From the NCBI GenBank assembly GCA_020723325.1, contig DYJD01000025.1:1-64000 (forward strand): a stretch of DNA of 64,000 nt, given 5' to 3'. The DNA is from Desulfosudis oleivorans. Lineage in GTDB: Bacteria; Desulfobacterota; Desulfobacteria; Desulfobacterales; SURF-7. A program made the translations under genes and the position numbers. Under the pieces are notes generated by a model. That model was given only the letters and a program-made list of their open reading frames with translations, did no database searches and was not told the DNA's origin. Below, one piece after another: positions 1 to 64,000 of this stretch (the stretch's first letter is position 1; each line of letters starts with the position of its first letter).

Positions 1-2
1 CG

Positions 3-185
3 ATCATGGCACGGATTTTTGAGCCTGTGAAGATGGGGTTATTTGAGCGCTTACAATGTAGGATGTGTGCAAGAGAGGTTCACATTCGAGTAGACACACT
101 TCAGAGTGAACAAGTTTGTTCAAAATGTGGTCAACGTAATCTGCTTCGCTTAGGGAAATATTACGTTACAATAGTAGGCACATAA
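3..185 (+). CDS. Zinc-ribbon protein, C-terminal part (5' end outside window)
   Basis: An open frame runs in from the window edge and stops with TAA at 183-185. It has two CxxC knuckles (CRMC and CSKC) about 20 residues apart, the pattern of a small zinc ribbon, followed by a short basic tail. An in-frame ATG lies at 6-8, but no upstream sequence is available to judge a ribosome binding site, so this may be the tail of a longer protein or a complete 59-residue one. Function unknown. Confidence 0.4.
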   Translation: MMARIFEPVKMGLFERLQCRMCAREVHIRVDTLQSEQVCSKCGQRNLLRLGKYYVTIVGT

Positions 186-1114
186 TTTTGAAATCAATTC
201 AATAGTCGATAGCCTGGATTTCCACAGACAATATTTTTGTACCAGGCTGTTCTTGCTTTGCTTGGTTGAATTATACCTTTCGTTCATTGACTTTGGGAAA
301 GAGCAAGGAAAATGCCAAAAAGCGAATTGAGATATCTCAACTTTTCATTATACATTTTCAAGAAGATCATGTTTGCGTTCTTTAATGGATTTGCTTGAAA
401 TACAGCCAAACGATTGGACGTGTCCAATCAATCTAATATATATAATAAGGGCATGGTAAAATCGGGGCTTTGAAAAATTCCGAAGTTTTATTTTTTTCAA
501 TAAGTATTTTGTTTTATTGTATTATATTGACCATTTTCATTGGACATCCAATTTTTTCATTGGACAGATGAGAAACCGTGTTTGGACAAAAGGGATTTCC
601 CGGTTGAGAATTTGAAAAATGGCATGCAAACCCGGAACTCAATCTTGTTGTCAATACTACCTGCAATATCAAGCGGTTTTGAATCTACAAATTTTGTAGT
701 TTTTATCATTTCATGGAGAACCCCGGCTCTTTCATTGGACATCTTTCTGATTTCCATTGGACATTTCCCATTTCCGTCTGAGCGAAAAAAGGATCATCAT
801 CGCGGCCCAAAAACTGATCCTGAAGAATCATTTTTCAATGGGTTTGTGCCGATGGTTGGCTCATAATTGTTTTTGGGTCGGCTTTAAAATAATTTCGCGG
901 CGTAGCCAAAGTCATTGGATAATGGTGGGAAGGCCTGCAAATGATGGAGAGTGGATAGCCAATGGTTGATATCTATAGGCCGCAATGCGGATAGTTCCGG
1001 TCCGCGATCAGGCCTGAAGACTACTCACCGGCGGCTTTTGGCTTGCCGGAGATTGGCTATTTGGTGGTTTTTATAGACACGTTATCAATTTTATTTTGAA
1101 TCAATACATCAAAG
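186..1114. other. Gene-poor stretch with TTGGACAT repeats
   Basis: No convincing gene is seen in these 930 bases. Open frames on both strands lack ribosome binding sites and recognisable motifs. The stretch holds an inverted repeat GATTGGAC/GTCCAATC (412-429) and two pairs of direct CATTGGACAT repeats (538-547 and 558-567; 733-742 and 755-764) spaced 20-22 bp within each pair. Repeated short motifs at such spacing resemble operators or multiple terminal repeats of an IS21-like end, but no transposase is present. Confidence 0.5.
412..429. promoter_or_regulatory. Inverted repeat, possible operator
   Basis: GATTGGAC and GTCCAATC face each other across two bases. The half-site TTGGAC is shared with the four direct repeats between 538 and 764, suggesting one DNA-binding protein could recognise all of them. 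No adjacent regulator gene is visible, so the function is unknown. Confidence 0.3.
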
Positions 1115-1513
1115 CTACGATCGGATTTCCGATAAAAGGTCTGGATGCCGATCAAGCACTTTAAGCAGCTTTATCAACGCCAACGGCGGTTTGGTTTTGC
1201 CGTTCTCATAACGTGAAAAAGCATTGATGCCGCCACCAAAAATCTCACTGGCTTGACGCTGGTCCAATGAAAGTTTTTTGCGTACTTTGGCTATAAACGC
1301 CGGGTCCACAATGGATGCGTTCACCTGCTTGTTGAAGCTCAACATGAATGAACTCACCCGGGCCGATTCTTTCATATCTAAAACAGCTTCGCCGCACGCC
1401 GTGCAGAAATCCCCTGTTATTGAGGGAATAACCGTAGATTCACCTTTATAGACATAAGGCTTGTCACGGGTATCGCGGATCAATTCTGCGCCACCACAAA
1501 TTGGACATCTCAT
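1115..1513 (-). CDS. mqsA: MqsA-family antitoxin (orphan)
   Basis: Protein of 132 residues, the usual MqsA length. The N-terminal zinc-binding part has C3, C6, C37 and C40; the C-terminal Xre-type helix-turn-helix carries the INAFSRYENG segment, with the Asn and Arg that read DNA in MqsA. MqsA neutralises the MqsR mRNA interferase and represses its own promoter. No mqsR gene is seen on either side: the 300 bases upstream contain only the promoter region, so this is an orphan antitoxin or stand-alone repressor. The family call is strong; absence of the toxin is seen directly. Confidence 0.88.
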   Translation of the reverse strand: MRCPICGGAELIRDTRDKPYVYKGESTVIPSITGDFCTACGEAVLDMKESARVSSFMLSFNKQVNASIVDPAFIAKVRKKLSLDQRQASEIFGGGINAFSRYENGKTKPPLALIKLLKVLDRHPDLLSEIRS

Positions 1514-1827
1514 GTTTATAACCCCTTAAAAAACAATAGTTTTTCCATGAGATTAAATAACCTATCTGGTTAAATTTGGCAAGTAGGTTAATTAGGTAAA
1601 TACCAACGTTGAGCCTTACTATATTAAAAACCTACTCGGTCTCAAGGGGCTTTCTTATTATAACCTGTCAACCTGGAAGCGGCAGCGTGAAAAAATGCCG
1701 CTCAACGCCATATCTCCTAAAAAACGAATAGGAATCCAGAAAGAAAAATATCCAGAAATCTTTTTACGCTTGAAAGTAAGGCGTATTTGCCTTACTATTA
1801 TTATACGATTGAAAGGAGTTGAAGCCA
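1514..1827. promoter_or_regulatory. Divergent promoter region of mqsA and vapBC, with MqsA-type operator
   Basis: This noncoding gap separates mqsA (minus) from vapBC (plus). At 1559-1571 AACCT-ATC-TGGTT nearly matches the AACCT-spacer-AGGTT palindrome bound by MqsA in E. coli, and further ACCTA/TAGGT half-sites lie near 1583 and 1632. An AT-rich TATTAT/TATACG stretch near 1793-1806 could be the -10 region for vapB. The assignment is by motif only. Confidence 0.45.
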
Positions 1828-2079
1828 ATGAGCACCCTGACCATTACCGCTAAAGGCCAAGTCACCTTGCGGCAAGATCTATTAAATCATCTGGGTGTCC
1901 GCCCAGGCCAGAAAATCGAGGTTGATAAATTGCCCAACGGCAGGATCGTGGTGAGAGCGGCCGCCCCAAATGGCACGATTTCAGATTTCATCGGCTGCCT
2001 TTCGAAAAAAAGCCGGACCATTCTAAGCATTGATGAAATGAATGAGATTGCGGCTAAAGGCTGGGCAGGGGAAGAATGA
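1828..2079 (+). CDS. vapB: AbrB/MazE-type antitoxin (VapB)
   Basis: A SpoVT-AbrB swapped-hairpin domain occupies the N-terminus (ITAKGQVTLRQDLL, then LGVRPGQKIEV), followed by a toxin-binding tail. I chose the ATG at 1828 over an upstream in-frame TTG because AAAGGAG ends nine bases before it. The stop overlaps the start of the PIN toxin (ATGA at 2076), the usual translational coupling of VapBC operons. It should bind the toxin and autorepress. Confidence 0.85.
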   Translation: MSTLTITAKGQVTLRQDLLNHLGVRPGQKIEVDKLPNGRIVVRAAAPNGTISDFIGCLSKKSRTILSIDEMNEIAAKGWAGEE

Positions 2080-2474
2080 AAATTACAGTGGACGCCAATG
2101 TGCTGGTGCGGGCTGCCGTTCAAGACGACAAGCCCCAGGCACGCCTGGCGGTAAAAGCCCTGCAGGAGGCTGCACTGGTTGCCGTACCCTTGCCGGTACT
2201 CTGTGAGTTCGTTTGGGTGTTGAGGCGCGGTTATAAAATGTCCTTTGCCGATATTTCAGAGGCCATTCGTCGTCTGATGAACAGTACCAATGTCGTCATG
2301 AACCGGCCGACAGTCGAGGCCGGATTATCTGTCCTGGATGCGGGTGGCGATTTTGCAGATGGGGTTATCGCCTATGAAGGGGACTGGTTGGGCGCTGAGG
2401 AATTCGTCTCCTTTGATAAAGAAGCTGTTGCCTTAATGCAATCGCAAGGAATATCCACTCGTTTGCTTTATTAA
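2076..2474 (+). CDS. vapC: PIN-domain ribonuclease toxin (VapC)
   Basis: PIN-domain protein of 132 residues. The acidic metal-binding residues expected for the fold are present: D6 in ITVDANVL, E44 in LCEFVW, D92/D95 in GGDFADG and D114 in VSFDKEA. VapC toxins cleave RNA, often initiator tRNA or rRNA loops. The gene starts inside the antitoxin stop codon, so the pair is one operon and appears intact. Confidence 0.88.
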   Translation: MKITVDANVLVRAAVQDDKPQARLAVKALQEAALVAVPLPVLCEFVWVLRRGYKMSFADISEAIRRLMNSTNVVMNRPTVEAGLSVLDAGGDFADGVIAYEGDWLGAEEFVSFDKEAVALMQSQGISTRLLY

Positions 2475-2483
2475 GGTGAGAAA

Positions 2484-2705
2484 TTGAAGAAACCAAAAGA
2501 GGAAAATCCGGCCAAATTCTTTCTTGCCGCTAATCTGTATCTTACCCATAAGGTGAGCTTTCAACGGGCTGCTGAATTAGCCGGTATGTCTTTTGAAGAA
2601 TTCAAGGCCGGGTTGAAAAAGCATTTCAATACCGGCTATATTTTATCCGATGAGGTGGTTACAGATGATCTTGTGGTCGTGGAGCAACTTATATCCGATT
2701 CCTGA
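2484..2705 (+). CDS. UPF0175-like small antitoxin candidate
   Basis: A 73-residue protein starting with TTG at 2484, nine bases after vapC. It contains the signature AAELAGMSFEEFKAGL, a short helix-turn-helix typical of UPF0175 proteins, which usually pair with DUF3368 PIN toxins. No second PIN toxin follows, so it is either a third gene of the vapBC operon or a leftover antitoxin. A bidirectional terminator lies 60 bases downstream. Confidence 0.55.
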   Translation: MKKPKEENPAKFFLAANLYLTHKVSFQRAAELAGMSFEEFKAGLKKHFNTGYILSDEVVTDDLVVVEQLISDS

Positions 2706-2766
2706 AACCGATTGCTGGATTGCCTAATACCAGCCCCCGATCTTCCTCACCCCCCAAAAAAATAAA

Positions 2767-2805
2767 AAAGCCCCGAATCCGCAAGGAGCGCGAGGCCGGG
2801 GCTTT
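2767..2805. terminator. Bidirectional intrinsic terminator
   Basis: AAAGCCCCG (2767-2775) pairs with CGGGGCTTT (2797-2805), flanked by A and T runs on both sides. It sits between convergent transcription units: the plus-strand vapBC group and the 8.5-kb minus-strand operon whose last gene is ardC. Confidence 0.8.
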
Positions 2806-2813
2806 CAAAATAA

Positions 2814-3737
2814 TTATGCAGCGATGATGGTGTTTGTTTCCGCTTCATCATCTGCGGCAATGGCCGTATTCAGATGGTTCAGAATTTCATTGGCCAGGGG
2901 CTGAGAATACTTGAAGGCTTCCATGAATTTCTCCTCCCGTAATCCCGGAGTCACATCCCGGCTCCAATTATAGAGATAGGCCGCCTGGGGCTGGATGTCG
3001 AGACCCAGACCGCTTTTAACAAGACCCACAGTGAGTTCCGCCTCCAGTTCGGCGTCGATCCGGTCGGCTTCCCGATCGGTATGGTCGAGCATGATATGGG
3101 CGAACTCATGGATCAACAAACCCAGATCATGGCCTGGGGCAACGGCCTGGTCAATGTAAATGGTTTTTCCCCTGGCCATTCCGCCGGCTGATCCCAGATC
3201 CTGATGGGTGATCCCGATGCCTTTGTCCCGGATCAGTCCGATCATGGCTTCGGAAAAATGATTGAGGTTTTCGCCGGTGGTGGCGTAAAGCCTGCGCTTG
3301 ACGTCGTTGCGCTTCTCCAGCATGTTTTCGATGACAGCCACCCGGTCGCCCCGGGTCTGGGAATAATCCCACACATACACCGGTTTGAACAGGACAAAGG
3401 CGGTTTCCGGTTCAACTTGTTCCAGGTGGCCTGAACAATCCCGGTCGGCGTTTTCCCGCTTTGCTTTCACCGGCACCGGTGCAAAAATCAGGATGCCCTT
3501 TTCTCCTTTTTGCACAAAGCGTCGGTATTTGGTTTTCCAGGCTGAAAATCCTTCGGTCCAGATGGCTTCCCGTTTCTGGGCATGTACCAAAAGCAGGTTG
3601 TTGATGGAATAATTCCTTCCGAATCGCATGAGCTGAGAAATTCCGCTGAACCAGTTTTGGATTTCATCGAGATTCTGCAACTCCAGGATAGTTTGGAGGG
3701 TTTCGCATTTTGTCCTTGTAGTCGATCTTTTTTGCAA
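2814..3737 (-). CDS. ardC: ArdC-type antirestriction/zincin protein, start region apparently frameshifted
   Basis: The N-terminal part (residues about 12-90) matches the ArdC single-strand DNA-binding domain, with FGRNYSINNLLLV and a KGEKG turn. The C-terminal half is a zincin metallopeptidase with HEFAH at 210-214 and a downstream acidic ELEAEL ligand segment. ArdC proteins protect incoming single-stranded DNA from host restriction. Oddity: this frame opens with a TTG at 3737 that has no ribosome binding site, while a well-placed AAAGGAG and ATG at 3756 lie in another frame and encode a plausible N-terminus ending in DYKDKMR before stopping about 30 codons in. One base change near 3700 would join them. 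Last gene of its operon; hairpin leader upstream. Confidence 0.75.
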   Translation of the reverse strand: MQKRSTTRTKCETLQTILELQNLDEIQNWFSGISQLMRFGRNYSINNLLLVHAQKREAIWTEGFSAWKTKYRRFVQKGEKGILIFAPVPVKAKRENADRDCSGHLEQVEPETAFVLFKPVYVWDYSQTRGDRVAVIENMLEKRNDVKRRLYATTGENLNHFSEAMIGLIRDKGIGITHQDLGSAGGMARGKTIYIDQAVAPGHDLGLLIHEFAHIMLDHTDREADRIDAELEAELTVGLVKSGLGLDIQPQAAYLYNWSRDVTPGLREEKFMEAFKYSQPLANEILNHLNTAIAADDEAETNTIIAA

Positions 3738-3790
3738 AATGGGTGTGTTTCGTCATGTTGATTCTCCTTTCGGGAGCGGACATGGCGATG

Positions 3791-3829
3791 CCCGTAAAGG
3801 GGACGTCATGCCGGCTCCCCTTGTACGGG
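3791..3829 (-). ncRNA. Hairpin leader of ardC, radC RNA motif-like
   Basis: Read on the minus strand, CCCGTACAAGGGGA pairs with TCCCCTTTACGGG about 35 bases before the strong ribosome binding site of ardC. Four other genes in the same operon carry an equivalent hairpin. The placement before antirestriction, radC and other DNA-acting genes matches the published radC RNA motif, a structured 5' UTR element of unknown ligand. Confidence 0.5.
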
Positions 3830-3853
3830 TTGGAATGTGGTTTGATGAAATTG

Positions 3854-4399
3854 TTACATCCGGTCGATCATCTTCGCTGCTTCGCTTTTCAAGTCCGACA
3901 AAAGGCCTTTATCGCAAAAGCTGAAATAGTCACGGGTGCCTGTATCCACAATGAGATGGTCGTGCACGGTCATATCCAAAATTTTGGCCACCGTGAGGAT
4001 GCGCCTGGTGACCAGGATATCTTCCTGTGATGGCGCCAGAATGCCGGATGGGTGGTTGTGCCCGATCAAAAGCGCACTGGCGCTGGCGGCGATGGCCGGC
4101 TTGAAGACCTCCCGGACCGAAACCGGCGAGGAGTTAACGGAACCCATGGAGACCAAGTTGGTTCCCATGATCCTGTTCTTGGAATTCAGCATGACAACGA
4201 TCAAGTGCTCCCGGTCATCCTGGCCGCAGGCGGCAATGGTTTTACAGATCAGACTCGCACCCAGAAAGGCATTGGAAATTTCCATGTCATACCGGATGGA
4301 CTTGTCTCGAACCATGGCGATGCGGTAGGCATAGGTGAGATAGTGCTTTTTGTCGGATGTTTTTTGAGTCGATTCGTTCGGATTGGATTTCGGCTTCAT
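3854..4399 (-). CDS. radC: RadC/JAB-domain protein
   Basis: A 181-residue RadC-family protein with a JAMM metalloprotease-like site: E97, GHNHPSG (H114, H116), S124 and D127. The family is widespread in mobile elements and often called a DNA repair protein, though its reaction is not established. The ATG follows AAGGAGGAAGTC. It lies in the minus-strand operon between the helicase and ardC and has its own hairpin leader. Confidence 0.85.
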   Translation of the reverse strand: MKPKSNPNESTQKTSDKKHYLTYAYRIAMVRDKSIRYDMEISNAFLGASLICKTIAACGQDDREHLIVVMLNSKNRIMGTNLVSMGSVNSSPVSVREVFKPAIAASASALLIGHNHPSGILAPSQEDILVTRRILTVAKILDMTVHDHLIVDTGTRDYFSFCDKGLLSDLKSEAAKMIDRM

Positions 4400-4434
4400 G
4401 ACTTCCTCCTTAAAAATATGAAAGGAGGATTTTT

Positions 4435-4463
4435 CCCATGGGGAGAAAGCCTCCCTTCATGGG
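4435..4463 (-). ncRNA. Hairpin leader of radC, radC RNA motif-like
   Basis: On the minus strand CCCATGAAGGGAG pairs with CTCCCCATGGG across a short loop, about 35 bases upstream of the radC start. It has the same CCC-x-GGGA / TCCC-x-GGG layout as four other leaders in this operon. Confidence 0.5.
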
Positions 4464-4479
4464 ATTGATTTGAATAAGA

Positions 4480-6789
4480 TCAGGCCGCCTGTCGGGACGG
4501 GCAACCTTGCTTTAGTTCGATGAGCAGATACTGCTTGCCGTCCGGCAGAAGCTGTATGGCCTTGCCGTTGATCCAGCCCTTGCCTTTGGCGTCGTATTCG
4601 CCGATCTGCCGCTGGTCGTGGAAGATCCGGCCTTTGAGGAACAGGAATTTGGCCTTGGTATCGGCAATGATCGCCACGGCAAATCCCTGGTGGGGATATA
4701 CCTTGCCGCGGATCACCCGTATCAGGCTAACTTCCGGTCCTGATGGTTCATTCCTCTGACCTATCACCGCCGGTTCCGGGGAAGTTGGTAAATCTTTAAC
4801 CGGCTCATCCAAACGATCATCAGCCTGGGAAACCGCCTCGGTGAGACCGTTCCATTTGTCTTGCGCCGATTCCCGGGCTTCCTCACCCAGCAGGGATTTG
4901 GCCATTCTCACCAGGATGGAGGTGTCGCCTTCAGCCAGGGCAGTCAGACCCTTGTCACTGAGATCACCTTCCACAGCCAGGGCCACCTGCATCTTGTCGG
5001 CCATGAGCGATAAGGCCACGGCCTGCATGGTTTCGGCATACACCATGTAATACACTCGCACCGGCGCTTGCTGGCCGATGCGCCAGGAGCGCCGGCCGGC
5101 CTGGCGCAAGGTAAAAACGCTGTACCCGGTCTGAAAGAACACGATGGACGGGAACTCCAACAGATCCAGGCCCGTCTCGATGAGACGCGGGTTGGTGATC
5201 AACACATCGGGATTTTCGTCTCGCATTCTGACCTTTAGCCAGGATTCTCTTTGGGCCGCGGCCGGATGGTTCTGCCGCAGGACGAGAACGGTCAGCCCCC
5301 GGTCTTCGATCCGTTCCTTGAGGTCCGGAATGAGGTCCCGGGTGCCGGTGTGCTCTAGACAGACCATGGTTTTCCGGCCCTGTCTCTTCTCTTCCCATAA
5401 GATGGAAAGCAGTTCCTCCTCCTTGGCCAGCATCGCTTCGTCGATGCACGGGGCCATGCAAACCACCAGTTTCTCGCCGGTTGAGGGGTCGATTTTACGC
5501 GGATGAGAAACGATCTCACCGCGTCTTGCCCCGTCCGGATAGGCGAGCAGGCTGTTGATCATGGCGCCAAGCAAACTCCGGTCACCGGCGGCCAGGGCGC
5601 AGCGCACTTCGCTCATCAGCTTGCTTTCAAAGGCGGCATAGGCAGCTTGCTGCTCAGACCTCATAGCCACTTCCAGCACTTTTTCCGAATATGGTGGTAA
5701 ACTATGGGCCACGTCCTCCAGTTTCAGGAACACGCAGCGTTCCAAGAGCAAATCCGTGAACACCAGGGGACTCACGCCCGGGCGCTCCTTGATCCTTCGG
5801 GTGACGTTGTTCCGGCCGATGGAGGCGACATTGTCCCGCAGGTCCTCCTTTTCAATACGTTCGATGATGCCGTAACGCTCGGTAAAGGCCATGGCGTTCT
5901 TGTAATCACAGACGGCCTTCATTTTGCCCGGGGCGAGACGGTACAACAGATAGAACAGATTCGTCGAGTATCCGCCGCACAGGGTTCCGGTTAGGCAGAG
6001 GGTGTATTCTGCCGCGCAGATCAGGTTGGCAAAAGCCTGGCCCTGGGCAGAATCCCCGGCCTTGAACTGATGGGCCTCGTCGGCGATGCAGAACTGAAAA
6101 ACTTCCGGCGGCAAATGCCGTTTGATGAACTCGGATTTGGCATAGCGCCGGAACCTGGTCTTGTCCGCTTCCCAGAGGGGCGCGCGACAATTTTCGTTGG
6201 AACAGACCAGCCGTTTACCCGAAACCGCAGGCAGCCGGGCAATCAGCTCGCCGCAATCCGGGCAGGCATGACTCGAAAGCCGCTTGGCCACGGCCGGTTT
6301 TCTAATGAAATGATTCTTGGCCCGCTCCTTGCCCAGGATGTAGAACTCGCGGCCTTTGGGGCAGGGTTTGGTTTTCAAAGCGATCAGTTCCGCAAGACCG
6401 GGACCGTTGGTGTCAATCACTACCGCCTTTGGAACAGTTTGCAGGATCTCTCTTTTCCATTTGTCCACCAGGTGTCCGGGACAGAGCACCAGGGTGCGCG
6501 ATCTTTCGGAACAGACAAGATACGAGGCGCAGATACCCATCAGGGATTTTCCGGACCCCATTTCTCCGATCAAAATTAATCCTTTATGGCCGATACCAAA
6601 ACCTTTGGCGATACTGATCACGGCTTCTGTCTGTCGCGGAAAAGGCTGCCGGAGAAGACCGGCCAGTTTTTCCCGCAAATTGTTTTCCGGGGCGCTCTCG
6701 GCCCGGGGGTCATACACCGGTGAAAAAGCGCCGGCGATTTTCTGCCGCAACGCGGTATTGTATCGGTTCAAAAATTCGCTCAACTGCAT
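4480..6789 (-). CDS. SNF2/DEAH-type helicase
   Basis: Superfamily 2 helicase of about 769 residues. Walker A GEMGSGKS is near residue 75, a DEAH box (IADEAHQF) near 250, and a zinc ribbon (CPDC, then CSNENC) sits between them; the C-terminal helicase half ends in the Snf2-like QAGRRSWRIGQ motif VI. ATP-driven DNA or chromatin-protein remodelling is expected. I chose the ATG at 6789 because GGAGG lies six bases before it; ATGs further upstream in frame lack spacing. Second half of the DNA-processing operon; hairpin leader upstream. Confidence 0.85.
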   Translation of the reverse strand: MQLSEFLNRYNTALRQKIAGAFSPVYDPRAESAPENNLREKLAGLLRQPFPRQTEAVISIAKGFGIGHKGLILIGEMGSGKSLMGICASYLVCSERSRTLVLCPGHLVDKWKREILQTVPKAVVIDTNGPGLAELIALKTKPCPKGREFYILGKERAKNHFIRKPAVAKRLSSHACPDCGELIARLPAVSGKRLVCSNENCRAPLWEADKTRFRRYAKSEFIKRHLPPEVFQFCIADEAHQFKAGDSAQGQAFANLICAAEYTLCLTGTLCGGYSTNLFYLLYRLAPGKMKAVCDYKNAMAFTERYGIIERIEKEDLRDNVASIGRNNVTRRIKERPGVSPLVFTDLLLERCVFLKLEDVAHSLPPYSEKVLEVAMRSEQQAAYAAFESKLMSEVRCALAAGDRSLLGAMINSLLAYPDGARRGEIVSHPRKIDPSTGEKLVVCMAPCIDEAMLAKEEELLSILWEEKRQGRKTMVCLEHTGTRDLIPDLKERIEDRGLTVLVLRQNHPAAAQRESWLKVRMRDENPDVLITNPRLIETGLDLLEFPSIVFFQTGYSVFTLRQAGRRSWRIGQQAPVRVYYMVYAETMQAVALSLMADKMQVALAVEGDLSDKGLTALAEGDTSILVRMAKSLLGEEARESAQDKWNGLTEAVSQADDRLDEPVKDLPTSPEPAVIGQRNEPSGPEVSLIRVIRGKVYPHQGFAVAIIADTKAKFLFLKGRIFHDQRQIGEYDAKGKGWINGKAIQLLPDGKQYLLIELKQGCPSRQAA

Positions 6790-6827
6790 GTGCATCCTCC
6801 GTTTCATGAAAAGGGGATGCAGGTCCT

Positions 6828-6856
6828 CCCAAAGGGGAAGATGCATCCCCTTTGGG
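6828..6856 (-). ncRNA. Hairpin leader of the helicase gene, radC RNA motif-like
   Basis: CCCAAAGGGGA and TCCCCTTTGGG form a perfect 11-bp stem with a short loop between the preceding gene and the helicase ribosome binding site. It is the cleanest of the five related leaders in this operon. Confidence 0.5.
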
Positions 6857-6873
6857 ATAGTGGTTCAACAGGA

Positions 6874-7473
6874 TCATGCGCTTTTCAGGATCGCGAGGTC
6901 TTGCAGGATACGCTCTTCCAACCAGGCCTCGTCCGGCATGGGGATCATCCGGCAATGGAGAAGCTCCGGAACGGAGCCTCCCATAATGGGCGATACCGCG
7001 TCCATGGCGAGCTGGTCCCACAACCAATCGGTCCAGGAAGCCATCAGCGGCGCCTCGCTCAGCTTGTCCACGATGTGGAAGACTCTTTTGCGCGCCGACG
7101 CATCCGTCGGTCCGAAAGCTATGAACTCCCGGGCGCCGGGATTTTTCCAGGGCATGAAATCCCCCCAGGCAAAAAGAATTTTGTGGGTGACGCCGGGCCT
7201 TACACTGCGGGTAAAGGAACGTATGGCGCCATCGTCTCTTTTGATTTCCAGGGGCCTGTAGCCTTCCTGCAGAACGAATTCGCCGGTATCGTCCAGGAGA
7301 TGAATACCGTCCCGGTTGGCGATGATCTGGGCGGAGAGGGCCTTGACCGCCGTGGTGGTGCCGAACATGGACAGGTATTTCACCGTACCGGATTTCTCCA
7401 GCACGATGAACCCGTCCACATACGCCGTGACCCGGCCTTTGTTGTCGATATTGTCCTGAATGATGGTGTGCAT
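6874..7473 (-). CDS. Conserved operon protein of unknown function
   Basis: A 199-residue protein; start chosen at the ATG at 7473 because GAGAGGAG lies six bases upstream. No motif is recognised. The N-terminal third reads like short beta strands (GRVTAYVDGFIVLEKSG), the rest is mixed and ends in helices. It begins 14 bases after the methyltransferase stop, so the two are very likely co-translated; a role in DNA processing or protection is inferred only from position. Confidence 0.7.
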   Translation of the reverse strand: MHTIIQDNIDNKGRVTAYVDGFIVLEKSGTVKYLSMFGTTTAVKALSAQIIANRDGIHLLDDTGEFVLQEGYRPLEIKRDDGAIRSFTRSVRPGVTHKILFAWGDFMPWKNPGAREFIAFGPTDASARKRVFHIVDKLSEAPLMASWTDWLWDQLAMDAVSPIMGGSVPELLHCRMIPMPDEAWLEERILQDLAILKSA

Positions 7474-7487
7474 GGGTTTCTCCTCTC

Positions 7488-8507
7488 TCAACGGATGGTT
7501 TCGATCCTGCCGGTTGCAAGATGCAAGGCCCGGATGCGGATCTCCACCTTTTCAACGGTTTTGCGGATGAGGAAATCCTCGCTCATCTCTTCACTGACGG
7601 TTGCACTTTTGCGCACCGTGCCCTTGATCACCAAACGCCCGCCGTTTTCATCCGTCAGCTCGCCGTTGACATACCCGGCAGCCAGCAGCATGGCGAGATG
7701 CCCTTGACGCAACGGCATCAACGGGCGGGCTTCCGTGAGACAGGGCGGGGCCACTTCCTTGAAAAACAACTCCCGCAGAATCAATGTCAGGGGCAGAATC
7801 TCATCCGGATCGATGTGATTGGCCCTGAACACCAGGGGGCGTTTGCTCTCGGAGGCCACCAGGGTGATGCCTTGTTGCCGGATCTCCGCTGTGGTGGGCA
7901 GCTCGGTGGCCTGGGCATACCGGATTTTGTAGTAATTCTCTTCCACTTCCGAGCGCAGGAGCATTTTCTTGCGACCGATCGCCACCACCTGCTTGAAGGC
8001 CGCAAACTCCGGGTCCGGGAACCGGTAGAGTTCCAGGCCGGCAAGCCTTGTCAACAAAGTGCAGACAGCGGTACGCTGGATTTCCTTCAGGGGGGCGATG
8101 AAAATCAGGACCCCGTTTGGCACCAGCGCGGGCAGGTATTTATGCAAAAACAGAAATTCCAGGCGTTGCCGGTACTGACTGAAATCCCCTTCGTCCAGAT
8201 CGTATGGCGGATTAAGCCACAGCAGGTCGATGCTGCTCGCTGCAACCTCCGCTTCCGTGAGACTGTCGGCGAATAATACCGTTTGAAGCTTCTTGCGAGC
8301 CTGTTCATACCGGCCTTGTTCCAGCTCGATGCCCAGGGTTTCCGCATGGGTTCCTTGGGTCAGCAATTGCAAGGCCTCGCCTTCGCCGCAGCAGGGATCC
8401 AGCATGCGCGCATTGGGTCCGATGGAAAGCCCGGCACTAATGTGTTCCACCACGCAAACCGGGGTTTTGTAATAACCGAGTTTTTCTTGGGATGCGATTC
8501 TTGCCAT
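7488..8507 (-). CDS. DNA N6-adenine methyltransferase-like protein (DUF6094-like)
   Basis: A 339-residue SAM-dependent methyltransferase: motif I LDPCCGEG at 36-43 and catalytic NPPY at 99-102 in the order expected for N6-adenine enzymes. Start set at the ATG at 8507 after AAGGAAGATAAC. The C-terminal third carries no known motif. No cognate nuclease is nearby, so it is likely a solitary methylase that marks the element's own DNA against host restriction, in keeping with ardC in the same operon; that role is inferred. Confidence 0.8.
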   Translation of the reverse strand: MARIASQEKLGYYKTPVCVVEHISAGLSIGPNARMLDPCCGEGEALQLLTQGTHAETLGIELEQGRYEQARKKLQTVLFADSLTEAEVAASSIDLLWLNPPYDLDEGDFSQYRQRLEFLFLHKYLPALVPNGVLIFIAPLKEIQRTAVCTLLTRLAGLELYRFPDPEFAAFKQVVAIGRKKMLLRSEVEENYYKIRYAQATELPTTAEIRQQGITLVASESKRPLVFRANHIDPDEILPLTLILRELFFKEVAPPCLTEARPLMPLRQGHLAMLLAAGYVNGELTDENGGRLVIKGTVRKSATVSEEMSEDFLIRKTVEKVEIRIRALHLATGRIETIR

Positions 8508-8539
8508 GTTATCTTCCTTTTCTGTAAGGGGGTGAATGA

Positions 8540-9241
8540 TCAGAAGGGAATGTCGTCGATACAATCCGTTCCCAAAGTCTCAGAGGAAACGATGGGTTCT
8601 TTCAGGGGCGCGTTATCCGTTTGCTTGGAACCGAGCATCTCCAAATGGGCGGCGATGACCTCGGTGCTGTTGCGGGTGACGCCGTCTTTTTCCCAGGAGC
8701 GGGTCCGGAAACGGCCCTCGATGCAGATCTGTCTGCCTTTTTCCAGATAGCGCTCGCAGATCTCGGCGAGTTTGCCCAGGGCGATGATGCGGTGCCACTG
8801 GGTTTCAAAACCGTCGCCGTTCTTTTCGTTGGTGGCAAGGGAGAGGTTGACCACGGCCAGTCCCTCCTTGGTGTAGCGGATTTCCGGATCGATCCCCAGG
8901 CGGCCGATGAAGATGGCCTTGTTGACCCCGAGGTTCGTACCCGATCCCAGCAGGATGATCTGGGAGGCAACGATCTCCGTGGTGTAGCGTTTGATGCCGT
9001 CTTTCTCCCAGGTTTTCTTCCGGGATTTGCCTTCCACATACACCTGCGCGCCTTTTTTCAAACAGGAATCACAGAGTTCGACCAATTTGCCGTACAAGAT
9101 CACCCGGTGCCATTCGGTCTGGGACTGATCCTTGATTTTTTCCGTGGTGGCCAGACTCAAGGTGGCGACGGTATGGTCGATGGTGGTGTGACGTACTTCA
9201 ATGTCCTTGCCGAGGTTTCCAATCAGAATAGCCTTGTTCAT
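8540..9241 (-). CDS. ssb: Tandem single-stranded DNA-binding protein (two OB folds)
   Basis: A 233-residue protein made of two complete SSB domains. MNKAILIGNLG at residue 1 and VNKAIFIGRLG at 106 start the copies; WHRVILYGKLVELC/WHRIIALGKLAEIC and RKKTWEKDGIKR/RTRSWEKDGVTR recur at the same offset of about 105. The acidic tail DCIDDIPF is the usual interaction peptide for recombination and replication proteins. Ordinary bacterial SSBs have one domain and act as tetramers; this fusion should form a dimer of four OB folds. It lies between the annealing protein and the methyltransferase. Confidence 0.92.
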   Translation of the reverse strand: MNKAILIGNLGKDIEVRHTTIDHTVATLSLATTEKIKDQSQTEWHRVILYGKLVELCDSCLKKGAQVYVEGKSRKKTWEKDGIKRYTTEIVASQIILLGSGTNLGVNKAIFIGRLGIDPEIRYTKEGLAVVNLSLATNEKNGDGFETQWHRIIALGKLAEICERYLEKGRQICIEGRFRTRSWEKDGVTRNSTEVIAAHLEMLGSKQTDNAPLKEPIVSSETLGTDCIDDIPF

Positions 9242-9254
9242 GATGTTGCTCCTT

Positions 9255-9890
9255 TCAATTTAAGGGTCGTGTCCATTCCTTGGTTTCGCCGTTGAAGCGA
9301 AACCCCGATGACTTTAAAATGCCGCGATGTTTGTAGATGGCGCCTTTCCGGCCTTCAGTAACCACCAGAAACCCGTCCTGGATTCTGATGCCGAGACCGA
9401 CCCCTTCCAGAAAGCCGAAGTCGTCGATCCGGGAAAGATCCGACGGCTTTCGTTTTTCCAGGGGCGCCCGGGGCTGGACCGCATGGGTGGCGTTTCCATT
9501 TTGGAAAGCCGCGTCCTTTGCTTTTTCCAGCGCCTGATTATTAATAAGCGCCGCGTAAAGTTCATCCGCGGAACAAAACTCACCACCGCCGAAACCAGCG
9601 GAAAAAAGCGCCCGGCCGATGGCGGAGGTTTCACAGTTTTCCACCGCCGAGGTCTTGTTCACGAATCCTAGGCTGCGCATTTCTTCGGCGGTGCCGATGG
9701 CAACGGTAATACCCTCCGGATTGATGATGGCGGTTCTGCAAAGCACCGTATCCTCATTTGGAAATGAGATTTCGGGTACGATGCGCCAGCCGGAGTCAAC
9801 CGGGAACTTGTCGCGAAATTTGCGCACCCGTTCGGCCACGGTTTCATAATGTTTTTCATTGCCCTGCTTGTCTTTGATGATGACAGCCAT
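9255..9890 (-). CDS. ERF/Rad52-like single-strand annealing protein
   Basis: A 211-residue protein with KTSAVENCETSAIGRAL in its middle, the signature of phage single-strand annealing proteins of the ERF/Sak group. Upstream beta-rich sequence (GWRIVPEISFP) also fits. It should anneal complementary strands held by SSB. The C-terminal domain (about residues 150-211) is a small strand-rich unit ending in FNGETKEWTRP. With the exonuclease upstream and SSB downstream it makes a Red/RecET-like module. Start follows AAAGGAGGCAAGC. Confidence 0.78.
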   Translation of the reverse strand: MAVIIKDKQGNEKHYETVAERVRKFRDKFPVDSGWRIVPEISFPNEDTVLCRTAIINPEGITVAIGTAEEMRSLGFVNKTSAVENCETSAIGRALFSAGFGGGEFCSADELYAALINNQALEKAKDAAFQNGNATHAVQPRAPLEKRKPSDLSRIDDFGFLEGVGLGIRIQDGFLVVTEGRKGAIYKHRGILKSSGFRFNGETKEWTRPLN

Positions 9891-9932
9891 GCTTGCCTCC
9901 TTTTGGTTGGTTCCCGGAAAAGAGACAATTCA

Positions 9933-9962
9933 CCCGCAAAGGGAGTTTGTCTCCCCATCGGG
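9933..9962 (-). ncRNA. Hairpin leader of the annealing-protein gene, radC RNA motif-like
   Basis: CCCGATGGGGAG and CTCCCTTTGCGGG pair imperfectly about 45 bases upstream of the start codon. The arrangement is shared with the leaders of the exonuclease, helicase, radC and ardC genes. Confidence 0.45.
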
Positions 9963-9988
9963 ATGGTTGATAAACAATGGTATTGGAT

Positions 9989-10912
9989 TCAGGAAACCGA
10001 AAGAACAGTATAGGACGTGGTCTTTTTGAATTCCTCGAACAGATCCGGGTGGGCGGATTTGAAGGCATTGAAGTCCAGGGTCTCTTTTTGTCTTGCAGAT
10101 ACCTTGATGATGGTTTCGCCCGCTTTTCCGGCCGTGTATTCTCCCAGGAATTGTTCGATTCTGGCTTTGGCCTGAAACGAAAGTGATTTACCCTCTTTCT
10201 CCATGAGCTTGGCATCCAGATACTGGTTGACGTCCTGCTGAATGGGTCCCAAATCCACAACCTTCGAATCATCCACGAAAAAAGCCGGACAATCCGAACG
10301 GAAATGGCAGTAGGCGCACAAGGGCGATTTGTTGGTATTGAGGGAATCGGGATTTTGGTTCTGAAGCGCTTGCCAGATGCGATCGGCTGAGGCTTCCAGT
10401 TCCTTGAACATCAATGGGCTGTGCTTGTAACCGTTGAAAATACGCACGTCACCGGTTTGCAAATCAAGGGCGATTATCGCACCTTTGATTTTCTTCTGCC
10501 GGTGGTTCAAAGCCAATATTCCCATTTGGTAATAAAGCTGTTTTTCCCAACTGTCATAGGGTTCTTCCGGAATAAACGATACGCTTTTGCATTCCAGGAC
10601 TCCCATTTCGGTTTGGTTGCCGAAGGTGAAGTCCAGATGGGCTTTGAGATGGGGTTTTTGCGGATGAACGGCTTCCAGTTGGCAGACATGGTTGATCCCG
10701 TTGTGATCCAACGCCTCCTTGACGATGCTTTCAACAAGATCACCGCGCTTGAACCGCAACAGGGTTTCGAATGATTTCGGGGAAGGAATCAGTTTTTCAA
10801 GACAGCCTTTGCGTTCGCAGGCAAGGTCCGAAGCGCCGATATACGTGGATCGATCCCCCAGGTCATCCTTGGGCCGTTGCAGAAATTCATGAATGATGGT
10901 TTTCAAATCCAT
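9989..10912 (-). CDS. PD-(D/E)XK exonuclease, Cas4/RecB-like with Fe-S cysteines
   Basis: A 307-residue nuclease. The catalytic core is D94 in HLDFTFG, then E107 and K109 in VLECKS, followed by a QLYYQM helix typical of RecB-family nucleases. Cysteines C32 near the N-terminus and C199, C202, C208 near the C-terminus reproduce the split 4Fe-4S cluster of Cas4/AddB nucleases. It likely resects DNA ends for the annealing protein and SSB encoded next. There is no CRISPR array or other cas gene, so this is a recombination nuclease. First recognisable gene of the operon. Confidence 0.82.
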   Translation of the reverse strand: MDLKTIIHEFLQRPKDDLGDRSTYIGASDLACERKGCLEKLIPSPKSFETLLRFKRGDLVESIVKEALDHNGINHVCQLEAVHPQKPHLKAHLDFTFGNQTEMGVLECKSVSFIPEEPYDSWEKQLYYQMGILALNHRQKKIKGAIIALDLQTGDVRIFNGYKHSPLMFKELEASADRIWQALQNQNPDSLNTNKSPLCAYCHFRSDCPAFFVDDSKVVDLGPIQQDVNQYLDAKLMEKEGKSLSFQAKARIEQFLGEYTAGKAGETIIKVSARQKETLDFNAFKSAHPDLFEEFKKTTSYTVLSVS

Positions 10913-11303
10913 GGTGTCCTCCTTGTGTCGCTTGAAGACAGAAAGAGATCACCTCCCGTGCCAGGGAAAAGAAGTCTCTCCCTGTCCGGGTTATGATTTG
11001 TAATACCAGTATGGTTCCCGTATCACCGATAAAACGATGTCCCGAGCAAAAGCTGCCATGCACCGCATCTGAGGCATCCGAAAACAGCCGGGAAAGTCGT
11101 TTTCGGATCATCGTTTCATCTGATCGTTGTCGGGCGCCGCAAAGGTGGGTTTGCGTGTCCGTTGTCCCTATAATCGGGCTGCATGCATAGAAAAAAATCT
11201 ATGAGCAAAATCAATCGGTAAACCCGCTGTTAAAGCGGGATGTTTTTCGGTTGTCCCGGTCCGACTCGCGGATTATTCCGGGTCGGAAATACGGTCTTCA
11301 TTA
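10913..11303 (-). promoter_or_regulatory. Long 5' leader of the DNA-processing operon
   Basis: About 390 bases separate the promoter-like element at 11304-11327 from the exonuclease start. A frame of 74 codons crosses part of it on the minus strand but lacks a ribosome binding site and motifs, so I treat the stretch as untranslated. It may hold attenuator or RNA structure; only the terminal hairpin (10955-10990) is clear. Confidence 0.35.
10955..10990 (-). ncRNA. Hairpin leader of the exonuclease gene, radC RNA motif-like
   Basis: CCCGGACAGGGA and TCCCTGGCACGGG form the stem around a 12-base loop, 40 bases before the AAGGAGG of the exonuclease gene. It belongs to the same five-copy leader family. 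Confidence 0.45.
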
Positions 11304-11327
11304 TCTATAATACACAGGAGGTAAAGT
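11304..11327 (-). promoter_or_regulatory. Promoter-like element, copy 1
   Basis: On the minus strand this 24-mer reads TTTACCTC, four bases, then a TATTATAGA core; it matches the consensus CTTGACCG-N4-TTTATTATAG of the other four copies except for a few bases. It lies upstream of the exonuclease-to-ardC operon and points toward it. Confidence 0.5.
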
Positions 11328-11413
11328 AACGAAGGTATCGGTGGCCGATCCTTCCCGAACCATAGTGGTCGAGAAGGACTATGTGCTGGACTGGCTGCCG
11401 TAATATTCCACCA

Positions 11414-11917
11414 TCAGGTACCAAAAGCCCGGCGGATCGTTTCCATCGGCAGGAAAAGTTCAAGATGGCTGTCCGGCAGAGGCATAAAACCGAACTGGTG
11501 GTAATATCGGGCAGCCTCGTCATCCTTGGCATCGACGAAAAAGCCGATGATGCCCAAGTGCTCGGCGACCTGCAAGATCCTGTCCAGGGCATTCAGCACC
11601 ATATAAGTCCCCAGTCCCTGCTTCTGTATTTGTTTGCCTACTGCCAGGCGGGCAAGTTTGGCCGCCGGAGCACGTGGCGGGTATTTTTTCGCAAAGGGTT
11701 TGGGGAGTTTCTCCACTATGATTTCGCAAAAAACCAGGGTGAAATAACCTAAAATCTGTGAAGAACTGTCATCCGATATCAATACAAAAGTCCGGGAAAT
11801 GCCCTTTTCACTATGCTGCCTGGCTGTATTACGCAGATATCGATTCAGCTCAACGTCGCCGCAGTCGAACTCCCTGCGGTTATGCGCGCGAGTGAGGTGC
11901 TCAATGTTCAATTGCAT
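11414..11917 (-). CDS. tacT: GNAT acetyltransferase toxin (TacT-like)
   Basis: A 167-residue GNAT-fold protein with the acetyl-CoA pyrophosphate loop in LARLAVGKQIQKQGLGTYMV, the form found in TacT/AtaT toxins that acetylate aminoacyl-tRNA. The C-terminal YHQFGFMPL strand is also typical. Its start overlaps the end of the DUF1778 antitoxin gene, giving the standard tacA-tacT layout. Confidence 0.87.
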   Translation of the reverse strand: MQLNIEHLTRAHNRREFDCGDVELNRYLRNTARQHSEKGISRTFVLISDDSSSQILGYFTLVFCEIIVEKLPKPFAKKYPPRAPAAKLARLAVGKQIQKQGLGTYMVLNALDRILQVAEHLGIIGFFVDAKDDEAARYYHQFGFMPLPDSHLELFLPMETIRRAFGT

Positions 11918-12188
11918 TATTCGACTTTCGATACCGTCGGACCGCCTTCTTCAATTTTTCAGTCGGTTCTGGCGGATGCTCCAGGGCTTCAAAAAAAGCG
12001 GTTGCGGAACGCTCCGTCATTTTTACGGAGCGCTCCTTTTCGATGATCTGCTGTGCCTTTTCATACGCCGACTGGACCAGGAACTGATTCAGGGTAGCCC
12101 CGGTCAGCTCGGCCGCTTGAGATAGCGTCGCATAAACCTTTTCTGAAACCCTGGCCGCGACCCTCTGATTGTTTGATTTAACGGACAT
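11901..12188 (-). CDS. tacA: DUF1778 ribbon-helix-helix antitoxin (TacA-like)
   Basis: A 95-residue protein: N-terminal ribbon-helix-helix (RVAARVSEKVYATLSQAAEL, then TLNQFLVQSA) and a C-terminal toxin-binding tail. TacA binds TacT and represses the operon. The ATG follows GGAGGAAAAGGT. Upstream on the minus strand an AT-rich TATGAT lies near the expected -10 position. Confidence 0.87.
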   Translation of the reverse strand: MSVKSNNQRVAARVSEKVYATLSQAAELTGATLNQFLVQSAYEKAQQIIEKERSVKMTERSATAFFEALEHPPEPTEKLKKAVRRYRKSNNAIEH

Positions 12189-12329
12189 ACCTTTTCCTCC
12201 ATGTTTCTGATTCGATTGTGCCTAAAATCATATTCTCGTGGCGCCAAAATGGCAACATAAATTTCAAATTCGCTACAATCCGCACAGATCACCCTGCTCA
12301 ATATATGAAAGCTGCACGAAACTAATCTT

Positions 12330-12380
12330 TATGGCGCACAAATCATGTCATGGGAAGCATTATCCAGAACCTGCATATGG
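12330..12380. repeat. 51-bp direct repeat, copy A (ancestral 3' end of the 13.8-kb gene)
   Basis: This 51-mer matches 13798-13848 at 50 of 51 positions. It encodes, on the minus strand, the same last residues (HMQVLDNASHDMICAP) as the conjugation gene at 13797 and carries a TAA stop instead of TAG. It is therefore a stranded gene end left behind by insertion of the two-gene cargo between the copies. Confidence 0.9.
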
Positions 12381-13052
12381 TCAATATTCCATCAATCTTT
12401 GCGCCAAGCGATGCAGATCCGGATTGGCAAGGGCCGCAACCTTTTTCTTGACCGTGCGCGAATAATATTCCTTTTCAGTCTTCGTCAACGGAAGGCCGTC
12501 TAATTTTTTGCGAAACAGATCCTTCTGCTTTGAAGAAAACAATTGCGACAAGGAATATTCCAGCGCCAGCTCCTCATGCTTTTCCCGCCGCTGCTTGTTT
12601 TTTTCTGCATGCTTTTCAAAATAAAGCTCAAACACATCTTTGAGCCGTGTCGGATCGAAACGCATGCCGCTCAAATTTAAAGGTTCATCATGCGCAAGTG
12701 AATATTTCAATTGCTTGAACTTCGAGAGATCCCTGACTGAAAAATGTGCTTTAAGCTGATTCATCCAGAGATAGGACAAGTGAAAGCATTCGTAAAGAGC
12801 CAGGGATAAAAGCAATAGGGCCTGATAATTCGTTTTTTCCTTTGCGGTGGTTAGGTTCGCTCGAACACTTTTATCATCAAAACCATGCTCCTTGACGGCA
12901 TTCATCAGCAAGACCGGAAACCCCTCCCATAGCCTGGTATCCCGGTTTTTCACGACTTCGGAGAGAGTCAGATTGACATCAAATTCCGAAGTGCTCTCCA
13001 TCAGCGGCAATCCCAACCGTGATACTCTTTCCAGCAACATACTATCCGTCAT
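12381..13052 (-). CDS. Partner protein of the nucleotidyltransferase, unknown fold
   Basis: A 223-residue protein, start set at the ATG at 13052 with GGGAGGAG upstream. The C-terminal 60 residues, with SLSQLFSSKQKDLF and LTKTEKEYYSRTVKKKV, look like a conserved helical DNA- or RNA-binding region; I do not recognise the rest. It overlaps the nucleotidyltransferase gene by 11 bases, so the two work as a pair, plausibly antitoxin/regulator with toxin. Both lie in the cargo bounded by 51-bp direct repeats. Confidence 0.7.
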   Translation of the reverse strand: MTDSMLLERVSRLGLPLMESTSEFDVNLTLSEVVKNRDTRLWEGFPVLLMNAVKEHGFDDKSVRANLTTAKEKTNYQALLLLSLALYECFHLSYLWMNQLKAHFSVRDLSKFKQLKYSLAHDEPLNLSGMRFDPTRLKDVFELYFEKHAEKNKQRREKHEELALEYSLSQLFSSKQKDLFRKKLDGLPLTKTEKEYYSRTVKKKVAALANPDLHRLAQRLMEY

Positions 13053-13632
13053 ACAATTTCTCCTCCCGGAGTCGTTCGATAAAGAATTCCATGTGCCTGC
13101 CGATTCTCTTTTCGGAGATATCGTAGCTGACCAATTCATGGAAATGAGCTTCAAGCAATTTGATATCGAGAGCCTCTCGACTTGCCTTGACCAGCATCAG
13201 GCAATCTTCGAAATCAACTCTGGTCCCGCGCATCAATTTGCTTGCTATCAAGTCGTATTCATTTAAAATCCCGACGTATATTCGGGTAAATTCCACCAAC
13301 AATCGGTGATTGCCGGGTTCCATTGGGGATCTCAACAACTCGGTTGTATGGATGCGTTTTCCCGGAAACAAATCAAATCGGAAAATATCACCTTTCCGCA
13401 GCCAACCATTAGCGGTCACGAGTTTGTAATCCAACTTTTTTATCGTGCCGATCAGATGTTTATATTCGGCTATGTCGGGAACAATAAAATCGACGTCCTT
13501 GGTGGATGGTTTTACGTCCAGCAAAGTCATCGCCGTTCCGCCGCAGGCAATGAGATGGACCTTTTTCTTTAAAAATGGATTCCATTGCGCCAGGATTTCA
13601 AGCAATTTCTTTTTGTTAAGTCGATATTCCAT
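13042..13632 (-). CDS. DUF6036-like nucleotidyltransferase
   Basis: A 196-residue protein with the nucleotidyltransferase core IACGGTAMTLLD followed by KDVDFIV, the GG...DhD pattern of pol-beta-type enzymes such as AbiEii and MNT toxins. Such enzymes add nucleotides to tRNA or AMP to proteins. The operon with a small partner, low GC compared with neighbours, and the flanking repeats mark it as cargo, likely a toxin-antitoxin or phage-defence unit. Confidence 0.72.
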   Translation of the reverse strand: MEYRLNKKKLLEILAQWNPFLKKKVHLIACGGTAMTLLDVKPSTKDVDFIVPDIAEYKHLIGTIKKLDYKLVTANGWLRKGDIFRFDLFPGKRIHTTELLRSPMEPGNHRLLVEFTRIYVGILNEYDLIASKLMRGTRVDFEDCLMLVKASREALDIKLLEAHFHELVSYDISEKRIGRHMEFFIERLREEKLYDG

Positions 13633-13797
13633 TTTTCAAATCAAATTTCTACAATTATTTGTATAAAAATATACAATAAATTGAATGAAAATGTACATAA
13701 ATTTTTTATTATCCGTCAACAATAGACCTTTAAGGATCGATCGGCTGGATTAAAATCCTCATAGCATTCTCAATTGCAGATTTGAACCCAAATTTCC
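13633..13797. other. AT-rich promoter region of the cargo pair
   Basis: An AT-rich stretch between the nucleotidyltransferase and the second direct repeat. It contains several TATAAA/ATAAAA tracts in both directions that could serve as a promoter; no gene is seen. Confidence 0.4.
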
Positions 13798-15449
13798 TAT
13801 GGCGCGCAAATCATGTCATGGGAAGCATTATCCAGAACCTGCATATGGGAGGCGGCATTGGAGAATTCGTTCAGGCAGGTGCAGTTCTGGATGATGGTTT
13901 CACCCGGGCCGAGCGGGCACACCTGGTCGGCGCCACAGGATTTGTACATGACCTGGATGCTGGCCACCGAATTGTGATAGTCCCAGGTATTGGCCTTGGC
14001 GCCGGCCTGGGTATTGGTGGAGTCCAGCCTGACCTTGCAGGCCGTTTCACAGGAAGAGTATGTCGGGATGTAGGGCAACTCAGCGCTTTGGGATGTCGTG
14101 GTGCCGGTTTCCGGATCAAATTCGTTATAGGACATGAAATTGCCGGTTTTCTGGGTCGAACCGGAAACGGCCCCGGCAATGGTGAGACCTTCTGCGGTGT
14201 TGAACGTGACACCCGTGTCACAGAGATAATTGCGGCGGATATTCCACCAGAGATCCGGACCTGATGCCAATGGGTAGGTCGTGCCGTTGATCTGATAGGA
14301 AACGGCTGTTCCCGTGGTCGTGGCCAGATAAGAAAGCCCGGCATCCTGATCCGTAATGGAAACCGGGGGAAAGACCGGAGAAAGGTCGGTCGGAGTGCCG
14401 TCCGATATAGTAACCAAGCAGTTTTTGTTATCGTAATCGCATATCTCCTCCTTGTCCAGCACACAGCCGGATAAATTCAATGAACCGCAGGTATTCTGGG
14501 TGGACAGACTCAGGGTCCCGGCAGATACGATAGACAAGGCATGGGAGATGTTGCAGGATCGGCTTTCCCTGGGATGCAGCCTCGCATTATAAGCCTTATG
14601 GATCTGGTGATAGGGACTTGCAAGGTCAGCCTGCTGGGCCTGAACCTCCTGTGTAACCGGAAGAATTCCGCTTTCCGGATCGTAATACTGCTGAGGCGTT
14701 GCTGAGCCGGAAAAATAAAGCTGAGAATTGCCCTGGTTGATACCCAAGTCCGAAGAGCGTTGGCCGTAGTATTGGATACTGTCGGCATGGGTGGCCACCC
14801 TGGTGACCAGAACATTCGGGCTGTTTTTCTGAATGGCCCCGACAATCCCGTCGCCCAGGTTTTTCAGGATAAACCCCATGCTGTCACTGACCAGACTGCT
14901 TTTGCAATGGGTATTCACGCAAAAGCACCCGGCAAGATGGGTGATGTCGGCCACTTCGTTCAGATAGACAGATAAATTGGAATTCACCTGCCAGTGATAG
15001 AAACGGCAATTGCTCCACGAGCCGGCATTACAGGAAATGATGCCGTCCGCGCAAATACCCGAGGCGATCACCGGCGCTGTATAGGCGGAATCTAATGTGT
15101 TATCGAAATTGGTATCCTGCCGTACAGTCAAAATGGTGATATCCCCGGTGGGTCCTGGCTGCACATGAATTTCCAGGAACAAACCGGAGGAGGCCGGAGT
15201 CAATTGCACCTTGAAACTCTGCGGTCCGGGATCGTTCGGGTCGTCATAGGTGGACTGAAAAGTACTCATCGATCCGGTATCCGACGTCATGGGAGCCTGA
15301 AGCCTATTGTTGAGCTTTTCCCGGTCACCGATTTCCGACAGAATGGATTGAGCAGAAGAGGTTCCGGCGGAATAGCCGTCATCATATTCGGTGGCCCAGA
15401 TCGGGGAACCGGTAAGAAGAACCAGAATCACAAGATGAATGATCAACAT
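13797..15449 (-). CDS. Large secreted cysteine-rich conjugation-operon protein
   Basis: A 550-residue protein with a signal peptide (LIIHLVILVLLTGSPIWA) and many cysteines, several in CxC and C-x5-C spacings toward the C-terminus (CKVRLD, CGADQVCP, NCTCLNEF). It is last in the traN-W-U-trbC-trbI-trhF-traF cluster, so it most likely acts outside the inner membrane in mating-pair formation; a second TraN-like adhesin is possible but I cannot assign a family. Its final 16 codons lie in the repeat shared with 12330-12380, meaning its 3' end was replaced when cargo inserted. Confidence 0.75.
   Translation of the reverse strand: MLIIHLVILVLLTGSPIWATEYDDGYSAGTSSAQSILSEIGDREKLNNRLQAPMTSDTGSMSTFQSTYDDPNDPGPQSFKVQLTPASSGLFLEIHVQPGPTGDITILTVRQDTNFDNTLDSAYTAPVIASGICADGIISCNAGSWSNCRFYHWQVNSNLSVYLNEVADITHLAGCFCVNTHCKSSLVSDSMGFILKNLGDGIVGAIQKNSPNVLVTRVATHADSIQYYGQRSSDLGINQGNSQLYFSGSATPQQYYDPESGILPVTQEVQAQQADLASPYHQIHKAYNARLHPRESRSCNISHALSIVSAGTLSLSTQNTCGSLNLSGCVLDKEEICDYDNKNCLVTISDGTPTDLSPVFPPVSITDQDAGLSYLATTTGTAVSYQINGTTYPLASGPDLWWNIRRNYLCDTGVTFNTAEGLTIAGAVSGSTQKTGNFMSYNEFDPETGTTTSQSAELPYIPTYSSCETACKVRLDSTNTQAGAKANTWDYHNSVASIQVMYKSCGADQVCPLGPGETIIQNCTCLNEFSNAASHMQVLDNASHDMICAP
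13798..13848. repeat. 51-bp direct repeat, copy B (functional gene end)
   Basis: Second copy of the repeat at 12330-12380; it supplies the current stop codon (TAG) of the 550-residue protein. The spacing between copies is 1468 bp, the size of the inserted two-gene cargo. Confidence 0.9.
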
Positions 15450-15461
15450 GGCACTGCTCCA

Positions 15462-16307
15462 TTAATGGTTGTTGGGCGACACGAATTTCAACGGGTCGTG
15501 TCCGCTCCCTTTCTCAAATTCATATACCGCCCATTGCTCCGGAGAGATCTTGCCCTGCATATACCGAATGGAGCGGTACAGCCGCTTTTTGAGATCGCTC
15601 ATGGAGATGACGCCGGAAGAAATTGGCAGATATGCCTGACTATTTTTGTTCACCAGGATAATGGATGGCGTCTGCGCGATCCCGAACCGGGCCGCAAAAT
15701 TTGGATTGGCCTTCACATCCACGGAACGGATGGGCCAGTGGTAGTGGTTCTCAAAAAATGCGAGGATCGATTGCTGGGCTTCACAAAAGCCGCACTCCTC
15801 ACTGCTGAACAGGATCAGCCCGAAATCATCCTGAGCCTTCATGATAACCTCGTCATATTCTCTAACCTGCATGGCCGTAAGTGCCATCCGGCCCGGGGAT
15901 GTGATGGGGTATACATCCTCGGTGGAAAACTGCGGATTCTTCTGCCCCACAAAATCCACCACAGCGGCAAAGGCGGCGGATTTCCGGCGGGCCACGTCCT
16001 GAACCTTCAGATAATGGGCCACGTTTGTTTCGGTTGGAAACTGCACAGCCTGCTTGGTGACCTGGTTCAAATGCGCCTGGAAATCATCCGGGTGCATGTT
16101 CCACAACTGGTCATAGGAATGCTCCGGGACAACCGGCTGCTGCGGTTTTTCCTTTTTGGGCTGATCCAGTTGTTCCTGGAATATCTCATACCAATACCAT
16201 CCGCGCTTGGAATCGATATCGTTCTCAGCGATTGACTCGGTTGCGGTGACTATGAGAAAGAACAGGCCCATTGTGCAGCAGATGATTGGTGTGCGACCGA
16301 AAATCAC
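15462..16307 (-). CDS. traF: TraF, conjugative pilus assembly thioredoxin-fold protein
   Basis: F-type TraF: periplasmic protein with a C-terminal thioredoxin-like domain bearing an active-site CGFC motif in SSEECGFCEAQ. I chose a GTG at 16307 because GGAAGG precedes it and it opens a good signal peptide (IICCTMGLFFLIV, then TESIA). An upstream ATG is in frame but gives a poorer leader. TraF folds or stabilises other transfer proteins with disulfides; the operon is rich in cysteine-bearing partners. Confidence 0.85.
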   Translation of the reverse strand: MIFGRTPIICCTMGLFFLIVTATESIAENDIDSKRGWYWYEIFQEQLDQPKKEKPQQPVVPEHSYDQLWNMHPDDFQAHLNQVTKQAVQFPTETNVAHYLKVQDVARRKSAAFAAVVDFVGQKNPQFSTEDVYPITSPGRMALTAMQVREYDEVIMKAQDDFGLILFSSEECGFCEAQQSILAFFENHYHWPIRSVDVKANPNFAARFGIAQTPSIILVNKNSQAYLPISSGVISMSDLKKRLYRSIRYMQGKISPEQWAVYEFEKGSGHDPLKFVSPNNH

Positions 16308-16386
16308 GTGTTCACCTTCCGCATGTAAAAAATTCAAGACTCCCATAGAAAAACATCCTGTCAATCCTGTTCATCCTGTCTATAAT

Positions 16387-16926
16387 TCAAAACAAAGGAA
16401 TAGCCACCGCTTCCACGTCCTTCTTCTCCAAAAAACCGATGTATCGGGAATCAAAGCTGTCCGGGCAGGAACCGACGGCAAAGAACTTTCCTTCCGGAAC
16501 CCTTCCGGTATAATCGTAGCGTTCCAGCACCAGACCCTTTCGGGAATGGCTTTTGGCATGGCCGAGGTAGGCATTGCCGCAGTAATAATTGCCATCTGAT
16601 GTGGACGAGAGCATCTCGCCCTCATCGCAGCCGATTTTCTTGACTACCGTGCATGGAAAACAATGCTCCACCAGACGGGAATGAATGGAAATGATCACAT
16701 AACGGCCGGATCTCAAATACCCTGGAGAAAAGCGCCTCTGGTAGAAGAAAAACCGGTAAGCCAGAGAATTGGTTTTGGAAAAGGCGATGTGTTTAGGTAT
16801 GATTCGACCCACGTACATCAACGCACAAAAGCCCATGCACAAGCAAACCATGAGAACGAACTTTTGCCTTTTTCCCCTTGGTAAATCAATTTTCAAAACA
16901 AACTTATGGCGTAATGACTTCCACAT
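16387..16926 (-). CDS. trhF: TrhF/TraF-type S26 signal peptidase
   Basis: A 179-residue protein with an N-terminal membrane segment (FVLMVCLCMGFCALMYV) and S26 peptidase boxes: FSPGYLRSGRYVII around the Ser region, VVKKIGC with the catalytic Lys, and DSRYIGFL near the end. Such peptidases process conjugative pilin. Start set at MWKSL (16926), overlapping the trbI end. Fits its place in the transfer cluster. Confidence 0.78.
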   Translation of the reverse strand: MWKSLRHKFVLKIDLPRGKRQKFVLMVCLCMGFCALMYVGRIIPKHIAFSKTNSLAYRFFFYQRRFSPGYLRSGRYVIISIHSRLVEHCFPCTVVKKIGCDEGEMLSSTSDGNYYCGNAYLGHAKSHSRKGLVLERYDYTGRVPEGKFFAVGSCPDSFDSRYIGFLEKKDVEAVAIPLF

Positions 16927-17194
16927 TTTTGGACAGCACCACATCCGCGGTCAGGATGATTTTGTTTTGAGGTTGATTCCGGATCAGGCCGACCACCTGC
17001 TCCAGCTTTTCTTCCAATTCCTTGGGGCTGATCTTGCGGCTGAGATAATCCTCCCGGACCTGTTTCAGATAAGCGCTTGTGTCCAACGCGGCAATCCGCA
17101 TGGCAAAGAAGTGGTGATACAACACAATGCTGAGCAAAGAACTTCCGCAAGAGATCAACCCACAGAAAATCAAGACACGCATTTTATCCTTCAT
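16904..17194 (-). CDS. trbI: TrbI (F-type), small inner-membrane transfer protein
   Basis: A 96-residue protein with one N-terminal membrane helix (VLIFCGLISCGSSLLSIVLY) and a periplasmic tail (NKIILTADVVLSKNVEVITP) typical of F-type TrbI. Start at the ATG at 17194 after AGGGGGATTTTT. It overlaps trbC upstream and trhF downstream, so the three are translationally coupled. TrbI influences pilus retraction in F. Confidence 0.75.
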   Translation of the reverse strand: MKDKMRVLIFCGLISCGSSLLSIVLYHHFFAMRIAALDTSAYLKQVREDYLSRKISPKELEEKLEQVVGLIRNQPQNKIILTADVVLSKNVEVITP

Positions 17195-18014
17195 AAAAAT
17201 CCCCCTGTAATTTTCGAACGGTCTGCTTGATCCGGGCATCTTTGGTGTCTTTAAAAATGTGCTCCAGACCAGAAGCAAGGGCCGCGTCGCCACACACCAC
17301 CACCGCCTCCACCTCCCCGGATAAATTGCCTGCAAGGCCCAAGCTTTGCTTTGGATCAACAAGATTGATGTTCCGCACAAAGGCCAGGGCCGGGACTTCC
17401 TGGATATTGAACTTTTGAAAGACCAAAGGATCGATCACGATGCTGACCTTAAAAAGATCGCAGGCTTTGTCCTTGCCCAAGCGGCAGCCACTTTCCCTTA
17501 CCAGCAGTTTTTCCAGAAAGTCGAGGGTGGGACGTGCCTTTTGCATGTTGTCCACAAATCCACGCAGAACCAGGACGAAATTGGGATCTCCCAGCCGATC
17601 CAGATCCTGGGCATAGGCCCTCAATGTCTGCTCAGGCATGGAAGAAGATATGAACAGGAACACCTTCTCAGAATTAAGCAATCGGTCCGGAAAAAGATGC
17701 TCCTGATTTGAAGGTTTTTCCGGATTCAAGGGTTTTAACATTGTTCCGGCGATGCGCTCCTTTTCCGACTCAATTTTTTCCTGGGATTCCTTGGATTGAA
17801 ATCGCTCAAAGGCTTCTTTTGCCGCAGCTTCGCCGGCCGTGTTCAGTTCCTTTGGAATTTCCATCCGGGACTGGGATTGTTGGGCCTGCTCCAATATCCG
17901 GTTCACTGTTTCCATCGATGGTTCTTCGGCGTTCATGCCGGTGGTCATGCAGATCAACGCGCATAGCATGCCGCCGACAATTCGTTTCCAGTTTTTAGGT
18001 CTATCAAGATGCAC
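17184..18014 (-). CDS. trbC: TrbC, F-type pilus assembly protein
   Basis: A 276-residue exported protein starting with GTG at 18014, overlapping traU by 11 bases. A signal peptide (MLCALICMTTGMNAE) precedes a coiled, charged linker and a C-terminal thioredoxin-like TrbC domain (VFLFISSSMPEQTL, QEVPALAFV). It acts in the periplasm in pilus assembly. Confidence 0.88.
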   Translation of the reverse strand: MHLDRPKNWKRIVGGMLCALICMTTGMNAEEPSMETVNRILEQAQQSQSRMEIPKELNTAGEAAAKEAFERFQSKESQEKIESEKERIAGTMLKPLNPEKPSNQEHLFPDRLLNSEKVFLFISSSMPEQTLRAYAQDLDRLGDPNFVLVLRGFVDNMQKARPTLDFLEKLLVRESGCRLGKDKACDLFKVSIVIDPLVFQKFNIQEVPALAFVRNINLVDPKQSLGLAGNLSGEVEAVVVCGDAALASGLEHIFKDTKDARIKQTVRKLQGDFYEG

Positions 18015-19032
18015 AGCAGGCTCTCTTTCTGAAAATCACGAACAAAAAATTATCGCCCCCTGGAAAAAAGGGCGGGTTTTTGAAATAGGTCCAGAGCAGG
18101 CCGGTTCTGCCGATGGGGATGCAGCCGGCCGAACGTACGGGCTTGGCAAGCTGGAGCCGGTAATTCCATTTCACCCAGATGGGCGTGTTCACCCCTGAGC
18201 AAAGATAAATCCCCACATCCACCAAAAGCCCCTCCCGGGCGAGCTTGTATAGCATGCGGGCCGCCAGCGCCGCCTGGGACTGGATATGATCCGAATGCCC
18301 GATAATGCCGGACAAGGGATAAACCGAACTGTAGGACCCGATGCACCAAAACAGGGGCGCCAAAGGCAGACCCACGTTGCTGCTCACGGCATCCACCATG
18401 CAGATGAACTGGGCGATGGGGTTTGCGAACAGCAGGGCTTCCGGCTGGATGTAAAACATGAGTTCGTCGTCGTTCCACAGTGGGTCGAATTCCGTCATGT
18501 AGGCGATGTCGAACCCACCGCTTTCCACGCAGGAGGAATCCACCAGCATTTCCATCATGGACCAGACCGGGAAGATCATGTAATGGGCCTGGGAAAAGGT
18601 GTTGGGCGTCTCCTGGTTGCCGCCGTTCTCCTCGTTGGCGCCGCTCAGCTCGGCGGTGTTGTTGTATTCATCGTAAACACTCTCGCCGATATAGGGAAAA
18701 CAAAACGGGTCTTTCACAGTCTCGATGATCCGGGCCGGTTCCCAGAAGGAGATGGCGATGCCGGTTCTTTCATAAATGGGCGGCGGCGCCTGGCAGGTGC
18801 AGATGGTATTGCCGTCCGCGGCATCCGGCGGCTCGATCATGCCGCCATCCGGGGTGCTGCCCTGTCCGTCGATGCGGGTACCGGCGATCTTGATGGGGAA
18901 AATGCACTCCCAGCAGACATCGCTCATGGGGTTCATGGTGGTTCCGCCGCAGATGGCCCCGGCCTCGGGCGCGCTCATCAGCATTAAACAGATGATCCAG
19001 GCTAGGCTATTTTTTGGAATCGGCCAGTGCAA
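18004..19032 (-). CDS. traU: TraU, conjugative transfer protein
   Basis: A 342-residue TraU: signal peptide ending in APEAGA, then the cysteine-rich body with CWECIFPI, CTCQAPPP, FWEPARIIETVKDPFCFP and the C-terminal R-SAGCIPIG segment, all classical for the family. TraU is periplasmic and needed for DNA transfer more than for pilus formation. Start is a TTG overlapping traW by 26 bases. Confidence 0.93.
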   Translation of the reverse strand: MHWPIPKNSLAWIICLMLMSAPEAGAICGGTTMNPMSDVCWECIFPIKIAGTRIDGQGSTPDGGMIEPPDAADGNTICTCQAPPPIYERTGIAISFWEPARIIETVKDPFCFPYIGESVYDEYNNTAELSGANEENGGNQETPNTFSQAHYMIFPVWSMMEMLVDSSCVESGGFDIAYMTEFDPLWNDDELMFYIQPEALLFANPIAQFICMVDAVSSNVGLPLAPLFWCIGSYSSVYPLSGIIGHSDHIQSQAALAARMLYKLAREGLLVDVGIYLCSGVNTPIWVKWNYRLQLAKPVRSAGCIPIGRTGLLWTYFKNPPFFPGGDNFLFVIFRKRACCAS

Positions 19033-19690
19033 TTTCTTTCACCTCCATTTTGTCCTTGTTCCGCCGGATAACGGACGGCACGGCCCTGACATGCAAGCGT
19101 TTGAGCAGTTCCGGCATGGCGAAAAACACATGCCGTTTCAGCCGGGAGCGGACTTCGTCGTAAACGCCGCCGGTGATCAGGATGCGGGTCTTGCTGTCGC
19201 CCACATGACCTGATTTGGTTAGCCACGCCATTTGATCCGGATCTTCGGCGTCGATGATCACCAGGGTGCGGGGGTAGTCCACATAATCCAGGGGATTGAA
19301 CGTATAGCCCGCCGGATAAAGGATGCCGCCCTTTCCGTCCGGAATATCGAACTCAAGCCGGTAGGTCATATCCACTTCAAAGGTCCGGTCCTGGCCGACC
19401 CGGGGCAGTTTGGGGATGCCATCTGGCCGGAACCGTCTGATTTTTTCCAGGTTCTGCTTTGAGCGGATCAGCTTTTCCCAGTCGATGCCGGCTGCTTTGG
19501 CCTTGATCTCCTGAAGGGCGTCCTGTTCCGCAATGGCATAGACCCGGCCGATGAGGCCCAGGTTCTTCACTCCGGCGGAGGCTTTGCTGCAAAGACAGCA
19601 GACGATGAAGCAAACTACTGACATGACCATTGAGAATTGTATTCTGCATAGCCTCCTGATCGTTATTTCTCTGCGCCATAGTGTTTTCAT
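19007..19690 (-). CDS. traW: TraW, F-type pilus assembly protein
   Basis: Start set at the ATG at 19690, preceded by AGAGGGG. A signal peptide (VVCFIVCCLCSKASA) leads to a TraW body with LGLIGRVYAIAEQDALQEI near the N-terminus and the RTFEVDMTYRLEFDIPD and FNPLDY segments. TraW works with TrbC and TraU in the periplasm. It follows traN by 13 bases. Confidence 0.9.
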   Translation of the reverse strand: MKTLWRREITIRRLCRIQFSMVMSVVCFIVCCLCSKASAGVKNLGLIGRVYAIAEQDALQEIKAKAAGIDWEKLIRSKQNLEKIRRFRPDGIPKLPRVGQDRTFEVDMTYRLEFDIPDGKGGILYPAGYTFNPLDYVDYPRTLVIIDAEDPDQMAWLTKSGHVGDSKTRILITGGVYDEVRSRLKRHVFFAMPELLKRLHVRAVPSVIRRNKDKMEVKEIALADSKK

Positions 19691-19703
19691 CAATACCCCT
19701 CTG

Positions 19704-20834
19704 TCAATCCTGGATACTGTTGTAATAGTCCGTGACACCCTGTTTCATGTTGGTCTCGATTTCATTCTGGGGCTTGGTCTTGATACTCCCGTACCATTCT
19801 GACAGGTCGATCAGGGAGAAATCCAATACCTGGAATTCTTCCGGCGTGAAGCCCCGGCAATTTGGGCTGGAAGGGAGGCCCCAGCCGTTAAAGGTATTGA
19901 GCTGCGGCCGGCCTTGTTCCTGGACGATCCGCGCCAGTTTGGAATTGAAACAACAATAGGATTTGGATTCTTCCACGCACACATCGCCAAGCAGCAGATG
20001 AAGCTCCTGGGAGCAGTATTGCCCCACGTAATGGCAGAGGCCTTCGCCCCTCAGCTCCGCCAGCATCTGCTCATTCTGATTGCATTGCAAAAGGCCCCAG
20101 AGGTAATCCTTGCTCTTGCAGCAGTCATCGAACAGGATGGTGGCGCCCGAGGTGCGGCACCGGCGGTCATAGCCTGAAAAAATGTAAATATGCCCCAGGC
20201 ACTGGTTGGTGCTGTCCTTGGGGCCGTTGTTCTGGAGATCGCCCGACCCCTGGGGCGTGCCCGGACTCGTGATATGCTCGCTCGAATTGAAGCAGAGTTG
20301 GGCGCTGCAGTATTTTTGCCCGTTCCATTCCTGGCAGATGAAACCGTCGCCATAGGGGCAGGCATCTTTCACGCAGGCATCCAGGGCCGAGTCAAAGGTG
20401 CTGGAAGGACAACCGGGCGCGGCCCTGCAAACATTGCCCTGGATCGAAAGATTGTCCGGGCAATATAAAACGCAATCCGTGCCTTGGGCGCAGCCGCTGT
20501 TGCAGGCGGCAAGGGTCTGGAAAACCATGCCCGAGGTCGTGCATCGATACTGAGTCGGAGATTCGCACTGATCCGTTGCGATATTCAAGGCACTTGGCCC
20601 AGGGCAAACAGCCGCCGTCTGGGTGTTCACGCAAGGAATATGATCCAACAGGCAGAGCTGCCCCTGGGGAGTCGCGGCGCATTCTCCGAACTCCCCGGAA
20701 TCGAGCATGCCGTTCCCGTTGAAGTCCTGGAAGCAGCCGGTAACTGGAATCAGGCCATCCGCAAGAACAGGCGATGCCCAAATAGAAAAAACAAACAGCC
20801 CACACAGAAATAATTGTTCCAATTTTTTAAGCAT
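19704..20834 (-). CDS. traN: TraN, mating-pair stabilisation protein
   Basis: A 376-residue exported protein, short for TraN, with more than 30 cysteines. The conserved C-terminal signature is clear: CHYVGQYCSQELHLLL, VCVEESKSYCCFNSKLARI, then CRGFTPEEFQ and LDFSLIDLSE. TraN is an outer-membrane adhesin that fixes recipient contact. An EF-hand-like DFNGNGMLDSGEFG at residues about 37-50 could bind calcium. First gene of the 13.8-20.8 kb cluster, 67 bases downstream of promoter-like element copy 2. Confidence 0.93.
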   Translation of the reverse strand: MLKKLEQLFLCGLFVFSIWASPVLADGLIPVTGCFQDFNGNGMLDSGEFGECAATPQGQLCLLDHIPCVNTQTAAVCPGPSALNIATDQCESPTQYRCTTSGMVFQTLAACNSGCAQGTDCVLYCPDNLSIQGNVCRAAPGCPSSTFDSALDACVKDACPYGDGFICQEWNGQKYCSAQLCFNSSEHITSPGTPQGSGDLQNNGPKDSTNQCLGHIYIFSGYDRRCRTSGATILFDDCCKSKDYLWGLLQCNQNEQMLAELRGEGLCHYVGQYCSQELHLLLGDVCVEESKSYCCFNSKLARIVQEQGRPQLNTFNGWGLPSSPNCRGFTPEEFQVLDFSLIDLSEWYGSIKTKPQNEIETNMKQGVTDYYNSIQD

Positions 20835-20900
20835 TTACCTGACCCATTGTTGACAGGTTTAATCAATGCGAATCCGAATCTAAATCGAAACGGTCCTGTC

Positions 20901-20924
20901 TCTATAATACAGGGTCGGTCAAGC
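20901..20924 (-). promoter_or_regulatory. Promoter-like element, copy 2 (transfer cluster I)
   Basis: On the minus strand CTTGACCG, four bases, then TGTATTATAG, matching the five-copy consensus. It ends about 67 bases before traN, pointing into the traN-W-U-trbC cluster. TATTAT fits a -10 box; no -35 box is seen at the normal distance. Confidence 0.55.
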
Positions 20925-21027
20925 TAAGGTTCTTTGATGCGCGCTTTAAGGAATTATGAATTGCATTTGGGAAAGATAAGTATTATTAATCTTACCAGTA
21001 AGAATAATTTGAATTAGAGAGGATCCC

Positions 21028-21294
21028 ATGGCCGATATTGAAACCACGAAAATGTCTTCCAAAGGACAAGTCGTCATACCTGAATCCATTAGAAAAAAGC
21101 TGAATTTAAGATCCGGGTCTCAGTTTGTTGTTGTTGCCGACAAGGATATTGTGATCTTGAAAAACATAGCCCAACCATCACTTAATGAATTTCATGATCT
21201 TATTGCTGAGGCTCAGAAAAAAGCGAAGAAAGTCGGGCTTAAAAAATCCGATATTGGCGATGCGATCTCAACAGTTCGCGGAAAAAGAAAATGA
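21028..21294 (+). CDS. AbrB-type antitoxin, toxin partner broken
   Basis: An 88-residue SpoVT-AbrB antitoxin (SSKGQVVIPESIRKKL, SGSQFVVVADKD) with a long helical tail for toxin binding. The ATG follows AGAGAGGATCCC. The next frame, a PIN toxin, has lost most of its N-terminal half, so this antitoxin is now effectively alone. Confidence 0.82.
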   Translation: MADIETTKMSSKGQVVIPESIRKKLNLRSGSQFVVVADKDIVILKNIAQPSLNEFHDLIAEAQKKAKKVGLKKSDIGDAISTVRGKRK

Positions 21295-21553
21295 AGGTTA
21301 TTCTGGAATTGATATCAAACCGATTCTTGAGTTGATTACTATCTATGGGAAATTTGTTGATACAGAAAAAGTTAATATTCAAGTATGCGAAGATCCTGAT
21401 GACAACAAATTTCTTGAATGCGCGATCGCAGGGAAAAGCAAATTAATAATTAGTGGCGACAAACACTTGTTGAAATTGACAGGCTATAAAGGAATTAGCA
21501 TTTTGAGTCCGAGGAGTTTTATTGAGAAATTATCTGATCCAGGCGGCCGTTAA
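21291..21553 (+). pseudogene. Internally deleted PIN-domain toxin (vapC remnant)
   Basis: The original start (ATG AAG GTT ATT at 21291) overlaps the antitoxin end, but after a few codons the sequence jumps, in another frame, to the C-terminal half of a PIN domain (ILELITIYGKFV, DPDDNKFLECA, SGDKHLLKL). About 60 codons with the first catalytic acids are missing. The toxin cannot be active. Confidence 0.7.
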
Positions 21554-21565
21554 CAAAATAATCTT

Positions 21566-21760
21566 ATGGTAGAATTAAAACATCAGCCCGTTTCCCATAA
21601 TCATAAGCATTTCCTTAAAAAGGCAAAAAAGCGCAAGGGATTTGAGCAGGCGTATGAAGGCCTTAAGGAAGAGTATTCACTCATACATGAAATGCTTACG
21701 GCCCGTTCAAAATCAGGACTTACGCAAGGCAGCAGGCCGAAAAGAATACAGACGACTTAG
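21566..21760 (+). pseudogene. Truncated Xre/HigA-type antitoxin remnant
   Basis: A 64-codon frame: FEQAYEGLKEEYSLIHEMLTAR then KSGLTQ is the N-terminal part of HigA-like antitoxins, but the helix-turn-helix breaks off right after GLTQ into unrelated codons, while AERIQTT can be read in another frame. Probably a frameshifted leftover. Confidence 0.5.
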
Positions 21761-21841
21761 CGTAATTTGCTATTGCGCTGTATAAATATATTTGTACAAA
21801 ATGACATGACTAAAAAGGAATATATCGCTTATAAGGGGGCC

Positions 21842-21973
21842 ATGTTCACCATCAAGTGGTATTTTGACATCCATGGGAAAAGATAGGCTCTGGAATATCT
21901 TATGAATATAGAAGCTTCAATGCAGCAAAAAGTATTCTTTCTCTTTAAGCGAATAGGTGATTATGAGAAATAA
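21842..21973 (+). pseudogene. HigB/RelE-type toxin remnant with in-frame TAG
   Basis: From ATG at 21842 the frame reads MFTIKWYFDIHGKR, a TAG stop, then ALEYLMNIEASMQQKV and IGDYEK, matching the first 40-odd residues of phage-Gp49-like RelE toxins. The rest of the toxin is missing and the next antitoxin starts inside it. Confidence 0.55.
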
Positions 21974-22256
21974 AAAACAACCCCAAACCACCTTTGAAAA
22001 ATTGATGCAAGATCCCAAATGGAAAGATGGATTTGAAAAAGGATATGAAAAATTTCTTATTTCGGAATTTTTGATAGAAGCAATGGAAGAGGAAAAAATT
22101 TCTGTCAGAAAGCTTGCTAAAGAGGCTGGTGTTTCTCCAACCCTTATTCAGAACATGAGATCCGGGAAAAGCTCCAACATCAGTTTGAATACCTTAGCCC
22201 CTATACTCTCTGTGTTGCATTACAGGATTGAATTTGTAAAAGACAATACCATATGA
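21963..22256 (+). CDS. Xre-family antitoxin
   Basis: A 97-residue helix-turn-helix protein (ISVRKLAKEAGVSPTLIQNM) of the antitoxin type. Start set at the ATG at 21963 after AGGTGATT. It overlaps the broken HigB-like frame, so it is an antitoxin whose toxin has decayed; it may still act as a repressor. Confidence 0.75.
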   Translation: MRNKKQPQTTFEKLMQDPKWKDGFEKGYEKFLISEFLIEAMEEEKISVRKLAKEAGVSPTLIQNMRSGKSSNISLNTLAPILSVLHYRIEFVKDNTI

Positions 22257-22299
22257 ATCTCATTAAATCCGGATTTGTTCAAAGAAACACGGTCTACAT

Positions 22300-23163
22300 T
22301 TATTCGTATGCCTTCAGAAACCGTTCAATAGTCTTGGGCGCCGACCCCTCATAATGGTTATTGACGTTCACATAGACATTTACGCCTCGAAGGACAAGCT
22401 CTTTTACCATCCCGGCGATATTGAAGAGTTCTTTATCCTTTGGTGCAACAATTTGATTCCATTTTCCACTGGTATCAGTCTCAATTTTATCCCGGTCCGG
22501 GCCATGTAATCGGATCACGATACTGTCAAACCGGTCAAATCCGTCACGGTGATTTTGAAATACGGAAACAATGTCGGGCATCCAATAGCCCTGAATGAGT
22601 ACAGGCGACACCCCGTTCTCGGATAGAAAGTCAAAGTAATCCCTGTTCAGATAGTTTGCGTTACGCAGTTCCATGGCATATTGGATGCCTGCAGGAAGCC
22701 GGTGGATGAAGTCTTTAAATCGCTCCTGAAACGCCTGCTGGGATTCCATCTTCTGTTTGTTCAGGTATTCAAACTGAAATAGTATTGATCCCAGATATGG
22801 TTGTATTGGCTCAAGGGCTTTCAGAAAATCCTGAAACAGGTTTACGGATAGGAAATTGGGATTTTCTTCAAGTGGCTCGGCTTTTGATTTTTGATAATAA
22901 TGCGTCAGTGTAATGCTGTTGGGGGCTTTCACCGTAAACCGAAAGGTATCCGGAACCGCTTCCCGGTAACGTCTGACATCTTCTATGTTCGGTAATTTGA
23001 CCTTGCCTCCCTTGAAAAGGGACCAGAACCACTGGTCGACCTCGACCGTGTTGTACTTCTTGCTGTATTCAGCGAGGAAATCAATGTCCTTCGAGGAAGA
23101 ATAGACGAGCCCCTCCCAGGAGGGGTATTTCCAACTGCATGTGCCGATCCGGAGTTCCGCCAT
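22300..23163 (-). CDS. DUF72 (YecE-like) protein
   Basis: A 287-residue protein of the DUF72 TIM-barrel family: LRIGTCSWKYPSWEG at the N-terminus, FRFTVKAP, a YAMELRN strand, and VYVNVNNHYEGSAPKT at the end. The biochemical role is unknown. A cargo gene unrelated to transfer, in the same accessory stretch as the toxin-antitoxin remnants. Confidence 0.87.
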   Translation of the reverse strand: MAELRIGTCSWKYPSWEGLVYSSSKDIDFLAEYSKKYNTVEVDQWFWSLFKGGKVKLPNIEDVRRYREAVPDTFRFTVKAPNSITLTHYYQKSKAEPLEENPNFLSVNLFQDFLKALEPIQPYLGSILFQFEYLNKQKMESQQAFQERFKDFIHRLPAGIQYAMELRNANYLNRDYFDFLSENGVSPVLIQGYWMPDIVSVFQNHRDGFDRFDSIVIRLHGPDRDKIETDTSGKWNQIVAPKDKELFNIAGMVKELVLRGVNVYVNVNNHYEGSAPKTIERFLKAYE

Positions 23164-23303
23164 GATGCCTCTGTGCGCAAAGAAAAAGATATCTTCGTAT
23201 TTTTTCGATCTCGGCAGTCATCAAAGTTACCGCCATGCCACACAAGTCGGGTATATATCATGCCAAGGTTTGCAGTCAACTCGGTGGTATTAAAGAAAGC
23301 AGT

Positions 23304-23852
23304 ATGAATCGTTTTCGAAAATATGATATATCAGCCGATCAGAACGTTTTACCATCCCCATCATACAGAGCTTTGATCGTGGCCGCATTACATCCAAAAG
23401 GAACCTATATTCTCATCCTGCAACTTGAGAACAGCAAACGGATTACAATCGGTAGGCTCGGCCGGTTCGTTTTTCAAAAAGGCTGGTACGCGTATGTCGG
23501 CAGTTCATTCGGGCCGGGCGGTTTGTCGGCTAGAATCGGCCATCATCTGAAAAAATCGGCAACACCCCATTGGCACATCGATTATCTGCGGAAATCAGCC
23601 GATATCCATAACGTCTGGGTCTGCGAACAGGAAAAGCGACTGGAGCATATTGCAGCCGGCTTGTTATTGAAGATGGCGGGGGCTTCTGTTCCGGTGCCGG
23701 GATTCGGCTCTTCCGACTGCAAATGTGAGAGCCATCTTGTGTACTTCCAGAAATATCCCGAGTTGAGTGAACTGAATTCCTTCCTTGCGGAATCCACCAA
23801 TCAGCCGTCTATACAATTTTCCCGATTTATCGGTTGGTGTTCGAGAAATTAG
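23304..23852 (+). CDS. DUF123 GIY-YIG-like nuclease-family protein
   Basis: A 182-residue protein with the DUF123 pattern: GTYILILQLENSKRI, GRFVFQKGWYAYVGSSFGPG, HLKKSATPHWHIDYL and CESHLVYF. DUF123 proteins are GIY-YIG relatives found alone or fused to endonuclease III. Start at the ATG at 23304. The last 20 codons run into the remnant of a RelE-type toxin in another frame. Confidence 0.78.
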   Translation: MNRFRKYDISADQNVLPSPSYRALIVAALHPKGTYILILQLENSKRITIGRLGRFVFQKGWYAYVGSSFGPGGLSARIGHHLKKSATPHWHIDYLRKSADIHNVWVCEQEKRLEHIAAGLLLKMAGASVPVPGFGSSDCKCESHLVYFQKYPELSELNSFLAESTNQPSIQFSRFIGWCSRN

Positions 23853-24020
23853 AATCCGGGATGCTTCTGGGGCTTTCCGGATCATTTATGTAGCGAAATC
23901 CGCTGATGTTGTTTATGTGCTGCATTGCTTTCAAAAAAAAAGACACAAAAGACAAGCAAGGCGGATATCAATTTAGCGAAGAAACGCTATCGGGATTTGG
24001 TGAAGGAGTTGGATAAATGA
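23785..24020 (+). pseudogene. C-terminal fragment of a RelE/HigB-type toxin, frameshifted
   Basis: SVGVREIRIRDASGAFRIIYV and YVLHCFQKK are the C-terminal half of a Gp49-like toxin. At a run of nine A's (about 23933-23941) the frame breaks; reading one base over gives the expected end (QKTSKADINLAKKRYRDL, stop at 24018-24020 overlapping the antitoxin ATG). The N-terminal half is absent, replaced by the DUF123 gene. Confidence 0.65.
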
Positions 24021-24298
24021 AAAACGAACAATTTTCCAGTGTATGGGATGCTATCGAGGATACACCTGAGGAAGCTGAAAACATGAAGCTTCGTTCGGCG
24101 CTAATGATGGCATTAAAACAGCACATTGGCCGCAATAATTTGAGCCAGATACAAGCCGCTAAATTGTTTGGCGTTACGCAGCCCCGTATTTCCGATCTCA
24201 TACGCGGCAAAATTATTCTTTTTAGCTTAGATATGTTGGTTAACATGGCGGCAGCGGCCGGCTTGCGTATAGAGCTACGTGTGCTTGAGGCTGCATAA
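24017..24298 (+). CDS. Xre-family antitoxin of the broken RelE pair
   Basis: A 93-residue antitoxin with helix-turn-helix SQIQAAKLFGVTQPRISDLI. Its ATG overlaps the TGA of the decayed toxin, preserving the original operon junction. Intact and probably still a DNA-binding repressor. Confidence 0.82.
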   Translation: MKNEQFSSVWDAIEDTPEEAENMKLRSALMMALKQHIGRNNLSQIQAAKLFGVTQPRISDLIRGKIILFSLDMLVNMAAAAGLRIELRVLEAA

Positions 24299-24430
24299 TC
24301 CATTGGTCGCCATTCCCGCTCATAGTGGAGACATACTCAGGCAGTTGGTTGCGATCTGGAAATAAAATTTGTTCCCAATCTTCTCAAAAAGAACTTGTTA
24401 AGTGTCTCACCAAGTGTTATATTTATAGCG

Positions 24431-24805
24431 ATGAAGGCATTCAAGAATAAGTGGTTCAACCATTGGGCACGGAAGGAGGGTGTTTCAGACACCGTTTTGC
24501 TCAAAGCTGCGGAAGAAATAGTCGCAGGAAAGGTTGAGGCCGACCTCGGAGGCTGTCTGTTCAAAAAAAGGTTGCCGCGGACAGGTAGCGGAAAACGAGG
24601 AGGATACCGCGTTGTTGTGGGGTACAAAAAACCAAATGCAGAGCGGATTATTTTTTTATATGCCTTTGCCAAAAGCGATAGAGGCAACATTTCCGATAAG
24701 GAAGAAGCCGCTTTAAGCCTTGTTGCCAAGACGTTTATTGAAGCGAATGAGCAACAACTTCAAAAGCTTTTATCTGCGGGCTCGATATGGGAGGTACAAC
24801 CATGA
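24431..24805 (+). CDS. higB: RelE/HigB2-type toxin
   Basis: A 124-residue toxin with the HigB2 pattern: KNKWFNHWARKEGVSD, ADLGGCLFKKRLPR, GKRGGYRVVVGYK and FLYAFAKSDRGNIS. These are ribosome-dependent mRNA interferases. Start set at the ATG at 24431; stop overlaps the antitoxin start (ATGA). This is the only complete RelE pair of the block. Confidence 0.86.
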   Translation: MKAFKNKWFNHWARKEGVSDTVLLKAAEEIVAGKVEADLGGCLFKKRLPRTGSGKRGGYRVVVGYKKPNAERIIFLYAFAKSDRGNISDKEEAALSLVAKTFIEANEQQLQKLLSAGSIWEVQP

Positions 24806-25104
24806 GTGAGATTTTGGATATTGCCCATGAAATGGCGCAAGATCTGTTTAAAGTTGGAGCTATGGATGAGATTACCATGCGCAAGATGGATGCTCTTTGC
24901 TTACCCACAAAGCGTCCCTTCAAGCCCGAGGATATTCGGCGCATCCGAACGGCTAATCATGTCAGCCAAGCTGCGTTTGCAGCATTCCTTGGCATTGGCA
25001 AGACGACGGTGCAGCAGTGGGAGCAGGGTTCAAAGAAGCCAAGTGGACCTGCACAACGCCTTCTTGATCTTATTGACCGTAAGGGGCTGGCCGTACTCAG
25101 ATAA
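24802..25104 (+). CDS. higA: HigA2-type antitoxin
   Basis: A 100-residue protein with a C-terminal Xre helix-turn-helix (SQAAFAAFLGIGKTTVQQWE) and PSGPAQRLLDLI, typical of HigA2. Start at 24802 after GGGAGG, sharing ATGA with the toxin stop. It should bind HigB and repress the operon. Confidence 0.87.
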   Translation: MSEILDIAHEMAQDLFKVGAMDEITMRKMDALCLPTKRPFKPEDIRRIRTANHVSQAAFAAFLGIGKTTVQQWEQGSKKPSGPAQRLLDLIDRKGLAVLR

Positions 25105-25199
25105 TTCGTATGTGTACTCCGGCCAAAGCATAAATTCAGCAATGCGAGCGATTGCAATCCGGGAAGGATTAGAGTTTCAAAATCAACCCAATATCAGAA

Positions 25200-26546
25200 T
25201 TAATTCCGATTACCAGCCTTGTACGTCGACACATGCCTTATGGACCGTAAAATCGATGCGTTCAGTTTCCGCTTTTCAATTTCCGCAGAATCGAATGTGT
25301 TGAAAGCCGTTATTTTCAGGGGAAGATAAAATCCGGGATTCAAACGGGTCCCGTCCTGCATGATGACTTGAAATTTTCCGCCGATATACCCTGGGCCGAT
25401 CAGTTTGTCCGGGATGTATTCATTCAAAGCCTGACGGAGGGCGTATTCCAGACAGGCCATCTTTTCTTCATTTGCCATATGGGCCATGATTTCCATCCGG
25501 CCGGACTGAACTGCGAGATCACAGGCATATTGGGCAATCAAGCGCGGATACACATACACGATCCCGGCATGGGAGAAGGCCTCGTATTTGCCGTTTTCAA
25601 CCACATTGATCCTATCGCCGATACGCTGCAGTAAAACAGGAAGATCGAGCCATGCCAGATCAACCGGCTCGTATCGCGGCTTCTGGGGTACATAGGCAAT
25701 TTTCCTTTGATGAGGATTTCCGGCCATGGGTGACGAATCCGCAGTGACCGATTTATAACCGTATTTCTTCAACTCAAGCTGCCGGGCTTGGTGATCAGCA
25801 ACCTTCAGGCTGCTCAGCAAATTACCGGAAGATGACGCCGGGAGATGGTGATCTCGAACAGTCTTTAAAATCTCTTCACGGGATGGATAATCCATGGGCA
25901 GAATTCCACTCATGATGTCATGGGAGATCATGAAGTGGTCCTTGTGGGTGAAGGACCTGGCCATTTCTGGAATTTTGCCGATATCGTGTCCGAGGGCCAC
26001 CAGTAAGAGACGGCCCATCTCCATCTGAAAATCTTTGCTTTCCTTTTTCCGGTTTTCAATCAGAATGTCGGTCACGTTCAGGGTATGTTCCCGGAGAGAA
26101 ACATTTTTACTCAGGATTTGATAGGCTGTCTGTTGATTGGCTTCCCATTCTGCCGCTTCCTGGTCTGTTGCGTCATTGCCGGTTTTACCGCTTTCAAAAC
26201 GCCGGGCAATGGAGGAACAGCCGCCCTGCTGGTCTATCATTTCAAGAAGTTTGCAGACCGGTTCATATGCGCGGATTTCCATCAGCATCGCCTTATAGGG
26301 TTCAACCCGCCGGCTCATGAATTTCGCGGTTTCAAGATGATTCCATTTCTGATTTGGTATCTGATGTTCCTGGGTGTACGGCCTTTCGTTTGGTGTCTCA
26401 TTCCCTATGCCGTGAAGGAAAGTATCGATGTTTGATAATACCTTTTTATCCTTTTTGGAGCGTACCAGCAGATGCCGGATCAAAAGCAGGAAAAGCCCGC
26501 CTATTCCGATAAAGCCCAACAATGAAGCTGTCTCTCTGAACCACAT
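25200..26546 (-). CDS. Membrane-anchored HD-domain protein, candidate MobH-type relaxase
   Basis: A 448-residue protein: one N-terminal membrane helix, then an HD domain (REHTLNV ... LVALGHDIGKIPE ... VRDHHLP) in the middle and an unrecognised C-terminal half. MobH/TraI_2 relaxases, as in SXT/R391 elements, are HD-type and encoded next to traD; this gene follows traD directly and no HUH relaxase is seen among the transfer genes. That makes it a relaxase candidate, but the membrane anchor is unusual and I cannot confirm a TraI_2 domain. A paralogous HD protein lies at 51774. Confidence 0.6.
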   Translation of the reverse strand: MWFRETASLLGFIGIGGLFLLLIRHLLVRSKKDKKVLSNIDTFLHGIGNETPNERPYTQEHQIPNQKWNHLETAKFMSRRVEPYKAMLMEIRAYEPVCKLLEMIDQQGGCSSIARRFESGKTGNDATDQEAAEWEANQQTAYQILSKNVSLREHTLNVTDILIENRKKESKDFQMEMGRLLLVALGHDIGKIPEMARSFTHKDHFMISHDIMSGILPMDYPSREEILKTVRDHHLPASSSGNLLSSLKVADHQARQLELKKYGYKSVTADSSPMAGNPHQRKIAYVPQKPRYEPVDLAWLDLPVLLQRIGDRINVVENGKYEAFSHAGIVYVYPRLIAQYACDLAVQSGRMEIMAHMANEEKMACLEYALRQALNEYIPDKLIGPGYIGGKFQVIMQDGTRLNPGFYLPLKITAFNTFDSAEIEKRKLNASILRSIRHVSTYKAGNRN

Positions 26547-26573
26547 GATTTATCCTTTGTGCTACCCAAAAGA

Positions 26574-27914
26574 CTAATCGACCATCAACCGAATCTCCGG
26601 ATAGGTCACCTCTAAAACCGCCGGTTTGACCATGCAGGTTTTTCCACGAAAGGCGCCGGTAAGGCCGAACATGAAAAAATCCCGCATGCCAAGATTCATA
26701 GCATCCTCGGGCAAGACCGCCTGCTCTTCGGTTTCCCGGATCATGATGCCGCCGCCGAGTTGGAGAATCGGGCTGAACTTTTTGACCAGGCCGGAATAGT
26801 CCGAGATGTATTGAGCGGTCTGGGGATCATTGACCCGCATGAAGATCTTCGTATTGGTGTTGTCCAGAATCTTCCGCGCATGATCCTCGCCGAGTTCAGC
26901 GTTCAGGTCGGCAATGGACTGGGTAAAGGCATGAATCCAGATCCCGGCGCCGCCGGCCTTGTTGAACAGATCGGCGATATCAAAATAAGCAATGTTGGAA
27001 AACTCGTCGAGATACAAGGCCAGAGGGGGATCAATGGTTCGGCCCGAAGCGAACCTGCGGCCCACGAAACTTTGCAGCATGGAAATCATCACCCGGGCCA
27101 CGATATGGCTTGTCCGCCGGGTCAATAAACTCCCGGTCTGGATCACCAGGATCACTTTTTGCCCTTCTTCGAGCCGTTTCATGAAGCGGTTGGAACTGGC
27201 CTTGCCGATGATCTGGCCCACGCTGCCGGTGGAAAGGGAGGTGAGTACGGTTCTCAGGGAGGAAGAAATCTTGGCAAAATAATCCGCCGGCGACTCCAGC
27301 AGTTGGGAAAGGGCCGCCCGGACTTCTTCGGCTTCGTTACCGGCAACATCGCTCAGGCTTTCCTTGAGCTTTTCCAGCCCGGAATAGGAGCATCTTTTCT
27401 TGATCTCGTCGAAGTTGATGTGGGCCGCGTTCATCCGGCCCATTTTCTGGAAGATGATCAGGGACAACACGATGACCAGGGTGGTTTCATAGGCCACATT
27501 GACGAAAAACTCCTCATTGGCTTTGATCCCGGAAACCACATGGGAAACGATTTCCTCGGGCATATAGTAATACGCCAAGGGATCGATCCGGGCCGAGCAA
27601 TTCGGATAGATGGGGGTTATCAGACATAGTTCCTTTTCCCTGCCGCAGGCAAAGGAGGTTTGCACAATCTTGGAGAACAGGGGAATATCCCCCTTGGGAT
27701 CCACCATGACGACATTGTAACCTTTTTCAATGTCCTGACAGACCATGGCTTCTATGAGTTTGGTCTTGCCGATGCGGGTGGTCCCGAAGCAAAACAGATG
27801 GCCCTTGCGATCCATATCCCGCAGCCGGATGTCCTGGATGTGGTTCTTGCGGTCGCTCAGCGCAAGGCCTTTGCCGATCAAGGTTTGGGATTTAAGTTTT
27901 CTGAAAAGATTCAT
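26574..27914 (-). CDS. traD: TraD-type coupling protein (T4CP)
   Basis: A 446-residue ATPase: Walker A in FGTTRIGKTKL (residues about 44-54), VVMVDPKGD, Walker B in LALYLDEFSNI, and HAFTQSIADL, the VirD4/TraG/TraD order. It links the relaxosome to the secretion channel. The N-terminal membrane pair of typical TraD is missing; the small membrane protein encoded next upstream (28024) may supply it. Confidence 0.9.
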   Translation of the reverse strand: MNLFRKLKSQTLIGKGLALSDRKNHIQDIRLRDMDRKGHLFCFGTTRIGKTKLIEAMVCQDIEKGYNVVMVDPKGDIPLFSKIVQTSFACGREKELCLITPIYPNCSARIDPLAYYYMPEEIVSHVVSGIKANEEFFVNVAYETTLVIVLSLIIFQKMGRMNAAHINFDEIKKRCSYSGLEKLKESLSDVAGNEAEEVRAALSQLLESPADYFAKISSSLRTVLTSLSTGSVGQIIGKASSNRFMKRLEEGQKVILVIQTGSLLTRRTSHIVARVMISMLQSFVGRRFASGRTIDPPLALYLDEFSNIAYFDIADLFNKAGGAGIWIHAFTQSIADLNAELGEDHARKILDNTNTKIFMRVNDPQTAQYISDYSGLVKKFSPILQLGGGIMIRETEEQAVLPEDAMNLGMRDFFMFGLTGAFRGKTCMVKPAVLEVTYPEIRLMVD

Positions 27915-28023
27915 AAAAATTCTCTTTAGACGGGATTTACAGGATCTACGGGATTTTTATTGTTCGCTGCGCAATAAGCGAAGAAATAGTTTTTCTTTTT
28001 ATCCTGTCAATCCTGTCAAAAAA

Positions 28024-28770
28024 TTATTGGTACAATTCAAGCTGCCGCCGCCGGATTCTGCGGCAAAAGGACACCAGCCATATGGAAAAGAACGGCGTCA
28101 GGGCCGCCGTGCAAAAAACCAAAAGGGTGCGGTAGGCTGTGGGAATCAGGTGGGGCTTGATATGCCAGATGATCCGGTAAATCACCTCGGCTACTTCCCT
28201 TTTCTGCAGCGAAATCCCATAGGCCGCCTTCCAGACGGTTTCCGGCGTCAGATGGCTAGAGAGGAAAACCAGCAAAATGAATATCACGATGCCCTTGATC
28301 GCCAAAGAAATCAGTCTTCCGGTGAGCAGGGAATCCACTGCATTCCGGGTTAGCACGCCGATCCGGTATTTGCTCAGAAAACAGCAGATCCCGCCGGTAA
28401 TGATGATGGGCGCGCAGGTGAGGGACCACAAGAAGAATTTGGACCGGGCCATTGGGAAAAACCGCTCCACCCACAAGTTCAAGCCGTCATCGGAGATCAC
28501 CGGCAAGGTCAAGGCCGTTAACAGCGCAAAGATGAGCCCTTCCAGAAAGCCGTTGCCAAAGCCCATATTGAAGAAATTCAGTTTGCCGCGAATGGTCAGA
28601 AAATCATCCGGAATGTCCTGACCGGTGCGCTCGATCACGGCAAATTGCTGGATCTGGGAGATGGCGTCGATGAGGCTGCCGAATATGGACTGGGTGCTGG
28701 AACGACTTTGCCCGGCCGGGACGATGTCTGTGCCGCCGCCGGGATTGCCGGCTGTTTCTCGAGTTGGCAT
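28024..28770 (-). CDS. Multi-pass membrane protein of the traD operon
   Basis: A 248-residue protein with about four hydrophobic segments (LEGLIFALLTALTLPVI, LTCAPIIITGGICCFL, IKGIVIFILLVFLSS, CTAALTPFFSIWLVSF). No family recognised. Because traD here lacks its usual N-terminal membrane anchor, this protein could be its membrane partner; that is inference from position. Confidence 0.7.
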   Translation of the reverse strand: MPTRETAGNPGGGTDIVPAGQSRSSTQSIFGSLIDAISQIQQFAVIERTGQDIPDDFLTIRGKLNFFNMGFGNGFLEGLIFALLTALTLPVISDDGLNLWVERFFPMARSKFFLWSLTCAPIIITGGICCFLSKYRIGVLTRNAVDSLLTGRLISLAIKGIVIFILLVFLSSHLTPETVWKAAYGISLQKREVAEVIYRIIWHIKPHLIPTAYRTLLVFCTAALTPFFSIWLVSFCRRIRRRQLELYQ

Positions 28771-28786
28771 TCGCGAAATCCACTCC

Positions 28787-29242
28787 TTATTTCAGTGTGG
28801 CCAGTTGTTGTTTGATACGGGCGATATAGGCTTCGCCATTCTGCTTTTTCAAACCGCTTCCGGCATCCGAGAGGCCATATCCGGTGTGATAGCAAGCCAC
28901 GGCCTCCCAGTCATAACCATATCTGTCGACGCATTGTCTCAGAATCCAGGCGCCCACCATGGTGCAGTAACAGGCATTGTATAAACCGGCATAATGCTGC
29001 CCCAGATATTTCCGCCAGGAGCTGTTGATCTGCATGTGACCGATGTCCACGGTCCGGGAAAAGGAATTGGTATTTACGGCATAGGCATTGCCGTTGCTTT
29101 CGACCTTCGAGATGGCCTGGAGCAATAGGGGGGCGATCCCATACCGGCTCCCGGCCTCTTCGAAGCAATAATTGTCGGCATAGGCCGTAAGATGGCTCCA
29201 CAGAATCATGGATAGGCAAAAACCAACGATTATGATCTTCAT
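28787..29242 (-). CDS. Lytic transglycosylase (VirB1/PilT-like)
   Basis: A 151-residue exported protein with a signal peptide (FCLSMILWSHLTAYA) and an SLT fold: catalytic Glu in AISKVESNGNAYAVN, then DIGHMQINSSW and WEAVACYHTGYG. It opens peptidoglycan for the transfer channel. I set the start at the MKII ATG; a GTG 33 bases upstream that overlaps the previous stop is possible. Confidence 0.87.
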   Translation of the reverse strand: MKIIIVGFCLSMILWSHLTAYADNYCFEEAGSRYGIAPLLLQAISKVESNGNAYAVNTNSFSRTVDIGHMQINSSWRKYLGQHYAGLYNACYCTMVGAWILRQCVDRYGYDWEAVACYHTGYGLSDAGSGLKKQNGEAYIARIKQQLATLK

Positions 29243-29271
29243 CTTGTTCAACCCGATCCCGTTTAAATCAA

Positions 29272-30021
29272 TCACTCTTTCCCTTTTAACATCCTTTCCA
29301 CCGCGGCCATATCGGCGCCGTTCACGAATCGGCCATCGTCAAAGATGAACACCGGCACCCCGACGATTCCGGCCCTGGCGACCGCTTCATGCGCGGTTGT
29401 GATCAACTTCTCCCCGTCCCGGCATTGATAGCTTTCGTCAAAGGGCAAGTTTTTCCATTCTTTTTCCGCATACTGCTTCAGGGTGAATTTCCGGCATACG
29501 GCCTCGATGGATTTCTGCTCGCCCTCCTTCCCGTGCACCGAATACAAGACCGCTTTGACGGTGATTCCATGGGCGTCGGCCAACGTCATGACCTTTTCGC
29601 TTGCCATGTTGCAATATGGGCAGAGAGGATCGGTGATCATATACATTTTACGGTTTTTGCTTGCCGAAGGTGTGTAGGTGATGGCGGCCATGGAATCGAG
29701 CAGGGGAATCAGGCCCATGAAATCCTCCGCCTTAAGTTCATCTATCCTGGTCCTGGTGATTTGTTTCCTTTCTTTGAGCATTTCTCCGGCGATGATGAAA
29801 TCCTCCCCGGCAAATACCGGCACATATTCGTTGCCGAGTTTGAGGATGATCTCGCACAAAGACCCCATATTCTGTTTGGAGGCAATCCGACCGGGCGGTA
29901 TGGGCGAATGTCTTCCCCGCCAGGCTAGGTCGATGTTTGCGCAAGGGGTTTGATCATCGGCGGCACCATTGGAAAAAAGGATTGCCAGAATGGCTATTGT
30001 CCACAGAATCGGTTTTTTCAT
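29272..30021 (-). CDS. DsbC-like thiol:disulfide protein
   Basis: A 249-residue exported thioredoxin-fold protein with active-site CPYC in DPLCPYCNMASEK and cis-Pro segment GVPVFIF. It resembles DsbC/TrbB isomerases found in conjugation loci. Likely partners are the cysteine-rich TraN, TraU and the 550-residue secreted protein. Confidence 0.85.
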   Translation of the reverse strand: MKKPILWTIAILAILFSNGAADDQTPCANIDLAWRGRHSPIPPGRIASKQNMGSLCEIILKLGNEYVPVFAGEDFIIAGEMLKERKQITRTRIDELKAEDFMGLIPLLDSMAAITYTPSASKNRKMYMITDPLCPYCNMASEKVMTLADAHGITVKAVLYSVHGKEGEQKSIEAVCRKFTLKQYAEKEWKNLPFDESYQCRDGEKLITTAHEAVARAGIVGVPVFIFDDGRFVNGADMAAVERMLKGKE

Positions 30022-30055
30022 TTTGAGCTTCTCCCCGGTTTTAGGTTATTGGTGA

Positions 30056-30538
30056 TCATTTGAATTGCAGCACATTTTTCATGAGTGCTTCCGTTTCCGG
30101 TAGTTTTTCAGGTTCCCGTTGCACAGGCTTGTTCTGAATGACGACATTTCGAATATCCTTTTCCTCTGGCCTCACATGAAACGGAAGCGGCTTGCTACTT
30201 CTGGATGAAAAAAGGCAAAACATCTTGCGCGCGACTTCGGTTTCCATAAAGGCCGCCAGGGCCGATTCAGCGAACAAGGACCGATGCCGCACCGATATGG
30301 ACCGCAGCCATTTGATGATCGTTTCATTGGTGAGCGAAATCCGTAACCTGACCGGTTTTCGCTTGTCCGTTTTCATAACGGAGCAGAGATGACAGACCGC
30401 TTTTGTATCTTTGGAACCAAAGTGCGCCTCAAAGGCCATTTCCACGAACAGGGACCGGTAGGGAACAGGAACGGCCCTCAGAATAGTAGCCATTTTTTCA
30501 TTCACAACCGTGAATTGAAACCGGTAGACGTCAGGCAT
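30056..30538 (-). CDS. ParR-like adaptor with internal duplication
   Basis: A 160-residue protein containing two copies of a ~50-residue unit: residues 7-56 (FTVVNEKMATILRAV, YRSLFVEMAFEAHF) and 64-113 (ISLTNETIIKWLRSI, HRSLFAESALAAFM). A strand followed by two helices suits a ribbon-helix-helix fold, here fused as an intramolecular dimer; a polar C-terminal tail follows. It overlaps the ParM-like gene by 8 bases, the layout of parMR systems, so it likely binds a centromere and the filament. The ParR call is from context plus the repeat. Confidence 0.65.
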   Translation of the reverse strand: MPDVYRFQFTVVNEKMATILRAVPVPYRSLFVEMAFEAHFGSKDTKAVCHLCSVMKTDKRKPVRLRISLTNETIIKWLRSISVRHRSLFAESALAAFMETEVARKMFCLFSSRSSKPLPFHVRPEEKDIRNVVIQNKPVQREPEKLPETEALMKNVLQFK

Positions 30539-31550
30539 TTTTCACCCCCTTCAGGTATTTGTAATAGCCCCGGGCATTGCTGAATTCCGCATGTACCGGC
30601 ACATACAGGAAATCCTCAGAAAACTTCTCCTTGAAAAACCGGGAAACATAATAGGCCCCGCCACCGGCCACGATCAGCCTGCGGGTATTTTTCAGGACAT
30701 CGGCAAGCCGGGATTTGATCTCCCGGTATAGAAAATCGGCGTAATCATGGGCGAGTTGGTTGATGATTTCGGCCAGGTCGATTTCCTTGCCGTAAATGGG
30801 AATCCTGCGGTTCACCAAAGCGTTTTTGACGGCCTGTTCCGGAAGCTCCAGTCCCATCCGTTTGAGTTCGATATCCAGATCCCGGCAGATCCGGCACAGC
30901 CCGGCCCCTTCCAGCATGTTGGACCATTCGGAGCTGGAGCGGCCTTCATGGACGCAAAGGATGTCGATGGTGTTGAAGCCGATATCCAGAATCAACAGAT
31001 CGCTGCCCAGCCATTTGCGGTTCGGCCTGCATTGGTCGTCAAACAGGAAATCCAGCAGAATCCCCTGACTCTGGGCCTGAATCCCCAGCCTCGGAAAGGT
31101 CACTTCCCGGCCTGAAACTTCAAAGCGGACCAATCGCCCGGCCAGGTCGTCCTTTCTTTCCTTGTAATACGCCAAAGGGAGTCCAAGACAGATCTCCACG
31201 GAATTGCAGAGCGACTCCACCGGCAGGCGATAAAGTTGCGCGGCGCCTTCAAAGGCCTTGAGGATCAACAGCGGGGAAAATTCCAAGAGGAATTCGATAT
31301 CCCGGGTGGGGATCAGGTTGGCGCTGATCAGCGCATCCGTTCCCACAAGATATTTCTTGTTTTCAAAGGTGTATTCCATCTGGGCGTCGTCTAATCCGGC
31401 AATGGCCTGGTTTTTGACTCGCGCCACCGCCGACGGAAACTTGAACATATCCGTCTCCATGCGCCCATTTTCAACGACTCTGCTGGAAACCGCTTTCACA
31501 TCCCCAAAGCCGATGTCGATACCCATTCTGATGAGTGGACTGGTTGCCAT
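30531..31550 (-). CDS. parM: ParM/StbA-type actin-like ATPase
   Basis: A 339-residue actin-fold ATPase: phosphate 1 MGIDIGFGDVK, phosphate 2 ILDIGFNTIDIL, adenosine motif LIVAGGGAYYV. ParM filaments push DNA copies apart. Partition genes are expected on plasmids but also occur in SXT/R391-type ICEs, where they stabilise the excised replicating form. Promoter-like element copy 3 lies 40 bases upstream. Confidence 0.88.
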   Translation of the reverse strand: MATSPLIRMGIDIGFGDVKAVSSRVVENGRMETDMFKFPSAVARVKNQAIAGLDDAQMEYTFENKKYLVGTDALISANLIPTRDIEFLLEFSPLLILKAFEGAAQLYRLPVESLCNSVEICLGLPLAYYKERKDDLAGRLVRFEVSGREVTFPRLGIQAQSQGILLDFLFDDQCRPNRKWLGSDLLILDIGFNTIDILCVHEGRSSSEWSNMLEGAGLCRICRDLDIELKRMGLELPEQAVKNALVNRRIPIYGKEIDLAEIINQLAHDYADFLYREIKSRLADVLKNTRRLIVAGGGAYYVSRFFKEKFSEDFLYVPVHAEFSNARGYYKYLKGVKNA

Positions 31551-31589
31551 TTAATCGCCTCATTGTCGTGATGTTTTAATCTGCTTTTT

Positions 31590-31613
31590 TTAATAATAAA
31601 GGGGCGGTCAAGC
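31590..31613 (-). promoter_or_regulatory. Promoter-like element, copy 3 (partition/traD operon)
   Basis: Minus-strand CTTGACCG, four bases, TTTATTAT: 20 of 24 bases match the consensus. It ends 40 bases before parM and points into the parM-parR-dsbC-slt-traD-HD operon. Confidence 0.55.
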
Positions 31614-31725
31614 AAAAGGATGGAATGCGATGGAAATTGGAAGGTATTTATTGCGATTGAAGGATCACTGGGCGTTCCTGATCCTTCAATTGATTGATAT
31701 GGGGACTATTTTGAAGAGCGGTCCT

Positions 31726-31863
31726 TCAGTGTTGATCGATGCGATTCCGGATGGAAGCGATCAGGGTTTCGAGTTCAGCCTGAGTCAATTTTTCCAAAAA
31801 TTCAAGGTTATTTTCGGTATTGAGGATTCGTTTGAGCATTTCGATCAGATTTTGTTTCTTCAT
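31726..31863 (-). CDS. Small helical protein (45 residues)
   Basis: A frame from ATG at 31863 to TGA at 31726 encodes MKKQNLIEMLKRILNT, EFLEKLTQAELETLIAS and IRNRIDQH. The amphipathic pattern with LxFLxxL and ETLIASIR resembles short conserved proteins seen in mobile elements of this group, but the function is unknown. It lies upstream of promoter-like element copy 3. Ribosome binding site weak. Confidence 0.5.
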   Translation of the reverse strand: MKKQNLIEMLKRILNTENNLEFLEKLTQAELETLIASIRNRIDQH

Positions 31864-32430
31864 ATTCACATCTATGGATAAAAAAATGTTTTCACGAGCA
31901 TGATATATTGATCATAATTTTCCGGGATTTAGGCATCGGTCGGAGACTGAATTTTGGTCATGTTAACGCTCCTTTTGTATTCAATTTTAAGAGTCGGATT
32001 ATAATTGGAAGGCCAATCTTTTTCAATGAAAAGTGAGCGATAAGGTGAAGATGATGACGGGGAAAATAGGTATAGAAATAACTTTTTTTTACAATCCTTT
32101 TTCAACTGTTTGAATAGAAAAAAGTTCAGCTGTAAAACCATTTTGCAATACAGTCGCGAAAAAAAATAAAAAGTGCAGAATGAAAATGACATTATGCACT
32201 TTTGGGCGGTGACTCTGAGTGGCAGAATGATAGCCGTAGTGCTCGGCTCTATAAATACGAATTTCGATATCCCGAACGCTCATTTTCACGGGTTGCAAAC
32301 ACAACAAGGCAGCTGAAAATGTGATTAATCCAGGCTTTCGTAAAAAGCTAAAACCGCTATGTGTTTGCCATAGAAAGTTGTAGTCTAAATAGAAGTATGC
32401 TTATAGTCATAAGTAATAATTCCTTTATAC
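31864..32430. other. Noncoding stretch with a GTGCA hairpin
   Basis: No supported gene. AAAAGTGCA (32169-32177) pairs with TGCACTTTT (32195-32203) as a hairpin related to the ends of the longer repeats at 35.3, 37.0 and 37.8 kb. The region is AT-rich and could include an origin of transfer or a partition centromere, but I see no tandem repeats that would show it. Confidence 0.4.
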
Positions 32431-32585
32431 AGAACGGCACGTTTCAGCTATCGCATAGCCCTCGCGATCTGCTGTAAACGTTGGTTGGACGAAGCCGCTA
32501 CGCGGCAGAAAAAAAACCTCATAATCGTGTATAACTCCCAACGTTGCCCAATTCCGGGCATCACTAAAACAAAGGGAGGTATACC

Positions 32586-33490
32586 ATGAAGAAAGCTGAA
32601 ACGAACCGATTTAATGAACTTTATCAGCGTCACCTGCGTTATCTCAAATTGCAGGGCAAAAGTCAAAAGACCATTGAGGCTTACGCGCGCGCCGTTCGTC
32701 GAATCAGTGAACGATTTGATTGTTGCCCCGACAAATTGACCCTGGAACAGCGGGAACAATATTTTGCCGATCTGGTGAAATCCCATTCCTGGAGTACCGT
32801 CAAAATTGACCGCATCGGGCTACAATTTTTCTGGAAACATGTCCTTAAACAAGATTGGCAGTGGGTGGATATCGTCAAAGCCCCCAAAGTACGCTCACTG
32901 CCGGATATTCTCACCGTTGCCGAAGTTGAAAAAATAATTGGTGCGACACGTTGCCTGCGATATCGGGTTTTTCTGCTGGCAACCTATTCCATGGGCTTGC
33001 GCCTCTCGGAGACCTTGGCCTTGCAGGTGGGCGATATCGACGGCAAGCGCAAGCTGGTTCATATCCGGCGCGGCAAGGGGCACAAGGATCGTTTCGTCCC
33101 ATTACCGGATCTGACCTATCAGGCACTGCGCGCTTTGTGGCGCAAGCATCACAACCCCTGCTGGTTGTTCCCCAATGCCGTGGGTTCCCCTGCGCGTATC
33201 CGCAATGCCACCACCCATATGGATCGCGGCGGCACTCAGGCCGCCATGAAAGCCGTGGTGGAGCAGTGCGGCATTAAAAAAAAGTCTCCATCCACTCCCT
33301 GAGACACGCCTTTGCAACCCATCTGCTGGAAAAGGGCTTAAGCCTTCGTCATATCCAGGCGCTCCTCGGCCACAGCAGCCCCACCACCACTGTGCGCTAC
33401 ACTCATTTGACCGACACCGCCGAGCAAAATGCATTCGATACCATTAACGGCCTGATCAATACCCTCCATGTCGATTTGAGGAGGATATGA
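32586..33490 (+). CDS. Tyrosine recombinase of the IS91 element, -1 frameshift
   Basis: The first frame (32586-33302) holds the SAM-like N-terminal domain and the first catalytic Arg ([12 protein letters not shown]); it stops just after CGIKKK. At ATT AAA AAA AAG the slippery heptamer A AAA AAG is in phase, and the -1 frame continues without gap into [31 protein letters not shown] (HxxR, H and the nucleophile Tyr) to the TGA at 33488. Either programmed -1 frameshifting makes the full protein, or one A was lost from the run. It overlaps the transposase start. Confidence 0.82.
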
Positions 33491-33492
33491 TC

Positions 33493-34542
33493 ATGCAACT
33501 TGCCACTATCCTCAATCAATATCACGATGCCTTTCAGGCCCAATACGGCTCCCGGCTTTTACCTGGTCATCTGCGCGCCATCGATGCGATCAGACGCTGC
33601 CGGACACCGGAAGCCGAACAGTTGCTTGTTCAGTGCAGCGGCTGCGGTCATACCGAATGGCGACCCCGCTCCTGCGGGCATCGCAGCTGCCCACAATGCC
33701 AGAATCATGACACGTCGCTCTGGCTAGATCGTCAACAAGAAAAGCTGTTGCCGGTTGAGTACTTCTTGGCAACCTTTACGCTTCCATATGAGATCAGATC
33801 CCTGGCATGGGATAACCAAATCCTCGTTTACAACCTTTTTTTTGCGTGCGCTTCCAGCACGCTGAAAGACTTTGGCGTAAATCCCAAAAATCTCGGCGCC
33901 GACATCGGTATGACCGCAGTTCTGCATACGCATAACCGTCGCCTGGATTTTCACCCGCATATCCACGTCATCGTTCCGGGGGGCGGCGTGGATAAAACCA
34001 AAAAACAGTGGAAAAAGAAAAAAAGCAAATATCTCTTCAATGAATTCGCTCTGGCCAAGGTGTTTCGCGCCCGCTTTCGGGAGGCAGCGACCAAGGCCGG
34101 ACTCAGCTTTCCCGATGCGGCGTCCTCAAAATGGGTGGTTGATTGCAGACGCGCCGGGAAAGGTCTGTCCGCTTTGAAATACTTATCGCGGTACCTTTAC
34201 CGGGGCGTTATCGGTGAAACCAACATCGTCTCAAACCAAAACGGGAAGGTCACCTTCAAATACGTCGAAGGCCGCACCGGTAAAAAACTCTACCGCACCC
34301 TCAAAGGTGAAGACTTCTTATGGCTTGTCTTGCAACATGTTTTACCCAAAGGCTTTCGCCGGGTAAGAGACTACGGTTTTTTGCACGGCAACGCAAAAAG
34401 GCTTCTGCGCCTTGTTCAGTTGGTCTTGCTGGTTTTCATTCAAGCCGCTTCAGGAAGACTCAGGCCGACCTTTCTATGCCCCATGTGTCAGGCACCCATG
34501 CGAATTCTAGCCATCAAACGACAGGCTTGGTCAGCAGGGTAA
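33493..34542 (+). CDS. tnpA: IS91-family HUH transposase
   Basis: A 349-residue Y1/HUH rolling-circle transposase: zinc ribbon (CSGCGHTEWRP, HRSCPQC), HUH motif in DFHPHIHVIVPGG, and catalytic Tyr in ALKYLSRYLYRGVI. Start set at 33493 because AGGAGG lies eight bases upstream; the ATG at 33487 is too close. Such elements mobilise adjacent DNA by one-ended transposition. Confidence 0.9.
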   Translation: MQLATILNQYHDAFQAQYGSRLLPGHLRAIDAIRRCRTPEAEQLLVQCSGCGHTEWRPRSCGHRSCPQCQNHDTSLWLDRQQEKLLPVEYFLATFTLPYEIRSLAWDNQILVYNLFFACASSTLKDFGVNPKNLGADIGMTAVLHTHNRRLDFHPHIHVIVPGGGVDKTKKQWKKKKSKYLFNEFALAKVFRARFREAATKAGLSFPDAASSKWVVDCRRAGKGLSALKYLSRYLYRGVIGETNIVSNQNGKVTFKYVEGRTGKKLYRTLKGEDFLWLVLQHVLPKGFRRVRDYGFLHGNAKRLLRLVQLVLLVFIQAASGRLRPTFLCPMCQAPMRILAIKRQAWSAG

Positions 34543-34755
34543 TATTTTCAAACGGCTAAAACCGTCATTAACTCAATTATAGGAGGATTTGCTTGTCCTT
34601 ATGACATAGATGCCCATTTTTAAAGCTTCTCAGCGGGCTTGATGGTCTCGCTCGCCCTAAAAAAAAGCTTCCATCCAGTCAATATCCAAACTGCCCCCCA
34701 TTGAAAAAAAGATATCTGCGTATATTAAGAACACCGCTGAAATCCCGGCGGGCTC

Positions 34756-34817
34756 GTCCAACCACAGGATAAGATCGTGGATCGCTTCGCGCTCACGATC
34801 TATCCTTATTCGTTAGC
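34756..34817 (-). repeat. attC-like palindrome after the TPR cassette gene
   Basis: On the minus strand GCTAACG ... ATAAGGATAGATCGTG faces CACGATCTTATCC ... GTTGGAC. The right end fits the GTTRRRY core exactly, the left end is close to RYYYAAC, and the arms pair over about 15 bases with extrahelical differences, as in integron attC sites. Confidence 0.55.
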
Positions 34818-34829
34818 AGTTTTTATGTT

Positions 34830-35174
34830 TCATAATGAGTCGATCATTTTTTTTTGATCAAAGATAATTTTGAGTATTTCTGGGTCTGTATATCCTGATT
34901 TGACAGATTCCTGTGCTTTTTCATATGCCAGGTTTATAAAAAACTTTGCTTCTTCAATTCGATTCATTTTAACATATACTTTAGATAACCCCTCAAAACC
35001 ATCTGAGTGATCAGGTTGGGATAGAGTTAGCATCTTAAATTTATTTTCGGCTCCTTTGAGATTGCCGCAATCAATTAAATCAAGTCCTTCATTCCACCAC
35101 TTAAAATCGTCTTCTTCAAATGGTTTTATGTCTGGAAACTCTTTTTTTATATTATCTAAAAGATATTGCCCCAT
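34830..35174 (-). CDS. TPR-like cassette protein
   Basis: A 114-residue protein with tetratricopeptide-like helices (WNEGLDLIDCGNLKGAENKF, SDGFEGLSKVYVKMNRIEEA). The ATG follows AAGGAGAAAAATAA. It is followed closely by an attC-like site, the structure of a gene cassette. Function unknown; TPR folds usually bind proteins. Confidence 0.7.
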   Translation of the reverse strand: MGQYLLDNIKKEFPDIKPFEEDDFKWWNEGLDLIDCGNLKGAENKFKMLTLSQPDHSDGFEGLSKVYVKMNRIEEAKFFINLAYEKAQESVKSGYTDPEILKIIFDQKKMIDSL

Positions 35175-35201
35175 TTATTTTTCTCCTTATTTCTTAAACT
35201 G

Positions 35202-35280
35202 CTCTCACGGTAGGAACGTAGGTTACCCGGCGCCCCCCGTCCAGACCCGGACGCGCGATTTTCCCGCATCCGGTTCCTCG
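35202..35280 (-). repeat. Group II intron 3' end (domains V-VI), remnant 1
   Basis: On the minus strand GAACCGGATGCGGGAAAAT, CGCGCGTCCGGGTC, then a G-run and GGTAACCTACGTTCCTACC closely follow bacterial group II intron domain V (hairpin around GAAA) and domain VI (with the bulged branch-point A region). No upstream domains or reverse transcriptase are present. Confidence 0.6.
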
Positions 35281-35288
35281 GATATATC

Positions 35289-35415
35289 AAAAGTGCAGGA
35301 CTTCTAGCCAGAATCTGACATAGTGCAAACCATTAAAAATGATGCACATTGCTCCCGCCATTGTGCACTTTTACCAGTCCGGAAATGCCTTTGTCAATTT
35401 GTTTGGCCTAGCCGA
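35289..35415 (-). repeat. GTGCA repeat, copy 1, with promoter-like sequence
   Basis: About 127 bp sharing roughly three quarters of its bases with copies at 37022 and 37796. Outer arms AAAAGTGCA/TGCACTTTT and inner TAGTGCA/TGCACAT nest. On the minus strand TTGACA (35397-35392) precedes a TAAAA-type -10 by 17 bases, pointing to the TPR gene. Confidence 0.65.
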
Positions 35416-35627
35416 TATCACCATTGAAAAATACAGTCTTCATCGTATGAAGATACGTTAAGTTTCGGTCAAATAGCCTTTAATCTGTGAATATTGACAC
35501 GAATTTCTGATATCCTGGAACATTTGGCAGCGGAGTTAAGCGGCTCGCGGATAATAAACGGAGCGGCCCCAGGCCGCGTAACATTCGGTCACAAGACCGC
35601 TTTATCGATTTATTGGAGAGCCCTTCA

Positions 35628-36188
35628 CTATTCTGAAGCATTTCGCACTTTGCAGTTGAACGCTTTTGCGAGTGTGTCACCCATAGATTCAGCGACTTTC
35701 TTTTCTGGTGTTTGCCATATCTCAAAAACAGGGATCCCCGAGGTACACTCAATGCCGATACCCCAGGATACATACTTTTGCGAATCGGAATCTATGTTCC
35801 AGCTGGATCCTCCGCTCTGTCTGATTTCACGGATTGTAACCGACGAAATATCGGCAAACGGTCCTGAACGTTCTTTCAGAAAGCCTATAAATCCATGAGT
35901 TAGCCGGTAGCGTCCTGTGCTAAAATCCAACAGGAGATCTTGTCGGTAAGTACCATAGAGGATAGCGATTGCTGTGCCGGCAGCCGGCAAAAAATACAGC
36001 AATAAACCAATCCCGGAAAACGCTGTACGTTCTTTAATAATAATGACGGCAGGGATTACGCCAAGGAAAAAGAAAAAAGCGAGGGCCGAAAGCCAGCCGC
36101 GGTGTGAGATCGTCACCAGGCTGTCGCGCTGGATAAGTTTGGCCCGATATAAGTTAGGGCCAAATTCATTAAAGTCTGGGGCATCCAT
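35628..36188 (-). CDS. Membrane protein of unknown function (cassette gene)
   Basis: A 186-residue protein with two membrane segments (LSALAFFFFLGVIPAVIII and IGLLLYFLPAAGTAIAIL) and a strand-rich C-terminal domain (GRYRLTHGFIGFL, GIGIECTSGIPVFEIW), a bacterial PH-like layout. Start follows AGGATAAAAA. A frame of similar length starting at 36310 overlaps it and is less likely. No family recognised. Confidence 0.6.
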   Translation of the reverse strand: MDAPDFNEFGPNLYRAKLIQRDSLVTISHRGWLSALAFFFFLGVIPAVIIIKERTAFSGIGLLLYFLPAAGTAIAILYGTYRQDLLLDFSTGRYRLTHGFIGFLKERSGPFADISSVTIREIRQSGGSSWNIDSDSQKYVSWGIGIECTSGIPVFEIWQTPEKKVAESMGDTLAKAFNCKVRNASE

Positions 36189-36323
36189 TTTTTATCCTTA
36201 CTGACAGCTTCCAAGTGAAAAGTGCAAAAAAAGCCTGAAAGACGCTCAAGTAAAAATCCCCCGAGGCAGACAGTCACGGTCAAGAATAGCAGCACCAGTG
36301 TATTTTTCATAGTGCGAGAGGTT

Positions 36324-36416
36324 GCATAACGTTCCGGCTCACCGACGCCGGGCCTGGTGTATCCGATTGTCAAACGAGACGCGATCCCAACGTTCGGTGC
36401 AGCCGGTTCGTTAGCC
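36324..36416 (-). repeat. attC-like palindrome after the kinase cassette gene
   Basis: On the minus strand GCTAACG-AACCGGCTGCACC and GGTGAGCCGG-AACGTTATGC pair over most of their length at the two ends of a 93-bp site with an imperfect middle. The left end overlaps the kinase stop codon, the usual position of a cassette recombination site. Confidence 0.6.
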
Positions 36417-36917
36417 ATTGAAATGCTTTGAATGTGCAATTTGCTCAGCCAGTGCTTCTTGATCTAACTCATTACAGTCAACAGTCATATCTGCATATTT
36501 TTTATAAAGTGCTTGCCGCTCGTCAAAAAGTTCCTTAAATGTTTGATTCTTTGATTTTGCAATGCCTCTTGTTTCAAAATTATGGATTCTCTTTTTAATT
36601 TCATCAATCCTGACTTCAAGGAATATTATTTTCGATATATTACGCAAATGCAGCATCGCTTTTTCGCTATATGCAGCACTTCCTCCCGTTGCTATTACAT
36701 GGTTTTCGATATTGATTTTCAAAATTTCTACTTCTTCAACAGCTCTTAAATGCATGTGATCTTTCTCGTCTATGATTTGCTGTAAAGTTTTTTGTTGATT
36801 AATCTGAATAAGCACATCAGTATCTATAAAGCCAAGTCCCAAATTCTTGGCAAGTATTATCCCAATAGTGCTCTTGCCAGATCCAGGCATTCCTATAAGT
36901 GTCAGATTTGATTTCAT
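36411..36917 (-). CDS. Shikimate kinase-like P-loop kinase (cassette gene)
   Basis: A 168-residue kinase: P-loop GMPGSGKST at 9-17, FIDTDVLIQ with the two Asp, HLRAVEEVE with the substrate Arg, VIATGGSAAY and TRGIAKSKNQTFKELFDER as lid. This is the AroK/AroL order. A biosynthetic kinase is unexpected on an ICE; it is bounded downstream by an attC-like site and was probably picked up as a cassette. Substrate unproven. Confidence 0.75.
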   Translation of the reverse strand: MKSNLTLIGMPGSGKSTIGIILAKNLGLGFIDTDVLIQINQQKTLQQIIDEKDHMHLRAVEEVEILKINIENHVIATGGSAAYSEKAMLHLRNISKIIFLEVRIDEIKKRIHNFETRGIAKSKNQTFKELFDERQALYKKYADMTVDCNELDQEALAEQIAHSKHFNG

Positions 36918-36935
36918 GTCATATTTACCTACTGG

Positions 36936-37014
36936 CTCTCACAGTAGGAACGGCGGTTACCTGACACCCCCCTCCGGGCCCGGAAGTGCGGTTTCCCAGC
37001 ATTTGGTTCTTCAA
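36936..37014 (-). repeat. Group II intron 3' end, remnant 2
   Basis: Same layout as remnant 1 but more degenerate: GAACCAAATGCTGGGAAACC, CGCACTTCCGGGCCC, G-run, GGTAACCGCCGTTCCTAC on the minus strand. Domain V pairing is weakened, so splicing activity is unlikely. Confidence 0.55.
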
Positions 37015-37021
37015 TGATATC

Positions 37022-37147
37022 GAAAGTGCAGGACTCCTTGCCAGTTTGTGGCATAGTGCAACCCATTAAAAATGGTGCGCATTGCTTCAGGCATTCTGGA
37101 CTTTAACAGTTCGGCAATTCCGCTGTCAATTTGTTTGGCATGCCTGT
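37022..37147 (-). repeat. GTGCA repeat, copy 2, with promoter-like sequence
   Basis: Copy with decayed outer arms (GAAAGTGCA, TGGACTTTA). TTGACA and TTAAAG are kept at 17-base spacing on the minus strand, directed at the kinase gene. Confidence 0.6.
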
Positions 37148-37220
37148 TTTCAGAGTTGATAATGATATTTTTTTTAACTGGAAGGGCGAGAGAAAGAAAA
37201 GCCCTTACCAGATTAGGGAA

Positions 37221-37739
37221 TTAGTTTGGTGATGCATAAAGCACTCCATTTGAGACTTCCTTCCATGCAGTTTCCCCGAACCAGTCCTCATATTGATTTT
37301 TATCTCCATGACGATGTCGAGTTAGAATTTGTTTAGTCTTACGATATATTGCTTGAGCCCATTTCAAGAAATCATCCGGTTTATCAATTTGAACCCTTTC
37401 AGCATATGTTTTCGGAACGTACCAAAATCGAGCTGGACGTATCACCCCGTTATTGATGTAACACCTATTAATTTCTATAAGATGAGATAACTCAGTATCC
37501 ACCCTCCAATTTTGATACTGAATATGAGAGATTGATTCTGGCGGTGCAAGAAGTAAAGATAGTGTTACCTTCCCCATATTTTCACGTGGCAATGAAAAAT
37601 GTTGTTCATCTAATATTTTTTCCGAATGGTCTTTTTTTTCGATTCTCAATATTCGTCCACCAAGGGGACGTATGACTTTCACCTCGATCAAATCTAAGTC
37701 TTCAGGACAGCAGTAATATGAAAATTGACGCCCAAGCAT
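37221..37739 (-). CDS. Cassette protein of unknown function
   Basis: A 172-residue protein, not recognised. It looks globular, with RPLGGRILRIEKKDH early, conserved-looking RPARFWYVPKTYAERV and a C-terminal DWFGETAWKEVSNGV segment. The ATG lies about ten bases after a GTTAGGGC that could be the crossover end of an attC-like site, the spacing typical of integron cassettes. Confidence 0.6.
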   Translation of the reverse strand: MLGRQFSYYCCPEDLDLIEVKVIRPLGGRILRIEKKDHSEKILDEQHFSLPRENMGKVTLSLLLAPPESISHIQYQNWRVDTELSHLIEINRCYINNGVIRPARFWYVPKTYAERVQIDKPDDFLKWAQAIYRKTKQILTRHRHGDKNQYEDWFGETAWKEVSNGVLYASPN

Positions 37740-38057
37740 TTTTTTATAGCCCTAACCAACAAGCCTATCGGTTAACTCATTGAAACGAACACCTCAAAAG
37801 TGCAGCACTACTTGCCAGAGTGCACCCATGTCCAACCCCCTCAAAATGATGCACATTGGTCCTGTCATTGTGCACTTTTACCAGTCTGGAAACGCCTTTG
37901 TCAATTTGTTTGGCATAGTCCGATTCTGCATTGATTATTAATTTCCTCATCTCTACATAAGTAACCATAAATACTTGACATTAAAATTTTAATCAAGTAT
38001 TTTTGGTAATTATGCATCAATAAAATCAACCCATACCCATATCCAACAAAGGTCTGA
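37740..38057. other. Noncoding block with GTGCA repeat copy 3 and divergent promoters
   Basis: Includes an inverted repeat TAACC ... GGTTA (near 37752-37773), GTGCA repeat copy 3, and an AT-rich segment before the HU gene (TTGACA at about 37976, TATTTT downstream) that could drive the plus-strand genes. Confidence 0.5.
37796..37921 (-). repeat. GTGCA repeat, copy 3, with promoter-like sequence
   Basis: Outer arms AAAAGTGCA/TGCACTTTT are perfect. TTGACA and GTAAAA at 17-base spacing on the minus strand point to the gene at 37739. Unlike copies 1 and 2, no intron end is attached. Confidence 0.65.
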
Positions 38058-38333
38058 ATGAATAAACTTGATCTAATCGCCGCACTCAAAAATGAAACCG
38101 GTATCACAAAATCAGAAGCAGCCAAGGTAATACAAATTTTCTTCGATTCCATGACCGACGCTCTATCGAAAAATGAACGTGTTGAAATCCGGGGCCTATG
38201 CAGTTTTTTCGTTAAAAGCTACAAACCCTATACCGGCAGAAATCCTAAGACCGGCGAGAAAGTAAAAATCAAACCGAAAAAACTCCCATTTTTCAAGTGC
38301 GGTAAGGAATTGAAAGAGCGGGTGGATTATTAG
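38058..38333 (+). CDS. HU/IHF-family DNA-binding protein
   Basis: A 91-residue HU-family protein: MNKLDLIAALKNETGITKSE, VEIRGLCSFFVKSY, and the DNA-contacting arm GRNPKTGEKVKIKPKKLPFF. It bends DNA; an element-borne copy could assist integrase, replication initiation or silencing. It is followed by a lysine-rich H1-like protein. Confidence 0.93.
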   Translation: MNKLDLIAALKNETGITKSEAAKVIQIFFDSMTDALSKNERVEIRGLCSFFVKSYKPYTGRNPKTGEKVKIKPKKLPFFKCGKELKERVDY

Positions 38334-38364
38334 AAGCGAACTATTGAAACGAAAGGATTTTATA

Positions 38365-38631
38365 ATGGCCAGTCAAATTGAAAAGGGTATAAAATCGGTT
38401 AGAAAAGAAATCGATCATGTTTTGGATAAGTTGGAAAAATTTATTATAGAGATTTCCAAAATGGTTGAGCCCAAATCTACAAGGAAAGCAGCATCAAAAA
38501 AAGATCCGGCGAAAAAAGCATCCACTAAGAAAACCGCTGCTGACAAGAAATCCACTTCAGCGAAAAAGAAACCGGCGCCTAAAAAGAAAATCGAGAAGCA
38601 AGAAACAACTCAGAAAAACTCCGCCAACTGA
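38365..38631 (+). CDS. Histone H1-like lysine-rich protein
   Basis: An 88-residue protein from ATG at 38365: an N-terminal helix (EKGIKSVRKEIDHVLDKLE) and a C-terminal tail of Ala, Lys, Ser, Pro repeats (AAKK/PAKK-like) as in bacterial H1 homologues. Such tails bind DNA without sequence preference. With HU next to it, this is a small chromatin set on the element. Confidence 0.75.
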   Translation: MASQIEKGIKSVRKEIDHVLDKLEKFIIEISKMVEPKSTRKAASKKDPAKKASTKKTAADKKSTSAKKKPAPKKKIEKQETTQKNSAN

Positions 38632-38927
38632 ATTTTGACCTCATCAGATTCAAAAAGTCCCTCCAGGGGAGATGAGGACCTGCCAATAGAGCAGGAAATC
38701 CTGGTGAATAATCCAAATAATCGAAAGATTAAGATCATTCTCCATGTTCTTGGGCTATTCCGGGTTCTCATCACCTTCCCTTTTTCACTCGCCCGGCTGT
38801 ATTGAGCCCACTACCTCCAAGATGCATTTTTTCAGAATTTCTTGAAGATCGCTTCTGAAAATGTTAAATCACGAAAAAATCCCGCCGAAATAGCATTTAT
38901 CAAAAACCATAACCAAGGATGGAAGCC
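38632..38927. other. Noncoding stretch
   Basis: No gene or clear terminator is seen between the H1-like and small membrane protein genes. A short GGTGATGAGAACC-like inverted tract near 38760-38780 is not strong enough to call. Confidence 0.35.
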
Positions 38928-39149
38928 ATGGGAACGATAGTAACGGTCCTTATTATCATATATTTCATTGTTGTGCTTTTCATCGTGGTTGAGAAAAAAA
39001 TTGATGCGATGCCTCGACACCAACCGAAGGTGTCTGATGATAATAGCTGGAACGAAGTGTATGATCATAACCGAAGATGGGCTGATTTTTCTGCCGATTT
39101 AAAAAGTTCTCCATTCATAGAAGGGTATGACAGACCTGATATGAAATAA
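38928..39149 (+). CDS. Small single-pass membrane protein
   Basis: A 73-residue protein with one N-terminal membrane helix (GTIVTVLIIIYFIVVLFIVV) and a polar tail rich in Asp, Trp and Lys. ATG at 38928 lies at good distance from AAGGA. It is convergent with traG. Its role is unknown; entry exclusion proteins near traG are often small membrane proteins, but this is a guess. Confidence 0.5.
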   Translation: MGTIVTVLIIIYFIVVLFIVVEKKIDAMPRHQPKVSDDNSWNEVYDHNRRWADFSADLKSSPFIEGYDRPDMK

Positions 39150-39151
39150 CA

Positions 39152-42100
39152 TCAACTGGATTTTGGCGAACTGCTTTTATGGATGCTTTCCGGCATAATT
39201 CCATCAAGAAGCTTTTCAAATTTTTCTCTGTAAAGCTCTTGAGCCGCTTCACCGCTATGCGATTCGCTTGTTAATCCTATTCTACCTGCTTTTGTGCCTC
39301 TTTTTGTAAGCCCATCGCACTCATTTTTCAGAAGTGCTTCTGCTTTGTCATAATCCACTTTTCCGAATTCATTTTGCGATTCTTTTATCGCCTGCAATAG
39401 TGAGGCTGAAATCAAGTTTATCTTTTGACTATTCAAAAGTGACATATTCAGCCCCCCGGACAATCCAAGGCTTTTTTTCCCTCCGGATGAGCCGAGAGAA
39501 GCACTCAGTCCGCCATGCCCGCTCAATGTCTGCACCTCATCAATCCCGATTATATTCCCAACCGTCTGCGCCATGTTGTTGACAAATGCAAGCCGGGTTG
39601 CCTCGTCGTTCAAATCATAGAACCGAAGCATGTTTCCGTGGCTTTTGTCGTACAGATTCCGATACGCCTCATCCGGCTTGAAGTTCACGTTCTGGCTAAT
39701 GGTCCGGTCCGTGATTTGGCCGGTGACGGTATTGTACCGGAAGCTCACGGATCGGCCGTTGTCCAGAATCCCGGAGATGTCCTGCATCACTCCTTTGGAG
39801 CGGATTTCGCCGGACACCAGGGTCAGCTCGCCGTTGTCATCTTGAAACTTGAGGGTTTCACCGCTGCGCAGATGGCGGACGGCCGAGGCAATGTCTTTTG
39901 TCTCCGTGCCTTGGCTGAGTTCGGTATAGACGGCTTGGCCGGTTTCGGGGTTTTTGTAAACAACCTGGTAACCATGGCTAGAATTCTTTTCCACATACAG
40001 ATCGGACCTGGTGAATATCCTGCCGGACTCGCCGTGAACCACCAGAGTGTTCCCGCCATGGGGCGAGGATTTGATGGAATAAAAGCCTTCCTGGGTGAGC
40101 CCCAGCTTTCGGGCCTGGTCTTTGGACAGGGCGCCTTTGTATTCTTTGTAATCCTGGCTGGTGATCACCGTGCCTTTGTTCACGGCAATAAATCCGGTCT
40201 TTAGATTTCCGTCATCGTTTACGTACATGTTCAAGCTGGTTTTGGCGCCGATGAGGTCCCGATTTTGGACATCCATGCCCTGGCTGTTTAAATAGCGACG
40301 AAAGTTTTCAGCTTCCTTTTCACCCCGGATGGTGGTTTCCATACCGGCCTGGGCACGGAGCTGGGCACTGCCCATGTCCGTTTCCAGCATGGATGTGAAG
40401 TCGGACCGGGTCTGGGGAGAAAGGTTGCCGGTTGTGGCGATTTCGTTCAGGGCGCTACGGGTTAATTGCTTCGCCGCCGCCTCGTACAACTGGCCGGACT
40501 GGGTCAAAAAATAGGTGTGGTCACCGGCGCTGAACAAATGCTCTTCCTTGGCCAGAGCTTCAAACGATTTGGCCCGGCCCAGGGCAGCACCCACTTCTTC
40601 CGGTGTGACGCGGTTTTTGGAAAAATTGCGCAGCATGCTTGCGGTCTGGGATTTACTATATTCCGCCTCATGTCGCAAAAACCGGTTCGTATGGCCGTCA
40701 AAATACCTCCCGGCCATCTGTTTGACGGCTTCGGCATTCAAAAAGCCTTTGCGGCTATCGATGTCGGCCCGCATGGACTGGTAATCCGCTATAGTTCCCA
40801 AGAAACCATCGTTCTTGGCGGATTGATATGCCCTTTCCACGCCCAGGGCATCCCCATAGCCGGTCTCGGTTTGAATGTGCTTGGCAAAATCCAGGGCTTC
40901 CATGGGGGAGATATGGTATTCCATGGCGATTTTGTTCATGGCCAGGGCCGTGGAAGCCGAAGCATGCTGCATATAGTCCTGGGTCATTTGAATGGTGTCT
41001 TCGTTGCTCAGGCCGTGGGCCTCCCCCCATTTCAGGACGGCATCGGAATGGGCCACCTTCTCCTTGAGATGGGTCAGGTTGGCCTGGGACATGACCCCGG
41101 CCGCATGCCCGGCACTTTTGGCCAGGCCGCCGAACGCATTCACGGCCGCCGCCTTGGTGAGATATTCGGTCTCCCGGGCATACAGATTGGTTACGGCCTG
41201 GTTGGGCATGCCGTATTGGTCATGCAGCACCTCGGTGGGAACGGCGGTAGTGAGATCGGTTTTGCGGCCGGTGCTTTTCACCGGATCGATGCTTTCCAGA
41301 GCCGCGGCTGAACCATACCGGCTCATCTGGCTGCCCGGAGAACTCAAGGTCTTGGCCCACATGCTGCCGCCGATGCGGGTCAGAACACCGGCAAAGATCC
41401 CGGCGAACATGATGCTCAGGATCTTGTACTGGGCAAAGCAGGCATAGGCCTTCATGGAGTCCGACTCGAACAGCAAAAAGGACTTAAGGCCCAGTTGGCC
41501 GTTTTTGATCTCGGTCATGATGTCGATGGCCTTGTCCATGGCAAATTCATGGAGCAGGGCGTCGCAGACCCCCCAGGAGACAAAGAAAACAAAGGCCCCC
41601 ATGATGAATGCCAGCACCCGCGCATAATAAGGCGTTGCCGCTAGGATCAAGAAAAACGGCATGATTCCCACGAACACGGCAAACAGCATGGCCTGCATAT
41701 GGGGCATCCATTCCGCCGCGGCGATGCCGGCCCCCACCAGGCTGTTGCCCATGTTCATGGCGCCGGACATCTTGATTGCATTGTCCGGATTGGCTTCCTG
41801 GAGGGCGCCGAATAACTCGCTCGCCATAAGATGCTGGCGCATCAACTGAGAGGAAGTCAGGGCCACCCCCAAGAGCCTCGCATTGGATAACAGTTCGGCC
41901 GCTTTTGTCCGGCAAAGGGTCACCATGTCCGGTCCGGCGGTGCCGGTGACATTGTGGTTGTAACCCGCCCGCAGGCAGCGCTCGGTCCAATATTTTTGAT
42001 TGGCCGAGCTGGTCTCGGTCAGGGCCAGCAGTTCTGTTTGAATCTCGGCCCAGGCCGAATAGCAGGAATGGGTCACGCCGGTGGGATGGCTGTTGTCGCG

Positions 42101-42907
42101 ATACACCGTGAATAAGGCCGGATTGGAGCCTTGGGCAAAAATGGGGATGAAGTCCGTATTGATGTTGATCTGGTCAAGGGTCAGGGTCGTGCCCGGCCGG
42201 GCGATCTCGAAAAACAGGCAATCCTTGACGTAGCTCCGCAGGTTGGTGTTCAGATAACCGCCGGTGGCGCCCACGCCGGACAGATCCACGCCTTTGGTGA
42301 AGGCTTTGGAAAAGATGTTGAAGGTGACCCCGCCCGGATTGTCGATAAAAGAATCCGGACTGCCGCTGGTCTCGATGATGTGGATCAGGCCGGTTTCGAT
42401 CTTCTTGGCCAGCCCGGCCACGAAGATGACCCCGTCCGGCACCTCGGCAATGGTGACGGACTGGTTGTTGGATTCGTCGTAAATCAGCAAGGGCGAACGC
42501 GGCTGAATGAAAGTCTTAAAAATGATCAGCCCGAAAATGATCGTGCCCAGCCAGGCCACCCAGGAGTTCATGCGCGCCTTGCCTTCGAATATGGCATTGC
42601 CGATGACAATACATCCGGCTATAAAGATCCCCATGACGATGAATGTGAAAAACAGGTTGTTGTAGCGGCTGTCGCTCATGATCAGGGCCAGGCGCCGGAA
42701 CGTCTGGGCATACACGTCGAATCCGCCCTGGACGGTGATGGTCTGAAGGCTGGCGGGCACCGCCGCCTGGGCTGCCGATGGCAGGAGCGCGGAAAGGAGG
42801 ATGAAAAGGATTGGGGTCAATTGGTATCTTGTTTTTAGACAGGATTTACAGGATCTACGGGATTTTTGTAAAAGACTTTGAAAAAGCCAATGGATTTCTT
42901 CAATCAT
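39152..42907 (-). CDS. traG: TraG, F-type mating-pair/stabilisation protein
   Basis: A 1251-residue TraG: N-terminal TraG_N with several membrane segments (FTFIVMGIFIAGCIVI, IIFGLIIFKTF, LFAVFVGIMPFFLILA, VLAFIMGAFVFFVSWGV), then a long periplasmic alpha-helical region and a C-terminal domain ending near SLGLSGGLNMSLL. It acts in mating-pair stabilisation and surface exclusion. Start set at the second Met, six codons in, where AGGAGAGACGAT gives good spacing. Confidence 0.9.
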   Translation of the reverse strand: MIEEIHWLFQSLLQKSRRSCKSCLKTRYQLTPILFILLSALLPSAAQAAVPASLQTITVQGGFDVYAQTFRRLALIMSDSRYNNLFFTFIVMGIFIAGCIVIGNAIFEGKARMNSWVAWLGTIIFGLIIFKTFIQPRSPLLIYDESNNQSVTIAEVPDGVIFVAGLAKKIETGLIHIIETSGSPDSFIDNPGGVTFNIFSKAFTKGVDLSGVGATGGYLNTNLRSYVKDCLFFEIARPGTTLTLDQININTDFIPIFAQGSNPALFTVYRDNSHPTGVTHSCYSAWAEIQTELLALTETSSANQKYWTERCLRAGYNHNVTGTAGPDMVTLCRTKAAELLSNARLLGVALTSSQLMRQHLMASELFGALQEANPDNAIKMSGAMNMGNSLVGAGIAAAEWMPHMQAMLFAVFVGIMPFFLILAATPYYARVLAFIMGAFVFFVSWGVCDALLHEFAMDKAIDIMTEIKNGQLGLKSFLLFESDSMKAYACFAQYKILSIMFAGIFAGVLTRIGGSMWAKTLSSPGSQMSRYGSAAALESIDPVKSTGRKTDLTTAVPTEVLHDQYGMPNQAVTNLYARETEYLTKAAAVNAFGGLAKSAGHAAGVMSQANLTHLKEKVAHSDAVLKWGEAHGLSNEDTIQMTQDYMQHASASTALAMNKIAMEYHISPMEALDFAKHIQTETGYGDALGVERAYQSAKNDGFLGTIADYQSMRADIDSRKGFLNAEAVKQMAGRYFDGHTNRFLRHEAEYSKSQTASMLRNFSKNRVTPEEVGAALGRAKSFEALAKEEHLFSAGDHTYFLTQSGQLYEAAAKQLTRSALNEIATTGNLSPQTRSDFTSMLETDMGSAQLRAQAGMETTIRGEKEAENFRRYLNSQGMDVQNRDLIGAKTSLNMYVNDDGNLKTGFIAVNKGTVITSQDYKEYKGALSKDQARKLGLTQEGFYSIKSSPHGGNTLVVHGESGRIFTRSDLYVEKNSSHGYQVVYKNPETGQAVYTELSQGTETKDIASAVRHLRSGETLKFQDDNGELTLVSGEIRSKGVMQDISGILDNGRSVSFRYNTVTGQITDRTISQNVNFKPDEAYRNLYDKSHGNMLRFYDLNDEATRLAFVNNMAQTVGNIIGIDEVQTLSGHGGLSASLGSSGGKKSLGLSGGLNMSLLNSQKINLISASLLQAIKESQNEFGKVDYDKAEALLKNECDGLTKRGTKAGRIGLTSESHSGEAAQELYREKFEKLLDGIMPESIHKSSSPKSS

Positions 42908-42968
42908 ATCGTCTCTCCTCTTCATATTTTTTGATCCTGTCCATCCTGTCGATCCTGTCTGAAAAACC

Positions 42969-44435
42969 CTAATTCAGCATATGCCGCACGGCTGCCTGGC
43001 CCACCCGTTCCGAAAGCATCTGTTTGAAATACTCGTCCCGCTGCTGGATGGCCTGGGCAAAATCGATGGTGTTGTTGAGTTCCAGAAGTTTGGCCTGGTA
43101 CAGGGCATAGATGCCGTGCATGAACGGCAGAAGATCCTCGCGCATTTTGCGCAGGTCCCCCATGATGGGTTCCACCAGCTCGATCTTGCAGGAGTGCTGG
43201 CCACCGCCGGAGTCCGTGCCCTTTTTGGCCCGGCTGACGGTCTCGGCCGTAAGGATGGTGTTGTCCATCAGGTTGTACAGATCCCCCAGCATGTAATAGG
43301 CGTAAAGAATGGAAACATAGTCGGCGTATTTGGCCGCGATCAGGGGCGGGGCGCCTGCCGTGCCGTCGATGTTGATCTCGGTGATCATGGCCTTGTAAAT
43401 GGGCGCGGGGATGATGTTCAGGAAATTTTCCTCGCTGCTCAGCAACGGCTGTTTGGCCATGACCTTGCCGCCGATGGCGCTCAGCATGGTGAACACCCAG
43501 TTCTTGAGATTGGGATAGGTCACGCCGTCGATGACGATTTGGTTCACCGCCTGGCAAGCGTCGGTGGTCTCGTCCCGGACCTGGACCGTGCCTTCGGCAA
43601 AGGTTTCCAGGATGGTGGCCGGTGTGTTTTGCGGGCAGCGGTCGATGCGGGCACTGCTCATGCCGTCCGGGCTGATCTTGATGTCGCCGATCAGGCCACG
43701 CACCAGGTCGATATAAGCGGCGGCATAGCCCCGTTTGGCGCCGAGATGGGCCAGTACCGAACCTTGAGTGAAAAAAATCTCCCGCAGATTCAAGGGGCAG
43801 CCGCCCGCAAGCTGGTTCATGCCGCCCACGCCGGCGGCCGCGGCTGTATCCTCCACTGAGCTTTCCTGGCCGTAGTTTTTCAATTCCTGCCACAGGCTGG
43901 ACACACCGGACTGCTGGGCGAACTCGGTCATGGCCTGGGTCTTGTCCTTGGACTCCACCTTGGGGTTGGCCGCGTCCACGATGGTGGCTGCGATGGCCTG
44001 ACCGGCCTTGCAGTCGTCATACTGGAGCTGGTTGACTCGGTCCACGATGGCCATGATGGATTTCATGCTGGTGGCCACCTTTTCGGACAAAACGCTCATG
44101 GCGATATCAAAAGCGAAAACCGCCGAGGCCGAGCCCATGGTGCGCTGGAGTTTGGCCACCAGGTAGTCGAACTGCATGAGATCCATACCTCCGAGGAACA
44201 GATCGATCCCGCCGCAGCCGGCCTTGAACTGGGGCTTGTTGATGGTCACGAGATAATCGTTGCCGTTCTGCCAGCGGGCCGAGAAATTGCCGAAGGAGGT
44301 GAACCCGCGCTTCTGGGTCTCGAAATGGTTGGGACCGGAGACGGTCTTTTGCTGCATCCAGTCGTCGATCCAGCCGGCATCGGCTGGACTTGGGGACAGG
44401 ATGAACACGAATAGACAGATTATGATGGGGTTCAT
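42969..44435 (-). CDS. traH: TraH, F-type pilus assembly protein
   Basis: A 488-residue exported TraH: signal peptide (ICLFVFILSPSPADA), GGIDLFLGGMDLM and a long helical body ending in FKQMLSERVGQAAVRHML. It works in the outer-membrane part of the channel. Four bases overlap the traC end. Confidence 0.93.
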   Translation of the reverse strand: MNPIIICLFVFILSPSPADAGWIDDWMQQKTVSGPNHFETQKRGFTSFGNFSARWQNGNDYLVTINKPQFKAGCGGIDLFLGGMDLMQFDYLVAKLQRTMGSASAVFAFDIAMSVLSEKVATSMKSIMAIVDRVNQLQYDDCKAGQAIAATIVDAANPKVESKDKTQAMTEFAQQSGVSSLWQELKNYGQESSVEDTAAAAGVGGMNQLAGGCPLNLREIFFTQGSVLAHLGAKRGYAAAYIDLVRGLIGDIKISPDGMSSARIDRCPQNTPATILETFAEGTVQVRDETTDACQAVNQIVIDGVTYPNLKNWVFTMLSAIGGKVMAKQPLLSSEENFLNIIPAPIYKAMITEINIDGTAGAPPLIAAKYADYVSILYAYYMLGDLYNLMDNTILTAETVSRAKKGTDSGGGQHSCKIELVEPIMGDLRKMREDLLPFMHGIYALYQAKLLELNNTIDFAQAIQQRDEYFKQMLSERVGQAAVRHMLN

Positions 44436-46963
44436 GTTGATTCCTTTTTTTCAAAATCGTCTGCCTTCTGCTCCTGGCCGAGCATCTTCTCAAAAGCTTC
44501 CGGATAGGAGAGCCCGTTTTTCACCAGCTTTTCGATCAGGGCGTTTTCTTCCGCCGAGGATGTGTAAAGGTAGTAGGAGAACGGGTCCACCAGCAGCCGG
44601 GCGATGCCCATGCCCATGGGGCTGTCGATGAAGATCTCGGAATAGCGGGGCTTGGGGCTGCGGACGCTTTTCAGGAGCTTCATGACAAAATCCGGATAGT
44701 CGATGAGCTTCTTGGCCCGAGCCTTTTCAAAATCCCCGGACTGGAGCAAAAATTTATAGGCCGAGTTGGACAGGATCACCTGGCCCACATCCCCGAACAT
44801 GGCAAGATCCAAAAGCGACTGGGTGATGGTGATGAAACTGCCGCCATATTTGCGGGCCCGGCGATAGCCTTCCACAATGATCCGGGCCAGGAGGCTGGTC
44901 TCGCCCCCGGCATTGCCGTTCCCGGAAAAAAACTGCCAGGCCTCGTCAAAAATCACCAGACGCTTCTTGGAGCGGTCCGAGAGATAGAGATTTTCGGTAA
45001 CATAATTCAGGAGCTGGAGGGTGACCACATTGAAAAGTTCCACCTGGGGTTTTAATTCTTCCAGTTCCAGGACCACAAAGTCGTCCTGGCTGATGTCCAG
45101 GTTGGCCGGGCCGTTGAACCAGACCCCTAGGCTGCCCATGGAGGTGAAATTCCGGAGATTGAAAGCCAGTTGGGCCGAAAGGGCCTTGATGTCCCGTACG
45201 CAGGAGTTGTCCTCGCCGCATTCCAGTTCCAGCAGGGCCTCGGAGGTCTTGCTGGGGTCCTTTAAGTATTCGTAGACCCGATCGATATCCGCGGCATTGC
45301 CGTATTCGCTGAACGAACTCAAGACCGCGTTGCGGATCAGGGTGATCTCGGTCTCGCCCGGGGTCTGTTTGCTGCTGGAATAGATCATCTGGGCGATGAT
45401 GGCGGTTACCGCCTGGATGCTCTCGTCCATGTCCACGATATGGGTGAACGGATTGAGCCGGATGTGGGAGTCCTTGCTGAAATTGATGAACTTGCCGTTG
45501 ACGATGCGGCAGAGCTTTTTGTAGCTGCCGCCGATGTCTACGATGCGCACCAGGGCGCCGGCGGTATGATAGTTGTAACACAGGGAGTTGGTGAGAAAGC
45601 TCTTGCCGGACCCGCTGGTGGCCGTGATCAGGCCGTTGTAGTTCTCCGAGACCGGGGCAAACAGGTCAAAGCCGATCAACTGACCCTTGCGGCCGACAAA
45701 TATGTTGTAAGGCGCACCACCCCCGCAAAAATCCGCCTGGATGGGCAGGCAGCGGGCCGCCACCTTGGGCTGACAGATGAAATCCCTATCGATGTAATCC
45801 ACGGCCCGGTCCTGGGTGTACAGCCCGAATGGTAACGCTGACAGCCACAGGATCTTCAAGATGCCCCGGTCCTCCTGGGTCACGAACCCCCGGGATTGAA
45901 AGATGCGTTTGACCCGGGCCGCGGCATTGCGGGACTGTTCCTCCGAATCGGTGATGTGCCAAAGCATGGGCATGATGCGCACGAAATTCACCCCTTGCTC
46001 GATCTGGCCCGCGGCCCACATGTATTCCTCCTTTTTACGCTGGAGGGACGGCGCGAAGCTGCCCACTCCCTGCTGCTGGAGCACAAAATTGCATTTGGCA
46101 TGGAGCTTGGCCGAAAGGGGCTGGAACAGGACGTTCACGGTGAACAAAAACGGCACATTGATCTGGTTGTTGTCCCCCTGCACGCCCCAGATGTCGCCCA
46201 CCAGGTAGTTGAAGGTCAGTTCGTCCACCTGTTCCATCATTTTTTTCACGGTCAGGCAGCGTAGATGGCGACTGCCCAGGATGATCCGGTCCCATTTGGA
46301 GCGGACCGGGGTTTCACTCAGAATGATCTGCTTGTGGATCTCCCTGGCCGGTTCATAATCCAGGCTGTCCGGCACCTCGTCATTGAACAGCCGTCCCAAG
46401 AATTGAATGAGCGCCCCGGGCGACATGGGCTCGGGGGCGAGATAAACCCCTTTCAGGGTTTCTTGCACGCTGTCGCGGATATCGAGGTAATCGACCTTCT
46501 CCTTTTTGGCCAAGGGAAGTTTGAGGGCCGCAAACAACCTGAAATTCCGGACCGGCGTGCCCCGCAGTTTGCAAAGCCCCTTGACGCCCGCAAGATAAAA
46601 ATCCAGGGTGTTCCGGATAGTCCTGGCCGAAAGATCGTTGTTGCGGACCTTGAGGCGCTGATAGGCGTCCAGTATGGGCTTGATATGCGGATCGGCGTAC
46701 AGAATGAACTGCAAAACCGTGCCTTCGGGAAAGGCCGTGTTCAGGAGCCCGGCCAGGATGTCGAAGACATGGTCATCGGCATGCACCAGGGGCAGGCATT
46801 CCCACAAGAAACCGATGGAATCGTCCATGTTGTGAAAGGCGCGGGTCGCAGGATCATAGGCCCGGTAGGGCAAAAACTCCGAAAAGCGGATTCTATAGGT
46901 CATGCGGGCAATATCCCCATGGGTCATGCCGTCCGTGCCGAAGATCAGCTTTCTAAGACTCAT
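44432..46963 (-). CDS. traC: TraC, F-type assembly ATPase (VirB4-like)
   Basis: An 843-residue ATPase. Walker A in TATSGSGKSFLTN is near residue 450, Walker B in LVIFDEAWQFF, with the SFITITQSLLDL motif after it, the VirB4/TraC order. The N-terminal TraC_F domain is complete. It powers pilus assembly at the inner membrane. It overlaps both neighbours by four bases, showing coupled translation. Confidence 0.95.
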   Translation of the reverse strand: MSLRKLIFGTDGMTHGDIARMTYRIRFSEFLPYRAYDPATRAFHNMDDSIGFLWECLPLVHADDHVFDILAGLLNTAFPEGTVLQFILYADPHIKPILDAYQRLKVRNNDLSARTIRNTLDFYLAGVKGLCKLRGTPVRNFRLFAALKLPLAKKEKVDYLDIRDSVQETLKGVYLAPEPMSPGALIQFLGRLFNDEVPDSLDYEPAREIHKQIILSETPVRSKWDRIILGSRHLRCLTVKKMMEQVDELTFNYLVGDIWGVQGDNNQINVPFLFTVNVLFQPLSAKLHAKCNFVLQQQGVGSFAPSLQRKKEEYMWAAGQIEQGVNFVRIMPMLWHITDSEEQSRNAAARVKRIFQSRGFVTQEDRGILKILWLSALPFGLYTQDRAVDYIDRDFICQPKVAARCLPIQADFCGGGAPYNIFVGRKGQLIGFDLFAPVSENYNGLITATSGSGKSFLTNSLCYNYHTAGALVRIVDIGGSYKKLCRIVNGKFINFSKDSHIRLNPFTHIVDMDESIQAVTAIIAQMIYSSSKQTPGETEITLIRNAVLSSFSEYGNAADIDRVYEYLKDPSKTSEALLELECGEDNSCVRDIKALSAQLAFNLRNFTSMGSLGVWFNGPANLDISQDDFVVLELEELKPQVELFNVVTLQLLNYVTENLYLSDRSKKRLVIFDEAWQFFSGNGNAGGETSLLARIIVEGYRRARKYGGSFITITQSLLDLAMFGDVGQVILSNSAYKFLLQSGDFEKARAKKLIDYPDFVMKLLKSVRSPKPRYSEIFIDSPMGMGIARLLVDPFSYYLYTSSAEENALIEKLVKNGLSYPEAFEKMLGQEQKADDFEKKEST

Positions 46964-47430
46964 CGGTCCTCCCCCTGTTCAGGCTCCACGCCGTTCGAAA
47001 GCAGCCAGGAGGGCTCGCTGGCAAAAAAATAGATATAGCGGAACCCGAACATCTCGTTCTCCTGGCCGGTATAGGACATGACCAGCACCCGTACCACTTC
47101 CGGCGGCACCACGATGGGCGGTCGGTCCTCCTCGATCAGGGCCTTGAAGGTTTCCAGGCGCTTTTCCTGATACAGGGATTTTGAATCTGCTGAAGATTGG
47201 ATTTTCACGGATTTGGGCACTTGCCCATCCTGGTGCTCAGAACAAGTCTTGCATTCATCAGTCTCATTTTTTCCTGCAAGACTCCGCTGATAAGCGCTGG
47301 GGATGCTGGTACAGGCGCCTTCGTCCGTTTCCGGGCACTGGAAGGCGTCATCGTAAGGGTTGAACACGGCCTGGCAGCCGGTCAGCAGAACCAATAGGCC
47401 GGTGACGAGTAAAACATTCGGTTTCATCAC
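46960..47430 (-). CDS. traV: TraV-like outer-membrane lipoprotein
   Basis: A 156-residue lipoprotein with lipobox LLTGC, then FNPYDDAFQCPETDEGACTS with cysteine spacing of F-type TraV (CP...G.C). TraV anchors TraK and TraB at the outer membrane. It lies between traB and traC as in F. Confidence 0.82.
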   Translation of the reverse strand: MMKPNVLLVTGLLVLLTGCQAVFNPYDDAFQCPETDEGACTSIPSAYQRSLAGKNETDECKTCSEHQDGQVPKSVKIQSSADSKSLYQEKRLETFKALIEEDRPPIVVPPEVVRVLVMSYTGQENEMFGFRYIYFFASEPSWLLSNGVEPEQGEDR

Positions 47431-47432
47431 GA

Positions 47433-48686
47433 TTATCCTTTCTCCATGATTTCAAGGCCGGCGCCTTCGCTGATGACAATGGTCACCTCTTTGGTCGACC
47501 CGATCTCGATGACCGGCAGGGTCTGCTCGGCCAATTGCAGGTAGAATTTTTGGATTTCCTTGGTGGCCGAGGATATGCCCTGGCCCAGGCCGGCCTTAGC
47601 AATGGTCTCCACGTCCGTGTTCTTCAGTTGCGACTGGGGTTGGCCCAGGGCGCTGAACGTATTGGTTTTGGTTGAATCGCTCAAGGCATCCCCCATGCCG
47701 CCGATAAAACCGGCGAGGGCCGTGCGGGCGATGTGCACCCCCATTTTGGCCACCACCCGGCCTTTCAGGCCCACCTTGCCGTCCCCGTCCACGATGAAGC
47801 CCTTGATGCTCTGATCGATCACCGCGGCTCCGTTCCTGGCCACACAGGACAGGGTGTTCAAACGGATATGGACCCGTTCGTCCGCCAGGTTGCCGATGCC
47901 CGAGCCGATCACGAAACAACCTTTCAAATCCGCCTTGACCTTATTGGGCAGCACGGCCAGATCCTTGACCCGGAACAACAACGGCAGGGGGTTGCCCTTG
48001 GCGGCATTGGTAGTGGGCGCGGCCACCCCCGAAAGCAGCGTCGCCTCCATAAAAGAAGGGGGCAAATAAATCCGTTTTTTTTTACCGTCGTTTTCCGGGC
48101 CTTTCTTTTCCTCCACCTGGGGGGCCTGGACCATCTCTATCCCGCCGATGAATTGGGGCGCCTGTGATTTCTGAGCCTGGGGCGCGGTGTTGAAGAGGAC
48201 CTTGGGGATCTGGTCGCCTTTGCCGGTTTTTTCCATGGGCGGGGGCGGCGGGATGGCCAGGTCCGGCTTTTTGGGCAGCGGGATCGCGGTGGTTTCTTTC
48301 TGCGTGGATTTGGGCTGTGGAATGGAAACAACCTTCTCCTGGACCGGCGCTTTTTCGAGATTGGTCTGAAGGGCCTTGACCGCCTTTTTGAGTTCATCGG
48401 TCTCCCTTTTCTGAGCGATCAACAACTCCTCGGTCTTGGCGTACAGGGACTTTTCCAGCACGTTCTGGTCCATGCGCACTTCCGCAATGGGGTCGTCTTT
48501 TTTCTTGTCAGGGGTTTTGCCGCGTTTTGCATAATAGCCGATGATGAACAGGCCCAGCAGGGCCAGGATCAACCCCAAGGTGACAAGCCGTCTTTTGGAC
48601 GCAGGCTGCAAGGCATTGAACCTGCTTCTCCAAGTAACCGGCTTGTCGGACTCGCTGATGGTATCCGCAGTATTGATATCGTTCAT
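47433..48686 (-). CDS. traB: TraB, VirB10-like scaffold
   Basis: A 417-residue protein: one membrane segment (LVTLGLILALLGLFIIGYY), a coiled coil (EKSLYAKTEELLIAQ...), a proline-rich stretch (AIPLPKKPDLAIPPPPPM) and a C-terminal VirB10 barrel domain (FVIGSGIGNLADERV, GFIVDGDGKVGLKGRVV). It bridges inner and outer membrane. Confidence 0.92.
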   Translation of the reverse strand: MNDINTADTISESDKPVTWRSRFNALQPASKRRLVTLGLILALLGLFIIGYYAKRGKTPDKKKDDPIAEVRMDQNVLEKSLYAKTEELLIAQKRETDELKKAVKALQTNLEKAPVQEKVVSIPQPKSTQKETTAIPLPKKPDLAIPPPPPMEKTGKGDQIPKVLFNTAPQAQKSQAPQFIGGIEMVQAPQVEEKKGPENDGKKKRIYLPPSFMEATLLSGVAAPTTNAAKGNPLPLLFRVKDLAVLPNKVKADLKGCFVIGSGIGNLADERVHIRLNTLSCVARNGAAVIDQSIKGFIVDGDGKVGLKGRVVAKMGVHIARTALAGFIGGMGDALSDSTKTNTFSALGQPQSQLKNTDVETIAKAGLGQGISSATKEIQKFYLQLAEQTLPVIEIGSTKEVTIVISEGAGLEIMEKG

Positions 48687-48696
48687 GGTAAATCCT

Positions 48697-49959
48697 TTAT
48701 TTGGCAGCGGTCACACCGAGATGGGTTTCTTGGCCCGCCCGTTCGATGATGAACAACCGTGCAGGTCGATCCTTGGTGATGATCAGGCTGTCCAGGGTCA
48801 CGGCCAGGGGGCTTTCGGTCAGCCCGGGCACCAGAAACTGCTTTTCCAGAACCCGGCGTTCCTTTTCCCCATCGGCTGTCTTGAGCCGCAATTGGTATTC
48901 GTTGAGCAGGAGACCTTCACCCTCCACCCGGACGGTGCGCCGATGCACGATGTCAATCCAATCAAGCCCCTTGATGATCATGGTTTGCTTGCGGGGCATG
49001 ACCGTATAGGAATCCGGATAGTGTTCGGTAAAGGCTTGTTTGATGAGGGTCAGGATTTTCTTTTCAAAATCCTTGCCCGCGAACAGCGAAAGGTTCTTCT
49101 TAATGTCGCCGCCCTTGGAGGTGAGTTGAATCCACTGGGCCGGAATTTTCTTGGGAATACCGATGAGGGTGTAGACGTCCTTTTCGCTTCCGCAGACCAC
49201 ATAGAGTTCAATGGGGTCTTCCACCACGCCGGGTTTGGCGGTGAGGGAATCGGGACGGAGCTGCAGTTTGACAAAGGCGTTGGCGCCGTTGATCTTAGTG
49301 GTGACGCCTTTTTCCGCTGAAAAGATCACGTCCTTGACCGGCCGGTCGCCCATGCAGGTGATGCGGTTGATGTCGAGGTTGCTCAAATACACCTGGGTGG
49401 AGATCTCAGGCAACACCTTGACCGCGGATTTGGGCAGAACCCTTGCCTGGTCCGTGGCGGTTTCTGCCCGGTCGGCAGGGTCATATGGGATGGGTGCCGG
49501 CCGCAAATGCACGGCTTCCGGAGCCGAATCCGCTTGAGGAGGGGATTTGGAGGAATTCCGGGCAGCATCCTTTTTCACGGATTTTTTCAAGAAATGGGTG
49601 GTTGCAAAGCATGCGGCCGGATCATAGCGGACCAGTTCGGTCTTGAGGCCCTTGTCGAGCTGGCGGGAAAGTTTTTCCCGAATCAGAAAGGCGGCATCCG
49701 GGTCCTTGGCGCCGGTGTGGACCAGAGCATAGGCCTTATCGTCCAGGCAAATGCGCAGTTCCTGTTTGTCGATTTCTTCAGGCAGGGAAGTGATGGCTTC
49801 CTGGACAGCCGAAAGGTTGTCCTGTTTGTCGCCAATGGCCACCCAGTAAATGCTCTCCTTGCCCTGGTCGGCTGCCTTGGCGTTTGAAACGAATAGCAGC
49901 AGCAAACCAAAGACAAACCATACTTTATTGTTTTTCGATCTCTTCAATTCCGTCCACAT
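48697..49959 (-). CDS. traK: TraK, secretin-like transfer protein with N-terminal extension
   Basis: A 420-residue exported protein. The last ~230 residues are TraK (STQVYLSNLDINRITCMG, RRVLEKQFLVPGL), about the size of whole F TraK. Residues about 30-130 form an extra domain (IYWVAIGDKQDNLSAVQEAI, ELRICLDDKAYAL) that resembles a SPOR-like peptidoglycan-binding fold. The extension is an oddity of this element. Confidence 0.88.
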   Translation of the reverse strand: MWTELKRSKNNKVWFVFGLLLLFVSNAKAADQGKESIYWVAIGDKQDNLSAVQEAITSLPEEIDKQELRICLDDKAYALVHTGAKDPDAAFLIREKLSRQLDKGLKTELVRYDPAACFATTHFLKKSVKKDAARNSSKSPPQADSAPEAVHLRPAPIPYDPADRAETATDQARVLPKSAVKVLPEISTQVYLSNLDINRITCMGDRPVKDVIFSAEKGVTTKINGANAFVKLQLRPDSLTAKPGVVEDPIELYVVCGSEKDVYTLIGIPKKIPAQWIQLTSKGGDIKKNLSLFAGKDFEKKILTLIKQAFTEHYPDSYTVMPRKQTMIIKGLDWIDIVHRRTVRVEGEGLLLNEYQLRLKTADGEKERRVLEKQFLVPGLTESPLAVTLDSLIITKDRPARLFIIERAGQETHLGVTAAK

Positions 49960-50494
49960 AGAATCTCCCGCTTAGCATCTGGTATTTCATGAGATAGATT
50001 TTTTCCACCCGTTCCACTTCCTGGCCCTGGGCGGTCTGGATTCTCAAGCCCAGGATCTTGATCTCCTGCTTTTCCTGGTTGATACGTAAAAGCTGGGGGT
50101 AGAACATGCTGGTGATGGAAAGGCGTTTCACGTTCTCCTTCAGCTCGATCATCTTGCGGTTCAGGGCCGGATAATAGCGCGGCGAGGTCAGCTTCAGGAG
50201 ATCGCTGATCTGGTCGTCAAAAATGCCGGGGGTGTAATTCAACAGCAGGCCCATGGCATACTTTGTGAACAGCTCGATGTATTCCGTGTTCACGCTGCCG
50301 CCCTGGATCTCGATGCGCTTGTCCACCGCAGGCGGCAGGATCACCACTTTTTGATAGGTGACCGCCCGCAGCGCGATGATCGAAGAGATCACACAGCTTG
50401 CGCCGATCACGGTGATGACGAACTTCAGCAGCCGGTTTTCGGCCAGGAGGTTGTCGAACTTGTTGATGAACTTTTGGATGTGCATGGCCGTCAT
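49925..50494 (-). CDS. traE: TraE, inner-membrane assembly protein
   Basis: A 189-residue TraE: N-terminal membrane helix (LKFVITVIGASCVISSIIAL) and VirB8-like periplasmic part (EYIELFTKYAMGLLLNYTP, SGRFYVDGIEEI). It overlaps traK by 35 bases and shares ATGA with traL. Confidence 0.92.
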   Translation of the reverse strand: MTAMHIQKFINKFDNLLAENRLLKFVITVIGASCVISSIIALRAVTYQKVVILPPAVDKRIEIQGGSVNTEYIELFTKYAMGLLLNYTPGIFDDQISDLLKLTSPRYYPALNRKMIELKENVKRLSITSMFYPQLLRINQEKQEIKILGLRIQTAQGQEVERVEKIYLMKYQMLSGRFYVDGIEEIEKQ

Positions 50495-50757
50495 TCAGAA
50501 AAAGCGTTGGCGAAAGCCTCCGGATAGTGCTTCAGCTTCTTGATGCCTGAAAAATAAAGCATGTGCTTCAAAAATCCGGACGGATACTTGGCCTTGAGCC
50601 GCGAATAAAGCATCGGCCCCAACAAGAAGAGAATCCACAATACGCCGTGGAAGATCGACGCCGTCAGAAAGAAAAAAATGATCATGGCCAGCTCGTCGCT
50701 CTCAAACCAGAGCACCTGGACCGGTGCGGACAGGTATTGTGGAAATCTCTCCGCCAT
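50491..50757 (-). CDS. traL: TraL, small pilus assembly protein
   Basis: An 88-residue protein with two hydrophobic segments (ELAMIIFFFLTASIFHGV, LFLLGPMLYSRL) and a GFLKHMLYFSGI C-terminus, as in F TraL (VirB3-like). Correct place between pilin and traE. Confidence 0.88.
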   Translation of the reverse strand: MAERFPQYLSAPVQVLWFESDELAMIIFFFLTASIFHGVLWILFLLGPMLYSRLKAKYPSGFLKHMLYFSGIKKLKHYPEAFANAFSE

Positions 50758-50770
50758 TGTCGCACCCCCT

Positions 50771-51097
50771 TCAAATAACCAGCCCGAGGCTGGTCACCAT
50801 GGAATCCGCATTGAGCAACACGGCGCCGCCGATGATGGCCATGCTGGCGAGTCCCAGTTTTTGTTGGATGGCGGCCACCGCGCCGGCCACCATGGCGCCG
50901 GCACCGGCCACGAACCCGATTGGGCCGTTCAGGATCTTGTTGACGCCGATGTCGTACACGTCCCAGGCAAAATCCGTGGGACCGGTGGGCACGGTTACGG
51001 CGGCGGCCGTGGCAGCGGTGCCCAGGATGATGCCGGCGGTGATGATGAAGGTTTTTTTTCTGCCGATTTTTTGGATGGTGTTTACAAGCCTTTTCAT
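50771..51097 (-). CDS. traA: TraA-like conjugative pilin
   Basis: A 108-residue prepilin: long basic leader (MKRLVNTIQKIGRKKTFII) with hydrophobic stretch ending in ATAAAV, then two short helices (IGFVAGAGAMVAGAVAAI and LASMAIIGGAVLLNADSM) flanking a loop, the TraA fold. The TrhF-type peptidase at 16387 is the likely processing enzyme. Encoded first in the traA-L-E-K-B-V-C-H-G order. Confidence 0.82.
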   Translation of the reverse strand: MKRLVNTIQKIGRKKTFIITAGIILGTAATAAAVTVPTGPTDFAWDVYDIGVNKILNGPIGFVAGAGAMVAGAVAAIQQKLGLASMAIIGGAVLLNADSMVTSLGLVI

Positions 51098-51119
51098 AAT
51101 GCGTTTTCTCCTGTTGGGG

Positions 51120-51749
51120 TTAATTGGGTTGATCAGTACCGCGGGTAAATTCGATTTCGACTCTTCGGTTCTCTGCCAAGTTGCTTGTTGCGCGGTAACA
51201 GCATTTAGGCCTGGCTTCTATTTTTCTAACCGGCATGCCGTGTTGTGATAGCCAGGCGGCCACTGTCCTTGCCCGGTCCTGGGCCAGGCGTTGATTCACC
51301 GTAAAACTTCCTATTTGGCAGGTATAGCCGGTCACCCGCTGAACCGGCCCTTTACTCTCTATAATAAACAAGCGGTCAAGTTTTTGGGTTTCTGCCGGGG
51401 ACAGGGCGCTCGATCCAAGGTCGAAATGGATGAAGACTGTTTCCAGCATTCGGATGGGAGCATCGATTGTTGACTTGATTGGTTGGGGAGAAACATCATT
51501 GATCTCCCGCAGAGCCTTGCTGTTCAAAGATGTTGATGAAAACGATTGAGTTGGACCCGGATCGGCATAGGGTTTGGGCACGATCACATAGGTACGCTGT
51601 TTCGCACTCTTTGCCGGGCCTTGGTCGAATCGATATGTTTCTTGACCGATGGTGTGAGTGGCCGATACTCCGGCATCTGCAAAAACATCGGACAGAAGAA
51701 TCATATTGGTCATCAAAACCAAAAGGAAAAGTATTTTTATCCTGTTCAT
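51120..51749 (-). CDS. OmpA-like peptidoglycan-binding protein
   Basis: A 209-residue exported protein: signal peptide (ILFLLVLMTNMILLSDVFA) and C-terminal OmpA-like domain (IHFDLGSSALSPAE, NQRLAQDRARTVAAWL, ENRRVEIEF). It could anchor the transfer channel to the cell wall. Promoter-like element copy 4 lies inside its coding sequence at the LDRLFIIE codons. Confidence 0.85.
   Translation of the reverse strand: MNRIKILFLLVLMTNMILLSDVFADAGVSATHTIGQETYRFDQGPAKSAKQRTYVIVPKPYADPGPTQSFSSTSLNSKALREINDVSPQPIKSTIDAPIRMLETVFIHFDLGSSALSPAETQKLDRLFIIESKGPVQRVTGYTCQIGSFTVNQRLAQDRARTVAAWLSQHGMPVRKIEARPKCCYRATSNLAENRRVEIEFTRGTDQPN
51358..51381 (-). promoter_or_regulatory. Promoter-like element, copy 4, inside the OmpA-like gene
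   Basis: 22 of 24 bases match the five-copy consensus on the minus strand (CTTGACCG, four bases, TTTATTATAG). It lies 260 bases upstream of the pilin start and faces it, so it could act as an internal promoter for traA and the genes beyond. Confidence 0.55.
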
Positions 51750-51773
51750 TCTGTCAATCCTGTCTAAAAAAAA

Positions 51774-52922
51774 TCAAATCCGCTCCAAATCCTTGAGCCA
51801 TCTGCCTTCCTGGTCTCGGGGATGGTTTCTTGCCGATTCTCCCAAAGGTTCAAAATCCGCTGCCGCGAATACGAAAAACCACTTTTTCATGGGCTTGAAA
51901 TCATCCTTGAACCGCAGCCGGTATTTTTCATTGCGAGCTTCCGGAATTCTGGATGTGATCAGACGCGGCAAGTCCTGACGGAAATCCGCTGGGGCAAGGC
52001 CCTGTTCGGCCCGTATTTGATTCAAAGCGACTTCCACAATCGACGGTGAAAAGTAGACCTCATCGCCGAAACAAAACCCATCAAAGCCCATGCAGGTGAT
52101 TTGGGTACGAAGGACTGCGATAAATTTTTCTTTGGAAAACCAGGCGTCCCATTGGGTGTCATCCAATTCCAGACTATTTTGGGGATCTCCGTCAGTTTCT
52201 GGAGGACAAATAGACTGACCCGCACCAATCGTTTGATCTTCGACAGAAACCCGGGCCAGTTCTTTTCGTCTTGCGATCCGATCTGCCTGGACCAGGACAG
52301 GCAGAATCGGATTGTTGGAGGAAAATTTTTTCAGTCCGTAATCCGCGTGGTGCAGCCTGACTGCCTCCACAATCTGTTCCCGGTCGCGCAACTGGCCGAT
52401 GCGTTTTTGCAGCCACACCGCACCGGTATAGGAATGGGGCATGTTCGCAATGGACGCCGACGGATGCTTGCCCATGTCATGGAAAAGGGCGGCGAGGAGG
52501 ATCTTACCCGCATGCATCTGAAAGTCGTTCTCTTTTGCCCGTAACAAATCCACCGCTTCCCGAGCAACGGTCAGGGAATGATCCAGCAAGGTTATCCGGC
52601 TAAGAACCCGGTATTGTCTCGGGGTTTCTGAATCGGCGGCGGCTATGGAGGAACATGACTCCAGACTCTCGATTTCCAGGAGCAGAGCTTGAATCGCCTG
52701 GAACATGGGCGCTGTCATGGTACTCCGAAATGGCCGCACATATTCCAGCCAAAAATTTTCAATGTCTTGGTTTTCAAAAACCGGATCAGCGCCGGAACGA
52801 GGGGCGTCCTGGTCTTTTATGGCCCCTTGATCTTCCGGCCGTTCCTGCCAAAAGGCCCGGGCAAGATCGCCCAGCCGGATCTGCCTTGGGGTTTTGGACC
52901 CTCCAAACAAATTGAATTTCAT
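51774..52922 (-). CDS. Second HD-domain protein
   Basis: A 382-residue soluble protein related in layout to the HD protein at 25200: SRITLLDHSLTVAREAV, LLAALFHDMGKHPS and VRLHHADYGLK give the HD metal site; the C-terminal half (YFSPSIVEVALNQIRAEQGL) may be a winged helix as in TraI_2 proteins. It lacks the membrane helix of the first. Either could be the relaxase. It follows the small gene at 52950. Confidence 0.65.
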   Translation of the reverse strand: MKFNLFGGSKTPRQIRLGDLARAFWQERPEDQGAIKDQDAPRSGADPVFENQDIENFWLEYVRPFRSTMTAPMFQAIQALLLEIESLESCSSIAAADSETPRQYRVLSRITLLDHSLTVAREAVDLLRAKENDFQMHAGKILLAALFHDMGKHPSASIANMPHSYTGAVWLQKRIGQLRDREQIVEAVRLHHADYGLKKFSSNNPILPVLVQADRIARRKELARVSVEDQTIGAGQSICPPETDGDPQNSLELDDTQWDAWFSKEKFIAVLRTQITCMGFDGFCFGDEVYFSPSIVEVALNQIRAEQGLAPADFRQDLPRLITSRIPEARNEKYRLRFKDDFKPMKKWFFVFAAADFEPLGESARNHPRDQEGRWLKDLERI

Positions 52923-52949
52923 TGCGACCTCCTTCTTGTCTTTTTCCTG

Positions 52950-53375
52950 TCAGATTTTTTCCGGATTCCCGCCTGTGTTCACCGTCTCCTTGTTTTCTTC
53001 ATCTTTTTCACCCAGCACTTGCATCAACGCCCTGGGGGTCCTGTAACGCACATTGGTGAGCCGGCAGATCTCGGCAACGATCCGGTGGAGTTGCACCAGG
53101 GCCTCGTTATAGGCGTTCAGCAGCGGCAGGGCCTCCTCCGGCGTCAGGGTGATCATGATGCGGTTGCGGAGACGCCGGATTCCCTGATCCGCATACCGGG
53201 CAAGATCCGTGAGCGGATAGGTGTCCGGGGTGTTGTGCAGAATGACCCGGGCGTTTCTTTCCTTGGCCAGTTCCACATAGTCGGTTTTGGTCCTCGGCCC
53301 CTTGGGTTCCCCCGAACCGACGGATATCGCTGATTTCTTGGTCTTTTCACCGGTTGTGAGCGTTTCTTTGGGCAT
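52950..53375 (-). CDS. Small basic protein, operon leader gene, unknown
   Basis: A 141-residue protein, Lys/Arg-rich N-terminus, then helices (YVELAKERNARVIL, YNEALVQLHRIVAEICRLT). No family recognised. It is first in the 39-53 kb transfer operon, 84 bases after promoter-like element copy 5, next to an HD relaxase candidate, so a relaxosome accessory role is possible. ATG follows GAAAGGAGGGAATTTTGAG. Confidence 0.65.
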   Translation of the reverse strand: MPKETLTTGEKTKKSAISVGSGEPKGPRTKTDYVELAKERNARVILHNTPDTYPLTDLARYADQGIRRLRNRIMITLTPEEALPLLNAYNEALVQLHRIVAEICRLTNVRYRTPRALMQVLGEKDEENKETVNTGGNPEKI

Positions 53376-53458
53376 CTCAAAATTCCCTCCTTTCGCGTTT
53401 ACTTGACGACGTGTGTATTACTGAAAATAAACGGGCATCATTTTTCGCACCCTTCATT

Positions 53459-53482
53459 CCCATAATAAACAGGCGGTCAAGC
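53459..53482 (-). promoter_or_regulatory. Promoter-like element, copy 5 (main transfer operon)
   Basis: CTTGACCG, four bases, TTTATTATGG on the minus strand: 22 of 24 consensus bases. It sits between the divergent transfer operon and the NusA-like gene, 84 bases before the first minus-strand gene and 10 bases before the plus-strand ATG. Confidence 0.6.
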
Positions 53483-53492
53483 GGAGGCGGAT

Positions 53493-54251
53493 ATGATTTT
53501 TGAAAGGATCGAAGATCACGAAAAATCGGCGAAAACAGTCGAAGGTTTACCCGCAACAACCCAACAAGCCCTGGCCTTGTCCATCGAAAACGCCGCCCGG
53601 CGCTTTTACCAGGTATCGGACTGCCTGGTGGATATAGAGCTGCGGACCATCAACCTCGTGTTCCAGATGCCCCGGCATCAACGGATCATCGAGCAGCTTG
53701 GTTTAATCGACCAGGTCCTGGCCGATGATATCCTGCCGGTGACGCTGAAGCTGGCGGCCCTGCCGAAAACCGTGAAGGCCGCCGCCTGGTTGCTGTTTCC
53801 GGAGACGCTCCGGGAATTGCAGATCAGAGACGTGTTTTCCATGTGGAAAAGACAAGCCCGGCAGATCATCAGCGGCGCCATCCGTAGACGCCTTTCGGAC
53901 CATGTGGAAGTGGATCTGAACGGCGCCGTGGGCATCCTGCCTCAAAACGCCTGGGTCCCGACCGAAACGCACCTGTATCACCCCGGGAGCGTAATGTTTT
54001 TCCAGGTTTCGGCTGTGAAACGCAGTCCCAGTCACGTTTTCATCCGTTTGTCCCGGTCTTCGATAAATCTGCCTGCCTTGTTGCTGGAATTTTATCTGCC
54101 CATGCACAAGTTCGTCTGCATGCGGCGATTCATCGGACAAAAAAGCCTGGTCCGCACAAACGCCAAGGTCTGGGACAAGGATGTTATCCGTGTCCGCGAG
54201 AAAGTCAGCCGGGAATTGCTGGGCGAAATCATCGAACTGCGACCGTTTTAA
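53493..54251 (+). CDS. NusA-like S1/KH transcription factor
   Basis: A 252-residue protein. Residues about 122-190 read as an S1 domain of the NusA type (QIISGAIRRRL, VEVDLNGAVGILPQ, ETHLYHPGSVMFFQVSAVKR, VFIRLSRSSINLPALLL), including the NusA-like ILP..-W-P and LSR segments; a KH-like stretch follows. The N-terminal 110 residues are compatible with a diverged NusA N-terminal domain (LALSIENAARRFY). NusA controls pausing, termination and antitermination. Housekeeping NusA is about twice as long, so this is an element-specific short relative. First of five plus-strand control genes; GGAGG lies five bases before the ATG. Confidence 0.6.
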   Translation: MIFERIEDHEKSAKTVEGLPATTQQALALSIENAARRFYQVSDCLVDIELRTINLVFQMPRHQRIIEQLGLIDQVLADDILPVTLKLAALPKTVKAAAWLLFPETLRELQIRDVFSMWKRQARQIISGAIRRRLSDHVEVDLNGAVGILPQNAWVPTETHLYHPGSVMFFQVSAVKRSPSHVFIRLSRSSINLPALLLEFYLPMHKFVCMRRFIGQKSLVRTNAKVWDKDVIRVREKVSRELLGEIIELRPF

Positions 54252-54342
54252 ACGCAACCGTTCGGAATCAATATCAACCTTGTTTTCAAAACAGAAAGGA
54301 ATCCTAAAAATGAACGCTCCCAATCCTCAAGGAGGACCATCC

Positions 54343-55485
54343 ATGGCGAATAATAAAAAATTCGGCCGGGATCTTTCCATCGCCGCAGGCAACCCGTTTA
54401 TCCCCTACAAGATCTTTTTCGGCGGCTACTTACCGGAGCCGATCATGGAATCCACCACCCTCACCGCCACGGAAAAAGTCTGCTGGGCCAAGCTCAACCA
54501 GTTTTCCGGCAAGAACGGTTTTTGTTACCCATCCCTCAGTCTGATGGCCAAATCCATCGGCGTGTCGGTCCGCCAGGTCATTCGGGTATTGAACGGCCTG
54601 GTGGAAAAAGGGTTTATCCAGAGGAAAACACCCAATGACAGTGAAAAAGGCCAATACCAGTCAACTTGTTATTCTTTCTTGTGGCATACCAATTTCGACG
54701 ATGCTGTGCTGATGGATCAGGACAACTCGTCGGACAAAATATCCATATCTGTGGCCACTTCAAATGACCATGCCATGAATAACGCCACCCCTTCTGTCAT
54801 CGGTATTATGCCCCCTTCTGACATGGATGCCATTAAGGCCCCTGGCCGGAACATGTATGTCAGTACCCCTCCTGATGCAGATGTCATACCCCCTCCTGTC
54901 ATAAACGTCACCCACCCTCCTGACACCTGTGTCAGGCACCCTTCTGTCATGGATGGCACACGAAATGGATCATATATAAAAGAAAATATAGAAGTGGATC
55001 ATATGAAAAGGAAAGGGGAAGGGAATCCCTTAGGATTCCCTTCCCCTTTTTCTAGGAAAACCCCCTCCCAGCCCCTGACGGCTTTTGAAAAAGAAAAATC
55101 CGCCCTGCTGGAGCGATATTCCGACTCCCAACGGATCACCATCGAATTCGGTATCGCCGGCCTCAAGAAAACCCGTGCCAATGGAAACATTCCGGATGAG
55201 GTCCTTCTTACCGAGTTGCGGCGATGGAATGAAGTACCTGTGGAGCATGTCATCCAGGGGATTCGCTTGTATGTCGGCAGGAGATGCTATCTGCGCAAAA
55301 AGAACGAGCACTATCTATGGGGTATCATCCGGAATCTCTGCCGTTCGGCTTCCAAAGAGGAATCCGACCCGGATTACCAGCCCGAACCATTGCCTGTTCA
55401 AGATATCGAGGCTTTCACTACTATCCTGGAATGGCTCCAGGAAACCACAGGAGAAAATCATGATTCGATCGCTCAAGAGTTGTGA
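54343..55485 (+). CDS. Replication initiator-like helix-turn-helix protein with internal iterons
   Basis: A 380-residue protein. The N-terminal winged-helix (TATEKVCWAKLNQFSG, GFCYPSLSLMAKSIGVSVRQ, LVEKGFIQRKTP) is like phage and plasmid replication initiators; the C-terminal third is helical. Between them an eight-residue proline-rich repeat is encoded by DNA with 24-bp periodic repeats (54791-54950), followed by an AT-rich tract and a perfect hairpin, an origin-like layout inside the gene as in lambda O. Start set at 54343 after AAGGAGGACCATCC; an ATG at 54310 also has a fair site. Confidence 0.7.
   Translation: MANNKKFGRDLSIAAGNPFIPYKIFFGGYLPEPIMESTTLTATEKVCWAKLNQFSGKNGFCYPSLSLMAKSIGVSVRQVIRVLNGLVEKGFIQRKTPNDSEKGQYQSTCYSFLWHTNFDDAVLMDQDNSSDKISISVATSNDHAMNNATPSVIGIMPPSDMDAIKAPGRNMYVSTPPDADVIPPPVINVTHPPDTCVRHPSVMDGTRNGSYIKENIEVDHMKRKGEGNPLGFPSPFSRKTPSQPLTAFEKEKSALLERYSDSQRITIEFGIAGLKKTRANGNIPDEVLLTELRRWNEVPVEHVIQGIRLYVGRRCYLRKKNEHYLWGIIRNLCRSASKEESDPDYQPEPLPVQDIEAFTTILEWLQETTGENHDSIAQEL
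54791..54950 (+). repeat. Seven-unit 24-bp iteron array inside the initiator gene
   Basis: The decamer CTTCTGTCAT or close variants starts at 54791, 54815, 54839 (degenerate), 54869, 54893, 54917 and 54941. Spacing is 24 bp except one 30-bp step. Iterons of this kind bind the initiator; the repeat also encodes an eight-residue motif, so selection at either level is possible. Confidence 0.75.
54968..55010. other. AT-rich tract beside the iterons, possible unwinding element
   Basis: A run rich in ATATA/AAAATATA with two GATCATAT words lies directly after the iterons in otherwise GC-rich DNA. At replication origins such tracts are opened first. Predicted from composition and position only. Confidence 0.45.
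55012..55049. repeat. Perfect 17-bp inverted repeat within the initiator gene
   Basis: AAAGGGGAAGGGAATCC (55012-55028) pairs perfectly with 55033-55049 across a CTTA loop and is followed by T's. It could be a strand-initiation hairpin of the origin or an intrinsic terminator that limits transcription into the sigma, xis and int genes. Confidence 0.7.
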
Positions 55486-56071
55486 AGACAATTTGTCGAC
55501 CATGGATAAGGCTGAGAAAAACTACGGCCCGGCACCGAAAAACCGTCAACACGACATGGAAAACTTTGTGAAAGACCTGGAACCTGTCATCAAAGCCATT
55601 ATTCGGCGCTATCAGCCCCATATCCGGGGGTACGAATTTGAGGATTTGATGCAGGAAGGCTATGCCGCGGCCCTGGTGGCGGCCAAAGTCTGGAAACCCG
55701 AGCCCGGCAAGGCCGGTATCAAGCCCTGGGTATGGCTCATGATCAAATATAACTTCAACAGATTATCCCAAAAGACCCCACGCCATGAGGTCTTTTTCGA
55801 GGATCTCGACATGGAGATCGGCCCGGAGGAATACGAACAGGATCAGCTTGCCGCGGAGCGATCCGCCGAGGAAGACCGTGAAGAAATCATCGCAATGCTG
55901 TTTCGTTCCCTGCCGAAATACAGAAACTACCTTGAGGCCGTGCTGGAGGAAAGCCTGATCAATGCTGCAGCAGCCAGGAATCTTGGGCTCTCCAGGCAAC
56001 GGATCAACCAACTGCGAAATGAGGTTCGCAATCATATTTCGCGCCCTGAGAATAAGACATCCCCAAAATAG
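55460..56071 (+). CDS. RNA polymerase sigma factor, sigma-70 family, element-encoded
   Basis: A 203-residue protein with region 2 at about 40-105 (IKAIIRRYQPHIRGYEFEDL, MQEGYAAALVAAKVW, KPWVWLMIKYNFNRLSQ) and region 4 helix-turn-helix at about 143-195 (MLFRSLPKYRNYLEAVLEE, INAAAARNLGLSRQRINQLR). Region 1 and region 3 are absent or minimal, as in small alternative sigma factors. The ATG at 55460 follows AGGAGAAAATC and overlaps the initiator stop by 26 bases. It is the natural candidate to read the five-copy promoter-like element; that link is inferred. Confidence 0.78.
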   Translation: MIRSLKSCEDNLSTMDKAEKNYGPAPKNRQHDMENFVKDLEPVIKAIIRRYQPHIRGYEFEDLMQEGYAAALVAAKVWKPEPGKAGIKPWVWLMIKYNFNRLSQKTPRHEVFFEDLDMEIGPEEYEQDQLAAERSAEEDREEIIAMLFRSLPKYRNYLEAVLEESLINAAAARNLGLSRQRINQLRNEVRNHISRPENKTSPK

Positions 56072-56094
56072 CAATCAAAAAGGGATCATTGACA

Positions 56095-56451
56095 ATGCTG
56101 GAATGTAAAAATATACTCACCCCCGAGGAAGTCGCCCAGTATCTGCGCAAAAGCGTCAGTTGGGTCTATAAAAACGCCGAGTTACTGGGTGCGCGAAAGC
56201 TCGGAGGGTCCTTATTCTTCCCATCAAAGGAGGACCTATATGAGCATCTATTCGAAAAAAGGAAAGGGATGGAGGTACGACTTCACCCTGAACGGGAACC
56301 GGTATACAGAAGCCTGGTTCAAGACGAAACGCGAAGCCAATCTGGCCGAAGCAAAAAAAAGAGAGGAGATAGAAAATCCATTACCACCAATATCGAAAAC
56401 CCAGCCGGAATTGACTGGAACAGGCATCACCTTTTTGGGACTGGTGAATAG
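56095..56451 (+). CDS. xis: AlpA/Xis-type excisionase with long overlap into integrase
   Basis: A helix-turn-helix of the MerR/excisionase type fills the first 50 residues (ILTPEEVAQYLRKSVSWVYKN, ARKLGGSLFFPSKEDLYEHL). Such proteins direct integrase toward excision. The frame continues 70 codons past the integrase start, ending at 56451; the extra tail is basic and unlike other Xis proteins, so it may simply be frame left open by the overlap. Start at the ATG at 56095. Confidence 0.75.
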   Translation: MLECKNILTPEEVAQYLRKSVSWVYKNAELLGARKLGGSLFFPSKEDLYEHLFEKRKGMEVRLHPEREPVYRSLVQDETRSQSGRSKKKRGDRKSITTNIENPAGIDWNRHHLFGTGE

Positions 56452-57358
56452 ACGGCTTGACCATGTCAAGGCCTACAATAGCAAAAGGCACTATTCGGAT
56501 TATAAGTATATGGCGCGGAGATGGGCTAAAGAGTGGAAGCAGTTCGAGTGCGATGATATTCATACGGAGATGGTTCGCAAATATCTGCTCAAGCGATTGA
56601 AAGATAGATCCGCATTTACCGCCAATAAAGATCTAAGATATTTGAGAGCGCTCTTCAATTTTGCCATGCATCCCACTCGAGATTGGATTAAAACCAATCC
56701 AACCCGCGGTATTGAGTTTTTTCCGACGGAAAAACGGATCAAATATGTACCGTCAAAACAAGATGTGCTTCGGGTCATCATGGCTGCTGAACCGGAAACC
56801 CAGGATTATCTCTGGACCATTGCTCTGACAATCGGGCGCATGGGGGAGATCAATCGGCTGTGCTGGCAGGATGTCGATTTTGAAACCAGCAACCTGACGT
56901 TGTACACGCGAAAAAAGAAAGGCGGCCATTTGACACCCCGCCGAATTCCCATGACCGGCAAGCTTTTTGACATATTGTTCAGACGTTTCTCAAAAAGGGA
57001 TAAGGCAAAGCCATGGGTGTTTTGGCATCGGTATTGGCATCGTACGGACAGACAATGGATTGACGGTCCTTATCGTGACCGAAAAAGAGTAATGACGACC
57101 TTATGCAAAAAGGCCGGTGTAAAATATTTTCGTTTTCATGCCCTGCGCCATTTCGGGGCCACCATGCTGGATGCTGAGAAAGTTCCCATTGGAGCGATTC
57201 AACGCATCCTGGGTCATGAAAATCGGACGACAACGGAAATTTATTTGCATTCTGTGGGCGAAGGTGAAAAATACGCCATGGATGTTCTGGAGAAGGGTTT
57301 CAGTGAAAAGTCTCACACAGAGTCTCACACAGAAACAAAACTGGGTCAGACCATATGA
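56240..57358 (+). CDS. int: Tyrosine integrase of the ICE
   Basis: A 372-residue site-specific recombinase: arm-binding N-terminus (GWRYDFTLNGNRYTEAWFKT), core domain, and catalytic R200 (IGRMGEI), H300-x-x-R303 (HALRHFG), H326 (LGHENRT) and nucleophile Y335. Start at 56240 after AAGGAGGACCTAT. It ends 19 bases before the tRNA-Arg 3' fragment at 57378, the usual int-att arrangement. Confidence 0.93.
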   Translation: MSIYSKKGKGWRYDFTLNGNRYTEAWFKTKREANLAEAKKREEIENPLPPISKTQPELTGTGITFLGLVNRRLDHVKAYNSKRHYSDYKYMARRWAKEWKQFECDDIHTEMVRKYLLKRLKDRSAFTANKDLRYLRALFNFAMHPTRDWIKTNPTRGIEFFPTEKRIKYVPSKQDVLRVIMAAEPETQDYLWTIALTIGRMGEINRLCWQDVDFETSNLTLYTRKKKGGHLTPRRIPMTGKLFDILFRRFSKRDKAKPWVFWHRYWHRTDRQWIDGPYRDRKRVMTTLCKKAGVKYFRFHALRHFGATMLDAEKVPIGAIQRILGHENRTTTEIYLHSVGEGEKYAMDVLEKGFSEKSHTESHTETKLGQTI

Positions 57359-57849
57359 TCTAACCCATTGATATTTATGGCGCGCCTGAAGGGATTCGAA
57401 CCCCTGGCCTACGGATTAGAAGCCCAAATTTTTGTTTGATAAAAAATACAGTAATTAAAGCTAATTGATTCTCAGTCATATTTTTACTTCACTTTTGGTT
57501 TTATTTGAAACTCTTTTGAAAAATTTGACCTTGACGGGCACAATTTAGGCACAATGATTTGTGATCAGCGATCCAATCGCTAAAACTTAATCTTGCAAAT
57601 ATTTTCCACAAATTTTGGCTATACGCAGTATAAAATTTGGAATCCTGCACCATTCAGCTTCTTCTTTGATCACCAGACCGAAACTTGATAATCCGAGGCT
57701 TTTAAACATGGATTCGCTCCTTTTTGTGTTTATGCTATAATTGCCTCAGGTTCTCAATGATGTCAATAACCGTATGGCCGATTAAGTGCTTTGCCAGCAG
57801 GGGAGGCGCGGTAGGTATTGCGGCGTATATTTGCGCCCGCAAAAAAGGT
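57359..57849. other. Junction region between element and chromosome
   Basis: Contains the tRNA-Arg fragment (next entry) and about 425 bases without a convincing gene. AT-rich sequence 57425-57720 shows no tRNA 5' half. Codons on the minus strand near 57735-57830 read as a plausible protein end but have no start or motif. Confidence 0.5.
57378..57424 (-). tRNA. 3' fragment of tRNA-Arg(TCT), probable attachment core
   Basis: On the minus strand the sequence runs from the anticodon loop CTTCTAA through the T arm (GGGG-TTCGAAT-CCC) to acceptor CAGGCGC, discriminator G and encoded CCA. The D arm and acceptor 5' strand are missing, so this is only the last 47 bases, the segment duplicated when integrases use tRNA genes. 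The remaining tRNA should lie to the right but does not. Confidence 0.75.
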
Positions 57850-59775
57850 TTACTGTCGCATGATCCGCTCGTCACCGATCCGCAGGGTAAAACCGATTTT
57901 GTCCAGATAATCGAATACCGGCGCGCCCCCCCAGCGGCCATAGCCGAGGATTTCCGTGCTGTCCTTCAGGGTGATCCTGCCTTTGGTTTCTATTGCGGAT
58001 TTGATACGTTCCTTGATGACTTCAAGGGCCGCAGGAAGCAAAAAGCGGTTGTCCCGCAGCCGGATCAACTGGTTTGCGGCGGCGAGAAATTCAAGGCTTT
58101 TTTGAATTTCCGGTTTGTCCGGCTTTTGTTGATGGTGCTTCCAGAAGGAGTCGGCGCTGAAGGGCGACAAGCCGATTTGACGGGCGTGTTCCAGCAGCCT
58201 TTGAAGCATCTGTTCTTGTTCAGGCGGCAGTCCGGGCGGCATCCCGTTGTCGAAAAGGGGGTTGAGAAAACCTCCGTCGCCCTTTTTCAGTTTTTGGTCC
58301 CGGCACAGATCATTGATGACCGTTTGCAGGAACCGCGTTTCCAGGTCAGCGGGCAGATGGTCGGCGATTTCCTTTTCATTAATGCTTGTTTTCATGGGAT
58401 CACTTTGGAAGACCCTTTCCACCACCATTAAAACACGGGTTTTGAGCCCTTGCCAGGCTGCCGCATCCACGGCGCCCATGCCTTTGAGGTAAACAAGTGC
58501 GCCTTTATTCACACGCACATTGATCGCGGCCTCGAATTCCAGGCGCGACCAACCGGTTTTGGCGGACAAGTCCGAGGCCCCAAAAGGCCGGGTTTGATTT
58601 GGATGGAAGACCGAATCCAGGTAGGCCGGCAAGGCCCTGTTTTGCAAGGCCGATAGCAAAGGTATGATTTCCACTGATTGGGCCTTGCGATATTTCTTCG
58701 CCATCGTTTCCAAAATAACGCCGCCACCCAGGATCGTAGTGCGGTTCATCAGCGAGATGACAAAGGGGTCCCGGGGCATGACCGGCGCCGGCGTAGCCAA
58801 ACGGAACTGCACCAGACCCGTATCCCCCGGGCCGAGCGTTTCCCGCTCCATCATGACCGCCACGGCGTTGATGATTGCCGTGCCGACATGCAGCTTCAGG
58901 CGCGTCCGATTTTTCAAAACCAATGCGGCGTCGGCCAAAAGACGCAGTTCCGCGTTCAGAAGGTGGTGGGCGCAAGCGCCCTGGGGGGCGGTCAGGGCCA
59001 TGCCCCGCGCAATATTCTTTACCGCCACTTTATGCAGGTTGATGCCGACGCGGCGGCCCGGAAAAGCCTTTTGAATTTTTCGACCATGGGATTCCAGTGA
59101 ACGGGCACGGGTGGCGATACCGGCCGGTAGCAGTTGCAGCGTGTCGTCTTCGCATAGTTTTCCGGACAGAACCGTTCCGCTGACCACGGTTCCGAAACCT
59201 TTCAACACCCGCACCTGGTCGATCCACAAGCGGAAAGGCGCTTCGGAAAGCTTCATGCCCGGCTCTCCCGCCATGTCCTGAATCCGGTTGCGGATGGCTT
59301 GCAAGCCGGCCCGAGTCGGCGCGGAAAAGGGTAAAATCGGACAGCCCTCCAGAAAACTCCCCCGCAAGGTTTCCTCGATTTCCAGCATGGCGATTTCCAG
59401 GGTCTCCTGATCCACCAGATCGGTTTTGCTCAACACCACAAAACCCTTCCGCACCTGGAAAAAATTCAGGATTTCGAGATGCTCCCGGGTCTGGGGCATG
59501 ATGCCGTCATCGGCGGCCACCACCAGAATCGCCATGTCCACGGCACACAGGCCCCGGATGGTGTTTTTCAAATAGTCCGTATGACCGGGGACATCCACAA
59601 CGGCAATGGTGCCCTCAGATGATTCCATCAGGGGGGCGACGCCCATATCGATTGATAAACCCCGGAATTTTTCATCAGGTCTGCGGTCTGTATCTACGCC
59701 TGTGAGACAACGCACCAGGGAGGTCTTGCCGTGGTCAACGTGGCCGGCGATGCCGAGGGTGGAATAACGGTCCAT
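57850..59775 (-). CDS. selB: SelB, selenocysteine-specific elongation factor
   Basis: A 641-residue translational GTPase: GHVDHGKTS at 11-19, DVPGHTDYLKN, VLSKTDLV, then EF-Tu-like domains 2-3 and a C-terminal tail of winged helices that binds SECIS RNA. It delivers Sec-tRNA to UGA codons. Start at the ATG at 59775 after GGAAG. Directly downstream of the Sec tRNA gene, forming a selenocysteine locus on the chromosomal side. Confidence 0.95.
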   Translation of the reverse strand: MDRYSTLGIAGHVDHGKTSLVRCLTGVDTDRRPDEKFRGLSIDMGVAPLMESSEGTIAVVDVPGHTDYLKNTIRGLCAVDMAILVVAADDGIMPQTREHLEILNFFQVRKGFVVLSKTDLVDQETLEIAMLEIEETLRGSFLEGCPILPFSAPTRAGLQAIRNRIQDMAGEPGMKLSEAPFRLWIDQVRVLKGFGTVVSGTVLSGKLCEDDTLQLLPAGIATRARSLESHGRKIQKAFPGRRVGINLHKVAVKNIARGMALTAPQGACAHHLLNAELRLLADAALVLKNRTRLKLHVGTAIINAVAVMMERETLGPGDTGLVQFRLATPAPVMPRDPFVISLMNRTTILGGGVILETMAKKYRKAQSVEIIPLLSALQNRALPAYLDSVFHPNQTRPFGASDLSAKTGWSRLEFEAAINVRVNKGALVYLKGMGAVDAAAWQGLKTRVLMVVERVFQSDPMKTSINEKEIADHLPADLETRFLQTVINDLCRDQKLKKGDGGFLNPLFDNGMPPGLPPEQEQMLQRLLEHARQIGLSPFSADSFWKHHQQKPDKPEIQKSLEFLAAANQLIRLRDNRFLLPAALEVIKERIKSAIETKGRITLKDSTEILGYGRWGGAPVFDYLDKIGFTLRIGDERIMRQ

Positions 59776-59797
59776 AAATCTTCCCAAAAAATCGAGT

Positions 59798-59888
59798 TGG
59801 AAGGGGCAAGGGGAATCGAACCTCCTCCTCGATTTTCAGGCGAGGCCGTCGGTTTTGAAGACCGCGAGGTGCCCAGCACCATTGCCCC
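59798..59888 (-). tRNA. selC: tRNA-Sec(TCA)
   Basis: On the minus strand: 5' GGGGCAA pairs with TTGCCCC near the 3' end; anticodon stem-loop CGGTCTTCAAAACCG presents TCA; a long variable arm (GGCCTCGCCTG...CGAGGAGG) and T loop GGTTCGATTCC follow. Length about 91 and the long variable arm are typical of selenocysteine tRNA, and selB follows immediately. Confidence 0.9.
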
Positions 59889-60421
59889 TGGTTGCGGCTA
59901 ATATCTAACGATCGCAGGCGGGGCCGGAAAACATTTCTAAGGATAAGGGTTGTTCTTTCAGCCCCCTGAAGGACGCCAAAGACCGGCGCCCGGTTCTATT
60001 GCGATTTCAGGTGAAGCGAAAAAACAAGCGCACTTTTCATCTCCTTCGTGTGTTGTGTCGGTGCTCGACCGTTACGCTCACTAAATCAAGTGAGACCTTG
60101 AAGTCAAATTGATTGTTTCAATGAATTTTTGATTATGTATTTGAATTATCAATTTGATTAATAGACGATTTCCATGTAGAGATTTTATCTTTGATTTTCC
60201 ATGAATACCGCCATTGAGAGGTTTGCATGCATCGATTTTTCGGCTTCACCTGAGGTTGCGAACGGACACCTGCCCGGGTCCGGCAGGGGTGGAATAGCCT
60301 GAGAAATCGATTTTTCTTCTGAATACCATTGTTCCCTTCTTCAGTCTATTCCGCCTTCCTGCGGGTCTGCTTCGCATCGTAAATATTTCCGGCGCGTCCG
60401 GCTTGATGAAAGGAAGGAAAC
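59889..60421. other. Intergenic region with divergent promoters
   Basis: About 530 bases between selC and the HdrD-like gene. AT-rich TTGATT/TTATGT and TATTTG tracts at 60110-60200 could serve promoters; a GTGAGCGTAAC-type inverted repeat flanks 60070-60095. A good ribosome binding site (GAAAGGAAGGAAAC) lies at the right end. No gene is seen. Confidence 0.45.
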
Positions 60422-61729
60422 ATGACCGCTCGACTGACCATCGATAAAGACTGGAAACCGCAATTCAAGGACAAACTGAACCGCATTATCCCCAACGGCG
60501 CCAATTTGAGCCTGTGCCTGACCTGCGGGGCCTGCTCCTCGGGCTGCCCGGCCTCGGGCCTGGAAGACATGGACCCGCGCAAATTCGTGCGCATGGTGGC
60601 CCTGGGCATGGACCAGGAGCTGATCAAGCATCCCTGGGTCTGGCTGTGCAGCATGTGCAAGCGTTGTTCCTATGTCTGCCCCATGAGCATCGACATCGCC
60701 GCCATGGTCTATGAAGGCCGCAAATTGTGGCCCCGGGAAGAACGGCCCAAGGGGATCGTGGGTTCCTGCGATATGGCCTTGAAAAACGACAGTTGCAGCG
60801 CCATGGGCACACCGGAGGAGGATTTCCGTTTTGTGGTGGAGGATATGCTGACGGAGGTGCGCGATAACCAGCCGGGTTGGGAGGAACTTGAGGCCCCCAT
60901 CGACAAACAAGGCGCCCATTTTTTCTTGAGCCAGAACTCCCGGGAGCCGGTCACCGAGCCCGAGGAAATGGCGCCCCTCTGGAAAATTCTGCACCTGGCC
61001 GGCGCGGACTGGACCTACAGTTGCACCGGCTGGGGCGGCGAAAACTACTGCATGTTTTTGGCCGATGACGAGGGCTGGAAGACCATCACCACCAAAACCT
61101 TGAAACAGGCCGAATCCCTGGGGTGCAAGGTGTATCTGAACACGGAATGCGGCCATTCCACCTTTTCCGTCTGGATGGGGCAGAAGCGCCATAAGATTGA
61201 AACCAATCTGGAAATCGCCCCCATGGTCTCCTACTATGCCAGATGGATCCGGGAGGGCAAATTGAAGGTCGATTCCCACTGGAACAGGGATCTGAAGGTG
61301 AAGTTCACGGTGCAGGACCCCTGCAACCATGTACGCAAGGGCTTCGGCGATCCCCTGGCGGACGAACTTCGTTTTGTCACCGCCGCCTGCGTGGGCGAGG
61401 AGAACGTCATCGAGATGTACCCCAACAAGTCCAACAACTACTGTTGCGGCGGCGGGGGCGGCTTTCTCCAGAACGGCTACAAGGAGGCGCGTTTGCACTA
61501 CGGCCGGTTGAAGCACGAGCAGATCCAGCGCACCGGCGCTGTCTATGTCATAACCCCCTGTCATAACTGCCACGCCCAGATCCATGAATTGGCACATCAT
61601 TTCGGCGGGGGCGCCTATCGCACAGTGCATTTGTGGACCATCATCGCCCTGTCCCTGGGCATCCTGGCGGAAACCGAGCGCACCTACCTGGGACCGGACC
61701 TGGTGGCGGTGAATCTGCCGGGGTATTAA
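60422..61729 (+). CDS. HdrD/DsrK-like iron-sulfur electron-transfer protein
   Basis: A 435-residue protein. The N-terminal part has two 4Fe-4S motifs (CLTCGACSSGCP and CSMCKRCSYVCP); the C-terminal part is a CCG domain with YCCGGGGG and PCHNCHAQ, the noncubane cluster site of heterodisulfide reductase HdrB/D. Family members (DsrK, TmcB, HmcF, HdrD) move electrons to thiol/disulfide or sulfur substrates. The first CCG repeat is weaker (NTECGHSTF). HdrA follows 26 bases later, so the pair is one operon. Confidence 0.82.
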   Translation: MTARLTIDKDWKPQFKDKLNRIIPNGANLSLCLTCGACSSGCPASGLEDMDPRKFVRMVALGMDQELIKHPWVWLCSMCKRCSYVCPMSIDIAAMVYEGRKLWPREERPKGIVGSCDMALKNDSCSAMGTPEEDFRFVVEDMLTEVRDNQPGWEELEAPIDKQGAHFFLSQNSREPVTEPEEMAPLWKILHLAGADWTYSCTGWGGENYCMFLADDEGWKTITTKTLKQAESLGCKVYLNTECGHSTFSVWMGQKRHKIETNLEIAPMVSYYARWIREGKLKVDSHWNRDLKVKFTVQDPCNHVRKGFGDPLADELRFVTAACVGEENVIEMYPNKSNNYCCGGGGGFLQNGYKEARLHYGRLKHEQIQRTGAVYVITPCHNCHAQIHELAHHFGGGAYRTVHLWTIIALSLGILAETERTYLGPDLVAVNLPGY

Positions 61730-61755
61730 TTTCAATTTGCCAAGGAGAAAAAACA

Positions 61756-64000
61756 ATGTCAAAGCAAACCACGGGTGCCGTGCTCATCGCCGGCGGCGGC
61801 ATCGGCGGAATCCAGGCGGCCCTGGATCTGGCCAATTCCGGCTATTATGTGTATATGATCGAAAAAAACGCCTCCATCGGCGGCGTCATGTCCCAGTTGG
61901 ACAAGACTTTTCCCACCAACGACTGCTCCATGTGCATCATGTCCCCCAAACTGGTGGAAGTGGGGCGGCACATCAACATCCGTCTGATCACCCTTGCGGA
62001 AATCAAGGAAGTCCGCGGCGAACTGGGGAATTTCGAGGTGGATGTGTTCCGGAAGGCCCGCTATGTGGACATGGACAAATGCATCGCCTGCGGGGCCTGT
62101 ACCGAGAAATGCCCCAAAAAAGTCGTGGACGCGTACAATCAGGGTTTGGTCAAACGCAAGGCTGTTTATGTTCAGTATCCCCAGGCCGTGCCGCTGAAAT
62201 ATGTCATCGACGCCGAACACTGCATCAAACTCACCAAAGGCAAATGCGGCAATTGCGAAAAAACCTGTCCGGCGGGCGCCATCAACTATGACGACCAGGA
62301 TCAAAATGTCACCCTGAAAGTCGGCGCCGTCATTCTGGCGCCGGGTTTTTCGCCCTATAATCCTGCCGGAAAGCTGATCTATTCCTATGACAACAATCCG
62401 GATGTGGTCACCTCCCTGGAGTATGAGCGCCTGCTGTCCGCCTCGGGGCCCAACCAGGGGCATCTGGTTCGTCCTTCGGACCACGCGGAGCCCAAGCGCA
62501 TCGCCTGGCTGCAATGCGTGGGCTCCCGGGATACGAATACCTGCGACAATGCCCATTGCTCATCGGTTTGCTGCATGTACGCCATCAAGCAGGCCATCAT
62601 CACCAAGGAACACGACCCCGGGGTGGACTGCACCATTTTCTACATGGACATGCGCACCCACGGCAAGGGTTTTGAAAACTGCTACAACGAGGCCAGGGAA
62701 AAATACGGCATCCGTTTCGTGCGTTGCAAGGTGCATTCGGTCTTTCCCATGGCGGGCGGGGAAAAGGGCCAGGTGCTCGACTACATGGACGAGCACACCG
62801 GCAAATGGACCCGGACGACTTTCGACATCGTGGTCTTGTCTGTGGGCATGGAGATCGGCCCGCAAGTCAGGGAACTCGCCCAAAAACTGGGGGTGGGGCT
62901 TACGGATTCCGGTTTTTGCCGCACCGCCGCCTTTGATCCGGTGAGCACTTCCCGGCCGGGGATCTATGTCTGCGGTGCCTTTCAAGGTCCCAAGGATATT
63001 CCCCAGACCGTGGTGGAAGCCGGCGCCGCCGCCATGCGGGCCGGCATCGCCCTGGCCGGCGGCCGTCATACCCTTACCCGCGCCATGAGCCCGCCGCCGG
63101 AAAGAAACATTTACGGCGAACGGCCGCGCATCGGCGTCTTTGTCTGCCATTGCGGCATCAATATCAGCGGCGTCATCGACGTTCCCGCGGTGCGGGACTA
63201 TGCCGCCGGCCTGCCCTTTGTGGAATACGCGGCCGACAACATGTACTCCTGCTCCCAGGACACCCAGGACAACATCACCAAACTGATCCATGAAAAAAAT
63301 CTGAACCGCATCGTGGTGGCGGCCTGCACCCCCCGCACCCACGACCCCTTGTTCCAGGAGACCCTGCTCAACGCCGGTTTGAACAAATACCTGTTTGAAA
63401 TGGTCAATATCCGCAACCACGGCTCCTGGGTCCATAAGGAATATCCCCAGGCGGCCACGGAAAAGGCCAAGGACCTGGTGCGTATGGCCGTGGCCAAGGT
63501 GGCCCAGTTCCAGGCATTGGAGGAGGCCCGGCTTGAGATCGATCAAAACGCCCTGGTGATCGGCGGCGGGTTGTCCGGCATGGCCGCGGCCCTGGCCCTG
63601 GCGGATCAGGGCTATCCGGTGCAGCTCCTGGAACGGGAGGCGCACCTGGGCGGCCAGGCCAACCGCTTGTACAAGATCGCCGGAGGGGAGTCGGTCCAGG
63701 ACGGCCTGGACAGCATGCGCATTGCGGTGGCCAACCACCCCAATATCCGCACCCTGTTGAACGCGCAACTCACCCATGTGGATGGTTTTGTGGGCAATTT
63801 TGATTCCACGGTGGCCCACGACGGCGGGACGGAAACCATCCGCCACGGGGTGGCGGTCATCGCCACCGGCGCCAGGGAAAGCCGTCCGACGGAATACGGC
63901 TACGGCGGGGATGCGCGCATCGTCACCGCCCTGGAACTGGATGAGCGGATGCGGCAGCCGGACCCGGCCCTGCAACAAGTAAATACAGCGGTGTTCATTC
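61756..64000 (+). CDS. hdrA: HdrA-type flavin/iron-sulfur protein (3' end outside window)
   Basis: At least 748 residues, still open at the window end. First FAD/NAD fold: LIAGGGIGGIQAALDLA, SIGGVMSQLDKTFPTNDCSM, CIMSPKLVEVGRH; then ferredoxin motifs CIACGACTEKCP and CGNCEKTCP; then second fold VIGGGLSGMAAALALA with HLGGQANRLY. This two-module layout marks the long HdrA forms of sulfate reducers used in electron bifurcation. The cysteine in YSCSQDTQ is encoded by TGC, not a selenocysteine UGA. ATG follows AAGGAGAAAAAACA. Confidence 0.9.
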   Translation, partial: MSKQTTGAVLIAGGGIGGIQAALDLANSGYYVYMIEKNASIGGVMSQLDKTFPTNDCSMCIMSPKLVEVGRHINIRLITLAEIKEVRGELGNFEVDVFRKARYVDMDKCIACGACTEKCPKKVVDAYNQGLVKRKAVYVQYPQAVPLKYVIDAEHCIKLTKGKCGNCEKTCPAGAINYDDQDQNVTLKVGAVILAPGFSPYNPAGKLIYSYDNNPDVVTSLEYERLLSASGPNQGHLVRPSDHAEPKRIAWLQCVGSRDTNTCDNAHCSSVCCMYAIKQAIITKEHDPGVDCTIFYMDMRTHGKGFENCYNEAREKYGIRFVRCKVHSVFPMAGGEKGQVLDYMDEHTGKWTRTTFDIVVLSVGMEIGPQVRELAQKLGVGLTDSGFCRTAAFDPVSTSRPGIYVCGAFQGPKDIPQTVVEAGAAAMRAGIALAGGRHTLTRAMSPPPERNIYGERPRIGVFVCHCGINISGVIDVPAVRDYAAGLPFVEYAADNMYSCSQDTQDNITKLIHEKNLNRIVVAACTPRTHDPLFQETLLNAGLNKYLFEMVNIRNHGSWVHKEYPQAATEKAKDLVRMAVAKVAQFQALEEARLEIDQNALVIGGGLSGMAAALALADQGYPVQLLEREAHLGGQANRLYKIAGGESVQDGLDSMRIAVANHPNIRTLLNAQLTHVDGFVGNFDSTVAHDGGTETIRHGVAVIATGARESRPTEYGYGGDARIVTALELDERMRQPDPALQQVNTAVFI

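Follow-up and report, generated by a model that had tools for sequence, protein, structure and literature searches.

Mobile elements are carriers of NusG paralogs, RNA antiterminators and sigma factors. The plasmid NusG paralogs of tra operons (NusG-SP, RfaH type) have been proposed as antiterminators (PMC7593976); the ICE described below resembles them in that a mobile element would supply long tra operons with an elongation factor of its own, and differs in that this factor belongs to the NusA family, not to NusG. SigN of the B. subtilis plasmid pBS32 switches on a plasmid regulon as well as its own promoter (PMC6751061), and the ICE sigma factor may be likened to it as an element-encoded sigma with its own regulon, own-gene promoter included; the parts of that paper used here mention no NusA relative, and the promoter-like element of the ICE has a 7-bp gap. 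Antitermination by LoaP reportedly proceeds through NusA antagonism (PMC12691694). For conAn of pLS20 (PMC8955417) and canT of Tn916 (PMC11658703), element-encoded processive antitermination is reported for conjugation operons, which for the ICE is a proposal; in contrast, a terminator scan of ICE positions 38000–57900 gave no clear excess (29 sites vs 24.5 expected, sd 5.2). Searches of the open-licence PMC literature, both direct and by titles and abstract starts, found no mobile NusA paralog.

The window, i.e., the whole stretch of DNA analysed, comprises 64,000 nt of Desulfosudis oleivorans (GCA_020723325.1, contig DYJD01000025.1, positions 1–64,000, forward strand). It contains a Desulfobacterales ICE that carries a short NusA paralog, a small sigma factor and a promoter-like sequence repeated before several operons, and because of these three the ICE may express its genes by its own programme within the host. 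The three plus-strand genes pointed out in the earlier note lie at 53493–54251 (NusA-like protein), 54310–55485 (replication-initiator-like protein) and 55502–56071 (sigma factor), followed on the same strand by a gene for an excisionase-like HTH_17 protein (56095–56451, match under cut-off) and by a tyrosine integrase identified by protein-family search (56240–57358). The middle assignment was supported: the product, HTH_36/DnaD-N-like and 391 aa long from the chosen ATG, matches HTH_36 (E = 7e-12) and the PHROG "replication initiation protein" (E = 1.9e-11). On the minus strand, a gene for a small protein, h141 (52950–53375), is divergent here from the NusA-like gene, and F-type transfer genes occupy 39152–51097 (TraA-like, TraL-like, TraE-like, TraK, TrbI/TraB, TraV, TraC, TraH and TraG, the first three being presumably such from family resemblance). 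With TraC, TraH, TraG, TraU, TraN, TraK, TraV, TraF and a coupling protein all present, the element is of the MPF_F type. Two HD-domain proteins were also seen, and no gene was assigned as a relaxase. Contigs C69 and C5 hold the NusG-family matches of this genome; the contig of the window, C1, has none.

On sequence grounds, the 252-aa product of 53493–54251 is a true, divergent NusA paralog. NCBIfam TIGR01953 (NusA) matches its residues 74–198 with E = 3.2e-9, at a score far under the curated cut-off (36 vs 253 bits); a Pfam search gave zero matches at E ≤ 1, and a single-sequence PDB search gave two sequences at E ≤ 1, both NusA (E = 5.5e-5 and 3.2e-4). With a profile of the 12-sequence family, all 14 PDB sequences at E ≤ 1e-3 were NusA, and profile–profile alignment (hhalign) with 28 host NusA gave a probability of 99.2 and E = 1.5e-19 over 248 columns. 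This alignment begins at column 1 and so includes the NTD; S1 is covered by the TIGR01953 residues and the PDB profile matches. The segment of KH1 that bears the GXXG loop is missing in the alignment, and the protein ends where KH1 ends, leaving no KH2. It thus has the domain order NTD, S1, KH1 in common with NusA and differs in the absence of the GXXG loop and KH2 and in being element-borne beside the full-length NusA that the host genome encodes separately. The earlier description of an "S1/KH" protein stands for S1, holds for KH only in part and is to be extended by the NTD.

The structure model of the protein (mean pLDDT 60) is weak outside the NTD, and its NTD superimposes on NusA 6j9e_F (Z 6.6, rmsd 3.0 over 88). 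In Foldseek, the top seven rows were NusA or NusA-containing complexes, with a best E of 1.4e-5 and low whole-model TM-scores. All 12 members share R212 and G215, which lie in the KH1 part, and E245, which lies where that part ends. In the tree, 13 element NusA-like proteins form a single group separate from the 28 host NusA (support 100/100), long branches making positions within the element group unsure. For the NusA-like protein, five of six pairs had a dN/dS ratio of 0.10–0.26; two pairs of sigma gave 0.23 and 0.34, and dS exceeded 1 in three of these eight. The one phage match, MT839133, was rejected: its record is unverified, and the frame, NusA-like and 357 aa long, shows both KH parts by eye.

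The NusA-like family is present in 12 of 389 class genomes, all within the 19 that have a related F-type TraC (Fisher p = 2e-18). Of 16 genomes first matched, four were taken out: G350, where NusA is truncated by a contig end (by eye), G370, a long frame with a partial match, and G193 and G254, whose 59-residue matches with internal stops are possible remnants; a 20-kb stretch of G193 matched no other window protein. At the phylum level the profile matched 350 of 395 genomes, and among the matches listed only G592 was a new short relative. Scans of viral contigs found no relative; of two scans of genome contigs, one found none and the other three loci whose contigs equal those of G056 and G325 in length. 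Plasmid searches with four family members returned only the plasmid of Desulfosarcina sp. BuS5, which bears the NusA-like gene, h141, sigma and three strong copies of the promoter-like element described below.

The sigma factor occurs in 8 of the 12 genomes with the NusA-like gene vs 0 of the 7 other TraC genomes (p = 0.013). Its distance from the NusA-like gene is at most about 4.2 kb in 9 of 17 loci and 18 kb in a tenth; an eleventh has a different sigma-like gene adjoining, and the remaining six have no sigma of this family nearby. The unvarying partner of the NusA-like family is h141, found in 12 of 12 NusA-like genomes vs 0 of 7 TraC genomes without it. The presence of a NusA relative together with a sigma factor on an F-type conjugative element is supported, and h141 takes the place of sigma as the constant partner. 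The sigma-less NusA-like elements, grouped in the tree with support of 89/56, may by their sequences be one clade, so the joint absence of sigma and of the promoter-like element may be one event. NusA-like neighbourhoods supplied the sequences for the sigma and h141 profiles, and sigma-carrying elements those for the promoter-like pattern, a bias in favour of the result. Family and fold searches with h141 gave no convincing family or fold, a negative that excludes nothing; its model (mean pLDDT 61) consists of helices only.

The sigma assignment of the 189-aa product of 55502–56071 was borne out by Sigma70_r2 (E = 9.4e-7, above cut-off), which marks region 2, and by TIGR02937 (E = 1.3e-10; 41.1 bits vs a cut-off of 42.9), whose match extends to residue 174 of the 183 queried and so includes the region 4 HTH. 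A 7-sequence sigma profile matched 20 PDB entries at E ≤ 0.1, all sigma factors and nothing else, its C-terminal part matching RpoS chains. Matches to sigma are partial in G325 and G092. By eye, region 4 is much shortened in some relatives.

A side-by-side reading of operon leaders first brought out a common promoter-like element, found before transfer operons and before the NusA-like/rep/sigma operon; aligning the whole leader with G287 gave nothing clear. The window holds seven bipartite copies, TTnACC-N7-TATTAT, six of which precede operons. On the plus strand, CTTGACG-N7-TATTAC (53402–53421) stands 71 nt before the NusA-like start codon. The others are on the minus strand: CTTGACC-N7-TATTAT (53462–53481), 86 nt before h141 and the tra genes behind it; a copy within an OmpA-like gene (51361–51380), 263 nt before the TraA-like gene; one at 31593–31612, 42 nt before the actin-like (ALP) gene leading towards TraD; one at 20904–20923, 69 nt before traN (traN-traU-trbC-traF, trbC being named by similarity to a BuS5 gene so annotated); a weaker CTTTACC-N7-TATTAT (11307–11326), 394 nt before a 307-aa gene leading towards SSB, DUF6094 and SNF2 genes; and an outward-reading TTTACC-N7-TATTAT (442–460) near the left end of the ICE, also present in the second ICE copy. 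Window sites with at most three mismatches number 4 vs 0.01 expected, and the pattern occurs 7 times vs 0 in 40 Markov copies. At 18 of the 21 sites listed, TATTAT has a pyrimidine and then an A 5–6 bases after it (hand count).

The element recurs in three other sigma-carrying elements, with weak variants in a fourth (G287); its strict form was not found in sigma-carrying G057, G092 and G325, and the single strict match of G034 is within the range reached by its Markov copies. In the eight sigma-carrying elements, a spacer of 7 gave 14 matches and every other spacer from 3 to 23 gave 0–3; at spacer 7, four NusA-like elements without sigma gave 0 and four sets without the module gave 1. These group counts omit the second ICE copy, the second G287 copy, G592, the second G126 copy and G056, whose own spacer-7 counts were 4, 0, 0, 0 and 1, respectively. 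G218, which has no module, showed one pattern match, about the chance level. The earlier note had named relatives that keep the element and lack the pair as evidence against it; none appeared in the stretches read, save for the fragmentary genome G056, where the NusA-like gene and one element are present and no sigma was detected.

De novo motif clustering, with three shuffles per set, gave a largest cluster of 5 neighbours in the window (shuffles 2–3), 4 in G336 (1–2) and 3 in the second ICE copy (1–2). That of G034 is not above chance by number (5 vs 4–5), and the two sigma-carrying G287 copies gave nothing above shuffles. Module-less sets also exceeded shuffles, through unrelated sequences (C10, 6 vs 3; G218, 3 vs 1–2; pooled small contigs, 3 vs 1–2), and the clusters of BuS5 (17 vs 10–12) and G057 (49 vs 36–43) were A and T runs.

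What is observed are the protein families with their conservation and co-occurrence, and a repeated element that is placed before operons. On this basis we favour, on balance, the reading of a self-driven transcription-control module on the ICE, in which sigma would have its own promoters and the NusA-like protein would act with h141 on elongation. We infer that the sigma factor, third in the row of genes, would direct polymerase to the ICE's own promoters, each with a −10-like TATTAT, a TTnACC box 7 bases upstream and a likely pyrimidine–A start 5–6 bases downstream; since one element precedes the module's own genes, the switch would be self-reinforcing. The NTD of NusA binds polymerase, and through its kept NTD the NusA-like protein would replace host NusA on the elongating enzyme and, with h141, change how polymerase pauses and terminates along the lengthy transfer operons. 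Judging from its domains, it would most likely act as an antiterminator or NusA antagonist, since it has lost much of the half with which NusA binds RNA. The stronger version, a self-contained programme in which sigma uses a box one helical turn nearer the −10 than in known sigma-70 promoters and is coupled to reprogrammed elongation on the transfer operons by the NusA paralog and h141, is put forward tentatively.

The pairing of sigma with the element meets an objection in the 7-bp gap itself, which is unlike the usual sigma reach of 16–18 bp between boxes; the upstream box could belong to an activator or repressor. Host sigma-70 might use the TATTAT elements, with a protein encoded by the element binding at the TTnACC box or palindrome to aid or block it, and the ICE sigma would serve otherwise. 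TATTAT resembles the sigma-70 −10 hexamer, the spacing does not suit a sigma −35, and the partly palindromic BuS5 sites are near-perfect inverted repeats. The gene just before sigma also encodes an HTH protein (HTH_36 in the window, a ParB-like HTH in BuS5 and, by eye, in G336, G034 and G325), yet the HTH family at that position was not seen to be the same throughout the motif-bearing elements, and the four sigma-less elements with the NusA-like protein and h141 are without the motif. This explanation is less probable than the module reading.

A similar degree of doubt attaches to the NusA-like protein as a plain dominant-negative competitor of host NusA, relieving NusA-dependent termination of foreign DNA with no element-specific loading or link to sigma. 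The kept NTD, the loss of GXXG and KH2 and the six loci without a nearby window-type sigma fit such a role, but the constant pairing with h141 suggests a more specific complex and the invariance of R212, G215 and E245 also speaks against it. That the NusA-like protein and h141 work outside transcription, for example in conjugation or replication as factors that bind RNA or DNA, is improbable: h141 is without a convincing family and the pair is situated between TraG and TraD in G367 and G354, but the homology to NusA spans the NTD as well as S1.

A scan of 38000–57900 gave 24 sigma-70-like promoters vs 14.3 expected (sd 3.7). The ICE protein is a natural NusA reduced to the NTD, S1 and half a KH and would show what this half can do by itself; the sigma factor and its odd promoter-like element are small enough for in vitro rebuilding. 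The case may also exemplify how a conjugative element gets around host termination control.

In the window element, the NusA-like gene (53493–54251, +), which encodes a protein of 252 aa, is the first of a plus-strand row that continues with a HTH_36/DnaD-N-like, replication-initiator-like gene (rep; 54310–55485, +), the gene of a small sigma factor of 189 aa (55502–56071, +) and a xis-like gene (56095–56451, +), and ends with a tyrosine integrase (56240–57358, +). Divergent to this row lies the gene of h141 (52950–53375, −), whose small product belongs to no known family; after it, on the same strand, come an HD-domain gene, an OmpA-like gene and then the F-type transfer genes. Elsewhere the element encodes TraN, TraU, TraF, a TraD-type coupling protein, a second HD protein, an actin-like protein (ALP), SSB, a RadC-type JAB protein, a DUF6094 methyltransferase and an SNF2-type protein, together with a weak ArdC-N match.

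The earlier note described the 252-aa protein as a NusA-like S1/KH protein. Its NusA identity, already indicated by single-sequence searches, is supported by a family profile of twelve relatives that does not include host NusA: at E ≤ 1e-3 it retrieves only NusA from the PDB (14/14 sequences), and profile–profile alignment with host NusA spans 248 columns (E = 1.5e-19). The KH part of the description holds in reduced form, since in this alignment the element protein ends where KH1 ends and NusA's GXXG-loop stretch is absent. Four further members individually match TIGR01953 (E 8.6e-10 to 1.1e-10). The family profile matches 350 of 395 phylum genomes at E ≤ 1e-6; among the matches listed, nearly all lie in long frames, as expected of host NusA, and many cover about positions 4–242 of the 247 in the profile. 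An AlphaFold2 model from four sequences has high confidence in the N-terminal part only, which resembles NusA N-terminal domains in structure comparison. The host's own NusA is encoded on contig C90, and the tree separates the element proteins, as a single group, from 28 host proteins. The dN/dS values of six pairs are 0.10, 0.11, 0.15, 0.18, 0.26 and 0.44, of which 0.11 and 0.15 are rough (dS over 1) and 0.44 compares two copies of one genome, G126, one of them without a start codon in reach.

The assignment of the third gene to the sigma-70 family was confirmed: region 2 is above the Pfam cut-off and the sigma70-ECF family is matched slightly below its own cut-off. Six relatives share 20–46% identity, five scanned relatives match sigma70-ECF at E 0.014 to 1.1e-6, below the family cut-off, and the copy on the plasmid of Desulfosarcina sp. 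BuS5, which belongs to the same order as the window genome (Desulfobacterales), carries a sigma-70 annotation. By eye, region 4 of some relatives appears reduced to barely more than the recognition helix. The dN/dS values are 0.34 and 0.23, the latter with dS over 1. Mostly by eye, an HTH protein lies immediately upstream of sigma in several relatives (ParB-like in BuS5, L003 22505–24178; the loci compared also include L040, L018, L041, L042 and L037), and an NtrC-type AAA+ frame occupies this place in genome G287.

The NusA-like protein is present in 12 of 389 class genomes (four doubtful rows of 16 dropped), all of which fall among the 19 genomes of the same draw with TraC at E ≤ 1e-80. Six of the seven other TraC genomes have a single profile match in a frame of 451–462 aa, as host NusA, and G006, 66% complete, has no match. 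The co-occurrence of NusA and sigma in related elements proved partial: the sigma profile matches 8/12 NusA-like genomes (partially in G092 and G325, one G325 match having an internal stop) versus 0/7 others, and the h141 profile matches 12/12 versus 0/7; NusA-like neighbourhoods were the source of both profiles, the genome set includes incomplete ones and the rows are not independent. The h141 profile also matches G592, a separately found genome from another family of the phylum, and h141 accompanies the NusA-like gene in all 13 NusA-like genomes checked. Of 17 loci, nine have the profiled sigma no more than about 4.2 kb from the NusA-like gene, and G092 has it 18 kb away; in G592 a different sigma-like protein (RpoS region 4, E = 5.9e-6) adjoins the NusA-like gene, and no sigma was found nearby in six (two in G126, and G287, G354, G367 and the fragmentary G056). 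The h141 and NusA-like genes are arranged divergently in the window, in BuS5 and in other elements; in G354, G367 and the third locus of G287 they run in tandem. In G034 and G336, h141 instead comes directly after sigma or overlaps it and does not face the NusA-like gene.

Side-by-side reading of operon leaders revealed a promoter-like element, CTTGACCGnCC...TATTAT, and, with up to three mismatches to one such sequence allowed, the window holds four copies where 0.01 would be expected. The pattern TT[GCT]AC[CG]-N7-TATTA[TC] gives seven window sites, six of which precede the NusA-like gene, h141, a TraA-like gene, ALP, traN and the gene row towards SSB; the seventh, at the ICE's left end (442–460, −), reads outward and recurs in an apparent second ICE copy of the genome, which has four sites. 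The BuS5 plasmid has three strict sites, before h141, an HD-domain-like gene and a vitamin-K-reductase-like gene ahead of traN; the BuS5 sites at L003 19880 and 25862 are, by eye, near-perfect inverted repeats around TATTAT. TTCACC-type sites number three in G336 and one in G034, G287 has weak variants at corresponding places before h141, traN and ALP, and the sigma-carrying elements G057, G092 and G325 have no strict one. A pyrimidine and A follow TATTAT after 5–6 bases in 18/21 sites (hand-counted in a hand-chosen set with two near-copies), a position suggestive of a start point.

In a test of every spacer length from 3 to 23, spacer 7 had 14 matches in eight sigma-carrying elements (513 kb), where each other length had 0–3. 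At spacer 7 there was no match in 188 kb from four sigma-less NusA-like elements and one in 213 kb from four sets that lack the module, a contrast weaker than the counts suggest because the pattern was derived from sigma-carrying elements. In forty Markov-resampled copies, the seven window sites and three G336 sites had no counterpart, and at most two sites arose for BuS5 (three observed) and for G034 (one observed). The sigma-less G126 and G367/G354 proteins form a weakly supported cluster (89/56) inside a clade that also contains the window and G287 proteins (100/99), and therefore the loss of sigma and promoter-like element there may be a single event.

We think that the sigma factor would read the element's own promoters and that the NusA-like protein together with h141 would alter elongation. 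Wherever the promoter-like sequence occurs, all three proteins are present, except that sigma was not detected in G056, which has one site; in NusA-like elements without the sequence, sigma is the missing one of the three, and three elements carry sigma without the sequence. The short gap and shortened region 4 of some members would fit an unusual, closer contact. It is also possible that an activator or repressor occupies the upstream box, which the palindromic BuS5 sites make likelier. As for elongation, the N-terminal domain of NusA binds polymerase, and the retention of this domain with loss of much of the RNA-binding half suggests that the NusA-like protein could compete with host NusA. 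LoaP is an example of antitermination through opposing NusA (PMC12691694), and plasmid NusG paralogs in tra operons have been proposed as antiterminators (PMC7593976). No clear excess of terminators was seen in the stretch scanned (38000–57900). Sigma factors encoded by mobile elements (SigN, PMC6751061) and antitermination systems of conjugative elements (PMC8955417; PMC11658703) are already known; we found no paper on a conjugative NusA-like protein or NusA paralog, which is weak evidence of absence because the search covered open-licence PMC papers only.

The second ICE copy apparently runs from about 86.3 kb of contig C1 through C14 to C11, by inferred joins, and is mostly 92–96% alike to the window element at the DNA level (rep, present in part, 88% identical; sigma 94%). 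Its NusA-like gene falls in the gap between C14 and C11, and the window's integrase was not found after its rep–sigma pair in the C11 stretch read. A third F-type element lies at about 13–32 kb of C10 (TraC 49%); neither the NusA-like protein nor h141 nor sigma had a match in the 56 kb read there, and profile searches for sigma and h141 gave nothing on C10. A selB-like gene (by eye) and tRNA-Sec adjoin the integrase end of the window element (57850–59889, −). Short direct repeats of the ATCCTGTC type occur in runs at window positions 16353, 27990, 42923 and 51728, several of them at gene junctions of transfer genes.
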